Both the position numbers and the translations under genes were made by a program. The notes beneath the pieces are model-generated. The model had not been told where the DNA came from. It saw only the letters and a program-made list of their open reading frames with translations, and made no database searches. A stretch of 42,773 nt of DNA from an uncultured bacterium. Lineage in GTDB: Bacteria > Bacillota > Clostridia > Christensenellales > Borkfalkiaceae. Shown here piece by piece: positions 1 to 42,773 of the stretch (positions are counted from its first letter, which is position 1; each line of letters starts with the position of its first letter). The stretch is taken from positions 1-42,773 of the forward strand of contig CATKAP010000202.1 in NCBI GenBank assembly GCA_949746255.1, written 5' to 3'.

Positions 1-63
1 ATGGTTGCGGCGGTAATAGCCGTGGTCGGCTGTTTCTTCACCAGAGATAAAACGGAAGATTGA
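1..63 (+). CDS. 3' end of an unidentified gene, probably membrane protein (partial)
   Basis: Frame 1 is open from the left edge to a TGA at 61-63 and encodes about 20 residues. They are a hydrophobic run (Val/Ala/Ile/Gly-rich, then Cys-Phe-Phe) followed by a charged tail ending Lys-Thr-Glu-Asp. That is what the last transmembrane helix and cytoplasmic tail of a membrane protein look like. The ATG at position 1 falls at the window edge and is probably internal. A strong terminator follows 39 bases later, which supports this being a true gene end. The family cannot be told from so little sequence. Confidence 0.5.
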   Translation: MVAAVIAVVGCFFTRDKTED

Positions 64-101
64 AAGAAAAATTTATAGGAGTTGATTTCTCCGTTAAAAG
101 G

Positions 102-132
102 CAGCGGGCGGTAAACGCCCGCTGTTTTTTTT
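102..132 (+). terminator. Rho-independent terminator
   Basis: A perfect 9-bp stem (CAGCGGGCG / CGCCCGCTG, 102-110 with 116-124) closes a GTAAA loop and is followed by eight T. It ends the transcript of the partial upstream gene and insulates the galactoside operon. Confidence 0.93.
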
Positions 133-170
133 AAATATAAAAAAATGTCCATAAAATATAAAAATATTTC

Positions 171-199
171 TTGAAAAAGACTTTCAATTTTGGTAAAAT
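171..199 (+). promoter_or_regulatory. Sigma-A promoter of the galactoside operon
   Basis: TTGAAA (171-176), a 17-bp spacer, then TAAAAT (194-199) preceded by TGG, an extended -10. The GH2 start codon follows 32 bases later with an AGGGG ribosome site at 221-225. No clear operator is visible around it, and no regulator gene lies in the operon. Confidence 0.8.
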
Positions 200-231
200 T
201 ATAACGACATAAATATTATCAGGGGACTGTT

Positions 232-2598
232 ATGTTAAAGATCAATTTTAACGATAATTGGCAATTCAGGCGGTTAAACAAAAATGAAGAATGGCGCGGC
301 GTTACTCTGCCGCATGACGCTATGATTTACGAAAAACGCACTATGGACAGCGAGGGCGGCACCAACACGGGTTGGTACGAATGCTTCGACTATGAATATA
401 AAAAATCGTTTATCGTGCCCGCGGAATACGCCGGAAAAATTCTTACTTTCGAGTTCGAAGGCGTTTACCGCAACGCGGAAGTTTATATAAACGGGGAAAA
501 GGCGGCATACAGACCTTACGGCTACACTAATTTTTACGTTAAAGTAAACGAATTTTTAAAATTCGGGGAGGAGAACGAAATCCGCGTTATAGCGCGCAAC
601 GCGGACCAACCCAATAGTCGTTGGTATTCAGGCGCGGGTATTTACCGCCCCGTAAGCTTATGGGTTGCGGAAAAAAAGCACATAGAGCCGAACGGCGTTA
701 AAATACGCACGCTCGGCACCGACCCCGCTGTGCTGGAAATAAAGGTTGAGACCTCCGAACTGGGTGAGGTGGAGGTGGAGCTTTTCCGCCGCGGCAAAAG
801 GGTTGCGAAGGATAAGGCGGATACGGGTGACAACGGTATTGCCGTATTCGCGTTGGAGGTTAAAAACGCCGAGCTGTGGTCGCCCGACAATCCCGTGCTT
901 TATACCTGCAAGGTGAAGTTCGGCGGGGACGAGTCGGTGGAAGTTTGCGGTATAAGAACCATTTCCTGCACGCCTTCCGAAGGTTTTAAAATGAACGGCA
1001 AACGCGTTATAATAAGGGGCGCGTGTATTCACCACGACAACGGCGTGCTCGGCGCGAGGTGCTACGAGGAGGCCGAATACCGTAAAATAAAAATATTGAA
1101 GGAATACGGATATAACGCCGTGCGCAGCGCGCACAATCCCTGCTCCAAGGCGCTTTTAAAAGCCTGCGACGAGCTTGGCATGATGGTTATGGACGAATAC
1201 TGCGACATGTGGTACATACATAAGACAATGTACGATTACGCGGACTACGTTCAGGAATGGTACGAGCAGGATATAACCGACATGATAGACAAGGACTATA
1301 ATCACCCGTCCGTTATAATGTATTCATTGGGAAACGAGGTTGCTGAAACGGGGCAGAAGAAGGGTATAGAGTTCTTTAAAAAGATGCGCGCGGTGTGCAA
1401 GGCGCTTGACGGGGAAAGGCCCGTAACCACCGGCGTGAATATTTTCTTCAACCTTCTGCACGCGTTGGGTTTCGGGGTGTACGACGATAAAAAAGCCAAA
1501 GCCAATCCGCAAAAGAAGGTGGGAAGCGAGTTTTTCAATAACCTTGCCGGCGTGTTCGGCGACAAATTTATGAAGACCATGGCAAAGCTTCACGGTTGCG
1601 ACGTAAAGACCCGCGGCTGTTACGCCGCGATGGACGTTGCGGGTTATAACTACGGGATATTACGGTACAAACACGATATTAACAAGTATCCCGAGCGCAT
1701 AATTTTAGGCAGTGAAACATTCTGTTCGGATGCGTACGATTTTTGGGAGTTTGCAAAAAAAGCCCCCGCACTTATAGGCGATTTTGTGTGGGCGGGCATG
1801 GATTATCTGGGCGAGCTCGGCGTAGGCAGTTGGGAATATAAGGAGTACGCTCCGAGCTTTAAGCACGGCGTGGGTTGGGTGACCGCTGGCAGCGGAAGGA
1901 TAGATTTGATAGGCAATCCTCTCGGAGAGGCTCTGTATACCAAGGTGGCGTTCGAGCTTACCGACAGACCGCAGATTGCCGTGGTTCCCGTAAGCCATAC
2001 AAACGAAAAACATTCCCCGTCCGCATGGAAGTTTTCAAACGCGTTGCCATCTTGGTCGTGGAACGGGTTGGACGGCAAAAAGGCGCGCGTGGAGGTTTAT
2101 TCCCGAGCGCCCTTCGTGGAGCTGTATATCAACGGTAAAAGGGTCGGGAAAAAGAAGTTCAAAAAGAATTGCCGCTTCGATTTCAAGGTGAAATATTACG
2201 GCGGCGAAATTACCGCGGTTAATCTCGATAAAAACGGTAAGGAGCTTTCCCGCAGCTCCCTTAAAACGGCGGGTGACGAAACGCTGCTTTCGGTAATTCC
2301 CGAAAAGAAAACGGCGAAGCCTGGCGAGGTTTGCTTCGTAAGGCTGAAATATACCGACGGCAAAGGCATCGTAAAGCCCCTGGAAAGGGGAATATTAAAG
2401 GTGGAAACGGCGGGCTGCGAGCTGCTAGCCGTGGGTAATGCCTGTCCCTTCAACAAGCTTGGATATACCGGTACCGAAACGGATACGTATTACGGCGAAG
2501 CAATCGCGGTGGTAAAAGCCTCCGCCGATAAAATTATAATAAAAGCTACCGACGGAAAGCTGTGCGGTTCGGCGGAAATAACCGTAAACGAGGTGTGA
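232..2598 (+). CDS. Glycoside hydrolase family 2 (beta-galactosidase-like)
   Basis: A 788-residue GH2 enzyme predicted to cleave beta-galactosides in the cytoplasm. No signal peptide is present. Order: N-terminal sugar-binding jelly roll (about 1-150, with NSRWYSGAGIYRPV typical of GH2), Ig-like domain (about 160-245), catalytic TIM barrel (about 250-560), then C-terminal beta domains resembling DUF4982 and an Ig-like module. The acid/base is Glu369 in SLGNEVAE and the nucleophile is Glu495 in ILGSETF, both intact. ATG at 232 has AGGGG upstream and is first in an operon with a GPH symporter, galT, galK and galM, so the released sugar is most likely galactose. A beta-glucuronidase or another GH2 specificity cannot be excluded by motifs alone, but the neighbours argue for galactosidase. 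Confidence 0.9.
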   Translation: MLKINFNDNWQFRRLNKNEEWRGVTLPHDAMIYEKRTMDSEGGTNTGWYECFDYEYKKSFIVPAEYAGKILTFEFEGVYRNAEVYINGEKAAYRPYGYTNFYVKVNEFLKFGEENEIRVIARNADQPNSRWYSGAGIYRPVSLWVAEKKHIEPNGVKIRTLGTDPAVLEIKVETSELGEVEVELFRRGKRVAKDKADTGDNGIAVFALEVKNAELWSPDNPVLYTCKVKFGGDESVEVCGIRTISCTPSEGFKMNGKRVIIRGACIHHDNGVLGARCYEEAEYRKIKILKEYGYNAVRSAHNPCSKALLKACDELGMMVMDEYCDMWYIHKTMYDYADYVQEWYEQDITDMIDKDYNHPSVIMYSLGNEVAETGQKKGIEFFKKMRAVCKALDGERPVTTGVNIFFNLLHALGFGVYDDKKAKANPQKKVGSEFFNNLAGVFGDKFMKTMAKLHGCDVKTRGCYAAMDVAGYNYGILRYKHDINKYPERIILGSETFCSDAYDFWEFAKKAPALIGDFVWAGMDYLGELGVGSWEYKEYAPSFKHGVGWVTAGSGRIDLIGNPLGEALYTKVAFELTDRPQIAVVPVSHTNEKHSPSAWKFSNALPSWSWNGLDGKKARVEVYSRAPFVELYINGKRVGKKKFKKNCRFDFKVKYYGGEITAVNLDKNGKELSRSSLKTAGDETLLSVIPEKKTAKPGEVCFVRLKYTDGKGIVKPLERGILKVETAGCELLAVGNACPFNKLGYTGTETDTYYGEAIAVVKASADKIIIKATDGKLCGSAEITVNEV

Positions 2599-2600
2599 TT

Positions 2601-4262
2601 ATGGGAAAGGAAAAGAAAAGCATTTTTGAAAATCCGCTTTTTTCGACTAAGATAAAATCGGCAAACGTAAAATTGCGGGAAACGCTGTTCGGTTACTTTC
2701 TGGGACCGTTCGGCGCGCTTCTGGCGAGCGGTATTTTTACCAGTTTTCTCAACAGATATTGGACGGACGTACTCTTTGCCAACTATAAGGTGGACGGTCA
2801 GCTTACCGAGTCGATAAATCTTTTCCTAATGCTGCTGCCGCTTTTGTCTGTAGTTTTGATAGTGGCGGGCAATCTTGTTGCGGGTCAGCTCATCGAGCGG
2901 ACCAAAACCAAGGCGGGCAAGGCAAGACCGTGGATACTGTTGGCTTCCGTGCTTCTCGGTGTAGCGTGCACGGTAATGTTTATAGTGCCCATGGGCAACG
3001 GAACGGATACCCCCGTGCTCACTATGGTTTTAACGGCTGTCGCTTACAATCTTTACTATTCGGTTGCATACCCGCTGTACAGCACCGCAAACAGCACCTT
3101 GGTTCCCGTTTCCACGAGAAACGGGAATCAGAGGGGGCTTCTGGCGTCCTTTTCCAACTTTGCGAACGTAGGGGTAATGGGTGCGGGCGGCATGGTGTTC
3201 CCCATGATAATAGTCTGGTTTTTGGGCGGTTGGGAAACGCCCGATAAAACGGCGTGGACGGTGGCGTTTATAGCCATAGGCATAGTTACCTTCCTGTTTA
3301 CGGTATTGCAGTATTATTTTACGCGCGAAAGGGTTACCGAAGAGAGCGCGTACGCCGCGGTTGCCGTCAAGGAAAAAATTTCAGTAAAAAAACAACTTAA
3401 AGCCGTAACCTCGGAAGGCTTCTGGTGGTTGGTAATAGTATTCTGCTTCCTGTTCCAATTCGGAGGAATGTTCAAAAATATTTCCATTACTTACTTTTGC
3501 TCGGATATGTTTTCGGGTACGGCGATAGGAGGCGAGGACGGCTCGGGAGCAATGTCCGTAATAAATATTCTGGGCGCCGTGCCCATGGCGGTTGCAATGG
3601 CGTTCATTTGGCCGCTTTCGGCTAAATTCGGTAAGAGAATAGTCGTTTTGATAGGTTGCGTTATTGCGGTTATCGGCGGCGTTATCGCTGGAATCGCGCC
3701 CGACAACTTCTATCTTGTTGCAGTGGGCGTGGCGTTGAAGAGTCTTGGCTCCTCGCCCGCGTGCTATATGATACTTGCCTTGATTGCCGACGTTTTGGAC
3801 CATATAGAGGCGAAAAAAGGCTTCCGCTGCGACGGGCTTACGATGTCCATATACAGCTCTATTATGGCGGCGGCTACACCCTTGGCTACGGGAATATTCA
3901 ACGCTATTTCGGGCGGCGGAGCCAACATTGCGGCGAATACCGTAAGTTATATCTGGATTGAAACGGTAGCATACGGGCTGTGCGCGGCACTTATGATATT
4001 CTTTACGGTTGAAAAACTGCTTAAAGGCGACAGGGCGGTTATTTTGGAGCGGCAGAAGGCGGAAGCGCTTGCCAACGGCGAGGAATGGATAGAACCCGAG
4101 GAAAGACTTCGCCGCGAAGAGGAAGAGGCGGAGGCATCCGCGGACGAAGCGAGAAGGGCGGAGCTTAAAGCAAAGTGTGAAAAGAAGGGTTTGAACTTTG
4201 AGACAGAGGAAGCAAAATATCAGGCAAAAACGGAAGCAAAGCGCAACAAGAAAAAATCTTAA
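2601..4262 (+). CDS. GPH-family sugar:cation symporter (galactoside permease-like)
   Basis: A 553-residue polytopic membrane protein of the glycoside-pentoside-hexuronide family (MFS fold, relatives of LacS and MelB), expected to import a beta-galactoside for the GH2 enzyme just upstream. About twelve hydrophobic segments span residues 20-470. The N-terminal LRETLFGYFLGPFGALLAS and the loop with ERTKTKAGKARPWIL are family hallmarks. I chose the ATG at 2601, two bases after the GH2 stop, because AGGTG lies just before it and the family N-terminus begins there; a start at 2562 would lie inside GH2. Unlike LacS there is no IIA domain. Instead the last roughly 80 residues are a very charged Glu/Lys/Arg-rich, probably helical cytoplasmic tail. 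The substrate is inferred from the operon. Confidence 0.88.
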   Translation: MGKEKKSIFENPLFSTKIKSANVKLRETLFGYFLGPFGALLASGIFTSFLNRYWTDVLFANYKVDGQLTESINLFLMLLPLLSVVLIVAGNLVAGQLIERTKTKAGKARPWILLASVLLGVACTVMFIVPMGNGTDTPVLTMVLTAVAYNLYYSVAYPLYSTANSTLVPVSTRNGNQRGLLASFSNFANVGVMGAGGMVFPMIIVWFLGGWETPDKTAWTVAFIAIGIVTFLFTVLQYYFTRERVTEESAYAAVAVKEKISVKKQLKAVTSEGFWWLVIVFCFLFQFGGMFKNISITYFCSDMFSGTAIGGEDGSGAMSVINILGAVPMAVAMAFIWPLSAKFGKRIVVLIGCVIAVIGGVIAGIAPDNFYLVAVGVALKSLGSSPACYMILALIADVLDHIEAKKGFRCDGLTMSIYSSIMAAATPLATGIFNAISGGGANIAANTVSYIWIETVAYGLCAALMIFFTVEKLLKGDRAVILERQKAEALANGEEWIEPEERLRREEEEAEASADEARRAELKAKCEKKGLNFETEEAKYQAKTEAKRNKKKS

Positions 4263-4275
4263 CGGGGGGAGAATA

Positions 4276-5637
4276 GTGAACGGAGCGGAAATTTTAAATT
4301 TAATTGCTTACGCAAAGGAAAATCTGGAGCTCTCCGAAAGGGACGCGCAGTATAAAGCCAACCGCGTTGCGGAAATTATGCAAAGCGGCTTGGAGGGCGC
4401 GGAGGCGGAGGACGCCGTTTACGGCGAGTTAAGCTTGTTGCCCTCGGAAACAGACCGCAGATTTGCGGAAATTTTTAAGTCGGAGGGGGGCAAAGCCGCA
4501 ACAGACTGGTTTTACGGTTACTGCGTTAAAAACCGTTACGTCAAAAAGAGCGTGTTGGATAAAAATCCCCGATTCGATACTTCAAACGGGTTGATTGTCA
4601 CCATAAATAAGGCTAAGCCCGAATTCCGCGACCCGAAGAAGGCGGTTGCGGGAAACAGCGTCGACGCGGGCTTTGCAAAGTGCGTAATCTGCCGCGAAAA
4701 CGAAGGGTTCGGGGTAAGAAACAAGAGAAATTTAAGAACGGTTTCCATAACTCTCGGTCGTGACCCTTGGTTTTGGCAGTATTCGCCTTACGGCTATTTC
4801 AAAGAGCACGGAATTGCTGTAAATTGCCGTCATATCCCCATGCATATAGAAAGGCAAACGTTGGAAAACCTGACGGAATTCGTGGATATGTTTCCGCACT
4901 ATTTCATAGGTTGCAACGCGCCGTTGCCGAGAATAGGCGGCAGCGTGCTAGCGCACGACCACTATCAGGGCGGAGGGGAAATTCTTCCCCTGCATAAAGC
5001 CCGAATCAAGCGGCGGGTAAGGTATAGTAAATATCCCGATGCGACGGTGGGAATACTCGACTGGCCCGGAAGCGTTGTAAGAATAATAAGCGATAAACGC
5101 GACGAGGTTATAGAGATAGCCGAGTGCATAAGGGAGGCGTGGGCGCGTTACGACAATTCCGCTCTCGGAATTATAGCCGAAGACGGGGACGGAGTACATA
5201 ACGCGATAAGCCCCACCGTTATAAAGACCGTAAACGGGTACGAAATGAATGTTATTCTGAGAAGCAATATAACGAGCGAAAAATACCCGGACGGAGTTTT
5301 TCACGCTCACCCGGAATATCATTCCGTTAAAAAGGAAAGCATAGGGCTTATAGAGGCGCAAGGGCTGTTTATACTTCCCGGAAGGTTGGAGGAGGAGCTT
5401 GCCAAAGTGGAAAAATTTATAGCGGAAAATAGGGAGTTGCCCCCCGAATATGCGCAGTTCAAGCTCGTTTACGAGGAAACCAAGTCGCTGTTTGAAAGCG
5501 GTAAATTCAAGGATGTTGGCGGCGCAATGCGGGAGGTACTGGGCAGTGTTTGTTACAGAATATTGCAAAATACGGCTGTTTTCGGAGAAGAAAAGGATTT
5601 TATCGGATTTTTAAAAACGGCAGGGTTTAAAGCATGA
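4276..5637 (+). CDS. galT: UDP-glucose--hexose-1-phosphate uridylyltransferase, class II
   Basis: A 453-residue enzyme of the Leloir pathway that exchanges galactose-1-phosphate and UDP-glucose for glucose-1-phosphate and UDP-galactose. IGGSVLAHDHYQGG (around His227) matches the class II GalT signature found in Firmicutes, and the C-terminal part has the HAHPEYH motif (His343, His345). The size is slightly shorter than the usual 490-500 residues. The start is GTG 4276, with a GGGGGGAG ribosome site at 4264-4271. In-frame codons further upstream overlap the symporter and lack a ribosome site. The gene overlaps galK by 4 bases (ATGA), so the two are translationally coupled. Confidence 0.95.
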   Translation: MNGAEILNLIAYAKENLELSERDAQYKANRVAEIMQSGLEGAEAEDAVYGELSLLPSETDRRFAEIFKSEGGKAATDWFYGYCVKNRYVKKSVLDKNPRFDTSNGLIVTINKAKPEFRDPKKAVAGNSVDAGFAKCVICRENEGFGVRNKRNLRTVSITLGRDPWFWQYSPYGYFKEHGIAVNCRHIPMHIERQTLENLTEFVDMFPHYFIGCNAPLPRIGGSVLAHDHYQGGGEILPLHKARIKRRVRYSKYPDATVGILDWPGSVVRIISDKRDEVIEIAECIREAWARYDNSALGIIAEDGDGVHNAISPTVIKTVNGYEMNVILRSNITSEKYPDGVFHAHPEYHSVKKESIGLIEAQGLFILPGRLEEELAKVEKFIAENRELPPEYAQFKLVYEETKSLFESGKFKDVGGAMREVLGSVCYRILQNTAVFGEEKDFIGFLKTAGFKA

Positions 5638-6749
5638 GAGAATACGAGTATAAAATTACCGCGGCGGGAAGGGTAAATGTTATAGGAGAGCATATAGATT
5701 ATTGCGGCGGGAAGGTTTTTCCTGCGGCGTTATCGCTCAAAAACACGGTATATATCCGCCCCAACGGCACTGATAAAATTAATTTAAGCTGGACCACGCT
5801 GCCCGACAAGGTGACGATAGATATTAATTGTCTGGACGGATATAAAAATCTTAAATACGGCAATTATCAGGCGGGCGCGGCGTGGGCTTTGCAAAAAGCG
5901 GGCTATAAAGTGACGGGCTGCGATATGTTGCAGGATTGCACCGTTCCGTTCGGAAGCGGGCTTTCCAGCTCGGCGGCGATAGAAGTAAGCACCGTGGCGG
6001 CGCTTGCCGTTATCGGCGGCGAAAAAATAAGCAATAAAGAAATTGCGCTTCTTGCACAGAGAGCGGAACGCGGGTACGCGGGCGTAAACTGCGGAATAAT
6101 GGACCAATACGCTTCGGCAAACGGTAAAAAGGGTTGCGCGATGCTTTTGGACTGTAAATCGGTTACACACGAATACGTGCCGTTCGGGCTTGGCGATTAT
6201 TCCTTGGTGATAATCAACTGCAATAAGCCGCATAACCTCGTTGAAAGTAAGTACAACGAACGCCGCGAAGAGACGGAGCTTGCCTTGCGGACCTTGCAAA
6301 CAGTTATTCCCGTAAGCTGTCTTGCCGACGTTACCGAAGAGCAGTTTGCCGAATATGGGCGCATGCTCGAAGGAAAGGTCTATTTCAGATGCAAGCATGT
6401 TGTTGATGAATGCTCAAGAGTAAACATGGCGGTTCAGGCAATGAAGCGCGGCGACGTGTTGACTCTCGGCAAGCTTTTGAACGCTTCGCATAAGTCTTTG
6501 AGGGAGCTTTACGAGGTTACGGGAAAGGAGCTGGACGCGCTTGCGGAAGCGGCGCAAAGGCACTGGGCTTGCATCGGTTCCCGAATGACGGGCGCGGGCT
6601 TCGGCGGTTGTACTATATCGCTTGTCAAAAAAGACGGCGCGGATGATTTCAAAAGGGCGGTTTCGGAAGAGTACGCACGCAAAACTGGTTACTGTTGCAG
6701 TATATACGACGCGGAAATCTCCGACGGAATAACGGTAACCGAATTATAA
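5634..6749 (+). CDS. galK: Galactokinase
   Basis: A 371-residue GHMP-family kinase that phosphorylates galactose to galactose-1-phosphate. All three family motifs are present: GRVNVIGEHIDYCGG near the N-terminus (galactokinase signature), PFGSGLSSSAAIEVS (ATP loop, around residue 105) and MTGAGFGGCTISLV near the C-terminus. Asn/Thr of the usual GEHTDYNGG are Ile and Cys here, a tolerated variation. The ATG overlaps the galT stop. It acts on galactose released by GH2 or made available by GalM. Confidence 0.96.
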   Translation: MREYEYKITAAGRVNVIGEHIDYCGGKVFPAALSLKNTVYIRPNGTDKINLSWTTLPDKVTIDINCLDGYKNLKYGNYQAGAAWALQKAGYKVTGCDMLQDCTVPFGSGLSSSAAIEVSTVAALAVIGGEKISNKEIALLAQRAERGYAGVNCGIMDQYASANGKKGCAMLLDCKSVTHEYVPFGLGDYSLVIINCNKPHNLVESKYNERREETELALRTLQTVIPVSCLADVTEEQFAEYGRMLEGKVYFRCKHVVDECSRVNMAVQAMKRGDVLTLGKLLNASHKSLRELYEVTGKELDALAEAAQRHWACIGSRMTGAGFGGCTISLVKKDGADDFKRAVSEEYARKTGYCCSIYDAEISDGITVTEL

Positions 6750-6772
6750 TTTACTTTTCTTATGGGGCTATA

Positions 6773-7762
6773 ATGAAAAAAGAACTATACGGCAGAATTA
6801 ACGGCAGAGAAGTATATCTTTATACTATAAGCGACGGCGCTATATCCGTCGCCGTCTGCGACTGCGGCGCAAGGGTCAACGCCTTGACGGTCAACGGCGC
6901 GGATGTGGCGCTGGGATTTAACGGCGTAAAAACTTATTCGGAAAGCGGTACCTACGCAGGCGCGATTGTGGGCAGGGTTGCAAACAGAATAGCGGGAGGA
7001 AGATTCGTTCTTAACGGTAAACCGTATTTTTTAAATAAGAACGACGGCGGCAACCATTTGCACGGTGGTTTTATAGGATTTGATAAAAAGGTGTTCGAGG
7101 TGCTATCCTATACCGAAAATTCTGTTGAAATGCAGTATGTGAGCGCGGACGGCGAGGAAAATTACCCCGGCACGCTGAGCCTTACCGTTAAATTTACCGT
7201 TGAAAAAAAGGGTCTTAAAATCGAGTTTTCGGGTATTTGCGATAAGGATACACTGTGGGGACCGACGAGTCACTCGTATTTTAATCTGGACGGAGAGGAC
7301 GGCGGAGACTGCCGCGGCAACGTTCTGAAAATAAACGCCGAATATTATACTCCTGTCAACGGCGAAAACGTTCCCTTCGGAAACAGGGAAGCCGTGGCGG
7401 GTACCCCCTTCGATTTCCGTACGTTGAAGCCCATAGGAAAAGACGCCGGAGCGGAGCAGCTGGCGCGTTTCAACGGCTACGACGTGAATTTTATTCTCGG
7501 CGGAGAGCACGCGGCGCACGCGGAGAGTGAAAAGACGGGTATAAAGCTGGACGTTTTTACCGATTTGCCCTGTTTGCAACTGTATACGGGCGGCGTGTTT
7601 GAAGGCTTTCCCGGCAAAACGCGAAAATATTATCCTTGGGCGGGCTTTTGCCTTGAACCGCAGTTTTGTCCCAACGCCGTAAATCTTAACGGATTCGCTA
7701 AGCCTATTATAAAAAAGAACACCGTAAATAAACATTATATTTATTATAAGTTCGAATATTGA
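6773..7762 (+). CDS. galM: Aldose 1-epimerase (galactose mutarotase)
   Basis: A 329-residue mutarotase interconverting beta- and alpha-galactose, the form GalK needs. Family motifs: GRVANRIAGG, HLHGG (first catalytic His region), GPTSHSYFNLDG (second His) and FCLEPQFCPNAVN (catalytic Glu). ATG 6773 has GGGGCT six bases upstream; an upstream extension would run into galK. The gap to galK is 23 bases. It is the last gene of the operon, followed 18 bases on by a terminator. Confidence 0.94.
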   Translation: MKKELYGRINGREVYLYTISDGAISVAVCDCGARVNALTVNGADVALGFNGVKTYSESGTYAGAIVGRVANRIAGGRFVLNGKPYFLNKNDGGNHLHGGFIGFDKKVFEVLSYTENSVEMQYVSADGEENYPGTLSLTVKFTVEKKGLKIEFSGICDKDTLWGPTSHSYFNLDGEDGGDCRGNVLKINAEYYTPVNGENVPFGNREAVAGTPFDFRTLKPIGKDAGAEQLARFNGYDVNFILGGEHAAHAESEKTGIKLDVFTDLPCLQLYTGGVFEGFPGKTRKYYPWAGFCLEPQFCPNAVNLNGFAKPIIKKNTVNKHYIYYKFEY

Positions 7763-7780
7763 ATTATTATATAGAAATAA

Positions 7781-7806
7781 CTGGCGACCGAAAGGTCGCC
7801 AGTTTT
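7781..7806 (+). terminator. Terminator of the galactoside operon
   Basis: A perfect 9-bp stem, CTGGCGACC (7781-7789) with GGTCGCCAG (7794-7802), closes a GAAA tetraloop and is followed by TTTT. Confidence 0.92.
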
Positions 7807-7960
7807 AACTAATTCGGTCGCCCTAATTGGTTATTGTGGATAGTTTGTCGTGGATATGAAGTCGCCGATATTTCAGGATTTGAGTTTTTACGGCGTTTAC
7901 GTGGCTTGTTTTACGTAGACATTTTATTTATGAAGAATTGTCAATCATTTGGCAGGATAA

Positions 7961-9430
7961 TATGCGTGTAGTACGGGCGCCGCGCTTGCCGGTTATGCGA
8001 ATATGACGGTAAACGACAAACCCGTGGTAGATTTATCTGCGACTTTCGACCCCGAATCGGGCGAGCCCGCTTCCGGATGTAGCGCTTCATATTTCACTAT
8101 GGTTACTCTGGAAACTCAAAGTTCGCTTGCGGATGGCAGAAGCGTATTGAGTATAACCCCCGCAAGCTCGAACTATCTTAATCTCGACTATATTGAAGTT
8201 CACGCCTCGGCGATGGTAGAGGATAAGACGGTAAGCACTATTGCAGACCCCTCGTCCTTCGTAAACGTTACAAAAGCGCCCACTGAAACATCAACCGGCA
8301 CGATTGCCTGGGATTGCCATGCTGCGGACGTTAAGGAAATGGTGGACGGCGAATGTAAAAATAAGGCGCAGAGGGCAAGAACGCTTCCCGCGCTTACCGA
8401 CGGAATATACACAAAAAAAGACCTTGAAAACGGCACACAGTGGACTATCGGTATGTTTGAAGAGGATGTGGTTATAGCTTCTTCTTTGGCGTATACTCTT
8501 ACTCTGACCGAAGGCATAAACTTTGAGGACGGTGAAACCGAAAAACTCGTTACCGCCGCCGCTAAGCTCGTGCTTAAATGCACCCCTCCCGAAGGGAAGG
8601 TGCTTGTCGGCTGGGTAGACGGGGAAAGCAACGAATATCCTGTTGAGTTCGTAATGCCCGAACGCGACGTTACAATCAGACCTAAGTACGTAAGCGCCGA
8701 CGTAACCGTAACTTTGCAGGGAGGAATTCTCAACGGCTCTTCCTCAATAAAAGCGGGTATGGGCGGAGAAATAGATTTGACGGAAGCGGTACCCGATACC
8801 GTGCCCGCGGGTAAAGTTTTCGGCGGCTGGTGCGAATTGAACGACAGGGCTAAGCTCTATACCGATAAGTATACGGTTACGGGTAACGTAACATTGGCGC
8901 CCGTATTCGATTCCGAAAATTTATATTCCAAGACGAACTTTACGGGTAAAATAACGCCGAACGGTCATTATTATTCAGGCAAAGAGAAGAACTGTTATTC
9001 GGTAATCGACAACAACATCTTCGGCGCGGTGAAGAGTTCCGACGGCACATATTACGAAAAGGGTAGCGTCTATCGCTTCAATGGCGGCACGGCTGACGCT
9101 CCTGCGCAGATGCCGGCGGGCGCATATTTCGAGACGCAGGAAATGAATACTTTGACCAAAGTAAACGATGCTAAAACGGTTACCGTCACGGTTGAAAACT
9201 TCGGTAAAGAAGATATAACTATAAAGTTTGCCCTGACTACGAGCAGCGGCCGTCCTGCGGCAAACGTGTACGGCGAAGAAACCGTCACGATAAAAGCGGG
9301 AGAATGTATTACGTTCACCTATGACGTTTCAAAAGTGCACGACTCGATTATGAACTATATCGAGGTGCAGATTTCGGTGGAAGAACTGTTTATCGGAATG
9401 TATCAGTATATTTCCGATGTCGCCGCATAA
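7961..9430 (+). pseudogene. 5'-truncated surface protein remnant (CBM-like plus InlB-type repeat)
   Basis: The frame opens directly after a TAA at 7958-7960 and runs to 9430. The first possible start, ATG 8003, has no ribosome site, no signal peptide and no promoter. The protein begins in the middle of a beta-sandwich: AGYANMTVNDKPV and YLNLDYIEVHA look like the second half of a CBM6/35-like carbohydrate-binding module. It goes on with a divergent InlB/Flg_new-type repeat (GWVDGESNEYPVEFV, about residues 160-235, then a second GGW repeat near 265-305) and a C-terminal beta domain. No sortase signal or membrane anchor is seen. I infer the C-terminal part of a large secreted protein whose 5' half was lost; codon use still looks coding. 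The alternative, an expressed cytoplasmic 475-residue protein, is less likely. In 7807-7957 I find no matching upstream half in any frame. Confidence 0.6.
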
Positions 9431-9442
9431 ATAATCCGAAAG

Positions 9443-9483
9443 TAATCCACCGAGGCTACATCCTCGGTGGATTAGCCGTTTTT
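9443..9483 (+). terminator. Terminator after the truncated gene
   Basis: A perfect 13-bp stem (9443-9455 with 9462-9474, TAATCCACCGAGG and its complement) closes a six-base loop, followed after GCCG by five T. Confidence 0.75.
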
Positions 9484-9547
9484 AAAAGGTACCTCTTTAT
9501 TATTAATACGGCAAGCGGAAGTTGGTTTTTTTCTTAATCATTCTTAA

Positions 9548-9578
9548 AACGAACGGTAAAAAATAAAAGACGAACGGC
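9548..9578 (+). promoter_or_regulatory. Candidate LytTR operator, 21-bp direct repeat
   Basis: ACGAACGG occurs at 9549-9556 and again at 9570-9577, exactly 21 bp apart. On the other strand the first copy reads ACCGTTCGT, a full match to the LytTR consensus [TA][AC][CA]GTTN[AG][TG]; the second fits 8 of 9. The same arrangement precedes the kinase gene (14899) and the acylation cassette (17171). The strong promoter of this operon (9670) is about 90 bp downstream. A weaker TTGAAT at 9582 lies at the usual distance from the repeat but has a poor -10. Confidence 0.55.
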
Positions 9579-9607
9579 AATTTGAATTGCCGTTCGTCTT
9601 TTATTTT
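9560..9607. repeat. Perfect 48-base inverted repeat containing the operator motif
   Basis: 9560-9582 is perfectly complementary to 9585-9607, a 23-bp stem with the centre at TTTGAA. The downstream arm ends in TCTTTTATTTTATT, so in RNA it could end transcription coming from the left. It also places a third, inverted copy of the ACGAACGG motif (GCCGTTCGT, 9589-9597) beside the direct pair. Confidence 0.8.
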
Positions 9608-9669
9608 ATTGTTTTAGGGACGTTGAAGAGTCGTTTGTGCGCGCCTGTCCTCGTGAAGTCATTCGCCTA

Positions 9670-9699
9670 TTGAAAAAGGTGAACAGCATTTGTTATAAT
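9670..9699 (+). promoter_or_regulatory. Sigma-A promoter of the lipoprotein-GH3 operon
   Basis: TTGAAA (9670-9675), an 18-bp spacer and a perfect TATAAT (9694-9699) preceded by TGT, an extended -10. The leader to the TTG start at 9762 is about 55 bases. Confidence 0.8.
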
Positions 9700-9761
9700 G
9701 TAGCAGGCGTTGGAGATGTTATCCTACTTTGACGTACAACAACATTTTAGGAGGAGAAAAA

Positions 9762-11063
9762 TTGAGAAAATCAAAATTTGCGCTCGCGCTTTTGGTCGGA
9801 ACGTTTGTGGCGGGAAGCATTTGCGGTATTACCGCATGTACCGAAAAAGAACCTGACTCCACACCGCCGCCTGCAAGCGACGTAGTGCTGAACTTCGTAG
9901 CGGTTACGAAAACTTCGTGGGATGCGGATACTACTTTCGTTTCACCTATAAACGAAAAAGACTACAATCTCACCTACAACCTTTCACTCGACTTGAAAAA
10001 AGACAAGACGCTTAAATTAACCGGCGTTTGCAAAAGTGGCAGTGAAAAGACGCAGGGCGGCAATACGGGAGGAGGCCCCGGCGGTCCTGGAGGACCGGGC
10101 GGTATGCCGATGATGGTTGCGGAAGCGGAAGGAGGAGAATCCGAAACCCCGGCGATTACGGATTGGACGCCTTATAACTTTACAATGAACGGAACCTGGT
10201 CGGAAGAAGCCGGCTGGGGTTACACGGTAAAAATCGACAACACCACTATTAAAGTAGACTATGATTTGATTCAGGGCAGACATAATTTCTATTACTACAT
10301 TGCGCCCACGATCAACAATAAAAAAGCGGAGGAAGTACTTGTTCAAATGCAGGCAAAAGACTCCGAATACAGAAAGACGCTTGCAAGCAATTACGAAACC
10401 TATCATAAGAAAGAAAGCAAGTACGAATTATACGCCGGCGGCGATAAATCCAAGCTTAATATTTATCTTATGGAAGACAAAACTGTTGCTTCTTATTCCG
10501 GCAGCGGAAGTTCGCAATCGTTCAGCGGCAAAGGCAGTTGGTCGATAGACGAGGCTACTCACACAATGACTATCACTTCCGCAGGCAAGACTTATGTAAG
10601 CAATGACTTTGTGGAAGGCGTAGGATATCGCTTCTCGGGGTTATCGGCGGGCAGCAGCGGTCCCGGAGGCGGAAGTTCTACTATGACTGGCTTTGTTTCT
10701 ATGTCGGCTACCAAAAAGAGCAACGAATTGACCGATAAGGATTTCGAAGGCGAAACAATTCTTGCGCTTGCCGGAAAGGACGAGAAAACGCAAGACGATT
10801 ATACAATGGAAATCACGAAAAACGGTTGGGCGGTGCTTTACAACGCGTCGGGTTCGAGATTTGTGGTTTGCAAGTACGAAAAGAACGCCGAAGGTAATTA
10901 TGAAATTACATATGGAGAGAATAAGTTTACTTCGACTAAAACGGATTCTACCGTAACTTTAGTCATGGAGTTTACCGTAACTGAAAAAGGTTCTTCCAAC
11001 CAACCCGATACCGTTACCGAATACAATATTACGCTTACGGGAACGGAAGCTGCGGCAGACTAA
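9762..11063 (+). CDS. Lipoprotein of unknown function with internal beta repeats
   Basis: A 433-residue predicted lipoprotein. The N-terminus has basic residues, a hydrophobic stretch and a lipobox ending GITAC near residue 26, then a polar linker. The start is TTG 9762: an excellent AGGAGGAG (9749-9756) lies just upstream and the signal peptide begins here. The mature part has a Gly/Pro-rich, collagen-like stretch near residues 95-115 and about three similar segments, each with a DK(T)-hydrophobic strand and a GTW/GSW turn (NGTWSEEAGWGY, GKGSWSIDEATHT), which look like lipocalin-sized beta units. No known domain is recognised. It is first in an operon with a four-helix membrane protein and a membrane-bound GH3, so a surface role such as glycan binding is plausible but inferred. 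Confidence 0.72.
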   Translation: MRKSKFALALLVGTFVAGSICGITACTEKEPDSTPPPASDVVLNFVAVTKTSWDADTTFVSPINEKDYNLTYNLSLDLKKDKTLKLTGVCKSGSEKTQGGNTGGGPGGPGGPGGMPMMVAEAEGGESETPAITDWTPYNFTMNGTWSEEAGWGYTVKIDNTTIKVDYDLIQGRHNFYYYIAPTINNKKAEEVLVQMQAKDSEYRKTLASNYETYHKKESKYELYAGGDKSKLNIYLMEDKTVASYSGSGSSQSFSGKGSWSIDEATHTMTITSAGKTYVSNDFVEGVGYRFSGLSAGSSGPGGGSSTMTGFVSMSATKKSNELTDKDFEGETILALAGKDEKTQDDYTMEITKNGWAVLYNASGSRFVVCKYEKNAEGNYEITYGENKFTSTKTDSTVTLVMEFTVTEKGSSNQPDTVTEYNITLTGTEAAAD

Positions 11064-11072
11064 GAGGTAAGA

Positions 11073-11753
11073 ATGGAAGCAAACGAAAAATTACAAAAAA
11101 TGAAAAAAATCGGAAAAATTGCAAAGATAATTTCGCTTGTTCTTGCAATAGTAACGGTTTTAGTCTTAATTCTGTTTTTACTTATGCCGGCGACAGAGCT
11201 TACAATGGCGGGTTCCAACAGTAAATACAAAGACGGATACATTTATTTCGGCTGGCAAATGACTTTCCTCGGTTGCGGATATCCTCCTCTGGATATTTTG
11301 CATCTCGGAATAGACAACGTTGCGGGCGACTACGTTCCTACGGCTTACGACTTCGGATTCAACGCGGCTAGTTTTATGGGCTTGATTCTTCCTGTTTTGT
11401 CTATTCTCGTATGTTCTATCGTCGGAATGAAGATGAAAAACCGCGGCAAAGCCGTTTGTGAATTCGTAATGGCGGCGTCTATTCTTTTGGGCGGTATACT
11501 AATTGCCTGCGTAGGCGCAACGTCCGTAGATTGTGCGGTTAACCTTGGAACGGGAGTGGGATTCAAAGATCAATATCTTATACCCGCTTTGGCTGAAGGA
11601 ACTTACGTCACGCTTGCGTTTCCTGTAGTAACTTTAGTAATATGTATAGTCGTTGCTCTTTTAAAAGCGGCGCGCGGAGCATTCCTTTTATACCAACGTG
11701 ATTTTGCTATGAAGAATAAGGCAATGCGAACACCGGTTGAAGCGGCGGCGTAA
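11073..11753 (+). CDS. Four-helix membrane protein of unknown function
   Basis: A 226-residue protein with a basic N-terminus and four predicted transmembrane helices, at about residues 18-40, 95-118, 130-152 and 178-205. An external loop of about 50 residues after helix 1 is rich in Tyr/Gly (KYKDGYIYFGWQM), and a short cytoplasmic tail follows helix 4. ATG 11073 has AAGAGGTAAG before it, nine bases after the lipoprotein stop. No enzymatic motif is visible. The position between a lipoprotein and an anchored glycosidase suggests it belongs to a membrane assembly, but I cannot name the family. Confidence 0.7.
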   Translation: MEANEKLQKMKKIGKIAKIISLVLAIVTVLVLILFLLMPATELTMAGSNSKYKDGYIYFGWQMTFLGCGYPPLDILHLGIDNVAGDYVPTAYDFGFNAASFMGLILPVLSILVCSIVGMKMKNRGKAVCEFVMAASILLGGILIACVGATSVDCAVNLGTGVGFKDQYLIPALAEGTYVTLAFPVVTLVICIVVALLKAARGAFLLYQRDFAMKNKAMRTPVEAAA

Positions 11754-11787
11754 AACTAAATAAAAATATCAAAGGAGATAAGTTTTA

Positions 11788-14700
11788 ATGAACAAAGCAC
11801 AGAAAAAACTGATAACTATTGTCTCTGCGGTCGGAGCTTCCTTGCTCGCGCTTATGATAATAATAACGTCGGTAATGTATTCTATGCCCACGTATATGGA
11901 CCAGTTCCTCGGGCGCGGCAAAGAGCACGTAATTGACAGTAAGGGTCTTTCGGCGGATTACATAGATTTTAAAGCCAAGACTCAGAAGGAAGGTTACGAG
12001 ATTGCGAAATCCGCTACGGAAATGACTTCAGACGAAGGCATAATACTTCTTAAAAACGAAGATAACGTTCTTCCTTTTAAGAATGCGGATAAGAAAATCA
12101 CGATCCTAGGCTATTACAGCTGGCACAACAATATGTCGGGCGGCGAAGACCCCGCCAGCACAGCAGGCGCTATATCGCTCGGTAAAGGTTTGGAAAACAA
12201 ATTTAAAACCAACAAGGCTGTAAACGACTTATATTCCGCTACGGGCGTAAAAGGAGATTTCGCCAACCCCGAAACAGATCTTCAGAGCGCTGCCGGCACT
12301 TTCGCGGAATACAACACGGCTGTAGTAACTTTAAAGAGAAACTCTGGCGAAGGCAACGACCAAACCAAAGTTTTGCCCGGTACGGCGGAAGGCGGACGTA
12401 CGGGACTTACCATAAACAATGCCGAACTTAAACTTCTCGATTATGCTTGCAAAAATTTCAACACGGTTATTGTCGTTATCAACGCGGCGAATACTATGGA
12501 ACTCGGATTCCTTGAAGACAGATTTTTGGTTGACGGAAAATATACCGATCCTTATACCAATACCACTTACGATTTCAGCAAAATAAAAGCTGCTCTTTGG
12601 GCGGGATGCTGCGGTTCGCAGGGCGGTACTTCTCTTGCAAATATTCTTAACGGCGACGTTAATCCTTCCGGACACACTCCCGATATATATGCAAGCGACC
12701 TTAAAAAAGATCCCACTTTTGTAAATTTCGGCAGTTTCAGATACACCAACAGCGCTTCGCTTAATTCTTACAGCGACAATTCCTATTTCGTTGAATACGA
12801 AGAAGGCATTTATATCGGTTACAGATATCACGAAACGGCTGCGTTCGAAGCTGCTCGCAATAAGTATGCCGGATACGATTACGATAAAGCGGTAGTTTAT
12901 CCCTTCGGTTACGGACTTTCTTATACGACTTTCACGCAGGAATATGCGGAAACTCCCGTATATGACGCGGCGACACAGACTTATACTTTCAAAGTTAAAG
13001 TAACCAATACCGGCTCGGTAGCAGGTAAAGGCGTGGCTCAGGTTTACGTAAGTCAGCCTTGGCAGGAAGGTCAGGTTGAAAAATCCCATGTTCAGCTCGT
13101 AGGTTTTGCAAAGACCAAAGAACTTCAACCCAACGGAAGCGAAATTTTGGAAATCACCGCTTCGCGCGATTACTTCACTCCTTACGATTACAAGACCGAA
13201 AAAGCGTATATTCTCGACGCGGGCGACTACAAATTCTATGTTGCAAACGATTTAGACGGCAGCCACAGTTGGGCTACGGTTGACGCTGAAAGCGAAGCCG
13301 AAAAAGCTAAACACCTTTGGACTCATACGCTTGATAAAAAAGTTGTGTTCAGCGACGCAAAAGACGGAAAGCGTTCCACAGACCTTGTAACTGCGACCAA
13401 CGTGATGGACGACGAACTCAACTACAAATTCAAAGAATACAACGAAGGTTCCACCGGCGACGGTTTCGCGCATAACTTTACGCGTGCAAACTTCAAAGAT
13501 TCCTTCCCCACGGCTCCTACAGCCAAAGATTTGGAATTGACCGACGCTAGAGCAAAACATCAGATAGCTATATATGACGTTTGGGCGGATTCCGAACAGA
13601 ACGGCACCGATATCAACGGCAATCCTATTACCGAGACTCCTGAAGTAAACGTTGACGAAACAAGCTATACTCTTGCAGACCTGCGCGGCGTTCCTTTCGA
13701 CGACGAAAAGTGGGACGATTATATCAATCAGTTCACTATTGAGTCTATGGTGGCAATGTTCTCCAACGGCGGTTGGCAGGAAATTGCGGACGTGGATAAC
13801 GGTGTTCCCCTTTCTTACGACTTAGACAGCCCTTACGGCTTCTACGGACACGGCGTTACCGCGGTTAAGGACAACAACAAATGGTACTGCGGCGCTCCCA
13901 TGGTTGCTGCAACCTTCAATATCGAGCTTGCAAAAGCATTGGGCGAAGCGTTCGGCGAAGAAGCTTTCACTCAGAAACGTTCCGACGGAAAACCTCTTAC
14001 CGGTATTTACGGATTCGGTATGAACCAGCACCGTTCGGCATTCGGCGGCAGAAACTACGAATATTATTCCGAAGACCCTATCCTCTGCGGTAAAATCGGT
14101 ATGGCGGAAGCTTCCGGCGCGTCGGGTAAAGGACTTATATGCTTCATGAAGCACTATGTTCTTAACGACCAGGAAGAAAACCGTCAGAAGAACGGTTACT
14201 GCGCTTGGGTTAACGAGCAGGCTTTCCGCGAAGTATATACCCGCGCATGGGAAATATACATGAAGGAAGCCAAGATGACCGTTAAATATTACTCGGTAAA
14301 CGAAAACAACGAGTACGAAATGACTTCAAGAGTTATGTCCGCCGCAACAGGTATAATGACATGCTATAACCGTATAGGCGCAACTTACGGCGGCGCTTCT
14401 GTAAGTATAAACAAGATACTCAGAAACGAATTCGGTTTCACCGGAACGGTTGTAACCGACGCGGGCGGCGAACCTAACACCTACATGACGACCGACTTCG
14501 CTTTGAGAAGAGGACAGAACTTAACTCTTACGAACAACGGAAACAACTCGCTTTACGATGATAAGAGCGATACCGCTATCTATTGGCTGAAACGTTCTAC
14601 AAGACACCTTCTGTACAACAAAGCAAATTCCAACATAATGGTGGGAATTGCTCCCGGAGCTACTATCTATTATGATATGTCTCCTTGGCAGATAGGTATA

Positions 14701-14832
14701 ATAGTTGGCTGGGTAGTCGTAGGCTTACTTGTTGCCGGCGCTGTTGCTGTTGATTTGTTAATAGCTAAAAATGTTATTAAAGTCAGCGAAAAAGCGGCGA
14801 AACCTAAGTCGCATGATGACGACGAATATTAA
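11788..14832 (+). CDS. Membrane-anchored GH3 glycosidase, reversed domain order
   Basis: A 1014-residue GH3 enzyme (beta-glucosidase/xylosidase superfamily) expected outside the membrane. It has a transmembrane anchor at about residues 8-31 and a second helix at about 967-993, with a short acidic cytoplasmic tail. Domains run opposite to most GH3s: the alpha/beta sandwich comes first (about 60-385, EGIILLKNEDNVLPF), then fibronectin III (about 395-485, VKVTNTGSVAGKGVAQVYV), then the TIM barrel (about 640-945). The barrel keeps GGRNYEYYSEDP, KHYVLNDQEENR and the nucleophile motif GFTGTVVTDAGG with Asp891. Reversed GH3s are known from Ruminococcus and Butyrivibrio. The ribosome site is AAAGGAGATA at 11770-11779. 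The sugar specificity cannot be read from motifs. Last gene of its operon. Confidence 0.88.
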   Translation: MNKAQKKLITIVSAVGASLLALMIIITSVMYSMPTYMDQFLGRGKEHVIDSKGLSADYIDFKAKTQKEGYEIAKSATEMTSDEGIILLKNEDNVLPFKNADKKITILGYYSWHNNMSGGEDPASTAGAISLGKGLENKFKTNKAVNDLYSATGVKGDFANPETDLQSAAGTFAEYNTAVVTLKRNSGEGNDQTKVLPGTAEGGRTGLTINNAELKLLDYACKNFNTVIVVINAANTMELGFLEDRFLVDGKYTDPYTNTTYDFSKIKAALWAGCCGSQGGTSLANILNGDVNPSGHTPDIYASDLKKDPTFVNFGSFRYTNSASLNSYSDNSYFVEYEEGIYIGYRYHETAAFEAARNKYAGYDYDKAVVYPFGYGLSYTTFTQEYAETPVYDAATQTYTFKVKVTNTGSVAGKGVAQVYVSQPWQEGQVEKSHVQLVGFAKTKELQPNGSEILEITASRDYFTPYDYKTEKAYILDAGDYKFYVANDLDGSHSWATVDAESEAEKAKHLWTHTLDKKVVFSDAKDGKRSTDLVTATNVMDDELNYKFKEYNEGSTGDGFAHNFTRANFKDSFPTAPTAKDLELTDARAKHQIAIYDVWADSEQNGTDINGNPITETPEVNVDETSYTLADLRGVPFDDEKWDDYINQFTIESMVAMFSNGGWQEIADVDNGVPLSYDLDSPYGFYGHGVTAVKDNNKWYCGAPMVAATFNIELAKALGEAFGEEAFTQKRSDGKPLTGIYGFGMNQHRSAFGGRNYEYYSEDPILCGKIGMAEASGASGKGLICFMKHYVLNDQEENRQKNGYCAWVNEQAFREVYTRAWEIYMKEAKMTVKYYSVNENNEYEMTSRVMSAATGIMTCYNRIGATYGGASVSINKILRNEFGFTGTVVTDAGGEPNTYMTTDFALRRGQNLTLTNNGNNSLYDDKSDTAIYWLKRSTRHLLYNKANSNIMVGIAPGATIYYDMSPWQIGIIVGWVVVGLLVAGAVAVDLLIAKNVIKVSEKAAKPKSHDDDEY

Positions 14833-14866
14833 TATATAGTTTGGATTCGTCTTTTCCTCCTTATAA

Positions 14867-14897
14867 AGAGAGCGCGCACAAGAGTGCGCGCTCTTTT
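14867..14897 (+). terminator. Terminator of the GH3-1 operon
   Basis: An 11-bp perfect stem (AGAGCGCGCAC, 14869-14879, with 14884-14894) closes an AAGA loop. The flanking A and T runs extend the pairing. Confidence 0.88.
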
Positions 14898-14898
14898 G

Positions 14899-14927
14899 CC
14901 GTTCATAACGAATAAAAAGGTGTTCGT
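14899..14927 (-). promoter_or_regulatory. Candidate LytTR operator of the two-component operon
   Basis: GTTCATAAC at 14901 and GTTCGTCAT at 14922 are direct repeats with a 21-bp period. On the complementary strand they read ATGAACGG (14899-14906) and ACGAACAC (14920-14927), variants of the motif seen at 9549, 9570, 17171 and 17192. The second copy ends 10 bp before the -35 box of the kinase promoter, a typical activator position, which suggests autoregulation by the LytTR regulator encoded just downstream. Confidence 0.6.
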
Positions 14928-14937
14928 CATTTTAATC

Positions 14938-14966
14938 TTGCATTTCGTATACATTTATAATATAAT
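14938..14966 (+). promoter_or_regulatory. Promoter of the first two-component operon (near-leaderless)
   Basis: TTGCAT (14938-14943), a 17-bp spacer and a perfect TATAAT (14961-14966). The ATG of the kinase begins only 12 bases after the -10, so the transcript would start about five bases before the start codon. No ribosome site is present. Confidence 0.75.
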
Positions 14967-14977
14967 TATTCCGTACT

Positions 14978-16342
14978 ATGGCAGAAAAATTAGCAAGTTA
15001 TTTTAAACATATATTCGACTTTCCTTTTGCGTTGCAACTTTTATGTTATTCGGTTGTTACCGTGTTACTGTTAGGCGTAAAAGTTACGGAAGACGGTAAA
15101 GCCGAATTCAGACCGTTGATATTTGCCGCGGAATGTATTATTCTTGCCGCGGTTTTTCTTGTAACCGATTTGGTTGTAGCGCTTATCGGCGCGCCGTATA
15201 AATTTTATTTCGACCCGTCTTTCAAATACTTTATAGGTATTTTGTTGTTTGCCTTAATTCGCGGTAAACACAATTATAAAAACAGGATTGTAATGGGCGC
15301 CACGGCGTTTGCGCTGTGCGTTCTCATGGGCGCTATGGGAACGCTGTGCGGGCAGGCTATCGAGATGGCCATTCCCGCGTTCGATATTGCGGTCACGAAA
15401 ATCGGTTCTTACGTTTTAACGGTTGCGTGCGGCGTTCTGTTTTATATGTTTCCCGTTTTTAAATTCGAGACGGACAGATTCGACTGTATTATGATTACTA
15501 CGAGCAACGCGCTGTCCGCCGCCGTCTTTGTTATCTACGAATATATGCGCCGTTTTAATAAAGAGTTTATGACGGCAAGTTACCGTTTGATGCCTTTTGT
15601 ATCGGTAATTATATTGATATTGTTGGTAATAGTAATAGTTACGTATTTTATGACGTACTACATTTGCCGGGAGAAAGCGCGCAACCTTGCCTATGAAATA
15701 GAAAGACAAAAAAAATTGTCTTTGCAGGAATTGGTTAATCTTTCCGAAAGCAGGCTGGCGGAATTGAGAGAAGTAAAGCATGATGTTAAAAATCAGTATG
15801 CATACATGCGTGCAATGCTTGAAGAAGGCAAATACGAGGAGTTGAAAACATATTTCAACGAGCTGTTGGGAACGTTTGCCGTGCCGTTGTTCGAACAGGT
15901 GGACAGCGGAAACGAGATAATAGATTCGGTGCTTAATTTCGAGCTTGCGAAAATGAGAGAAAAGGATATAAAAGCGGATATACGCGTTTCCGTGCCGTCG
16001 CAGCTTCCGTTTAAAAAATCGAGTATCCTAACTCTGTTTGCAAACGTGATAGATAACGCCATAGACGCATGCGAAAGAGATAAACCCGAAAATCCTTTTG
16101 TAAGCGTGGTTGTAAACATACGCGGCGACCAGCTGTTATTAAGCGTTTCCAATCCTACGAAACTAAAGCAGGAAGATTTGGACGCTGGCTTGACTACCAA
16201 CAAAACCGATAAAAAGCGTCACGGTTACGGAATGAAAATTATCAGAAAGGTCGTAAGTAAATACAACGGATTTTACCGATGCTTTATAGAAGACGGTTTG
16301 TTTATATCCGAGTGTTTGCTGAGTATACCGAACGAAGTTTAA
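14978..16342 (+). CDS. AgrC-like sensor histidine kinase (GHKL ATPase)
   Basis: A 454-residue sensor kinase. About six transmembrane helices fill residues 15-225. They are followed by a short coiled coil, the dimerisation segment with the likely phosphorylated His268 (EVKHDVKNQ), and a C-terminal ATPase domain with the N box NVIDNAIDACER and G box KRHGYGMKIIRKV. This is the HPK10/AgrC arrangement, usually paired with LytTR regulators and often sensing peptides or membrane signals; here the regulator follows 16 bases later. No pre-peptide or AgrB-like gene is visible nearby, so the ligand is unknown. ATG 14978 lacks a ribosome site and appears to be read from a nearly leaderless transcript. 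Confidence 0.88.
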   Translation: MAEKLASYFKHIFDFPFALQLLCYSVVTVLLLGVKVTEDGKAEFRPLIFAAECIILAAVFLVTDLVVALIGAPYKFYFDPSFKYFIGILLFALIRGKHNYKNRIVMGATAFALCVLMGAMGTLCGQAIEMAIPAFDIAVTKIGSYVLTVACGVLFYMFPVFKFETDRFDCIMITTSNALSAAVFVIYEYMRRFNKEFMTASYRLMPFVSVIILILLVIVIVTYFMTYYICREKARNLAYEIERQKKLSLQELVNLSESRLAELREVKHDVKNQYAYMRAMLEEGKYEELKTYFNELLGTFAVPLFEQVDSGNEIIDSVLNFELAKMREKDIKADIRVSVPSQLPFKKSSILTLFANVIDNAIDACERDKPENPFVSVVVNIRGDQLLLSVSNPTKLKQEDLDAGLTTNKTDKKRHGYGMKIIRKVVSKYNGFYRCFIEDGLFISECLLSIPNEV

Positions 16343-16358
16343 TTAAAAAGGGGATAGT

Positions 16359-17108
16359 ATGATAAAAAGAACGATAAGCGTGGCGGTGTGCGACGATGAG
16401 GATAACGCGCTCGATATTATTTGCGGGTCGGTGAAAAAAGTTTTTTCCTCGCAGTCAATAGAAGTTTCTCCGGACTCTTTTAAGCGTGCGGACGAACTTT
16501 TAAAAGCTATGCAATCTAAAAATTACGGCCTTGTTTTTTTGGATATCAACATGCCGGGCACAGACGGTATAACTTTGGGGAAACGTATTTCCGCAATGAA
16601 ACACAAACCGGATATAGTTTTCATATCCAGCAATTCCAACCGCGTGTTTGAAACGTTTGTGGTTCAGCCGTTCGGGTTTGTAAGAAAGGAGAATTTTTTC
16701 TCGGATATAACGGGGGTAATAACCCGTTACGTTGCGCAGATGCAGAAAGCGGAAGAACCTTATTTACAGTTTGAATTAAAACAACACGGCAGTTATGTTT
16801 CCGTAAACGCCGCCGCTCTCGAATATGTTGAGTGTTTTAAAAATATGCAGATATTGCATATATCGGAAAGCGAAGAAAAAACAGTGTATTCGCGTATGAC
16901 CGTATTGGAAGAATTGCTGTCTTCGCGTGATTTTATCAGAATACATAAAGGGTATATAGTTAATTGCAGGTTTATAAAAAAATTTGAAAGGAATTCGGTA
17001 ATTTTGACTACGGGCACCGAGCTGCCCGTAGGGCGTTCAAAGCACGACTGTGCTTTGAACGCCTATCTCGAATACGTACATAAGAACGGAATATCCATTA
17101 TAGGTTAA
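16359..17108 (+). CDS. LytTR-type response regulator
   Basis: A 249-residue regulator with a receiver domain (about 5-125) and a LytTR DNA-binding domain (about 140-240). The receiver has the acidic pair Asp12/Asp13, the phosphorylation site Asp62 in FLDINMPG, Ser90 and Lys110. LytTR features include the region YVECFKNMQILHI and the motif FIRIHKGYIVNCRFI. The ribosome site AAGGGGATAG precedes ATG 16359. It should receive phosphate from the kinase upstream. I propose that it binds the 21-bp-spaced ACGAACGG repeats at 14899, 17171 and 9548: LytTR domains bind 9-bp direct repeats with this spacing. Confidence 0.92.
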   Translation: MIKRTISVAVCDDEDNALDIICGSVKKVFSSQSIEVSPDSFKRADELLKAMQSKNYGLVFLDINMPGTDGITLGKRISAMKHKPDIVFISSNSNRVFETFVVQPFGFVRKENFFSDITGVITRYVAQMQKAEEPYLQFELKQHGSYVSVNAAALEYVECFKNMQILHISESEEKTVYSRMTVLEELLSSRDFIRIHKGYIVNCRFIKKFERNSVILTTGTELPVGRSKHDCALNAYLEYVHKNGISIIG

Positions 17109-17131
17109 TAAAAATCTTAACTGTTAAAAAT

Positions 17132-17167
17132 AAAAAGCCCCTGCGTTTTATGGCGCACGGGCTTTTT
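17132..17167 (+). terminator. Terminator of the first two-component operon
   Basis: AAAAAGCCCCTGCG (17132-17145) pairs with CGCACGGGCTTTTT (17154-17167) with one mismatch and ends in five T. Confidence 0.85.
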
Positions 17168-17170
17168 ATG

Positions 17171-17199
17171 ACAAACGGGGCGTTTGCCGTGACGAACGG
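17171..17199 (+). promoter_or_regulatory. Candidate LytTR operator of the acylation cassette
   Basis: ACAAACGG (17171-17178) and ACGAACGG (17192-17199) are direct repeats exactly 21 bp apart. The reverse complements CCCGTTTGT and GCCGTTCGT each fit the LytTR consensus at 8 of 9 positions. The second copy ends only 3 bp before the -35 box, the position expected for an activator. Confidence 0.62.
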
Positions 17200-17202
17200 C
17201 TA

Positions 17203-17231
17203 TTGACCTGTTTTACGTGCAATGATATAAT
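17203..17231 (+). promoter_or_regulatory. Promoter of the surface acylation cassette
   Basis: TTGACC (17203-17208), a 17-bp spacer and a perfect TATAAT (17226-17231). It sits between the terminator at 17132-17167 and the first SGNH gene. Confidence 0.82.
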
Positions 17232-17274
17232 ATATATAGGCATATATGTGCCGTTTAACGGTATTTTTTCGGAA

Positions 17275-18729
17275 ATGAATAACAAAAATAAATTTATTCG
17301 CAATGCGGTAATAGTTTTAATATTGATATTTATTATACCCGTTTCGGTTTTGATAACGGGCTTTTGTGTTGCGCCTCAGTTTTCCGATACATATTACGGC
17401 GAACTGGGGGCAATGTACGATAAACTTATTTTTGCTAAGGGAAAAAAGATTGTAATTATAGGCACCTCAAGCGTGGCTTTCGGAGTGGATAGCGCGCTTA
17501 TCGAAAACGAGCTTAAAGCGGCGGGCGAAGAATATACCGTATGCAATTTCGGACTGTACGGAGCTATTGGCACGAAAGCTATGTTCGATTTATCGGAGAA
17601 ACATATAAAAGAGGGCGATATTGTTATTTTTGCACCCGAATTTTCCAAACAGACTTTGAGTTTATATTTTTCCGCAAAGGAGATTTTGCGTTCTGCCGAC
17701 GGAAACTTCGGTATATTAGGGGGGATAGCAAAAGAAAACGTTGCGGAAACTGTAGGTAATTTTACCGCTTTCGCCGCAGAAAAGTTAAAATATGCGCATG
17801 AAGGCGGAATAAAGACGGAAGGCGTATACGCGCGCGCTTCTTTCGATGAAAATTGCGACATGAAAAACGCCGAACGCACAGGCAATATTATGCAGGAAGG
17901 CTATATTCCCGATCAGCTTATAACTCTTTCGGGAGAGTTGTTTCCTGAATCGTTTATTAATTATATAAACGATTATGCTTCCGTAGTACGTAGAAAGGGC
18001 GGTAAAACTTATTTTACTTACCCGCCGATGAATCGACTTGCTTTAACCGACTGTTCGGAAACTACGCTTGAAAAATTTTATAATTTTATTTCCGCAAAAT
18101 TGGATTATAAAGTGATAAGCAACGCGGAAAAGTATATTATGGACGCGGAATGGTTTTACGATACCAATTATCATTTAAATTCGGCGGGGATGACGGTTCG
18201 TAGTATCAATCTTCTGGAAGATATAAAAAACGAGTTGGGCGTATTTACGCATACGCAGGCGCAAATGCCCGAAAAACCTCCGCTTCAAATACCCGAAAAA
18301 CCTTCCGAAGATAAAGGGGACGATTCCGACGCGGACTGTTTTGAATATTCCGACGACGGTAAAGGCGGATTGATTGTTGCCGCGCTTAAGGAGAGCGGGA
18401 AAACCCGCGACAGGTTAACGGTGCCTTATTCCTATGGGGGAAAGAAAATAACGTCGCTTGCGGTTGGAGTTTTTGCCGGCGACGAAGTTTTAAAGGAAGT
18501 TGTAATTCAGGATAACATCCGTTACTTGCGCGACGGCAGTTTTTCGGGATGTAAAAAGCTCGAAAAAATTATTTTAAGGCATACGTCGCCTTCTCAGGTA
18601 GGGGTAAGTTACGGATTACTTGAAAATACCGCAGCCTCCGTATTTATTAGGAAAAGCGCTTTTTCGGCATTCAGTACCGATTATACTTGGGGTTGGTATG
18701 CGGATAGGATGGTGAGCTATGAAGTTTAA
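17275..18729 (+). CDS. Membrane-anchored SGNH/DltD-like protein with C-terminal BspA-like repeats
   Basis: A 484-residue protein. One N-terminal transmembrane helix (about 9-30) puts the rest outside. The SGNH hydrolase-like domain (about 55-320) has block I IGTSSVAFGVDS with Ser65/Ser66 as nucleophile candidates, and the Asp-His block DTNYHLN (Asp296, His300), as in DltD and AlgJ/AlgX partners of MBOAT acyltransferases. A Pro/Lys linker (about 322-345) leads to a BspA-like leucine-rich segment (about 355-480, ITSLAVGVFAGDEVL). I chose ATG 17275, which directly precedes the anchor; the ribosome site there is weak (CGGAA). An in-frame GTG at 17248 is an alternative. First gene of the cassette, overlapping the next by 11 bases. 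Function inferred: transfer or removal of an acyl group on a surface polymer. Confidence 0.72.
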   Translation: MNNKNKFIRNAVIVLILIFIIPVSVLITGFCVAPQFSDTYYGELGAMYDKLIFAKGKKIVIIGTSSVAFGVDSALIENELKAAGEEYTVCNFGLYGAIGTKAMFDLSEKHIKEGDIVIFAPEFSKQTLSLYFSAKEILRSADGNFGILGGIAKENVAETVGNFTAFAAEKLKYAHEGGIKTEGVYARASFDENCDMKNAERTGNIMQEGYIPDQLITLSGELFPESFINYINDYASVVRRKGGKTYFTYPPMNRLALTDCSETTLEKFYNFISAKLDYKVISNAEKYIMDAEWFYDTNYHLNSAGMTVRSINLLEDIKNELGVFTHTQAQMPEKPPLQIPEKPSEDKGDDSDADCFEYSDDGKGGLIVAALKESGKTRDRLTVPYSYGGKKITSLAVGVFAGDEVLKEVVIQDNIRYLRDGSFSGCKKLEKIILRHTSPSQVGVSYGLLENTAASVFIRKSAFSAFSTDYTWGWYADRMVSYEV

Positions 18730-20497
18730 AAAGTTATTTTTAATTTTACCGCTTGCTTTGACTTTGCTTTTTTGCGGATGCGCCGGTCCGGGTTTTACGC
18801 CGCAAAATCCTGATTCAATCAATGTTACGGTTGCGGACGGGGAGCAGTATTATTTACGTAAAAATACTTATACCATAGACCGCGGCTCGGATTTAACGGT
18901 GACTTTGGTATTCAGAAAAGGTTATATTCCCGAAGGTTGTTCGTATGGGAATTACAAGGTTATCAAAATTTCACCCAACGAATACAGTTTAACGCTTTTC
19001 GGAATCAGATATCCGGAATTTATAAAGGTGGGAGAAGCTAACGCTGACGAGGCTGTAAGATATTATGCCAACGGCGGAGAATATACGGGTGAAAAACCCG
19101 TTGAAGGTTACATAAAAGGCAAAATTTCAAAGTCGCATATTCGTACAAATTCCGATTTGGGTTTGAATATTGAAAGGAAGGGATATGTTCAGACGGGATG
19201 GAACAGGCATCCCGACGGAAGCGGCGAGCACATAGGCTTGGGAAGCCGGTTTTCTGTAAACGCGGAGGGTGCTACAAAACTTTTCGCCGAATGGGAACAA
19301 GTTACCGACGATCAATTTTTCGAGTACGAAAAGGAAAACGGTAAGGCGTACCTTACTTCTTATATCGGCGATAAAAACATAGATAAATTGGTGTTGCCGT
19401 ACGAAATGGGCGATTGTCCCGTTTCAGGCGTTAAGTCGGGATTTTGCGACGGAGTTACGGCGGAAAATATCGTAATTCCCAAAACCGTAAAAACGGCGGA
19501 AGACGGCGCTTTTACAAACTGTAAAATAAGTAATTTATTCTTTTTCGATTCTCTTTCAAATATAAGAGACGAAAGTTTTGCCGGCAGCGAAATAGGAAAA
19601 GTGCATATAAACGCCGCAAGTTACCCGCGCTATCAGTCGGATACGGAAATTTCGTACTTCGCCGACGCTGTAGACAGGCTTATATTCTTAAAAGATAAAA
19701 AGAAAATGATATTTTTTTCCGGTTGCAGTTTTGCATACGGCTTAAATTCGCCTATGGTTGCAAAAGCGGTCGGAAACAGGTATCGAATCATAAATATGGG
19801 CATTATAGGCGGAACAAACGCCGGTTTTCAATTTGATATAATTTCCAATTTTGTGGACGACGGCGACGTTTTGATACACGCGCCCGAAGCTGCCAGCCAG
19901 TTTCAACTCATGGCGAACAATTCTGCCGAAACTAGAATGTTTGTCGTTACGGAAGGCAATTACGATTTGCTTTCTTTGGTAAACGTTTCAAGATTAAAGG
20001 GGTTTTTTAGAAGTTTTTCCGTTTACTGTAAAAACAGAGCCGAGCTCGAACCCGAAAGTTATGAAGAAACTCTGGGCGTTTATAACGAATTCGGAGACAT
20101 TATAAAGCCGCGTGAATTTACGGGAGAAAACAAGGCGTTTACCGAAGATTTCAGTTATACGTTTAAGCCCGATTTTGTAAATGAAAAATCCGCCGACCTG
20201 CTTGCAATGTATTACGACGAACTGAGACTGAAAGGGGTAAAGGTGTTTCTTTCGTTTTCACCTATAAATTATCACGGTTTGCCTCCGGCGGATAGGGAGG
20301 CGCGCCGTTGGGAGCAATTTGAAAATAACGTAGTAAAATTTATTTCCGAAGAACATAACGTACCCGTTATATCTTCCGTTACAGATTTTGTGTTGCCCGG
20401 CAAGTATTTTTTCGATACCGATTATCACCTAAACGAGGACGGCGCAAAATTGCGTACGGAAAGACTTATAGCCGATCTTAAAGCGGCGGGAGTATAG
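18719..20497 (+). CDS. Lipoprotein with InlB-type and BspA-like repeats plus C-terminal SGNH domain
   Basis: A 592-residue lipoprotein with a signal peptide ending at Cys21 (LLFCGC). Order after the linker: beta-rich N-terminal region; an InlB/Flg_new-type repeat (about 150-195, RKGYVQTGWNRHPDGSG and KLFAEWE); BspA-like leucine-rich repeats (about 205-320); then an SGNH-like domain (about 325-590) with block I FFSGCSFAYGLNS (Ser337) and Asp-His block FFDTDYHLN (Asp566/568, His570). It is a paralogue of the gene upstream with repeats and catalytic domain in the opposite order. ATG 18719 has AGGATGGTGAG before it and overlaps the upstream stop. It probably works with the MBOAT protein on an extracytoplasmic glycan. 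Confidence 0.73.
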   Translation: MKFKKLFLILPLALTLLFCGCAGPGFTPQNPDSINVTVADGEQYYLRKNTYTIDRGSDLTVTLVFRKGYIPEGCSYGNYKVIKISPNEYSLTLFGIRYPEFIKVGEANADEAVRYYANGGEYTGEKPVEGYIKGKISKSHIRTNSDLGLNIERKGYVQTGWNRHPDGSGEHIGLGSRFSVNAEGATKLFAEWEQVTDDQFFEYEKENGKAYLTSYIGDKNIDKLVLPYEMGDCPVSGVKSGFCDGVTAENIVIPKTVKTAEDGAFTNCKISNLFFFDSLSNIRDESFAGSEIGKVHINAASYPRYQSDTEISYFADAVDRLIFLKDKKKMIFFSGCSFAYGLNSPMVAKAVGNRYRIINMGIIGGTNAGFQFDIISNFVDDGDVLIHAPEAASQFQLMANNSAETRMFVVTEGNYDLLSLVNVSRLKGFFRSFSVYCKNRAELEPESYEETLGVYNEFGDIIKPREFTGENKAFTEDFSYTFKPDFVNEKSADLLAMYYDELRLKGVKVFLSFSPINYHGLPPADREARRWEQFENNVVKFISEEHNVPVISSVTDFVLPGKYFFDTDYHLNEDGAKLRTERLIADLKAAGV

Positions 20498-20498
20498 T

Positions 20499-20744
20499 AT
20501 GGAAAATGTAGTGCTTACCAACCCCGTCGTGGTAATAGGATTTATAATTTCAATGGCGCTGTGCATATTTGCTTACGTCAAAAAGGCACATATTGCCGTT
20601 ACCGTAATTTCTATAGCGATTTTCGTAATTACCGCAACATATTCGTTACTCAAAGGCGCAGACCTTTACGACGTAGGAACGGTTTCCGTTGTGTTTTTCA
20701 TAATAAATTTGCTCCCATTATGGAAGAACGGGGGCGATAAATGA
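20499..20744 (+). CDS. Small membrane protein of the acylation cassette
   Basis: An 81-residue protein with about three hydrophobic helices (residues 8-27, 30-50, 56-75) and a short charged tail WKNGGDK. The ribosome site CGGGAG precedes ATG 20499, one base after the upstream stop. The end overlaps the MBOAT start by 4 bases, so it is tightly coupled to it. No family is recognised. By position it may be an accessory subunit of the acyltransferase, as small membrane proteins such as DltX accompany Dlt systems, but no sequence link to DltX is claimed. Confidence 0.75.
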   Translation: MENVVLTNPVVVIGFIISMALCIFAYVKKAHIAVTVISIAIFVITATYSLLKGADLYDVGTVSVVFFIINLLPLWKNGGDK

Positions 20745-22219
20745 ACTTTAACTCGTTGGAATTTTTAATATTTCTTCCCGCCGTGGTATTATTATACTGG
20801 ATTCTTCCTCACAGAGGCCGGTGGATACTGTTACTTATTGCAAGTTACATATTTTACATGAGCTGGAACATTTGGTTAATCGTGCTGATTATGATTACCA
20901 CGGTTACGGCTTACGGTTTTGCCATAGCTATAGAAAGAGCAGAAAGTTTAAAGTTGAAAAAGCTTTATCTTGCCTTTACCCTTATAATATGTTTGGGTTT
21001 ACTTGTATTTTTTAAATACGTAAACTTTATTTTGGAAAGCGCGGTCGGTGTAATACGGCTGTTTAATACGGAACAGGACGACATTATTTTAAACGTTATA
21101 CTTCCCGTAGGAATATCTTTTTACACCTTTCAAACGTTGTCTTACGTAATTGACGTTTACAGGGGAGATTTCAAAGCCGAAAAACATTTCGGTTATTTTG
21201 CTCTGTACGTATCATATTTTCCGCAACTCGTTGCGGGGCCCATAGAAAGGCCGCAAAATTTATTGCCGCAGCTCCGAGAGGAACATAAATTCGACGAAAA
21301 CGATATTCGCGCGGGAGGCAAGTGGTTGTTGAGCGGATTTTTCCGTAAGTGTGTGGTGGCCGATTTTTGCGGGATTTTCGTAAATAAAGTGTATGCGGAC
21401 TTGGGTAATTCAAACGGGCTTGCGGTTTTTGTCGCAAGCGCATTGTTTTTGGTACAGATATACAACGATTTTGCGGGATATTCCGAAATAGCTTTGGGCG
21501 CGGCAAGACTTATGGGGGTTAAACTTTCAAAAAATTTCGATAAGCCCCTTACTTCTACAAGTTACACGGAATTTTTCCGCCGTTGGCATATAACCCTCAA
21601 TCAATGGTTTATGCAGTACGTATATATACCTCTCGGCGGCAACCGTAAGGGTAAAGCATTGAAGATATTGAACACTTTGATAGTTTTTGCGCTTTGCGGG
21701 TTGTGGCACGGCGCAAGCTGGACTTTCGTTTTATGGGGCGTAACCGCGGGAATAATGGTAAGCGTTGAAGCTCTTTTGCGTAAGCCGTTTGCTAAGATGT
21801 GTGAAAAAGCCAAAATAGATTTGGAAAATCCGCTTGTTAAGTTGGTAAGGCAAATAGTTTTATACGTATTTTCGGCGGCGAGTTGCATACTGTTCCGCGC
21901 GCAGAATATCGCCGAAGCAGGAGTTGCTTTCAGACAAATGTTTACGGCTTGGGGTGCGGGCGAAAGTTATGTGTCTCAAACCATGTCGGCGTTGGGCATA
22001 GACGCTTTTCAAATTGTACAGCTTGCAATTTTCATAGTTGCAATGATATTAATTTACAGGTTGCCCCTAGAGAATAAAAGCGAGTCTTTGCCGTTGGCAA
22101 GGGAACGCGAGGCGGCAGGCATAAGTGTGTTCGTATACGGAATAATCGCAATAATGCTTTGTTGGCTGGGGTTGCTGGCTATGGGCGACGCCAGCGTGTT
22201 CCAGTACTTTCAATTCTAA
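20741..22219 (+). CDS. MBOAT-family O-acyltransferase (AlgI/DltB type)
   Basis: A 492-residue polytopic membrane enzyme that moves acyl groups from the cytoplasmic side to an exported polymer. Hallmarks: PVGISFYTFQTLSYVIDVYRG, YFPQLVAGPIER, IYNDFAGYSEIALGAARLMG, FFRRWHITLNQWFMQYVYIP, and the invariant active-site motif CGLWHGASW with His323. About ten to twelve hydrophobic segments are spread over the whole length. The ATG overlaps the stop of the small membrane protein (ATGA). It is the core of the cassette, with two SGNH partners upstream and an acyl-activating enzyme downstream. The polymer modified and the acyl group are unknown. Confidence 0.9.
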   Translation: MNFNSLEFLIFLPAVVLLYWILPHRGRWILLLIASYIFYMSWNIWLIVLIMITTVTAYGFAIAIERAESLKLKKLYLAFTLIICLGLLVFFKYVNFILESAVGVIRLFNTEQDDIILNVILPVGISFYTFQTLSYVIDVYRGDFKAEKHFGYFALYVSYFPQLVAGPIERPQNLLPQLREEHKFDENDIRAGGKWLLSGFFRKCVVADFCGIFVNKVYADLGNSNGLAVFVASALFLVQIYNDFAGYSEIALGAARLMGVKLSKNFDKPLTSTSYTEFFRRWHITLNQWFMQYVYIPLGGNRKGKALKILNTLIVFALCGLWHGASWTFVLWGVTAGIMVSVEALLRKPFAKMCEKAKIDLENPLVKLVRQIVLYVFSAASCILFRAQNIAEAGVAFRQMFTAWGAGESYVSQTMSALGIDAFQIVQLAIFIVAMILIYRLPLENKSESLPLAREREAAGISVFVYGIIAIMLCWLGLLAMGDASVFQYFQF

Positions 22220-22233
22220 GGAGGAAAATTGTT

Positions 22234-23715
22234 ATGAAACCTACAACGAAAAGTTTTTTTGAATATTTGCGTGAGTTTGCAGAAACGGACGGGGATAAAA
22301 GACTGTTTTTTACCGAAAACGTAAATTATACGGCGCGAATGGTTTTTCGCACGGCGAACGCTATAGCTTTAAATCTCCGGGCGCACGGCGTAAAAAAGGG
22401 CAGCGTGGTAGCTTTGCGCTGTACGCGCTCCATAGAAACGGCGCTTCACTTATTTGCTTTGCAAATTTTGGGCGCCCTTGCAGTTTTAACTGACCCGCAC
22501 GATAAAGTTTCGGATTTTTTAGAAAACGTGGGCGTGGATATTACCGCGGAATTTATTATTTCAAACGAAGGCAAATCTCTTTCGGTTGACGGTTACGGCG
22601 GTTGGGAGTTGTTTTTTAAAAACGGTAAACATGTTGAATTGGAAATTCCGGATCCCGATAAGGAATACGAAATTGTACATAGCGAAGTTGACGTTCGCGC
22701 GCCCGCAATCGTCGTTTTTACTTCGGGAAGTACGGGAAAAAGTAAAGGCGTGGTTTTAAGCCAGTATAATTATCTGAATCATACGCTTAACTATACGCCC
22801 GAAGCAAGTTATACTGAAAACGACGTGGCGGTAGAAAATTTACCTTTACATCACGTGTTCGGGTTGGCGCATATCATTAATCCCGTTATCGTCAAATACG
22901 AACTATTCTTTCCAAAAGAAATAAATTATAAATATATAACCGATTGTATTGAAAAATATAAAATAACCCGCCTTGGCGGCGTGCCTACTTATTTACAGGA
23001 AATGGCAGGCTACGTAAAAAATTCCGGTTTACAAATAAATTCGTTGCGCGTAGGCGTAATTGGCGGCGCGCCTTTGACGGTGGAGCAATTCAATTACATA
23101 GAACAGGCGTTGGGCTTAAAATTATTGCCCGTTTACGGCATGAGCGAGTGTATAGGCATTTCGGGTTCGGGCGAATACGAATCTCAGTATAACCGCGCCT
23201 CCACTGTGGGCAGGTTTTTACCTATGAACGAATATTTTATTTTGGATGGTAATAATTGCTGTGTGCCTAAAGGCGAATCGGGCGAAGTTTGCGTAAAATC
23301 TCCCGTGGTTGCGTGCGGGTATTATAACGATTCGGAAGAAACGAAGCTGTTGATCGACGAACAGGGAAGATTACATACCGGAGATCTGGGTTTTATAGAC
23401 GAAAACGGATTTTTACATATAAGCGGAAGAATAAAGGATATAATAATCCGTAACGGCAATAATCTTTCTACGGTGGAAATAGAACGTAAAATATTGTCGT
23501 TACCTCAAGTAAAAGGCGTTTGTGTAGTGGGGATGCCAAATAAAAAAGACGGCGAAGCGCCTTGCGCGCTGATAGTCGCCGAAACCGAAGCGGATTTGAC
23601 TAAAGCTTTAAGAAAAATAGAACTGCCCGTAAAAATTATTTATACCGATAAAATACCACTTACTTCCTCGGGTAAGCCCGATAAGCAGATCGTTAAAAAA
23701 ATGTTTGAAGCATAA
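22234..23715 (+). CDS. AMP-forming acyl-CoA synthetase-like enzyme (ANL superfamily)
   Basis: A 493-residue enzyme expected to activate a carboxylic acid as acyl-AMP and then probably as a CoA thioester. Motifs: P-loop VFTSGSTGKSKGVVLS (about residue 165), LPLHHVFGLAHI, YGMSECIGISG, HTGDLGFIDENG, the hinge RIKDIIIRNGNNLS, and the C-terminal catalytic lysine in PLTSSGKPDKQ. The full two-domain fold is present. LHHVFGL points to acyl-CoA ligases rather than to DltA. ATG 22234 follows AAGGAGGA (22218-22225); a longer frame would overlap the MBOAT gene. As last gene of the cassette it likely supplies the acyl donor. No carrier protein (DltC-like) is encoded here. Confidence 0.83.
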   Translation: MKPTTKSFFEYLREFAETDGDKRLFFTENVNYTARMVFRTANAIALNLRAHGVKKGSVVALRCTRSIETALHLFALQILGALAVLTDPHDKVSDFLENVGVDITAEFIISNEGKSLSVDGYGGWELFFKNGKHVELEIPDPDKEYEIVHSEVDVRAPAIVVFTSGSTGKSKGVVLSQYNYLNHTLNYTPEASYTENDVAVENLPLHHVFGLAHIINPVIVKYELFFPKEINYKYITDCIEKYKITRLGGVPTYLQEMAGYVKNSGLQINSLRVGVIGGAPLTVEQFNYIEQALGLKLLPVYGMSECIGISGSGEYESQYNRASTVGRFLPMNEYFILDGNNCCVPKGESGEVCVKSPVVACGYYNDSEETKLLIDEQGRLHTGDLGFIDENGFLHISGRIKDIIIRNGNNLSTVEIERKILSLPQVKGVCVVGMPNKKDGEAPCALIVAETEADLTKALRKIELPVKIIYTDKIPLTSSGKPDKQIVKKMFEA

Positions 23716-23718
23716 ACA

Positions 23719-23744
23719 AAAGGCGGATACCGGTATCCGCCTTT
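23719..23744. terminator. Terminator of the acylation cassette
   Basis: A palindrome AAGGCGGATACCGGTATCCGCCTT (stem about 11 bp, loop at CCGG) is followed by TT and lies just after the ligase stop. The A and T runs on both sides allow use in both directions. Confidence 0.85.
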
Positions 23745-23751
23745 TAAAAGT

Positions 23752-23779
23752 AAGAGCGGGGCTTGCCCCGCTCTTTTAT
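23752..23779. terminator. Second, bidirectional terminator between convergent genes
   Basis: AAGAGCGGGGC (23752-23762) pairs with GCCCCGCTCTT (23765-23775), followed by TTATTTTAT. It serves the minus-strand alcohol dehydrogenase as well as the cassette. Confidence 0.85.
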
Positions 23780-23792
23780 TTTATGTATTATT

Positions 23793-25016
23793 TTAGAAAT
23801 CCACTTCGGTGTCGTAATAGCAGCATTTAAGCAGTTTTTCCATTTCGGCAACCGTAGGTTTGCGTGGATTGGAGCCCGTGCACGCGTCGCCTAAAGCGTT
23901 TACGGCGATATCGTGAAGTCTTTCAAGGAAAACTTCTTCGGGAACAAAGCCTTTTTCGCAGGGGTAGCTGTCCGCGCCGTAGTTCTTAATGCAGTGAGGA
24001 ATATTGAGGTCGTCGTTCATTTTGCGCAGGTAGGCTATAAGAGCTTTAACCTTTTCGCTGTCGCTCGCGCTCTTGTTGGTAAGTCCCATTTTGTCGGCTA
24101 TAACGCCGTAACGTTTTTTAGCTTTGATATTTTTGGCGTTGAAGGCTATAACTTTGGGAAGATACATTGCGTTTGCTGCGCCGTGAATTATATGTGCGCC
24201 GTAATCGTCAAACGCCGCGCCCGTCTTGTGCGCCATGGAGTGAACAATGCCTAAAAGCGCGTTTGAGAACGCCATGCCTGCAAGACATTGAGCGTTGTGC
24301 ATTTTGTCGCGCGCTTCCATATCGCCGTTATACGACTTAACTAATTCTGCCTGAATCATTTCTATCGCGTGAATTGCAAGAGGGTCGGTATAATCGCAGT
24401 TTGCTGTGGAAACGTAAGCTTCCACGGCGTGCGTCATAGCGTCCATACCGGTATGGGCTACAAGCTTTTTAGGCATTGTTTCCGCAAGTTCGGGGTCTAC
24501 AATAGCGACGTCAGGGGTAATTTCAAAATCCGCTATGGGGTATTTGATTCCTTTGGAATAGTCTGTGATAATGGAGAAAGCCGTAACTTCGGTAGCCGTG
24601 CCCGAGGTGGAAGAAATTGCGCAGAAACGCGCTTTTCTGCGGAGAGGGGGGATTCCGAATACTTTGCACATATCTTTGAATTTCATTTTGGGATATTCGT
24701 ATTTAATCCACATTGCTTTCGCCGCGTCTATGGGAGAACCGCCGCCTATAGCTATAATCCAGTCGGGCTGGAATTTTTCCATAGCTTCCGCGCCCGCCAT
24801 AACCGTTTCTACGGAAGGGTCGGGTTCGATTCCCTCGAAAAGCTGAACTTCCATTCCGGCTTCTTTAAGGTAAGCTACCGCTCTGTCGAGAAAACCGAAT
24901 TTTTTCATTGAACCGCCGCCTACGCAAACGATTGCTTTTTTGCCTTCGAATGTTTTTAACGCTTCCAAAGAACCTTTGCCGTGGTAAAGGTCTCTGGGTA
25001 AAGTAAATCTTGCCAT
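23793..25016 (-). CDS. Iron-containing alcohol dehydrogenase
   Basis: A 407-residue group III (iron-dependent) NAD(P)-linked alcohol dehydrogenase, close in type to butanol dehydrogenases and to the C-terminal half of AdhE. Motifs: GGGSPIDAAKAMW (nucleotide binding), STSGTATEVTAFS, and the metal-ligand region MDAMTHAVEAYVS with GIVHSMAHKTGAAFD and ...HGAANAMYLP. I use ATG at 25016: GGAGG lies just before it (25025-25029 on the other strand) and the protein begins MARFTLPRD as in relatives. A longer frame would include the promoter. It probably reduces an aldehyde to an alcohol to re-oxidise NADH during fermentation. It is monocistronic, with a consensus promoter and a palindrome at its transcript start. 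Confidence 0.92.
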   Translation of the reverse strand: MARFTLPRDLYHGKGSLEALKTFEGKKAIVCVGGGSMKKFGFLDRAVAYLKEAGMEVQLFEGIEPDPSVETVMAGAEAMEKFQPDWIIAIGGGSPIDAAKAMWIKYEYPKMKFKDMCKVFGIPPLRRKARFCAISSTSGTATEVTAFSIITDYSKGIKYPIADFEITPDVAIVDPELAETMPKKLVAHTGMDAMTHAVEAYVSTANCDYTDPLAIHAIEMIQAELVKSYNGDMEARDKMHNAQCLAGMAFSNALLGIVHSMAHKTGAAFDDYGAHIIHGAANAMYLPKVIAFNAKNIKAKKRYGVIADKMGLTNKSASDSEKVKALIAYLRKMNDDLNIPHCIKNYGADSYPCEKGFVPEEVFLERLHDIAVNALGDACTGSNPRKPTVAEMEKLLKCCYYDTEVDF

Positions 25017-25045
25017 AATATTCCTCCGAATAATTTTGTTAGAAA

Positions 25046-25060
25046 TTGTTATATTAACAA
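25046..25060. promoter_or_regulatory. Palindrome TTGTTATATTAACAA at the dehydrogenase transcript start
   Basis: TTGTTA and TAACAA are perfect inverted half-sites separated by three bases, just downstream of the predicted start point (about 25062, minus strand). The halves equal those of the clostridial Rex operator (TTGTTAANNNNTTAACAA), but the gap is three instead of six. A second TTGTTA/TAACAA pair with a nine-base gap flanks the galE -35 box (25131-25151). A redox-sensing operator fits an alcohol dehydrogenase, but the spacing argues for caution. Confidence 0.42.
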
Positions 25061-25068
25061 CTATCTTA

Positions 25069-25097
25069 ATTATAAGTTTATAATTATGTAATGTCAA
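25069..25097 (-). promoter_or_regulatory. Consensus promoter of the alcohol dehydrogenase
   Basis: On the minus strand, TTGACA (25097-25092), a 17-bp spacer and TATAAT (25074-25069). It is a perfect match in both boxes. Confidence 0.93.
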
Positions 25098-25139
25098 GTG
25101 TATAGATATATTTTTATCGATATAATTTAATTGTTAGGC

Positions 25140-25168
25140 TTGACATAACAACTTATTTAAACTATAAT
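25140..25168 (+). promoter_or_regulatory. Consensus promoter of galE
   Basis: TTGACA (25140-25145), a 17-bp spacer and TATAAT (25163-25168), a perfect match. It is divergent from the dehydrogenase promoter, 42 bp between the -35 boxes. Confidence 0.93.
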
Positions 25169-25219
25169 AAAAAAGCAAATAGCGGGCAGGTTGTCCGCAA
25201 ACTTATCTAAGGTGTGATT

Positions 25220-26233
25220 ATGAATATTTTGGTAACGGGCGGCGCGGGATATATAGGCTCGCATACCTGCGTGGAGCTTTTAAACGGCGGACATTGCGTA
25301 ACGGTTATAGATAACCTTGTCAATTCTTCCGAAGAAAGTTTAAAACGTATTGAAAAAATTACGGGAAAAAAGGTTAAGTTTTATAACGGCGACGTCCGCG
25401 ACAAGGCGCTTTTACAAAAGATATTTTCCGAAAATAAAATAGATTGGGCAATTCATTTTGCCGGTCTTAAAGCCGTGGGGGAAAGCTGCGCAAAACCCGT
25501 GGAATATTATGATAACAATATTTGCGGAACGCTTGCGCTCGTAGAGGCTATGCGCGCGCACGGCTGTAAAAAAATTGTGTTTTCTTCTTCGGCGACGGTT
25601 TACGGTACTCCGGAAAAACTTCCGCTCGACGAAAACTGTAAGATAGGCGGAACTACCAATCCCTACGGAACAAGCAAATATTTTCAGGAAATAATGCTTG
25701 AAGATATTTTCAAAGCGGATAACGAGTGGACGGTGGTTTTGTTGCGGTATTTCAATCCTGTAGGCGCGCACGCAAGCGGATTGATAGGGGAAGATCCCAA
25801 AGGCATACCCAATAACCTGACGCCGTATATAGCGAAAGTGGCGATAGGCGAATTAAAGGAAGTGGGCGTATTCGGTAATGATTACGACACTCCTGACGGA
25901 ACGGGCGTGCGCGATTATATCCACGTGGTGGATTTGGCTAAGGGGCACGTTGCCGCGATAGAAAAAATAACGCGCGGCGGCGTGTTTGTGTACAATTTGG
26001 GAACGGGAGCGGGATACAGCGTTCTGGACGTTATACGTGCGTTTGAAAAGGCGTGCGGGCGCGCTATACCTTACGTTATAAAGCCGCGCAGAGCCGGAGA
26101 TATTGCGGCGTGCTACGCAAATGCCGAAAAGGCGGGAAAAGAACTTGGCTGGAAAGCCGTGCTCGGCATAGACGATATGTGCGCGTCGTTGTGGAATTGG
26201 CAGACGAAAAACCCCGAAGGCTATAAAAAATAA
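25220..26233 (+). CDS. galE: UDP-glucose 4-epimerase
   Basis: A 337-residue short-chain dehydrogenase/reductase interconverting UDP-galactose and UDP-glucose. It completes the Leloir pathway with galT/galK/galM at 4276-7762 and also supplies UDP-galactose for surface glycans. Features: VTGGAGYIGSHTCVEL (NAD binding), SSSATVYG, catalytic YGTSK, and the sugar-binding RYFNPVGAHASG. ATG 25220 is preceded by AAGGTG; GTG 25214 two codons earlier is possible but would lie in the ribosome site. It has its own perfect promoter and terminator, so it is expressed independently of the gal operon. Confidence 0.96.
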   Translation: MNILVTGGAGYIGSHTCVELLNGGHCVTVIDNLVNSSEESLKRIEKITGKKVKFYNGDVRDKALLQKIFSENKIDWAIHFAGLKAVGESCAKPVEYYDNNICGTLALVEAMRAHGCKKIVFSSSATVYGTPEKLPLDENCKIGGTTNPYGTSKYFQEIMLEDIFKADNEWTVVLLRYFNPVGAHASGLIGEDPKGIPNNLTPYIAKVAIGELKEVGVFGNDYDTPDGTGVRDYIHVVDLAKGHVAAIEKITRGGVFVYNLGTGAGYSVLDVIRAFEKACGRAIPYVIKPRRAGDIAACYANAEKAGKELGWKAVLGIDDMCASLWNWQTKNPEGYKK

Positions 26234-26243
26234 GTGAGAAATA

Positions 26244-26280
26244 TAAGACGGCTTACCTTTCGGTAAGCCGTCTTAATTTA
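26244..26280. terminator. Bidirectional terminator between galE and the GNAT gene
   Basis: A perfect 14-bp stem, TAAGACGGCTTACC (26244-26257) with 26262-26275, closes a TTTC loop and is flanked by A/T-rich sequence on both sides. It lies between convergent genes. Confidence 0.88.
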
Positions 26281-26301
26281 ATAATCAAGTGTTTGTGCGC
26301 A

Positions 26302-26787
26302 TTATTTGCATTCGCAATTGTTTAAATTTAATTTTTCGTATACTATGCAGTCAAGTTCGGTATTGTATTCGTCAGTTTTTTTGTAACCGCAAGCGGTAAA
26401 AAAGTTTTCCGTGCCTTCTGCGGGCAGGCAATAAACTTTGTTTGCGCCGCTTTCTTTAAGCTTCATTTCCGCTGTGTATAAAAGAAATTTTCCCAAGCCC
26501 TTTTTACGCATGGACGGAACAACGTAAATTTCTCGTATGTCGCCCCAGCCTTCTCTGAAATTCCAGTCGTTGTCTATTTCGTCTGTTTGATAAATGACAA
26601 AGCCCGTGTAATTCTCGCCGTCTTTAAGCACGTCTATTTTTATAAGCCCCGCCAAAAGGTCGGGCAAAATATATTCGTTAAGCAGGTGTTCGGCGTCGTC
26701 CTCGCAATTCAATTCCGAATAGTAGTCGGAAAACATACTTTTAAGCGCGCCTAGTGAAGTATCTTTAAGAGGGGAAACGTTTATCAT
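26302..26787 (-). CDS. GNAT-family N-acetyltransferase
   Basis: A 161-residue protein of the GCN5-related acetyltransferase fold. The acetyl-CoA site is IREIYVVPSMRKKGLGKFLL (motif A: V-x-x-x-x-R-x-x-G-x-G), followed by ANKVYCLPAEGTENFFTACGYKK, the typical C-terminal strand-helix with a Phe-x-x-x-Gly-Tyr. The substrate is unknown. AAGGAG precedes the ATG at 26787. It lies downstream of rpmA with a hairpin between them; no separate promoter is evident in the 56-base gap, so it may depend on read-through. Confidence 0.85.
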   Translation of the reverse strand: MINVSPLKDTSLGALKSMFSDYYSELNCEDDAEHLLNEYILPDLLAGLIKIDVLKDGENYTGFVIYQTDEIDNDWNFREGWGDIREIYVVPSMRKKGLGKFLLYTAEMKLKESGANKVYCLPAEGTENFFTACGYKKTDEYNTELDCIVYEKLNLNNCECK

Positions 26788-26800
26788 AAAACTCCTTATA

Positions 26801-26831
26801 AAAGTTAAAGCGGAAGCAAATGCTTCCGCTT
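26801..26831 (-). terminator. Terminator after rpmA
   Basis: AAGCGGAAGCA (26808-26818) pairs with TGCTTCCGCTT (26821-26831). On the minus strand it is followed by TAACTTT. The T-run is short, so read-through into the GNAT gene is possible. Confidence 0.7.
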
Positions 26832-26843
26832 AGGTAATTTAAA

Positions 26844-27122
26844 TTATTCCGCTACGGGATAAACCGAAACCTGTTTGCCGTCTCTGCCGACTCTTTCAAA
26901 TCTAACCGTGCCGTCGGAAAGCGCAAACAAAGTGTCGTCCTTGCCCATGCCTACGTTGTTGCCCGCTTTGAATTTGGAACCGCGCTGTCTTACCAAAATG
27001 TTGCCCGCAAGCACGAACTGTCCGTCCGAACGCTTAACTCCGAGCATTTTGGGATTACTGTCTCTGCCGTTGTGCGAAGAACCGGTACCTTTTTTATGGG
27101 CGAATAAACTTATAAAAAACAT
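26844..27122 (-). CDS. rpmA: 50S ribosomal protein bL27
   Basis: A 92-residue bL27 with the conserved [39 protein letters not shown] and [11 protein letters not shown]. The mature protein would begin at His9 or Lys10. Before it lies an eight-residue extension MFFISLFA, the counterpart of the N-terminal peptide that Firmicutes remove with the protease Prp (motif ending FFA or LFA). AGGAGG lies nine bases before ATG 27122. It follows rplU by 20 bases; no prp (ysxB) gene lies between them, unlike the usual rplU-prp-rpmA order. Confidence 0.96.
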
Positions 27123-27142
27123 ATTTTTATTCCTCCTGAAAA

Positions 27143-27541
27143 TTATTGCGCCTGAGCTTGCGTAGCTTCGACGTCTGCGGTCTTCTTAGCCGCGGTTTTC
27201 TTGGTTGCGGTCTTTTTTGCGGGAGCTTTCGCCTCGTCCGCGCCTATGCCCGTAACTTTAATTTGAGTGTAGGGCTGTCTGTGACCCTGCTTTTTGCGCT
27301 CATTTTTCTTGGCTTTGTACTTGAAAACAATAATTTTCTTGTCCTTGCCCTGAGCTGCAACCTCGGCAAAAAGTTTAACGCCTTCAACGTCCGCGCCGAG
27401 CTTAACGCCCGCTTCGTCGGCGGTCATGAGTACGGAAAACTCCACCTTGGAACCCACTTCGGCTTTAAGCTTTTCAACTTTAACAAGGTCGCCTACGCTT
27501 GCCTTGTACTGCTTTCCGCCGTTTTCAAAAATTGCATACAT
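27143..27541 (-). CDS. rplU: 50S ribosomal protein bL21 with Lys/Ala-rich tail
   Basis: A 132-residue bL21. The core (about 1-102) begins [18 protein letters not shown] and includes [20 protein letters not shown], the rRNA-binding segment. About 30 extra residues follow the normal end, made of AKKTA-type repeats and ending in Gln/Ala, and probably disordered. AGAGGAGG precedes ATG 27541. It forms an operon with rpmA behind a good promoter and a structured leader. Confidence 0.96.
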
Positions 27542-27640
27542 AAAATATAAACCTCCTCTCGCCAGTCTCGCCGGAATTTATACCTGTTTGGTAAAGGCGG
27601 TGCGTTGCACGCTTTAAAAAGCCTTCTCCGAGCGGCTCGA
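27542..27640 (-). promoter_or_regulatory. Structured 5' leader of rplU-rpmA
   Basis: About 98 transcribed bases lie between the predicted start point and rplU. On the minus strand an outer stem AAGGC/GCCTT (27621-27625 with 27594-27598) encloses a hairpin GCGT-GCA-ACGC (27612-27602). Firmicutes rplU operons are known to carry an L21 leader. I see a compatible position and pairing but cannot verify the consensus structure. Confidence 0.42.
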
Positions 27641-27645
27641 CATTT

Positions 27646-27674
27646 AATTTAACATAATAAGGAGTATTAGTCAA
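27646..27674 (-). promoter_or_regulatory. Promoter of rplU-rpmA
   Basis: On the minus strand, TTGACT (27674-27669), a 17-bp spacer and TAAATT (27651-27646) with an upstream TGT (extended -10). Confidence 0.78.
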
Positions 27675-27729
27675 GCATTTATGATAAATAAAAGCGGATT
27701 TTTATTTCATACGTTAAAATTTTTATTAA

Positions 27730-27957
27730 TTAATTCTTAGGTTGCATAATTACCGCCGACATATCCAAAATTTCTTTTTCGAAGTCATATTCTATTTTAG
27801 AATCAACTTATTCCGCAAGTTGGGCAAATAATATATTTAAAGTTGAATCGTCGTAAATTAAACATAAATGCCCTCTTATCATTTCCAATATATCGAATAA
27901 AAAATAGTAACAGTAATCTTGTTTAGTTGTAATGGTTTCAATGTTTTTTTCCGTCAT
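27730..27957 (-). pseudogene. Small ORF interrupted by one stop codon
   Basis: From ATG 27957 the minus strand reads 49 codons (MTEKNIETITTKQDYCYYFL...), meets TAA at 27810-27808, then stays open in the same frame for 25 more codons (VDSKIEYDFEKEILDMSAV...) to TAA 27732-27730. The codons after the stop look coding (amphipathic, acidic), so a single nonsense change in a 75-residue protein is likely; a functional 49-residue product is the alternative. No ribosome site is visible. It is divergent from a small XRE regulator at 28080, a layout common for a regulator and its target. No family recognised. Confidence 0.45.
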
Positions 27958-28079
27958 ATTGTTTTTATTATTTTTAGTATTTGATTATATTTTATTTGTC
28001 TATTGGTCAAAAGCCAAGTATTTAATTGCCCATTAGGCTAAAATTTTATTGAAATATATGCAGTATAAGAGGATAAACT

Positions 28080-28310
28080 ATGATAACGCTTAAACAAATA
28101 CATATCAAATTGGTTGAAGTTATAAAACAATGCGGAATTAAACAGACTGAAATTGCAAAACAATTAAAAGTAAGTCCAAGTACAATTTCGCACTATTTAA
28201 AAGGCGATAAAATGCCTGCATTGGATACTCTTGCAAACCTTTGCAAATTTTTAGACGTAGATACAAACTACATACTTTGCCAGGATTTGGCGGATATAGA
28301 TAAAATTTAA
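28080..28310 (+). CDS. Small XRE-family HTH regulator
   Basis: A 76-residue protein that is almost entirely a Cro/C1-type helix-turn-helix. The motif KQTEIAKQLKVSPSTISHYL spans about residues 21-40, followed by KGDKMPALDTLANLCKFLDVDTNYIL, typical of the family's last helices. AGAGG precedes ATG 28080. There is no dimerisation or peptidase domain. It likely represses itself and the divergent small ORF. The intergenic region has short inverted repeats, such as TTGG-N7-CCAA at 28003-28017, that could be operators. Confidence 0.82.
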   Translation: MITLKQIHIKLVEVIKQCGIKQTEIAKQLKVSPSTISHYLKGDKMPALDTLANLCKFLDVDTNYILCQDLADIDKI

Positions 28311-28381
28311 ACTGCTTTAATTTTTTCTTGTATAATTATCTTTAATTTAATTCAAACTGTTTATAAGGAGAAACTTATAAT

Positions 28382-28822
28382 ATGGAAGAATTCAAAAAGG
28401 ATAGTGAAATACTCGCCGAAATTTACCGCAACGCTCAGCTTGCGCTTACTTCTATTTCCGATTTAATGCCCGAAGTGGACGACGAAAGGATAAAGGAAGA
28501 AATCATGCGTGAACATGAAGAATATGAAAAAATTTGTTCGGAAGCGGCTTCGCTTGCGCATAAATTCGGTTTGGAACTTAAAGAACCCAGCCCCGTTAAA
28601 AAAGCCATGATGTGGAGCGCGATAAAGATGAATACCGCAAGCGACAATTCCGCGCAGAACGTGGCGCAGATGCTCATTAAAGGAACGGTTCAGGGTATAA
28701 CCTCTTTAAAAACCTCTTTGACCGACGGCGGTAAATTTATGGACGCGGAAATTAAAAAACTGCTGAACCAACTTATCGCTTTGGAAGAAGGCTTCGAAAA
28801 GAAATTAAAAACATATCTTTAA
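28382..28822 (+). CDS. Helical protein of unknown function
   Basis: A 146-residue, acidic, probably all-helical protein. Residues 1-60 form two long amphipathic helices rich in Glu/Ile with REHEEYEKICSEA, which recalls the E-x-x-H pattern of ferritin-like bundles. A middle segment KKAMMWSAIKMNTASDNSAQNVAQMLIKG and a final helix follow. There is no signal peptide or membrane segment. AAGGAG lies 11 bases before ATG 28382, and a TATAAT at 28331-28336 with a poor -35 may drive it. I do not recognise the family; metal binding is a guess only. Confidence 0.75.
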   Translation: MEEFKKDSEILAEIYRNAQLALTSISDLMPEVDDERIKEEIMREHEEYEKICSEAASLAHKFGLELKEPSPVKKAMMWSAIKMNTASDNSAQNVAQMLIKGTVQGITSLKTSLTDGGKFMDAEIKKLLNQLIALEEGFEKKLKTYL

Positions 28823-28827
28823 ATAAA

Positions 28828-28855
28828 AAATCGGGTTTTTAACCCGATTTTTATA
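28828..28855 (+). terminator. Terminator
   Basis: AAATCGGGTT (28828-28837) pairs with AACCCGATTT (28841-28850) around a TTT loop, ending in TT. Confidence 0.85.
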
Positions 28856-28860
28856 ATTTG

Positions 28861-28896
28861 TAACACGCCCGTTACCTGAATGTAACGGGCGTGTTA
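28861..28896. terminator. Second hairpin, perfect 15-bp stem
   Basis: TAACACGCCCGTTAC (28861-28875) pairs perfectly with 28882-28896 around CTGAAT. The T-run after it is weak (TTGTAATTT), so it may be a barrier or processing hairpin. Confidence 0.6.
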
Positions 28897-28925
28897 TTGT
28901 AATTTCGGGCTTGGAGTTATACAAT
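28897..28925 (+). promoter_or_regulatory. Probable promoter of the membrane protein/PBP pair
   Basis: TTGTAA (28897-28902), a 17-bp spacer and TACAAT (28920-28925), directly after the hairpin and 20 bases before ATG 28946. Confidence 0.52.
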
Positions 28926-28945
28926 AAAAGAAAAAAGAGGTATTT

Positions 28946-29275
28946 ATGGAAAATGAAAATAAACCTTACGATGTAAGATATTCTATAGCGGCTTTGATCC
29001 TCGACGTCGCTTCGCCCGTTTCGTTTTGTTTGGGCGCGTCGCTTATACGGTTCGGGAGCTTTACGGCGCCTTTGGTATTAATATTGTTTCTTATTACCGT
29101 TATTGCGCCGGTCGTTGCGGTGGGTATGGGAATAGCGTCGCTTTGTATGGGAAAAAAGAAAATAGGAACCGCGGGGGTGGTTATGTCCTCGGTTGCGATA
29201 GCCGTACCCGTAATTTTCGTAATTACGGTTGTTTTACTTTTCAGTACGGGTGTGGCGGTGATAAGATGGATGTAA
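28946..29275 (+). CDS. Small three-helix membrane protein
   Basis: A 109-residue protein with a short polar N-terminus and about three transmembrane helices (residues 14-34, 40-66, 78-105), separated by the basic turn CMGKKKIGT. The pattern recalls DUF4190-type membrane proteins, without certainty. AGAGG precedes ATG 28946. The end overlaps the next gene by 10 bases, so the two proteins are probably made together. Confidence 0.7.
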   Translation: MENENKPYDVRYSIAALILDVASPVSFCLGASLIRFGSFTAPLVLILFLITVIAPVVAVGMGIASLCMGKKKIGTAGVVMSSVAIAVPVIFVITVVLLFSTGVAVIRWM

Positions 29276-30468
29276 AAACCCGCGGATTTAAAGCTGCGAT
29301 TTTATCGCTTCGCATAATATCAACGTTCGGCGCGGGCACCCTCGGGATTTGGGTATTATATAGATACGAATATCTTTCGCAATGGACTTCGGTGGACAAT
29401 ATTATAGGGGCAATGCCCATAGCCTTCGCGTTTACGGGCGCGGGCGCGCTAATCGCGCTTGTATGGTTGAAGCCCGCAAAACGGCGGATTGCCGTAGCGT
29501 GTATTCTCGCCGCCGCCGTCGTTTTTACCGCCGCGCTCTTTCCTGTGGCGTTAAGGGGAAATTGGTGGATTCAGAACGTGAACAAAGAGGCGGGCTCGGA
29601 CGGGGATATTTCGGTATACGAGCCGTTTAAAGAGGGGAATCAGACGGCTAAGCTCGGCGAGGAGTGCACGCTTAAATTAAAGGACGGCTTGCCCGTTCTG
29701 GACGGCGCGCTCGCGCTGTATCCCGTGTATTCGGCTGTCGTGGAATCGGTTTACGACCGCGAAGCATATAAGGGCGAAGCGCAATTCACCAATACCGTAA
29801 AAGCCTTCGAAGCGCTTATCGCGGGGGAAAGGGATATAATTTTCTCCGCCGCGCCTTCGGAAAAGCAGCGGCAAGCGGCGGAAGCGGCGGGCGTGGAAAT
29901 GAAATTAACGCCCATAGGCAAGGAAGCGTTCGTTTTCGCGGCGGCAAAAAGCAATCCCGTGGAAAATTTAACCGTTCAACAGATACGCAACGTTTATTCG
30001 GGCAAAACGGCAAATTGGGCTACTCTCGGTTGGCGCGAAGGCGGCAGAATAATAGCTTTTCAGCGACCCGAAGGCTCGGGCAGTCAGAGCGGACTGCAAA
30101 ATTTAATGAAGGGCTTGCCTATACAGGCTCCGCAGCCGTTACCCGCGCCCGAATTAATAGGCAGTAACAGTTTAATGCAACAAATTTCGGTGGAATGGAA
30201 GGGCGTGCAGCCCGCACTGGGATATACGTACAGATTTTTCGGCCTTAAAATGAATCCTAACCCGGAAGCTAAGTTTATGAAAATCAACGGCGCTGAGCCT
30301 TCCACGGAAAATATAAAAAACGGCTCCTATCCGTTGACGGCGCAATTTTACGCCATAACGGCGGGAGAGCCGAAGGGCAATTGCAAGCTTCTGATAGATT
30401 GGATTTTGTCTCCGCAGGGACAGCGGCTTATCGAAAAAACGGGCTATAGTCCCATATCAACCGTATAA
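29266..30468 (+). CDS. Membrane-anchored periplasmic-binding-protein-like protein (PstS-like)
   Basis: A 400-residue protein with three N-terminal transmembrane helices (about 12-30, 44-63, 72-92) followed by an external PBP-like domain (about 130-400). The latter resembles PstS/PBP_like_2: ALYPVYSAVVESVY, FEALIAGERDIIFSAAPS, KEAFVFAAAKSNPVENLT, GRIIAFQRPEGSGSQSG (anion-binding-like Gly/Ser loop) and LLIDWILSPQGQRLIEKTGY. I use ATG 29266, which overlaps the stop of the previous gene and starts just before the first helix. Classical PstS is a lipoprotein with ABC partners; neither feature is here, so it may be a sensor or binding protein. The ligand is unknown. Confidence 0.8.
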   Translation: MDVKTRGFKAAILSLRIISTFGAGTLGIWVLYRYEYLSQWTSVDNIIGAMPIAFAFTGAGALIALVWLKPAKRRIAVACILAAAVVFTAALFPVALRGNWWIQNVNKEAGSDGDISVYEPFKEGNQTAKLGEECTLKLKDGLPVLDGALALYPVYSAVVESVYDREAYKGEAQFTNTVKAFEALIAGERDIIFSAAPSEKQRQAAEAAGVEMKLTPIGKEAFVFAAAKSNPVENLTVQQIRNVYSGKTANWATLGWREGGRIIAFQRPEGSGSQSGLQNLMKGLPIQAPQPLPAPELIGSNSLMQQISVEWKGVQPALGYTYRFFGLKMNPNPEAKFMKINGAEPSTENIKNGSYPLTAQFYAITAGEPKGNCKLLIDWILSPQGQRLIEKTGYSPISTV

Positions 30469-30507
30469 AAAAGCGCCGTCCGCGTTTTTCGCGGACGGCG
30501 CTTTTTT
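30467..30507. terminator. Strong bidirectional terminator
   Basis: A perfect 18-bp stem (30467-30484 with 30490-30507) closes a TTTTT loop, with A6 on one side and T6 on the other. It separates the PBP-like gene from the convergent lipoprotein gene and overlaps both stop codons. Confidence 0.95.
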
Positions 30508-30931
30508 ATTCCGTTCTGTTGCCTTGTTTGTCGTAGCCTATTACGGCGCTCCGCAGAAATTTTTCTTCGCCTTTTACGAAGTAAGAAATTTGCGCGCAGT
30601 AAAATCCTTCGGACTGAATTTCGTAATTTATTTCCGCGGTTTCGAATATTTCAAGACCTTCCGAAGAAACCGTTTCCGTTTCGGTCATATTAGTTAAGCC
30701 GTCGTGATTTGCGGAGTAGTAAAGCGTAAGCGTTATCGGCATAGGTGCGGAACCGAGCGCGAATTCGTTTTTTGCAACCGCGGTCAACGTACCGTCGCCG
30801 TTGCCTTTCATTCTTACGGAAAGAAATACGAACAGTCCTAAGTTATCGTTTTCTTTTTCTGTACAAGCCGAAGAGGGAAAGCAGAACAGCGTTAAAATAA
30901 CGCATGCCGCAGCGATAAAAAATTTTTTCAT
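30506..30931 (-). CDS. Small lipoprotein of unknown function
   Basis: A 141-residue secreted protein. The signal peptide MKKFFIAAACVILTLFCF is followed by the lipobox SSAC with Cys23. The mature part is about 115 residues of beta-rich sequence (Ig-like in look: PITLTLYYS, CAQISYFVKGEEKFLRSAV). The start overlaps the end of the upstream XRE-membrane gene by 4 bases (ATGA), so it is coupled to it. A regulator with a membrane tail next to a lipoprotein suggests envelope sensing, which is inference. Confidence 0.75.
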   Translation of the reverse strand: MKKFFIAAACVILTLFCFPSSACTEKENDNLGLFVFLSVRMKGNGDGTLTAVAKNEFALGSAPMPITLTLYYSANHDGLTNMTETETVSSEGLEIFETAEINYEIQSEGFYCAQISYFVKGEEKFLRSAVIGYDKQGNRTE

Positions 30932-31419
30932 TTTTTACCCCGCTTTATAAGATAAATAAGAAGTACGGTAAGCAGTATAATGAACGCGCCCAGAAAGAGC
31001 GATAAAACTATCATAGGCGTGTTTTGCGGAACGGCGATAATCCATACGGTTGCCGTAGTGTCGAACGACGCGTCTTTTACGCCGTATATTATCGTAATAA
31101 TAAAGCCGATTAACGCAATTAATATAAGCAAAGCTATCGCCGCGGGAAGCAGGGCTTTTTTAACGTTTGAATTTTTTTCTGGTTGCGCGTCATCTTTATG
31201 AGGATCAAGTTCTTTTAAATCGCTTGCGTCGCTCAGTAAAGCGTTTGCGTCCAGACCGAACTCTTTGCATATTTTTATAACTTGTACGGAGGACGGTTGA
31301 CTTTTCCCCGATTCCCAACGAGCCACCGTCTGGCGCGAAACTTCTAGTTTTTCCGCAAATTCCTGTTGGGAAAGTCCGCTGTCGTCTCTTATTTTAATAA
31401 GTTTTTCACGAATGGTCAT
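30928..31419 (-). CDS. XRE-family regulator with C-terminal membrane segments
   Basis: A 163-residue protein. Residues 5-60 are a Cro/C1 helix-turn-helix (GLSQQEFAEKLEVSRQTVAR, then WESGKSQPS). A charged linker is followed by two transmembrane helices (about 88-112 and 133-158), with an external stretch of about 20 residues between them. This is a membrane-tethered transcription factor design known in Firmicutes. No ribosome site precedes ATG 31419; a hairpin (31431-31455) lies just upstream, so translation or read-through may be controlled there. Coupled to a small lipoprotein that may interact with its external part. Confidence 0.83.
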   Translation of the reverse strand: MTIREKLIKIRDDSGLSQQEFAEKLEVSRQTVARWESGKSQPSSVQVIKICKEFGLDANALLSDASDLKELDPHKDDAQPEKNSNVKKALLPAAIALLILIALIGFIITIIYGVKDASFDTTATVWIIAVPQNTPMIVLSLFLGAFIILLTVLLIYLIKRGKK

Positions 31420-31430
31420 AAGCTGTCAAA

Positions 31431-31455
31431 GGGGCGCGGCATTACGCCGCGCCCC
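31431..31455 (-). terminator. Weak terminator or attenuator hairpin
   Basis: GGGGCGCGGC (31431-31440) pairs perfectly with GCCGCGCCCC (31446-31455) around ATTAC. On the minus strand only three T follow, so partial read-through from the SecB-like gene into the XRE gene is likely. Confidence 0.6.
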
Positions 31456-31469
31456 GCCTGAAAATCAAT

Positions 31470-31907
31470 TTAATTAAGGTTGCCCGTATCTACCGCAAAA
31501 GCGAAAGTATCTTTGTCTTCGGGGAAAATCGGTCCCGAAATTACGGGGAGGTTGAGCGGCGCTATATACGCGTTTGCAGTGAGATTGGTTACCGCCGAAC
31601 GGAGATAAGGATACAAAAGTTTTGTGGCTTCTATAACGAATCTTCTTTCTTCGGAATCGTTTTTAACTTCCGCAACCTCGAACACGCCCACAAGCGTTAC
31701 GTTTATATCGAAGGGCTTGGGTTCCGCTTCGGTGCTTTCTATCTTTACGGAAAGCGCGATAAAATTGAGCGCGTCGTTACCCGTTACCTTGCGTACTTGT
31801 CTTGAAAATTGAGGTTTTATGTCTAATTTCTGGTCGGGCGTAAGTTTTACTCTGTTAAGCTTGAAAGAAAGCTCTTCCGCCGTAATTCCTTTAAAATCGA
31901 ATTTCAT
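31470..31907 (-). CDS. SecB-like chaperone
   Basis: A 145-residue protein with the SecB fold pattern: beta strands with LNFIALSVKIESTE and FDINVTLVGVFEVAE, then the conserved C-terminal helix and loop ATKLLYPYLRSAVTNLTANA followed by PLNLPVIS, matching SecB's ...P..R..I...T...GFPPLNL. SecB holds precursor proteins unfolded for export; homologues in Gram-positives are scattered and some serve toxin-antitoxin systems. Here no toxin-antitoxin pair is adjacent, so a general or dedicated export role is open. AGGAG precedes ATG 31907, and a perfect consensus promoter lies upstream. Confidence 0.75.
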   Translation of the reverse strand: MKFDFKGITAEELSFKLNRVKLTPDQKLDIKPQFSRQVRKVTGNDALNFIALSVKIESTEAEPKPFDINVTLVGVFEVAEVKNDSEERRFVIEATKLLYPYLRSAVTNLTANAYIAPLNLPVISGPIFPEDKDTFAFAVDTGNLN

Positions 31908-31933
31908 AAATTGCTCCTATAAAATTTTAATTA

Positions 31934-31962
31934 ATTATAACCGTTTTTTCTTCAATTGTCAA
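31934..31962 (-). promoter_or_regulatory. Consensus promoter of the SecB-like gene
   Basis: On the minus strand, TTGACA (31962-31957), a 17-bp spacer and TATAAT (31939-31934), perfect in both boxes. Confidence 0.93.
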
Positions 31963-31991
31963 CAAAACTTGTTATTTGTACGCATTTTTTA

Positions 31992-32020
31992 TTGATAAAA
32001 GGCGCGAAATATATTATAAT
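31992..32020 (+). promoter_or_regulatory. Promoter of RNase G
   Basis: TTGATA (31992-31997), a 17-bp spacer and TATAAT (32015-32020), divergent from the SecB-like promoter. Confidence 0.9.
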
Positions 32021-32055
32021 CAAAAAAATACGAATATACTCCAAGGAAAATAATT

Positions 32056-33546
32056 ATGTCTAAAAAAACGTTGTATTTCGACAGTATGTGCGGGTATATC
32101 GTTTCCGCCGTTTTGGAGGAAGGTAAACTCACAGAGTTTAATTTCGAAAAACGCGTGCAGGGAACGCTTATAGGCAACATATACAAGGGAAGGGTGGAAG
32201 CCGTTCTTCCGGGAATGCAGGCGGCGTTTATAAATTGCGGGCTTGAACGCAACTGTTATCTTTGCACCGACGACGTTTATAGTGAAAATGCCGGTTACGG
32301 CGAAGGGGTGGGTTCGGTTTCGTTTCCCGCATTGAAAGAAGGCGATGAAATTCTCGTTCAGGTTAATAAATTACCGGTGGGCAAAAAAGGCGCAAAAGTT
32401 ACAGTGCATCCTTCTTTTATAGGAAAGAACCTCATATATACGCCGAATACGCCTTTTATTGGAGTTTCAAGAAAGTTCGACGACGGAGAATTGAGGGACA
32501 ACCTCATATATTCGGTAAAAAAGCTTTTAAAGGACGGCGAGGGGCTTATAGTGCGCACTTCCGCTCCGTACGCCACGCGGGACAGACTTAAAAAGGAATA
32601 TGATTTTCTTAAAAAGATATATGACGAAGTGCGCGAAAAATTCAAATCCGCGAAAACGGGCGATTTGCTTTACACCGATTCCGCGCTCCCGGTACGCGTT
32701 TTGCGCGATATGCTTTCAGACGACGTGGACCGTATAGTAGTCGGTTCGGAAAAACTGAAAGAATTAATAGAAAATATGGTTGACTACGCTCCTTCGCGCA
32801 ATCGCGGAAAGCTTAAAGTGCATAATACCGGCAGGGTAATGTTTGAAGAAGCGGGTATATCTGCTCAGCTTGCCGATATAATTTCTCCTCGTATAAGATT
32901 GGAAAACGGCGCGGAAATAGTTATCGAAAGGACGGAAGCGCTTACGGTTGTCGACGTCAATACGGGTAAATTTACGGGTGACGACAGTTTGGAACAAACC
33001 GTATATTTCACAAACGTTTTAGCCGCGCGGGAAATTGCGCGTCAAGTTAAATTAAGAAATATAGGCGGAATTATAGTCGTCGACTTTATCGATATGCAGC
33101 ACGAAGCGCATAAAAAAGCCGTTGTTTCAGAGTTGGAGTTGGCGCTTAAAGGCGATAAGGCTAAATGCGTCGTTTCCCCCATGTCGCGTTTCGGACTGGT
33201 GGAATTCACGCGTAAACGAATAGGAAACGACCCTATGCCGGTATTTGTAAAACCTTGCTCTTACTGTAACGGAAGCGGTTTTATGTTGACGGAAGAATAT
33301 ATTCTGTTGAATTTACGTTCAAAGATATTTAAGTTGCTTTCCGACGGCGTAAAGTCTTTGCTTGTAGAAATGAACAGAAAAGTTTTCGAGACTATGACAG
33401 CTTGGAGGGAATATACCGACGATTTGAAAACCCGTGCGGGCGACGTTAAAATTTATTTCGTGCCTCACAGAACATACCACGAAGAACAGTTTTCATTCGG
33501 AATCGATAAATTCGAAGTTCCGGACGACGCGGCGCTGTTAAACTGA
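32056..33546 (+). CDS. rng: Ribonuclease G/E family endoribonuclease
   Basis: A 496-residue single-strand-specific endoribonuclease for rRNA maturation and mRNA decay. It has an N-terminal S1 domain (about 35-125, GNIYKGRVEAVLPGMQAAFI), a DNase I-like catalytic part with the metal-binding Asp300 (TVVDVNTG) and Asp343 (IVVDFIDM), equivalent to RNase E Asp303/Asp346, and the zinc-link CSYC (Cys401, Cys404). Length is that of RNase G, without the RNase E scaffold region. AAGGA precedes ATG 32056. In many Clostridia rng sits directly before rplU; here it is 4.5 kb away and on the other strand. An AraC-type gene follows after 8 bases. Confidence 0.95.
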   Translation: MSKKTLYFDSMCGYIVSAVLEEGKLTEFNFEKRVQGTLIGNIYKGRVEAVLPGMQAAFINCGLERNCYLCTDDVYSENAGYGEGVGSVSFPALKEGDEILVQVNKLPVGKKGAKVTVHPSFIGKNLIYTPNTPFIGVSRKFDDGELRDNLIYSVKKLLKDGEGLIVRTSAPYATRDRLKKEYDFLKKIYDEVREKFKSAKTGDLLYTDSALPVRVLRDMLSDDVDRIVVGSEKLKELIENMVDYAPSRNRGKLKVHNTGRVMFEEAGISAQLADIISPRIRLENGAEIVIERTEALTVVDVNTGKFTGDDSLEQTVYFTNVLAAREIARQVKLRNIGGIIVVDFIDMQHEAHKKAVVSELELALKGDKAKCVVSPMSRFGLVEFTRKRIGNDPMPVFVKPCSYCNGSGFMLTEEYILLNLRSKIFKLLSDGVKSLLVEMNRKVFETMTAWREYTDDLKTRAGDVKIYFVPHRTYHEEQFSFGIDKFEVPDDAALLN

Positions 33547-33554
33547 TTATTGAT

Positions 33555-34286
33555 ATGAATAAAATTATTTATGCCGGATGGACGGTGTTTTCCGAGGAAT
33601 GGAAAACGGAAAAAGTTTACGAAATAATTATACCGCAGGTGCACGGTAAAGTGCTTTTGGACGGAGGCGAACTGTTTTACAGGGCGGGCGACGCGGTAAT
33701 CGTGCCCCCGTGCGTCCGTTATTGCTTTACGCCCGAAGGCAGGCATTTGCACGTTAAAATAGAACAGGCGCTTTTGCCCTTGAAGGAGGCGGCGGTTATA
33801 GGCGACGACGGCGCGGGAGGGATAGAGCACGCGGCGCGTCAGGCCGCCTTTTACACTTCTTCGGACTGTATGAAGAAGGAACTTATTTTGTCGGCTTTAG
33901 GAGATTTGCTTACGGCTTACGTTGCGGCGTTTTCCGCACGCAGAGGTTATTCTCCCGTGGTGGAAATGATAAAAGCCGATATTTTGAAAAATCTTTCCGA
34001 TTCTCTTTACACACCTGAAAAATTTTTAAAAAGCTTGCCCTTGAATTATGATTACGCGCGCAAACTTTTCAAGAAGGAAACGGGGCTAACTCCCCGCGAT
34101 TTTTTGTTGCGGCAGCGCATGCAGCTCGCGGCGGGGTTGCTTTCGGGCGGCAAGACGAATAAATACGGAAAATTTTCCGTTTCGCAGGTTGCCGAGGCGT
34201 GCGGATATTCCGAACCGTTGTATTTTTTTCGTGTTTTCAAAAAATATTACGGGGTGTCGCCCGGAAAATACGGCTCGGAAACTTAA
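33555..34286 (+). CDS. AraC-family transcriptional regulator
   Basis: A 243-residue regulator. A cupin-like sensor part (about 15-75, ELFYRAGDAVIVPPCVRYCF) is followed by an all-helical linker and a C-terminal AraC DNA-binding domain (about 150-240) with two helix-turn-helices, the second ending VSQVAEACGYSEPLYFFRVFKKYYGVSPGKY. The ligand is probably a sugar, given the fold. No ribosome site is seen and the ATG is 8 bases after the rng stop, so it is likely translated by coupling to rng. The targets are unknown; a sugar kinase and a YjbR gene lie close by. Confidence 0.9.
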   Translation: MNKIIYAGWTVFSEEWKTEKVYEIIIPQVHGKVLLDGGELFYRAGDAVIVPPCVRYCFTPEGRHLHVKIEQALLPLKEAAVIGDDGAGGIEHAARQAAFYTSSDCMKKELILSALGDLLTAYVAAFSARRGYSPVVEMIKADILKNLSDSLYTPEKFLKSLPLNYDYARKLFKKETGLTPRDFLLRQRMQLAAGLLSGGKTNKYGKFSVSQVAEACGYSEPLYFFRVFKKYYGVSPGKYGSET

Positions 34287-34334
34287 ATTATTTAATCCGG
34301 TTTTACGTGAATTCAATATATTACGGCGCTGATA

Positions 34335-34368
34335 AAGGCGGAAGTTCAACTTCCGCCTTATTTTTTTA
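34335..34368. terminator. Bidirectional terminator
   Basis: AAGGCGGAAG (34335-34344) pairs with CTTCCGCCTT (34350-34359) around TTCAA, followed by seven T. It lies between convergent genes and overlaps the YjbR stop. Confidence 0.9.
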
Positions 34369-34732
34369 CCGTCGTTAAATCGTAACTCAGCTCCAATAAT
34401 TTGAACACGTCGCCGGCAGGTATGTCAGACTGTAAAACTACCGTAAGCCAATGTTTTTTGTTCATGTGATATGCCGGCAATATCCCTTTATACCGAGCCT
34501 TTAGAAAAGGCGACAGGTCGGTAGGACATTTTACGTTAAGTATTTCTCTGTTTTCCGGAATTTCCGCGCCTACGCTTTTAAAGTAATTTTCAGGCGCGCG
34601 CATAAGAATTCCGAACCATTTACTTTTTCCGTTTCTTAAAACGGCGGTAAAAAAATCGCCTTCGAAAGGGTAATCGTAACTTGCTGCGGGAAAATTTTCG
34701 GTATATTTTAAAATTTCTTCGCGGGTAATCAT
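34358..34732 (-). CDS. YjbR/MmcQ-family protein
   Basis: A 124-residue protein of the CyaY-like-fold YjbR family, annotated as DNA-binding in some members but without a firmly known role. Diagnostic parts: WFGILMRAPENYF, ILNVKCPTDLSPFLKARY and ILPAYHMNKKHWLTVVL. There is no ribosome site. The promoter's -10 box ends only six bases before ATG 34732, so the transcript probably starts at or within a base or two of the start codon (leaderless). Confidence 0.86.
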   Translation of the reverse strand: MITREEILKYTENFPAASYDYPFEGDFFTAVLRNGKSKWFGILMRAPENYFKSVGAEIPENREILNVKCPTDLSPFLKARYKGILPAYHMNKKHWLTVVLQSDIPAGDVFKLLELSYDLTTVKK

Positions 34733-34738
34733 GCTTTT

Positions 34739-34767
34739 ATTATAGTCGCCTGCATAAAAAAAGTAAA
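34739..34767 (-). promoter_or_regulatory. Promoter giving a leaderless YjbR transcript
   Basis: On the minus strand, TTTACT (34767-34762), a 17-bp spacer and a perfect TATAAT (34744-34739), then six bases to the ATG. Confidence 0.82.
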
Positions 34768-34786
34768 GAAAATTTTAAATTTATAA

Positions 34787-34815
34787 TATACAAACGCGCT
34801 GCTCGGTGGTATAAT
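34787..34815 (+). promoter_or_regulatory. Promoter of the sugar kinase
   Basis: TATACA (34787-34792), a 17-bp spacer and TATAAT (34810-34815) preceded by TGG (extended -10). The weak -35 suggests the extended -10 matters. Confidence 0.65.
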
Positions 34816-34848
34816 TAATTGACCGAATAAATTTTAGGGGGAATATTA

Positions 34849-35886
34849 ATGCAAAACGCAGTTGATAAAATAAAATTTATTACCGTGGGGGAACTTTTAT
34901 TGAGGCTTTCGCCGCCTAATTACGAAAAAATACGTTCCACGGACGAATTTAAAGTGACGTACGGAGGGGCGGAAGCCAACGTTGCCGCAAGTCTCTCCAA
35001 TCTTGGAATCGACTGTTCCTATTTTACGGTGGTACCCGATTCTTCCATAGGTAAAGCGGCGATAAGGTATCTGAGAAGCAACGACGTTCACTGTGCGCCC
35101 TGTATATATTCCGATAAAGGCAGAATGGGAATATATTTTTTGGAGGAAGGCTTCGGTGTGCGCGCTTCCAAAGTGACGTATGACAGAAAAGATTCGGCTT
35201 TCGCAATATACGATTTTACAACGCTTGATTTTAAAACCGTCTTAAAAGATTATATTTGGCTGCATCTTTCGGGTATTACTCCCGCGCTTTCGGAAAATTG
35301 CCGCGCGCTTTGCATGCTTGCGCTGAAAGCGGCGAAAGAATTGGGTATAACCGTAAGTTTCGACTGTAACTTCCGTTCCGCGCTTTGGAATTGGCAGGAA
35401 GCGCGCGACTGTATTACGGAGTACCTTCCGTATGTGGACGTATTGTTCGGTATAGAACCTATAAATTTACGCGATGAAAACGGCAAAGATATGAAAGACG
35501 GTCTTTCAATGAATCCTTCGTTCGAAGAGCAGGATAAAATTTTCCGCGAACTGCATAATCGTTATAATTTTAAAGCTATCGGTCGGCATGTAAGATATGT
35601 TCACTCGGGAAGCGAGAACAGTTTGAAAGCGTTTATGTGGTACGGAGGTAAAACTTACGAAAGCCGCGTTTTTCGTTTCAACATTTTAGACCGGGTAGGC
35701 GGAGGCGACGCCTTTGCAAGCGGTATGATTTACGCGCTTATGCGCGGTTTCAAACCGGAAGATACAATAAATTTCGCCGTCGCCGCGTCTGTGATAAAAC
35801 ATACTATGCACGGGGATTTCAATATAACCGACGACGAAGAATCTATTATTAGTCTTATGAATCAAAAATATGAAATAAGGCGTTAA
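34849..35886 (+). CDS. PfkB-family sugar kinase (2-keto-3-deoxygluconate kinase-like)
   Basis: A 345-residue ribokinase-family enzyme. The N-terminal FITVGELLLRLSPP and YGGAEANVAASLSNLG, SFDCNFRSALWNW in the middle, and the catalytic Asp287 in RVGGGDAFASGM are typical of KDG kinases, which phosphorylate 2-keto-3-deoxygluconate in uronic-acid breakdown. Ribokinase- or fructokinase-type substrates remain possible. AGGGGGAA precedes ATG 34849. It has its own promoter and is followed by a terminator. No KDPG aldolase or uronate isomerase is next to it, so the pathway is not complete locally. Confidence 0.83.
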   Translation: MQNAVDKIKFITVGELLLRLSPPNYEKIRSTDEFKVTYGGAEANVAASLSNLGIDCSYFTVVPDSSIGKAAIRYLRSNDVHCAPCIYSDKGRMGIYFLEEGFGVRASKVTYDRKDSAFAIYDFTTLDFKTVLKDYIWLHLSGITPALSENCRALCMLALKAAKELGITVSFDCNFRSALWNWQEARDCITEYLPYVDVLFGIEPINLRDENGKDMKDGLSMNPSFEEQDKIFRELHNRYNFKAIGRHVRYVHSGSENSLKAFMWYGGKTYESRVFRFNILDRVGGGDAFASGMIYALMRGFKPEDTINFAVAASVIKHTMHGDFNITDDEESIISLMNQKYEIRR

Positions 35887-35909
35887 TTGCGCTATATTGC
35901 GGGGCTTAC

Positions 35910-35940
35910 AACGTATTATGTGTGAAATATAACGTATAAT
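35910..35940 (+). promoter_or_regulatory. 21-bp-spaced direct repeat before the second two-component system
   Basis: AACGTATTAT (35910-35919) and AACGTATAAT (35931-35940) are direct repeats with a 21-bp period and nine of ten bases shared. The sequence differs from the ACGAACGG motif of the first system, but the spacing is the same as expected for a LytTR dimer. It lies between the kinase stop and the terminator, about 50 bp before the -35 of the second regulator gene. Confidence 0.48.
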
Positions 35941-35948
35941 TTATTTTA

Positions 35949-35981
35949 AATTGCGGGGTTTGGAACTCCGCAATTATTTTT
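35949..35981 (+). terminator. Terminator of the sugar kinase
   Basis: AATTGCGG (35949-35956) pairs with CCGCAATT (35968-35975), with inner pairs GTT/AAC, followed by A and five T. Confidence 0.83.
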
Positions 35982-35991
35982 GCCGCCGCTA

Positions 35992-36020
35992 TTGACATGT
36001 AAAATTATGTATGGTAGAAT
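35992..36020 (+). promoter_or_regulatory. Promoter of the second two-component system (leaderless)
   Basis: A perfect TTGACA (35992-35997), a 17-bp spacer and TAGAAT (36015-36020) preceded by TGG. ATG 36027 follows after six bases, which places the start point at the start codon. Confidence 0.88.
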
Positions 36021-36026
36021 ACGATT

Positions 36027-36752
36027 ATGGAACAACAGAACAAAACCGTAAATTTGGCCGTCGTGGAGGACGACGATAAAACGCGGGAGCGCTTTTGCGC
36101 TACGATAGACGAATACGGAGAACGGCAAGGAATAAGTTTTTGTAAGCGCTGTTTCGGGCTTGCCACCGATTTTCTGGAAAATTATTCGCCCGACTACGAT
36201 ATAGTTTTCATGGATATTCAGCTTCCCGATCTGGACGGAATGAGCGCTGCGAAAAAACTGCGAGAAGTGGATAAATCGGTTACGTTGGTATTTGTAACTA
36301 ATTTTGCGCAGTACGCGATAAACGGTTACGAGGTCGGAGCTACCGATTTTATAGTAAAACCCGTCGAATACGCGCATTTTTCAGTTAAATTCGATAGGAT
36401 TTTAAGCAAGATAAACGCATTTTCGGATATAATCATAGCGGTTAAAACAAACAACGGAATAATTTCCGTCGCCGCGTCCGAACTTAAATATGTGGAAGTT
36501 ATGGGTCACAGCCTTATTTATCATACCACTCACGGTAATTTAAACGCTTCGGGAACGCTGTACAAAGCCGAAAGCCAGCTTGCAAAGGCTAAATTCGTTC
36601 GGTGCAACAGTTGCTATCTTGTAAATCCGCGGTATGTGCAGTCTATAAACAATTACACCACCGTCGTCGGCGGGGACGAGCTTAAAATTTCTTACGCAAA
36701 GAAAAAGGACTACCGTAAAGCCGTCGCCGATTATCTCGGAGGACTTGTATAG
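36027..36752 (+). CDS. LytTR-type response regulator (second system)
   Basis: A 241-residue regulator: receiver domain about 9-125 with acidic pocket Glu14/Asp15/Asp16, phosphorylation site Asp63 (FMDIQLPDLDG), Thr91 and Lys111 (IVKPVEY), then a LytTR domain (about 137-238) with LKYVEVMGHSLIYHT and FVRCNSCYLVNPRYV. The start at ATG 36027 has no ribosome site but a consensus promoter directly before it, so leaderless translation is likely. Its stop overlaps the GTG of the kinase by one base. Gene order is regulator then kinase, the reverse of the first system. Confidence 0.92.
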   Translation: MEQQNKTVNLAVVEDDDKTRERFCATIDEYGERQGISFCKRCFGLATDFLENYSPDYDIVFMDIQLPDLDGMSAAKKLREVDKSVTLVFVTNFAQYAINGYEVGATDFIVKPVEYAHFSVKFDRILSKINAFSDIIIAVKTNNGIISVAASELKYVEVMGHSLIYHTTHGNLNASGTLYKAESQLAKAKFVRCNSCYLVNPRYVQSINNYTTVVGGDELKISYAKKKDYRKAVADYLGGLV

Positions 36753-38158
36753 TGTATGAGCTTACGGCGTTTTATTTATATAAAGCCGTTTTTACTACGG
36801 AACTGTTGATTTCGGAATATTTAATGTGCGTGAAATTGAAACGCCGGCCTAATTTTGTTTTAAGGTGCTTGTTTGCCGTAACGCTGTGTATCGGATTTTC
36901 GTTTGCTATTCCCGTTGTTGCGTATAACGCCTTATATTGTTCGGTGGTGTTTTTGCTCATGTTCGGTTTTTCTCTGTTGACTATGAAAATGTGTTTCGAG
37001 GAAAGCTGGGTTACGGTAATTTTTCGCGGACTTGCCGCTTACACCACGCAACATATCGCGTATCAGATATTCGATTTGCTTGTATTGGGAATCGGCGCCG
37101 TTTTCGGACAGGGTATTTCTGTGGGCGGTATGTACGGCGACGGCGGAGTAACAGAATACTTGCCGATTATAGTAAACGCGGTCAGGGTGCCGTCCTCCTC
37201 GGTCGGGGCGGATATGTTCGGACAGTTGCAAATACTTTTCGATTATTGTTCATACGCGTTTGTATATATACTTGTTTACGCTTTGGGTTTCGATTTCGTG
37301 GCAAAAAGATTGAAAGACAGCGATAAATTCCAGATGAAAAATTCCGCGTTGTTTGTGTTCGTGGTGTGTTTCGTATTTTTTAACGTCGTAATTTCTTCTG
37401 TGGTAACTTATTACAGCGGACCGCATTTCGACGCATTTTACGTAATAGTTCTCGCGCTGTACAATATTGTGTGTTCTTTTTTCACGATGTATATAATGTT
37501 CGAAGTGGTTTACAGAAAACAGTTGAAGAGAGAATTTACTACCGCAAACAGGCTTTTGAAACAGTCGGAAGAACAATATAAACTCGCAAAGGAAAATATA
37601 GAACTCATAAATTTAAAGTGTCACGACCTAAAACATCAAATCAGGCATCTCGGCAACGATACCCGTGTGGACAGACAAACCGTTAAAGAGATTGAAAACA
37701 TGATTTCAATATACGACGCGGGTATACGAACGGGCAACGAAGCGTTGGATATTATTCTGACCGAAAAGAGCTTGTATTGCAATAAACACGGAATAAGGCT
37801 TTACAGTATTCTGGACGGAAATCTTTTGTCTTTTATTTCCGATTCGGATTTATATTCGCTGTTCGGCAATCTTTTGGATAACGCGATAGAAGCGGTTCAG
37901 AATCTTGAAGAAGAAAAAAGGTTTATTAACCTCAGCGTAAAAGAAGTTAACGGTTTCCCTACCGTAAGCACCGGCAACTGTTTCGCTTCCCGGCTTGAAT
38001 TTGATAAAGGGATTCCGAAAACAACCAAAGAAAATAAAGATTTGCACGGATTCGGTATGAAGAGTATAAAACTTATTTGTAAAAAGTACGAGGCGGAGTT
38101 GAACGTCTCGGTCAACGGCGGAATGTTCGAAGTAAATATAATTTTCATGAACAGATAG
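36752..38158 (+). CDS. AgrC-like sensor histidine kinase (second system)
   Basis: A 468-residue sensor kinase. About six transmembrane helices (residues 5-245) are followed by a coiled coil, the phosphorylation segment LKCHDLKHQIRHL (His291) and a GHKL ATPase domain with N box GNLLDNAIEAVQN and G box HGFGMKSIKLI. GTG 36752 is the start: GGAGG (36738-36742) lies nine bases upstream, within the regulator gene. It most likely controls nearby genes, such as the GH3 gene that begins 165 bases downstream, but no signal peptide gene is seen. Confidence 0.88.
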   Translation: MYELTAFYLYKAVFTTELLISEYLMCVKLKRRPNFVLRCLFAVTLCIGFSFAIPVVAYNALYCSVVFLLMFGFSLLTMKMCFEESWVTVIFRGLAAYTTQHIAYQIFDLLVLGIGAVFGQGISVGGMYGDGGVTEYLPIIVNAVRVPSSSVGADMFGQLQILFDYCSYAFVYILVYALGFDFVAKRLKDSDKFQMKNSALFVFVVCFVFFNVVISSVVTYYSGPHFDAFYVIVLALYNIVCSFFTMYIMFEVVYRKQLKREFTTANRLLKQSEEQYKLAKENIELINLKCHDLKHQIRHLGNDTRVDRQTVKEIENMISIYDAGIRTGNEALDIILTEKSLYCNKHGIRLYSILDGNLLSFISDSDLYSLFGNLLDNAIEAVQNLEEEKRFINLSVKEVNGFPTVSTGNCFASRLEFDKGIPKTTKENKDLHGFGMKSIKLICKKYEAELNVSVNGGMFEVNIIFMNR

Positions 38159-38182
38159 TTTTTAGTTTTTTTATAGTTTTAC

Positions 38183-38206
38183 ACGGCGGTTTATTCCGTC
38201 GTTTTT
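38183..38206 (+). terminator. Terminator of the second two-component system
   Basis: ACGGCGG (38183-38189) pairs with CCGTCGT (38196-38202), including one G-U, followed by a T-run. Confidence 0.72.
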
Positions 38207-38323
38207 GTTTTTAATGAAACAATTTATCGAGTTATGTTAAAAAATCATAGATTTAGGAAAATTTTGCTCCGTTTTACAAAATACGTGATATGATACGAAT
38301 ACTAAAATATGAGGAGGTAGAAA

Positions 38324-41293
38324 ATGAGCAAATTAGCTAAGCTCATAGTCAATTTTGCGTTGATTGCCATACTTGTGATTGGTATGATTGTAGGTAACGT
38401 AATAATTTTTCGCTATGAGCAGGAAGTTTCGTCGCTGCTTTCTCCGCCTATCGTGGATAACGAAGCGGTGGAACTCAGCAGCAGTACGGGACAGGCGATG
38501 TCCAAACGTATTATGGAGGAGGGCGCGGTTTTATTGAAAAACGAAAACAATTGCCTGCCCTTGAATTATGCCGAAACTAAGAACGTAAACGTGTTCGGTT
38601 GGCGTTCCATAGACTGGATTTACGGCAGCGAAGGGCAAAACGCTTCAGGCGGAGTTGCTCCCGAGGACGGTGATTTCAGTAAAAACGTGGATATTTATAA
38701 GGCGTTGAACAGTTACGGAATTAATTATAACAAACGCCTTTACGATATGTATTACGATTATAAGAAACCCGACCATCAGAGCGCCAATTTAAGGGGTACT
38801 TTTATAGGCAACCTTATTCCGCTCAGAGACCCTAAAATTTCCGATAAAAGATATTATAGCGACGATTTGTTGGAGTACAGTAAAAATTATTCCGATACGG
38901 CGCTTGTTGTTTTAGGCAGAATGGCGGGCGAGGCAATGAACTGTTCGCCCGATTCGCAAACAAAAACTGGACCGGGAGTAAGCAACGACAATACCCGCCA
39001 ATATATGGAAATTTCCACCGAGGAAGAAGAACTTTTAACCTGGTGCGGAGCAAACTTTGAAAAGGTAATCGTGCTTTTGAACATGGCGAATCCCTTCGAA
39101 TGCGGCTTCCTTGAAACCATACCGGGTCTTGACGCATGTATGTATATCGGCTTCACGGGTACCCGCGGCGCTTCCGCTTTGCCGTCGTTACTGTACGGCG
39201 ACGTTTCCCCGTCCGGCAGAACGGTGGATACCTTTGCTTACGATATGTTTACAAATCCGGGAAACGTATTTCTGGATAAAGCATATACCGACTACGGCGA
39301 CAACTATATGGACATAGTCGAGAATATCTATATCGGTTATAAATGGTATGAAACCGCCGACGCCGAAGGCATATGGTCGGAAGTAAACAATAAATTCGGC
39401 AAGGGATACGAGGGGGTTGTGCAATTCCCCTTCGGCTTCGGCAAATCGTATACGAATTTCGAGTGGACGGTAAACGAAATTTCCGTTGAACCGGGAAGCG
39501 ATATAGACGCGTCCGCAAAAATCAATTTCAAAATGACCGTTAAAAATACGGGAACGGTTGCGGGTCGCGAAACCGTGCAGATTTATCTTACCGCGCCTTA
39601 TACGGATAACGGAATAGAAAAATCTTACGTTTCCTTGGTTGGCTTTAATAAAACCAACGTGATAGAGCCCGGTAAAGAAACGGAAATTACCGTGGAAACG
39701 GACGCTTATGACTTTTTATCTTACGACTGCTACGATAAAAATAAAAACGGGTTCAAAGGTTATGAGCTCGAAGAGGGAACATATACCCTTAAACTCATGA
39801 CCGATTCCCATACAATAAACACGGTCAATTACAAAGGCGAGCGCGTTGCGGGCGCATTCGATTTCAACGTGCCCGAAACCATTAAAGTTAAAAACGACCC
39901 CGTTACGGGCTCCGAGGTCGGCAATTTGTTCACGGGCGAGGACGCCGTGGATGCAACTCCGATAGACGCGAACGACGGAAGTTTTACGGCGGATATACCG
40001 TGGTTTACCCGCAAATCGCTTCCCAAACCCGAACAGTTTAAAGAACTCAACAAGGCAAGAGCGTGCACGCCTTCGGCAAAATTCAACCCCGCAGACTACT
40101 CCGCGAGAGCTGCCGCATGGGATAACGCGACAACGGACGAATTCGGCGACCCCGTAAATAATTCGGCGGTTACCTGGAATGCGAATAACGGCAAAAAACT
40201 TGCCGTAAACGGAATAATAACCGACCTTGGCAAAAAGCTCGGCGCGAATTACGACGACCCCGAATGGGATTCCGTACTCGACCAGCTTTCCCCTTCGGAA
40301 GTGGTAAACGTTATAAACCGTTATTACGGCAGTAAAGAAATTAATTCGGTAGGTAAACCTTATCTCAAAGATTTGGACGGACCCGCTCAGATAGGCGGTT
40401 TCGTGGATGTCCTTCCCCGCGGAACGGGTTATCCCACCATGGTGGTAATAGCGCAGACGTGGAATCCCAATCTTGCTTACGAATTCGGCAAGGCTTACGG
40501 CGACGATATGAAAGCCGTCGGCTGTACGGGAGTATGGGGATGGGCCATCGATTTGCACAGAAGCTCGCTTTTCGGCAGAAATCACGAATCGCCTTCCGAA
40601 GACCCCGTGCTTTGCGGAGTGATAATTTCCAACGCGGTAAAGGGACTCGGCACGAGAGGGCGTTACAGTTTCCTTAAACACTTCGCTCTCTACGGCTACG
40701 GCGGAAGCGATATATGGCTTACGGAACAGGCGCTCAGAGAAAATTATTTAAGACCTTTCCGTAAAGCGTTTGTCGAAGGCGGGGCGCTCGGCTGCATGAC
40801 GACGTATCAGGGCGTAGGCGCGGAACACTCGGAAACTACGGTTGCGTTGCTTACGGGCGTTCTCAGAAAGGAATGGAAGTTTAAAGGCGCGATAACCACC
40901 GACTATATAGGCACTAATTCTTATTGCGATTCTATATTGCGTTGCGGCGGAAACTTCGGTATGGGCGTAAATCTCTCCATAGGTAATTATAACGAGGGTT
41001 CTTCCAACCGTTTACAGAACAGACTGAGGGAAAGCGCTAAGCAAGTGCTTTATATGTGGCTCAGAGCTGATTATAACGAAAGACAGTATCTTGCCAATCC
41101 CGATAAAGCCGAAGTTTATATAGCTTCCACTTCCATAAACTCGTGGAGTTGGTGGCAGCCTCTCGTTTATTCGCTTGATGTGGTCGTCAGCGTGGGTTGC
41201 GCGCTTTGGGCGGCGCTCGTGCTCATAAACGTATTTATGAAATCTCCCGACAAGCGTAAAGCCGAGGACGGGACGGAAGGAGGAGAAATATGA
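38324..41293 (+). CDS. Second membrane-anchored GH3-family protein, reversed domain order
   Basis: A 989-residue GH3 homologue with an N-terminal anchor (about 7-29) and a C-terminal helix (about 948-972). Order: alpha/beta sandwich (about 55-380, GAVLLKNENNCLPL), fibronectin III (about 395-495, MTVKNTGTVAGRETVQIYL), TIM barrel (about 640-925). The nucleophile motif FKGAITTDYIGT has Asp860, and SSLFGRNHESPSEDP is kept. The usual KHF-x-x-N-x-Q-E-x-x-R segment is replaced by KHFALYGYGGSDIWLTEQ, so part of the substrate-binding set is missing. It may have a different specificity or reduced activity. AGGAGG lies six bases before ATG 38324. Its stop overlaps the next gene (ATGA). Confidence 0.84.
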   Translation: MSKLAKLIVNFALIAILVIGMIVGNVIIFRYEQEVSSLLSPPIVDNEAVELSSSTGQAMSKRIMEEGAVLLKNENNCLPLNYAETKNVNVFGWRSIDWIYGSEGQNASGGVAPEDGDFSKNVDIYKALNSYGINYNKRLYDMYYDYKKPDHQSANLRGTFIGNLIPLRDPKISDKRYYSDDLLEYSKNYSDTALVVLGRMAGEAMNCSPDSQTKTGPGVSNDNTRQYMEISTEEEELLTWCGANFEKVIVLLNMANPFECGFLETIPGLDACMYIGFTGTRGASALPSLLYGDVSPSGRTVDTFAYDMFTNPGNVFLDKAYTDYGDNYMDIVENIYIGYKWYETADAEGIWSEVNNKFGKGYEGVVQFPFGFGKSYTNFEWTVNEISVEPGSDIDASAKINFKMTVKNTGTVAGRETVQIYLTAPYTDNGIEKSYVSLVGFNKTNVIEPGKETEITVETDAYDFLSYDCYDKNKNGFKGYELEEGTYTLKLMTDSHTINTVNYKGERVAGAFDFNVPETIKVKNDPVTGSEVGNLFTGEDAVDATPIDANDGSFTADIPWFTRKSLPKPEQFKELNKARACTPSAKFNPADYSARAAAWDNATTDEFGDPVNNSAVTWNANNGKKLAVNGIITDLGKKLGANYDDPEWDSVLDQLSPSEVVNVINRYYGSKEINSVGKPYLKDLDGPAQIGGFVDVLPRGTGYPTMVVIAQTWNPNLAYEFGKAYGDDMKAVGCTGVWGWAIDLHRSSLFGRNHESPSEDPVLCGVIISNAVKGLGTRGRYSFLKHFALYGYGGSDIWLTEQALRENYLRPFRKAFVEGGALGCMTTYQGVGAEHSETTVALLTGVLRKEWKFKGAITTDYIGTNSYCDSILRCGGNFGMGVNLSIGNYNEGSSNRLQNRLRESAKQVLYMWLRADYNERQYLANPDKAEVYIASTSINSWSWWQPLVYSLDVVVSVGCALWAALVLINVFMKSPDKRKAEDGTEGGEI

Positions 41294-42773
41294 AATTTTT
41301 GAATTTATTCCGTAACAAACTGTTCGTAAGTTTGGTTGCGGTAGGCGTTTCGGTAATTGTTATAATTACTTCGGTACTTTCCATAATGCTTCCTTCTTAC
41401 AACTCATGGAAAAAATATTACGACGCCGCCATAGCGGAGAGGGAAGAACAAAAGCGCGTTCAGGGGTTGCCTTTGGAGCTTATGGGTATAAGCGCGGAAC
41501 TTGCCGAAAACGTTACGTATTACGATAACGGCAAAGCTGCTCCCGTTAACGGCGATTTCAACGTAAGAGCTCATTTTACCGAAAAGGGTAAAGAATTCGA
41601 CGAAATTTTAAAGCCCGACGCGTTTGAAATTTCTGTTCCGGCAAACTTCCGTTCCAAAGGAGGAAACGTTCGGATAAGTTATACGTTTACTCCCGAGGCA
41701 AATGAGGAAGAAACTCCCGAACCCGTCGTTAAAACGGCTGAAGTAGAATGTTCTTTGGAAAAAGTAATGCCCGTTTCCATAAGTTTGAAAGAAAATCCTT
41801 ACCGCGTGTATTACACTGATAACATGGCGTTTGACGCGGAAGGTATGAAAGCGACCGTAAAATTCAACGACGGTTCTACCGAGCTTGTCGGCGCTAAAGA
41901 ATTTTCGGCGTCCGAAGAAAATCTTACCGCAGGCACGGAAAAGGTCGACGTCAAATGGCACAGGGGCGGCACTGAATTCAATATGGAAGTTCCCGTTAAA
42001 GTCGTTACCGCGGCGGAATACGACGACGGCTACGTAATAGCGGTAAGACCGGAAGGCACGGTTTATTTGGAACCGGGCGCGTTGACTTCCGAGGCGATGC
42101 CGGCAGTGCGCGGAACTTATGAAAGCGGCAACAGACTGCTGCTTACTTCCGACAAGTGCACGGTGAAAGGCAACACGGAAAGGGCGTCGTACTATAAAAA
42201 ATGCATACTCACGGTTTTGCTTAAAGACGATCCCAATATTTTCCACAAAACAGCGGCGATAGTAAAAAGCGGACTCGAAGCCGAAACCGCCGTTACCGAA
42301 CATATCACCGTCGGCGAGGTTAACGACGAAAACGGAAAGGTAACGGTCGTCACTCCCGAAAACGGCGGTAAAAAATCTTTCAATATCGAAGCCGAAACCA
42401 TATTCAAGCCCGATATGACTATGCGCGTCGCGGTCAAAGCGGACGCGGCAAGAAGCGTTATAGATCTTGCAGACGTAATGACCATGACGGTTAACGGAAG
42501 GTCGTATAAAATTCCCCGCTCAACATTGTTGAGCACGTCCGCCGCGGCGGACGAAGAATACTTATTTGTCGAAGTAAGTATTCCCGCGCCCGTTCTCAAT
42601 GCAGGTACGGCAAACAAGGTGGAATTCGCTTTTAAAGGCGAGGACTGTTCGAAACTTTTAATAGACAGATTCTCTCTGGAATCGGGCTATAAGGGAACTT
42701 TCTACGCATCTACGGAAGAATATCTCGTTTCCAACGCGGCAAGCGGCTCGTCAACGCAATTTGATTACGAAAT
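41290..42773 (+). CDS. Membrane-anchored protein with Ig-like (Big) regions, 3' end outside window
   Basis: At least 494 residues, open to the right edge. The N-terminus has a basic start and one transmembrane helix (about 11-33), then an external, beta-rich chain. Residues about 170-235 (NPYRVYYTDNMAFDAEGM, then VKFNDGST) are typical of a bacterial Ig-like Big_3 unit, and other beta domains follow. The anchor segment (VGVSVIVIITSV with PSY after it) resembles that of the first GH3 at 11788 (IIITSV, MPTY). AGGAGAAAT precedes ATG 41290, which overlaps the GH3 stop by 4 bases. It may be a further surface enzyme or binding protein; the catalytic part, if any, is not in view. Confidence 0.8.
   Translation, partial: MKFLNLFRNKLFVSLVAVGVSVIVIITSVLSIMLPSYNSWKKYYDAAIAEREEQKRVQGLPLELMGISAELAENVTYYDNGKAAPVNGDFNVRAHFTEKGKEFDEILKPDAFEISVPANFRSKGGNVRISYTFTPEANEEETPEPVVKTAEVECSLEKVMPVSISLKENPYRVYYTDNMAFDAEGMKATVKFNDGSTELVGAKEFSASEENLTAGTEKVDVKWHRGGTEFNMEVPVKVVTAAEYDDGYVIAVRPEGTVYLEPGALTSEAMPAVRGTYESGNRLLLTSDKCTVKGNTERASYYKKCILTVLLKDDPNIFHKTAAIVKSGLEAETAVTEHITVGEVNDENGKVTVVTPENGGKKSFNIEAETIFKPDMTMRVAVKADAARSVIDLADVMTMTVNGRSYKIPRSTLLSTSAAADEEYLFVEVSIPAPVLNAGTANKVEFAFKGEDCSKLLIDRFSLESGYKGTFYASTEEYLVSNAASGSSTQFDYE

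Follow-up and report, generated by a model that had tools for sequence, protein, structure and literature searches.

Probable LytTR operators at a two-component system and a GH3 glycosidase operon in an uncultured Borkfalkiaceae bacterium

The 42,773 nt stretch of uncultured Borkfalkiaceae DNA analysed here (referred to below as the window; contig CATKAP010000202.1 of assembly GCA_949746255.1) carries pairs of short direct repeats upstream of three neighbouring transcription units, and we consider it very likely (probability roughly 0.87) that these pairs are operators of an autoregulated two-component system whose response regulator has a LytTR domain. That the sites serve as docking points for this neighbouring regulator is very probable, as the same words occur in the same places at the same genes in relatives and every LytTR gene found in this genome is near a GH3 gene. 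The central claim rests on conservation of register, and for the kinase–regulator and lipoprotein–GH3 units the operator reading is strongly supported by these sequence comparisons. A motif originally spotted by eye can be framed as a testable regulon, with an operator conserved across genera, a probable regulator and probable targets. The features concerned are as follows (window coordinates, with strand).

9549–9556 and 9570–9577, minus strand: putative operator pair, reversed relative to the lipoprotein–GH3 operon, 121 and 100 bp before the −35
9560–9607, plus strand: terminator-like hairpin with a T-rich 3′ arm, built from the half-sites at 9570 and 9590 with their flanks
9590–9597, plus strand: forward half-site CCGTTCGT, 80 bp before the −35, head-to-head with 9570
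9631–9638, plus strand: forward half-site TCGTTTGT, 39 bp before the −35
9670–9699, plus strand: predicted promoter TTGAAA-18-TATAAT, 11/12 promoter letters matching
9762–11063, plus strand: probable lipoprotein (listed ORF begins at 9729; TTG at 9762, following AGGAGGAG, is the likely start codon)
11073–11753, plus strand: 226 amino acid membrane protein (mem226), four predicted TM segments
11788–14832, plus strand: GH3 glycosidase, domains permuted (C domain–Fn3–N domain)
14899–14927, plus strand: putative operator pair, forward, 39 and 18 bp before the −35
14938–14966, plus strand: predicted promoter TTGCAT-17-TATAAT, not among the consensus-scan promoters
14978–16342, plus strand: sensor histidine kinase, six predicted TM segments, HATPase_c_5 (GHKL)
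16359–17108, plus strand: response regulator, receiver and LytTR domains
17171–17199, minus strand: putative operator pair, reversed, 3 bp before the −35
17203–17231, plus strand: predicted promoter TTGACC-17-TATAAT, 11/12 promoter letters matching
17275–23715, plus strand: probable acylation cassette of five proteins

The original prediction described exact 21 bp pairs at 9549/9570, 17171/17192 and, in the opposite orientation, 14899/14920, and these coordinates were confirmed. The first pair reads ACGAACGG/ACGAACGG and the second ACAAACGG/ACGAACGG, the copies in each starting 21 bp apart, whilst the third, on the opposite strand, reads ATGAACGG/ACGAACAC and with 3 mismatches in total is the weakest of the three. 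Half-sites at all three pairs are ACRAACGG-like; the consensus of the conserved half-sites is CCGTTYGT, and their spacing of 20–21 bp corresponds to roughly two turns of DNA. Scanning the window with up to 3 mismatches gave 5 matches against 0.66 expected from shuffles, the two further matches lying at 688 and 2685. Within the 1.96 Mb assembly, the pairs at 9549 and 17171 are the only matches free of mismatches, the R at position 3 of the motif having been taken partly from 17171 itself. When the 21-spaced pairs of the window are scored with a matrix built from orthologue half-sites only, leaving the window sites out, 9549 (25.8), 17171 (22.6) and 14899 (18.1) take ranks 1, 2 and 3. The highest-scoring pairs at eight other spacings reach 19.1 (spacing 18) and 18.4 (spacing 25). 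Only 9549 and 17171 score clear of these values; the 14899 pair rests on its conservation instead.

One consensus for LytTR sites is [TA][AC][CA]GTTN[AG][TG]. By reading, the 9549 copy fits it in full (reverse strand ACCGTTCGT) and the remaining window copies keep the GTT core, with G or C as their first letter. Passages of PMC4847170 give LytTR repeats as 9–11 nt with spacers of 11–13 nt and speak of a common consensus as absent among LytTR sites. The window pairs, at 21 bp start to start, have this architecture; the spacing is 20 bp in the kinase promoter of the orthologous locus L122 and also in L087, where the second copy is poor.

At the kinase operon the pair ends at 14927, 10 bp before the −35 at 14938, and a third phased half-site (CATTTCGT, 14941–14948) overlaps that box. 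This half-site had escaped the original prediction, as had the forward half-sites at 9590 and 9631 and the hairpin at 9560–9607. The second copy had been predicted to lie 3–10 bp before a good −35 in two cases: the distances (3 and 10 bp) stand, as does the quality of the box at 17203, but TTGCAT at 14938 has only 3/6 consensus letters, with a perfect TATAAT 17 bp downstream. According to PMC6193735, the 9 bp repeats of published LytTR promoters are mostly 12 bp apart and biased to a position 10 bp upstream of the −35, and the geometry of the kinase-operon site matches these promoters. The gap is likewise 10 bp in L086 and L121 and is 9 bp in L122. Placement some 8–11 bp upstream of the −35 is seen at the kinase promoter only, the acylation pair being reversed at 3 bp and the 9570 copy of the lipoprotein promoter ending 92 bp before the −35 at 9670.

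The original prediction had proposed a genome-wide scan for such pairs. This revealed no enrichment: in the same genome, with as many as 3 mismatches allowed, the pair occurs 36 times and its reversed counterpart 29 times, whilst the ACRAACGG pair with up to 2 mismatches gives 15 against 15; enrichment over the reversed control was absent from all nine genomes scanned. Enrichment was accordingly dropped as proof, the counts not being clearly above the control, and conservation was used as the test. Matches at spacing 23 are fewer than at spacing 21 (4 versus 15 in G000, 0 versus 6 in G085, 12 versus 18 in G117) but this deficit was given no weight because the reversed controls at spacing 21 are also high (15, 28 and 22 respectively). 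Seven of 12 matches examined in the window's own genome fall in coding sequence. Coding status was assigned from mechanical ORFs, a procedure that also marked known promoter sites of L098, L108 and L097 as coding where an ORF runs along the other strand. Two more non-coding matches in this genome, each with 2 mismatches, lie in L019 and L023, and a zero-mismatch match in G011 (C52:39601) lies in sequence similar to a coding stretch of G000 and G117.

Evidence for the operators comes chiefly from orthologous loci in four other genomes, all of which keep the regulator (54–72% identity). Aligning the promoters of relatives, as had been suggested, showed the half-sites to be conserved in register with the −35 in these genomes: in-register half-sites are seen at four loci for the kinase operon and at three for the lipoprotein–GH3 operon, the contig of the fourth ending early. 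Before the kinase operon the half-sites lie at 39/18 in L121 and L086, at 37/17 in L122 and at 37 with a poor 17 in L087, where a strict test for a 21 bp pair gave 5 mismatches and a shuffle P of 0.33. The reversed pair of the lipoprotein operon is found at 121/100 in L086 and in a relict locus, L188, and at 120/99 in L121; in L087 it is weak, a good reversed pair before the lipoprotein gene being absent. The forward half-sites recur as well, one at 80–81 bp before the −35 in L121 (2 mismatches), L086, L087 and L188, the other at 38–39 bp in L121, L086 (3 mismatches), L087 (2 mismatches) and L188. Tested against shuffles, register is significant at P ≤ 0.0005 in 8/9 promoters and 0.009 in the ninth, two of the nine being the window's own; the window, L086 and L087 supplied the template positions, L121 and L122 having been added later, and the −35 boxes were chosen by eye. 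The operator reading also draws on a near-identical pair in a paralogous module (contig C335, below), on the lack of a pair downstream of the regulator in L086 and L087, where the cassette is missing, and on the enrichment of 21 bp repeats near LytTR genes.

The hairpin at 9560–9607 bears on how the first of these pairs should be read. It has a 20 bp stem (z −8.56) and a T-rich tail, and persists in L188, where the lipoprotein gene is truncated and a close regulator was not found; two stem pairs differ there from the window, both of them compensatory, the remaining differences being in the loop. A hairpin that outlasts both the intact lipoprotein gene and the close regulator would fit a terminator serving the gene that ends at 9430, of which the 9549/9570 repeat would be a mere by-product, leaving the other pairs as real operators or as chance. 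We regard this as unlikely, however: a terminator-like stem is already present at 9443–9474, the 9549 copy lies outside the 9560–9607 stem, and the reversed half-sites stay in register both in L086, where no significant hairpin is seen (z 0.07), and in L121, where the hairpin is weak (z −0.85), so that a terminator alone is insufficient. Part of the conservation of 9570 may nonetheless serve RNA structure, since the hairpin that contains this copy shows compensatory changes, and a structural role for the hairpin, kept alongside the operator role, is supported by the pattern of substitutions.

It is also improbable that the sites are bound mainly by another LytTR regulator. The obvious candidate belongs to a paralogous module on contig C335, whose regulator is 35% identical to that encoded at 16359 and whose GH3 gene is preceded by an intergenic pair just 1 mismatch from the motif (C335:4684), with the top matrix score (22.4) across 126.9 kb of the genome's other LytTR loci; yet a close orthologue of the 16359 regulator adjoins the sites in 4/4 orthologous loci, the promoter of its own operon included. 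Chance resemblance in intergenic DNA, to which the genome-wide counts at 2–3 mismatches lend some colour, is hardly credible in view of the register conservation and the matrix ranking.

If the pairs are indeed operators for the adjacent regulator, the membrane kinase (14978–16342) would phosphorylate the LytTR protein (16359–17108), dimers of which would activate their own operon by binding at the 39/18 pair. Binding to the forward sites at 39 and 81 and to the reversed 121/100 pair would activate the GH3 operon, and the 9570/9590 hairpin may terminate or insulate transcription arriving from the upstream gene. The probable lipoprotein of this operon has no Pfam or NCBIfam match and belongs to no known family; the GH3 glycosidase has one predicted TM segment near either end. 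In this species the regulator might also bind the reversed pair at 17171/17192, recruiting the MBOAT/acyl-ligase cassette to the regulon, as an activator or, because the reversed site abuts the −35, possibly as a repressor.

The cassette opens with two related LRR/possibly SGNH-type proteins (508 and 592 amino acids), its further members being an 81 amino acid protein, a DltB-like MBOAT protein (492 amino acids; 128 bits against TIGR04091, under the cut-off of 375) and an AMP-binding acyl ligase (518 amino acids). The listed TTG start of the 508 amino acid ORF (acyl508) coincides with the −35 at 17203, and its true start is probably ATG 17275. A guess that the 81 amino acid ORF encodes a carrier protein, made from its position in a dlt-like cassette, was abandoned in view of its three predicted TM segments; it also lacks a match to carrier proteins. 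Acyl508 adjoins the kinase–regulator pair in 7/22 regulator loci and lies ~9.5 kb away in one more. It has no match in G218 or G282 at E 1e-20, whilst in G085 and G117 matches are on other contigs only, and no orthologous promoter was found; upstream of the unlinked G085 gene there is one half-site and no pair, and for the unlinked G117 gene the upstream sequence covered is 31 bp. L086 and L087 have no cassette after the regulator and no pair downstream of it. Of the three units originally predicted to form a regulon, the kinase and lipoprotein–GH3 units are upheld by orthologue register but the acylation arm, for which no orthologous copy was found, is weaker: its site, found in this species only, is reversed and 3 bp from the −35, and a near-perfect match together with gene neighbourhood argues for it.

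LytTR regulators are best known from toxin, bacteriocin and quorum-sensing control. The operator described here is of a known kind, and the novelty lies in its setting beside GH3 genes. All ten LytTR genes found in this genome are within 5 kb of a GH3 gene, as are 30/32 across four genomes of one family (10, 9, 8 and 3 per genome) chosen for carrying the system or an orthologue; G117, with 20 LytTR rows, lies outside this complete test. Across 19 genomes at least 74/149 are within 8 kb (random expectation ≤25.9), a lower bound because 150 of 296 GH3 rows entered the count, which also omits one LytTR row below the cut-off (G117:C21:17291). De novo 21 bp direct repeats are enriched in gaps near LytTR genes, and amongst the ten neighbourhoods of this genome the repeats are visibly different in some. 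Modules carrying such repeats include those on C335, C166 and C151 and a second module inside the window (35907/35928). Among the open-licence PMC papers listed, searches yielded no description of a LytTR–GH3 link and none of a LytTR–dltABCD link.

We suggest, tentatively, that a LytTR two-component system plus GH3 protein could form a self-contained and repeatedly duplicated sensing unit in this family, each copy with its own direct-repeat operator and a GH3 protein that acts with its partner (the lipoprotein or the 4-TM protein) in shaping or reporting the ligand of the kinase. This genome would then hold ten glycan switches insulated from one another, a Gram-positive parallel to the regulator-plus-PUL arrangement of Bacteroides, and ten such neighbourhoods in one genome would suit study of insulation between paralogous two-component systems.

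A gpPUL (Gram-positive polysaccharide utilization locus) unites a glycosidase, a transporter and a regulator in one locus. By comparison, LytTR genes here are repeatedly beside GH3 and the window unit (9431–17108) is without a transporter, an MFS sugar transporter being encoded upstream (2562–4262) inside a galactose-type gene run. Sections of PMC5320581 describe regulators beside glycoside hydrolases in gpPULs, as here, and list RR[LytTR] and HK at the Roseburia locus Ros-7. With the dlt operon, which serves D-alanylation of teichoic acid, the window cassette shares a DltB-like MBOAT and an AMP-binding ligase; it differs in being led by the two LRR/possibly SGNH-type proteins and in having, rather than a recognisable DltC, the 3-TM protein. 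LytTR Regulatory Systems (LRS) of the HdrRM/BrsRM type have similar repeats upstream of the operon −35, with autoregulation, according to PMC6193735, but in LRS the partner of the LytTR regulator is an inhibitory membrane protein, whereas the window encodes a histidine kinase and a receiver-bearing regulator.

In domain make-up the window system resembles those of the AgrC/AgrA and VirS/VirR types, with a GHKL multi-TM kinase and a receiver–LytTR regulator as in AgrC/AgrA. The window kinase scores 20 bits only against the NCBIfam AgrC model, and in the window genes that were scanned no signal-peptide gene or AgrD/AgrB came to notice. According to PMC4227749 and PMC2838878, AgrC/AgrA and VirS/VirR systems use direct-repeat operators upstream of the promoter, as here, and VirR boxes lie on one helix face. 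The window system differs from both in the head-to-head array of half-sites at its GH3-operon promoter and in its targets, namely an operon for a GH3 enzyme that carries TM segments near both ends and, probably, the acylation cassette.

The putative operators of the window most likely belong to an autoregulated LytTR two-component regulon, a reading drawn from sequence comparison. Its own kinase-regulator operon and the neighbouring GH3 operon are well-supported as predicted targets, and the acylation cassette is a probable third. The units concerned are as follows.

9549/9570, operator pair of the lipoprotein-GH3 operon
9762-11063, lipoprotein gene
11073-11753, gene for a 4-TM protein
11788-14832, GH3 gene
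14899/14920, operator pair of the kinase-regulator operon
14978-16342, kinase gene
16359-17108, LytTR response regulator gene
17171/17192, operator pair of the acylation cassette
17275-23715, acylation cassette, opening with a gene for a 508 amino acid protein (acyl508)

As originally predicted, ACRAACGG-like pairs are found at 9549/9570, 14899/14920 and 17171/17192 with copy starts exactly 21 bp apart, differing from the first-reported motif pair at zero (9549), one (17171) and three (14899) positions. The genome-wide scan proposed with that prediction, run over all 1.96 Mb of the assembly (86.5% complete), was less favourable: with up to three mismatches the pair did not clearly outnumber its reversed control (36 versus 29), and for ACRAACGG with up to two the counts were equal (15 versus 15), seven of the 12 fetched loci among these 15 matches being coding. 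With no clear genome-wide excess, frequency alone is therefore no proof of function. The only zero-mismatch ACRAACGG pairs in the assembly are those at 9549 and 17171, and just two others have one mismatch: C335:4684, which is intergenic and lies ahead of the GH3 gene of a paralogous LytTR module, and a coding match on contig C258. Two-mismatch matches at C212:33051 (L019) and C214:29618 (L023) are non-coding or partly coding.

A scoring matrix was derived from 20 half-sites of the orthologue loci, leaving out those of the window; these 20 had been located under the guidance of the window motif, so that the scan is not fully blind. The three operator pairs are the highest-scoring 21-spaced pairs in the window (9549, 25.8; 17171, 22.6; 14899, 18.1), and the fourth is 14920, which continues the phased series of copies at the kinase promoter. 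At eight other spacings the window reached at best 19.1 and 18.4, and across the genome's other LytTR loci (126.9 kb) the best 21-spaced pairs scored 22.4 (C335:4684) and 18.2. Score therefore sets 9549 and 17171 apart, but not 14899.

Close relatives of the regulator occur at four loci, L121 (genome G218, 72% identity), L086 (G117, an uncultured Clostridia bacterium; 56%), L122 (G282, 55-56%) and L087 (G085, 54%). All four loci keep GH3, kinase and regulator genes together with the 4-TM protein gene ahead of GH3, and three have a match to the lipoprotein gene, the L122 contig ending near its expected place. The promoter comparison in related genomes that had been suggested as a check found half-sites in conserved register at both operons (seven of eight orthologue promoters examined, the L122 lipoprotein promoter lying beyond the contig end). 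Counting from the first base of -35 hexamers picked by eye, the kinase promoters of the window, L121 and L086 carry half-sites at 39, 18 and -3, that of L122 at 37, 17 and -3, and that of L087 at 37 with a poor copy at 17; the last fails a strict test of exactly 21 bp spacing. The third phased half-site, CATTTCGT at 14941-14948, overlaps the kinase-operon -35, and occupies the same place in L121, L086 and L122. Lipoprotein promoters have reversed half-sites at 121/100 (window, L086) or 120/99 (L121), poor in L087; each of the four also has forward half-sites (0-3 mismatches) at 80-81 and 38-39, and L086 and L087 add one at 59-60. Tested against dinucleotide-shuffled versions of the respective upstream sequences, the fit to this register gave P <= 0.0005 in eight of nine promoters, the window's own two included, and P 0.009 in the L087 kinase promoter. 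The template was fixed after the window, L086 and L087 had been seen, L121 and L122 coming later, and a tolerance of 2 bp for kinase promoters was chosen once L122 had been seen.

A further copy of the GH3 operator is seen in L188 (G011:C52, ~18554), in a genome of the window's genus, where the upstream gene (87% identical to the window's), the reversed half-sites at 121/100, the forward half-sites at 80/39 and the promoter are all retained. The lipoprotein gene is cut short, its first part matching over 68 residues, and is followed by a different LytTR gene; searching that genome with the window regulator gave nothing better than ~1e-17. L188 is a relict of the lost module. The hairpin at 9560-9607, strong in the window (z -8.56), differs from that of L188 at two stem pairs, both compensatory, and otherwise in the four-base loop; it is not significant in L121, L086 or L087. 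We read the element as a candidate operator and structured, terminator-like DNA at once.

The idea of a regulon of three units is well supported for the kinase-regulator and GH3 operons, through the orthologue register, but the separate 17171 operator is seen in this species alone. No acylation cassette lies 3' of the regulator in L086 or L087, the L121 contig stops ~195 bp past the regulator gene, and acyl508 has no match in G218 or G282 at E 1e-20. Among 22 regulator loci, 21 contain a GH3 match, all except L076 (a contig of 3.8 kb), and seven have acyl508 adjoining the kinase-regulator pair (the window, L073, L075, L077, L089, L123 and L126), abutting or overlapping the regulator gene directly in L073, L075, L077 and L089; in L091 it lies ~9.5 kb away. 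This adjacency supports a functional link between cassette and regulator. Beyond the cassette, the gap separating genes for an iron alcohol dehydrogenase and an epimerase-family protein has two perfect consensus promoters (TTGACA-17-TATAAT) at 25069-25168, pointing outwards in opposite directions.

The association of LytTR with GH3 genes extends well beyond this module. All ten LytTR genes found by search in the same genome, alongside 19 GH3 C-domain genes, have a same-strand GH3 gene no more than 5 kb away (contigs C119, C151, C158, C166, C202 (two), C212, C219, C294 and C335). Stretches reaching 5.5 kb from GH3 starts make up at most 9.8% of the genome, giving a chance of ~8e-11 for 10/10 under random placement that ignores gene clustering. 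Corresponding counts are 9/9 in G218, 8/9 in G282 and 3/4 in G085 (misses L161 and L168, the latter a 6.4 kb contig), a four-genome total of 30/32, with 29 of the 30 on the same strand. For the best regulator match from each of ten order-level relatives, one of them (L178) a partial receiver match only, a GH3 match was present in two of the ten fetched stretches. Both window GH3 genes have a permuted domain order; TM anchors are predicted for that at 11788, the one so analysed. The second, at 38324-41293, lies directly downstream of a second LytTR regulator-kinase pair (36027-38158). Upstream of the operators, at 232-7762, is a galactose-type gene run encoding a GH2 enzyme, an MFS sugar transporter, galactose-1-phosphate uridylyltransferase, a galactokinase-type kinase and aldose 1-epimerase, which may hint at a galactoside substrate.

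Repeats of this spacing also occur at other modules. A survey of 9-bp direct repeats (up to one mismatch) covered 146 gaps between genes in the vicinity of LytTR genes, in loci that are related to each other and so not independent events. Spacing 21 occurred in 17 gaps, whereas 26 other spacings averaged 4.1 (sd 2.0, maximum 9); 54 more distant gaps gave 4 versus 1.2 (maximum 6). In four of the ten own-genome modules a promoter-like site is preceded by a 21-bp-spaced repeat whose sequence differs between modules: two copies of CAAGGTTAC lie 10 bp upstream of a -35 and in front of the genes that lead to the C166 GH3, TACAACGTATTAT/TATAACGTATAAT lie at 35907/35928 in the promoter region of the second window module, and C151 and C335 carry further examples. 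On C335 a sigma-70-family gene (L071, 935-1705) is found directly upstream of the kinase-regulator pair.

These arrangements can be set beside descriptions of published LytTR sites: paired repeats of 9-11 nt, separated by 11-13 nt and sharing no common consensus (PMC4847170), direct repeats bound by an AgrA dimer (PMC4227749), and VirR boxes that are imperfect direct repeats on one helix face upstream of -35 (PMC2838878). In promoters of LytTR Regulatory System (LRS) operons the repeats are described as mostly 12 bp apart, with a bias towards a position 10 bp ahead of -35 (PMC6193735). The window kinase promoter shows the LRS repeat geometry, whereas the site at the acylation promoter differs in being reversed and 3 bp from the -35.
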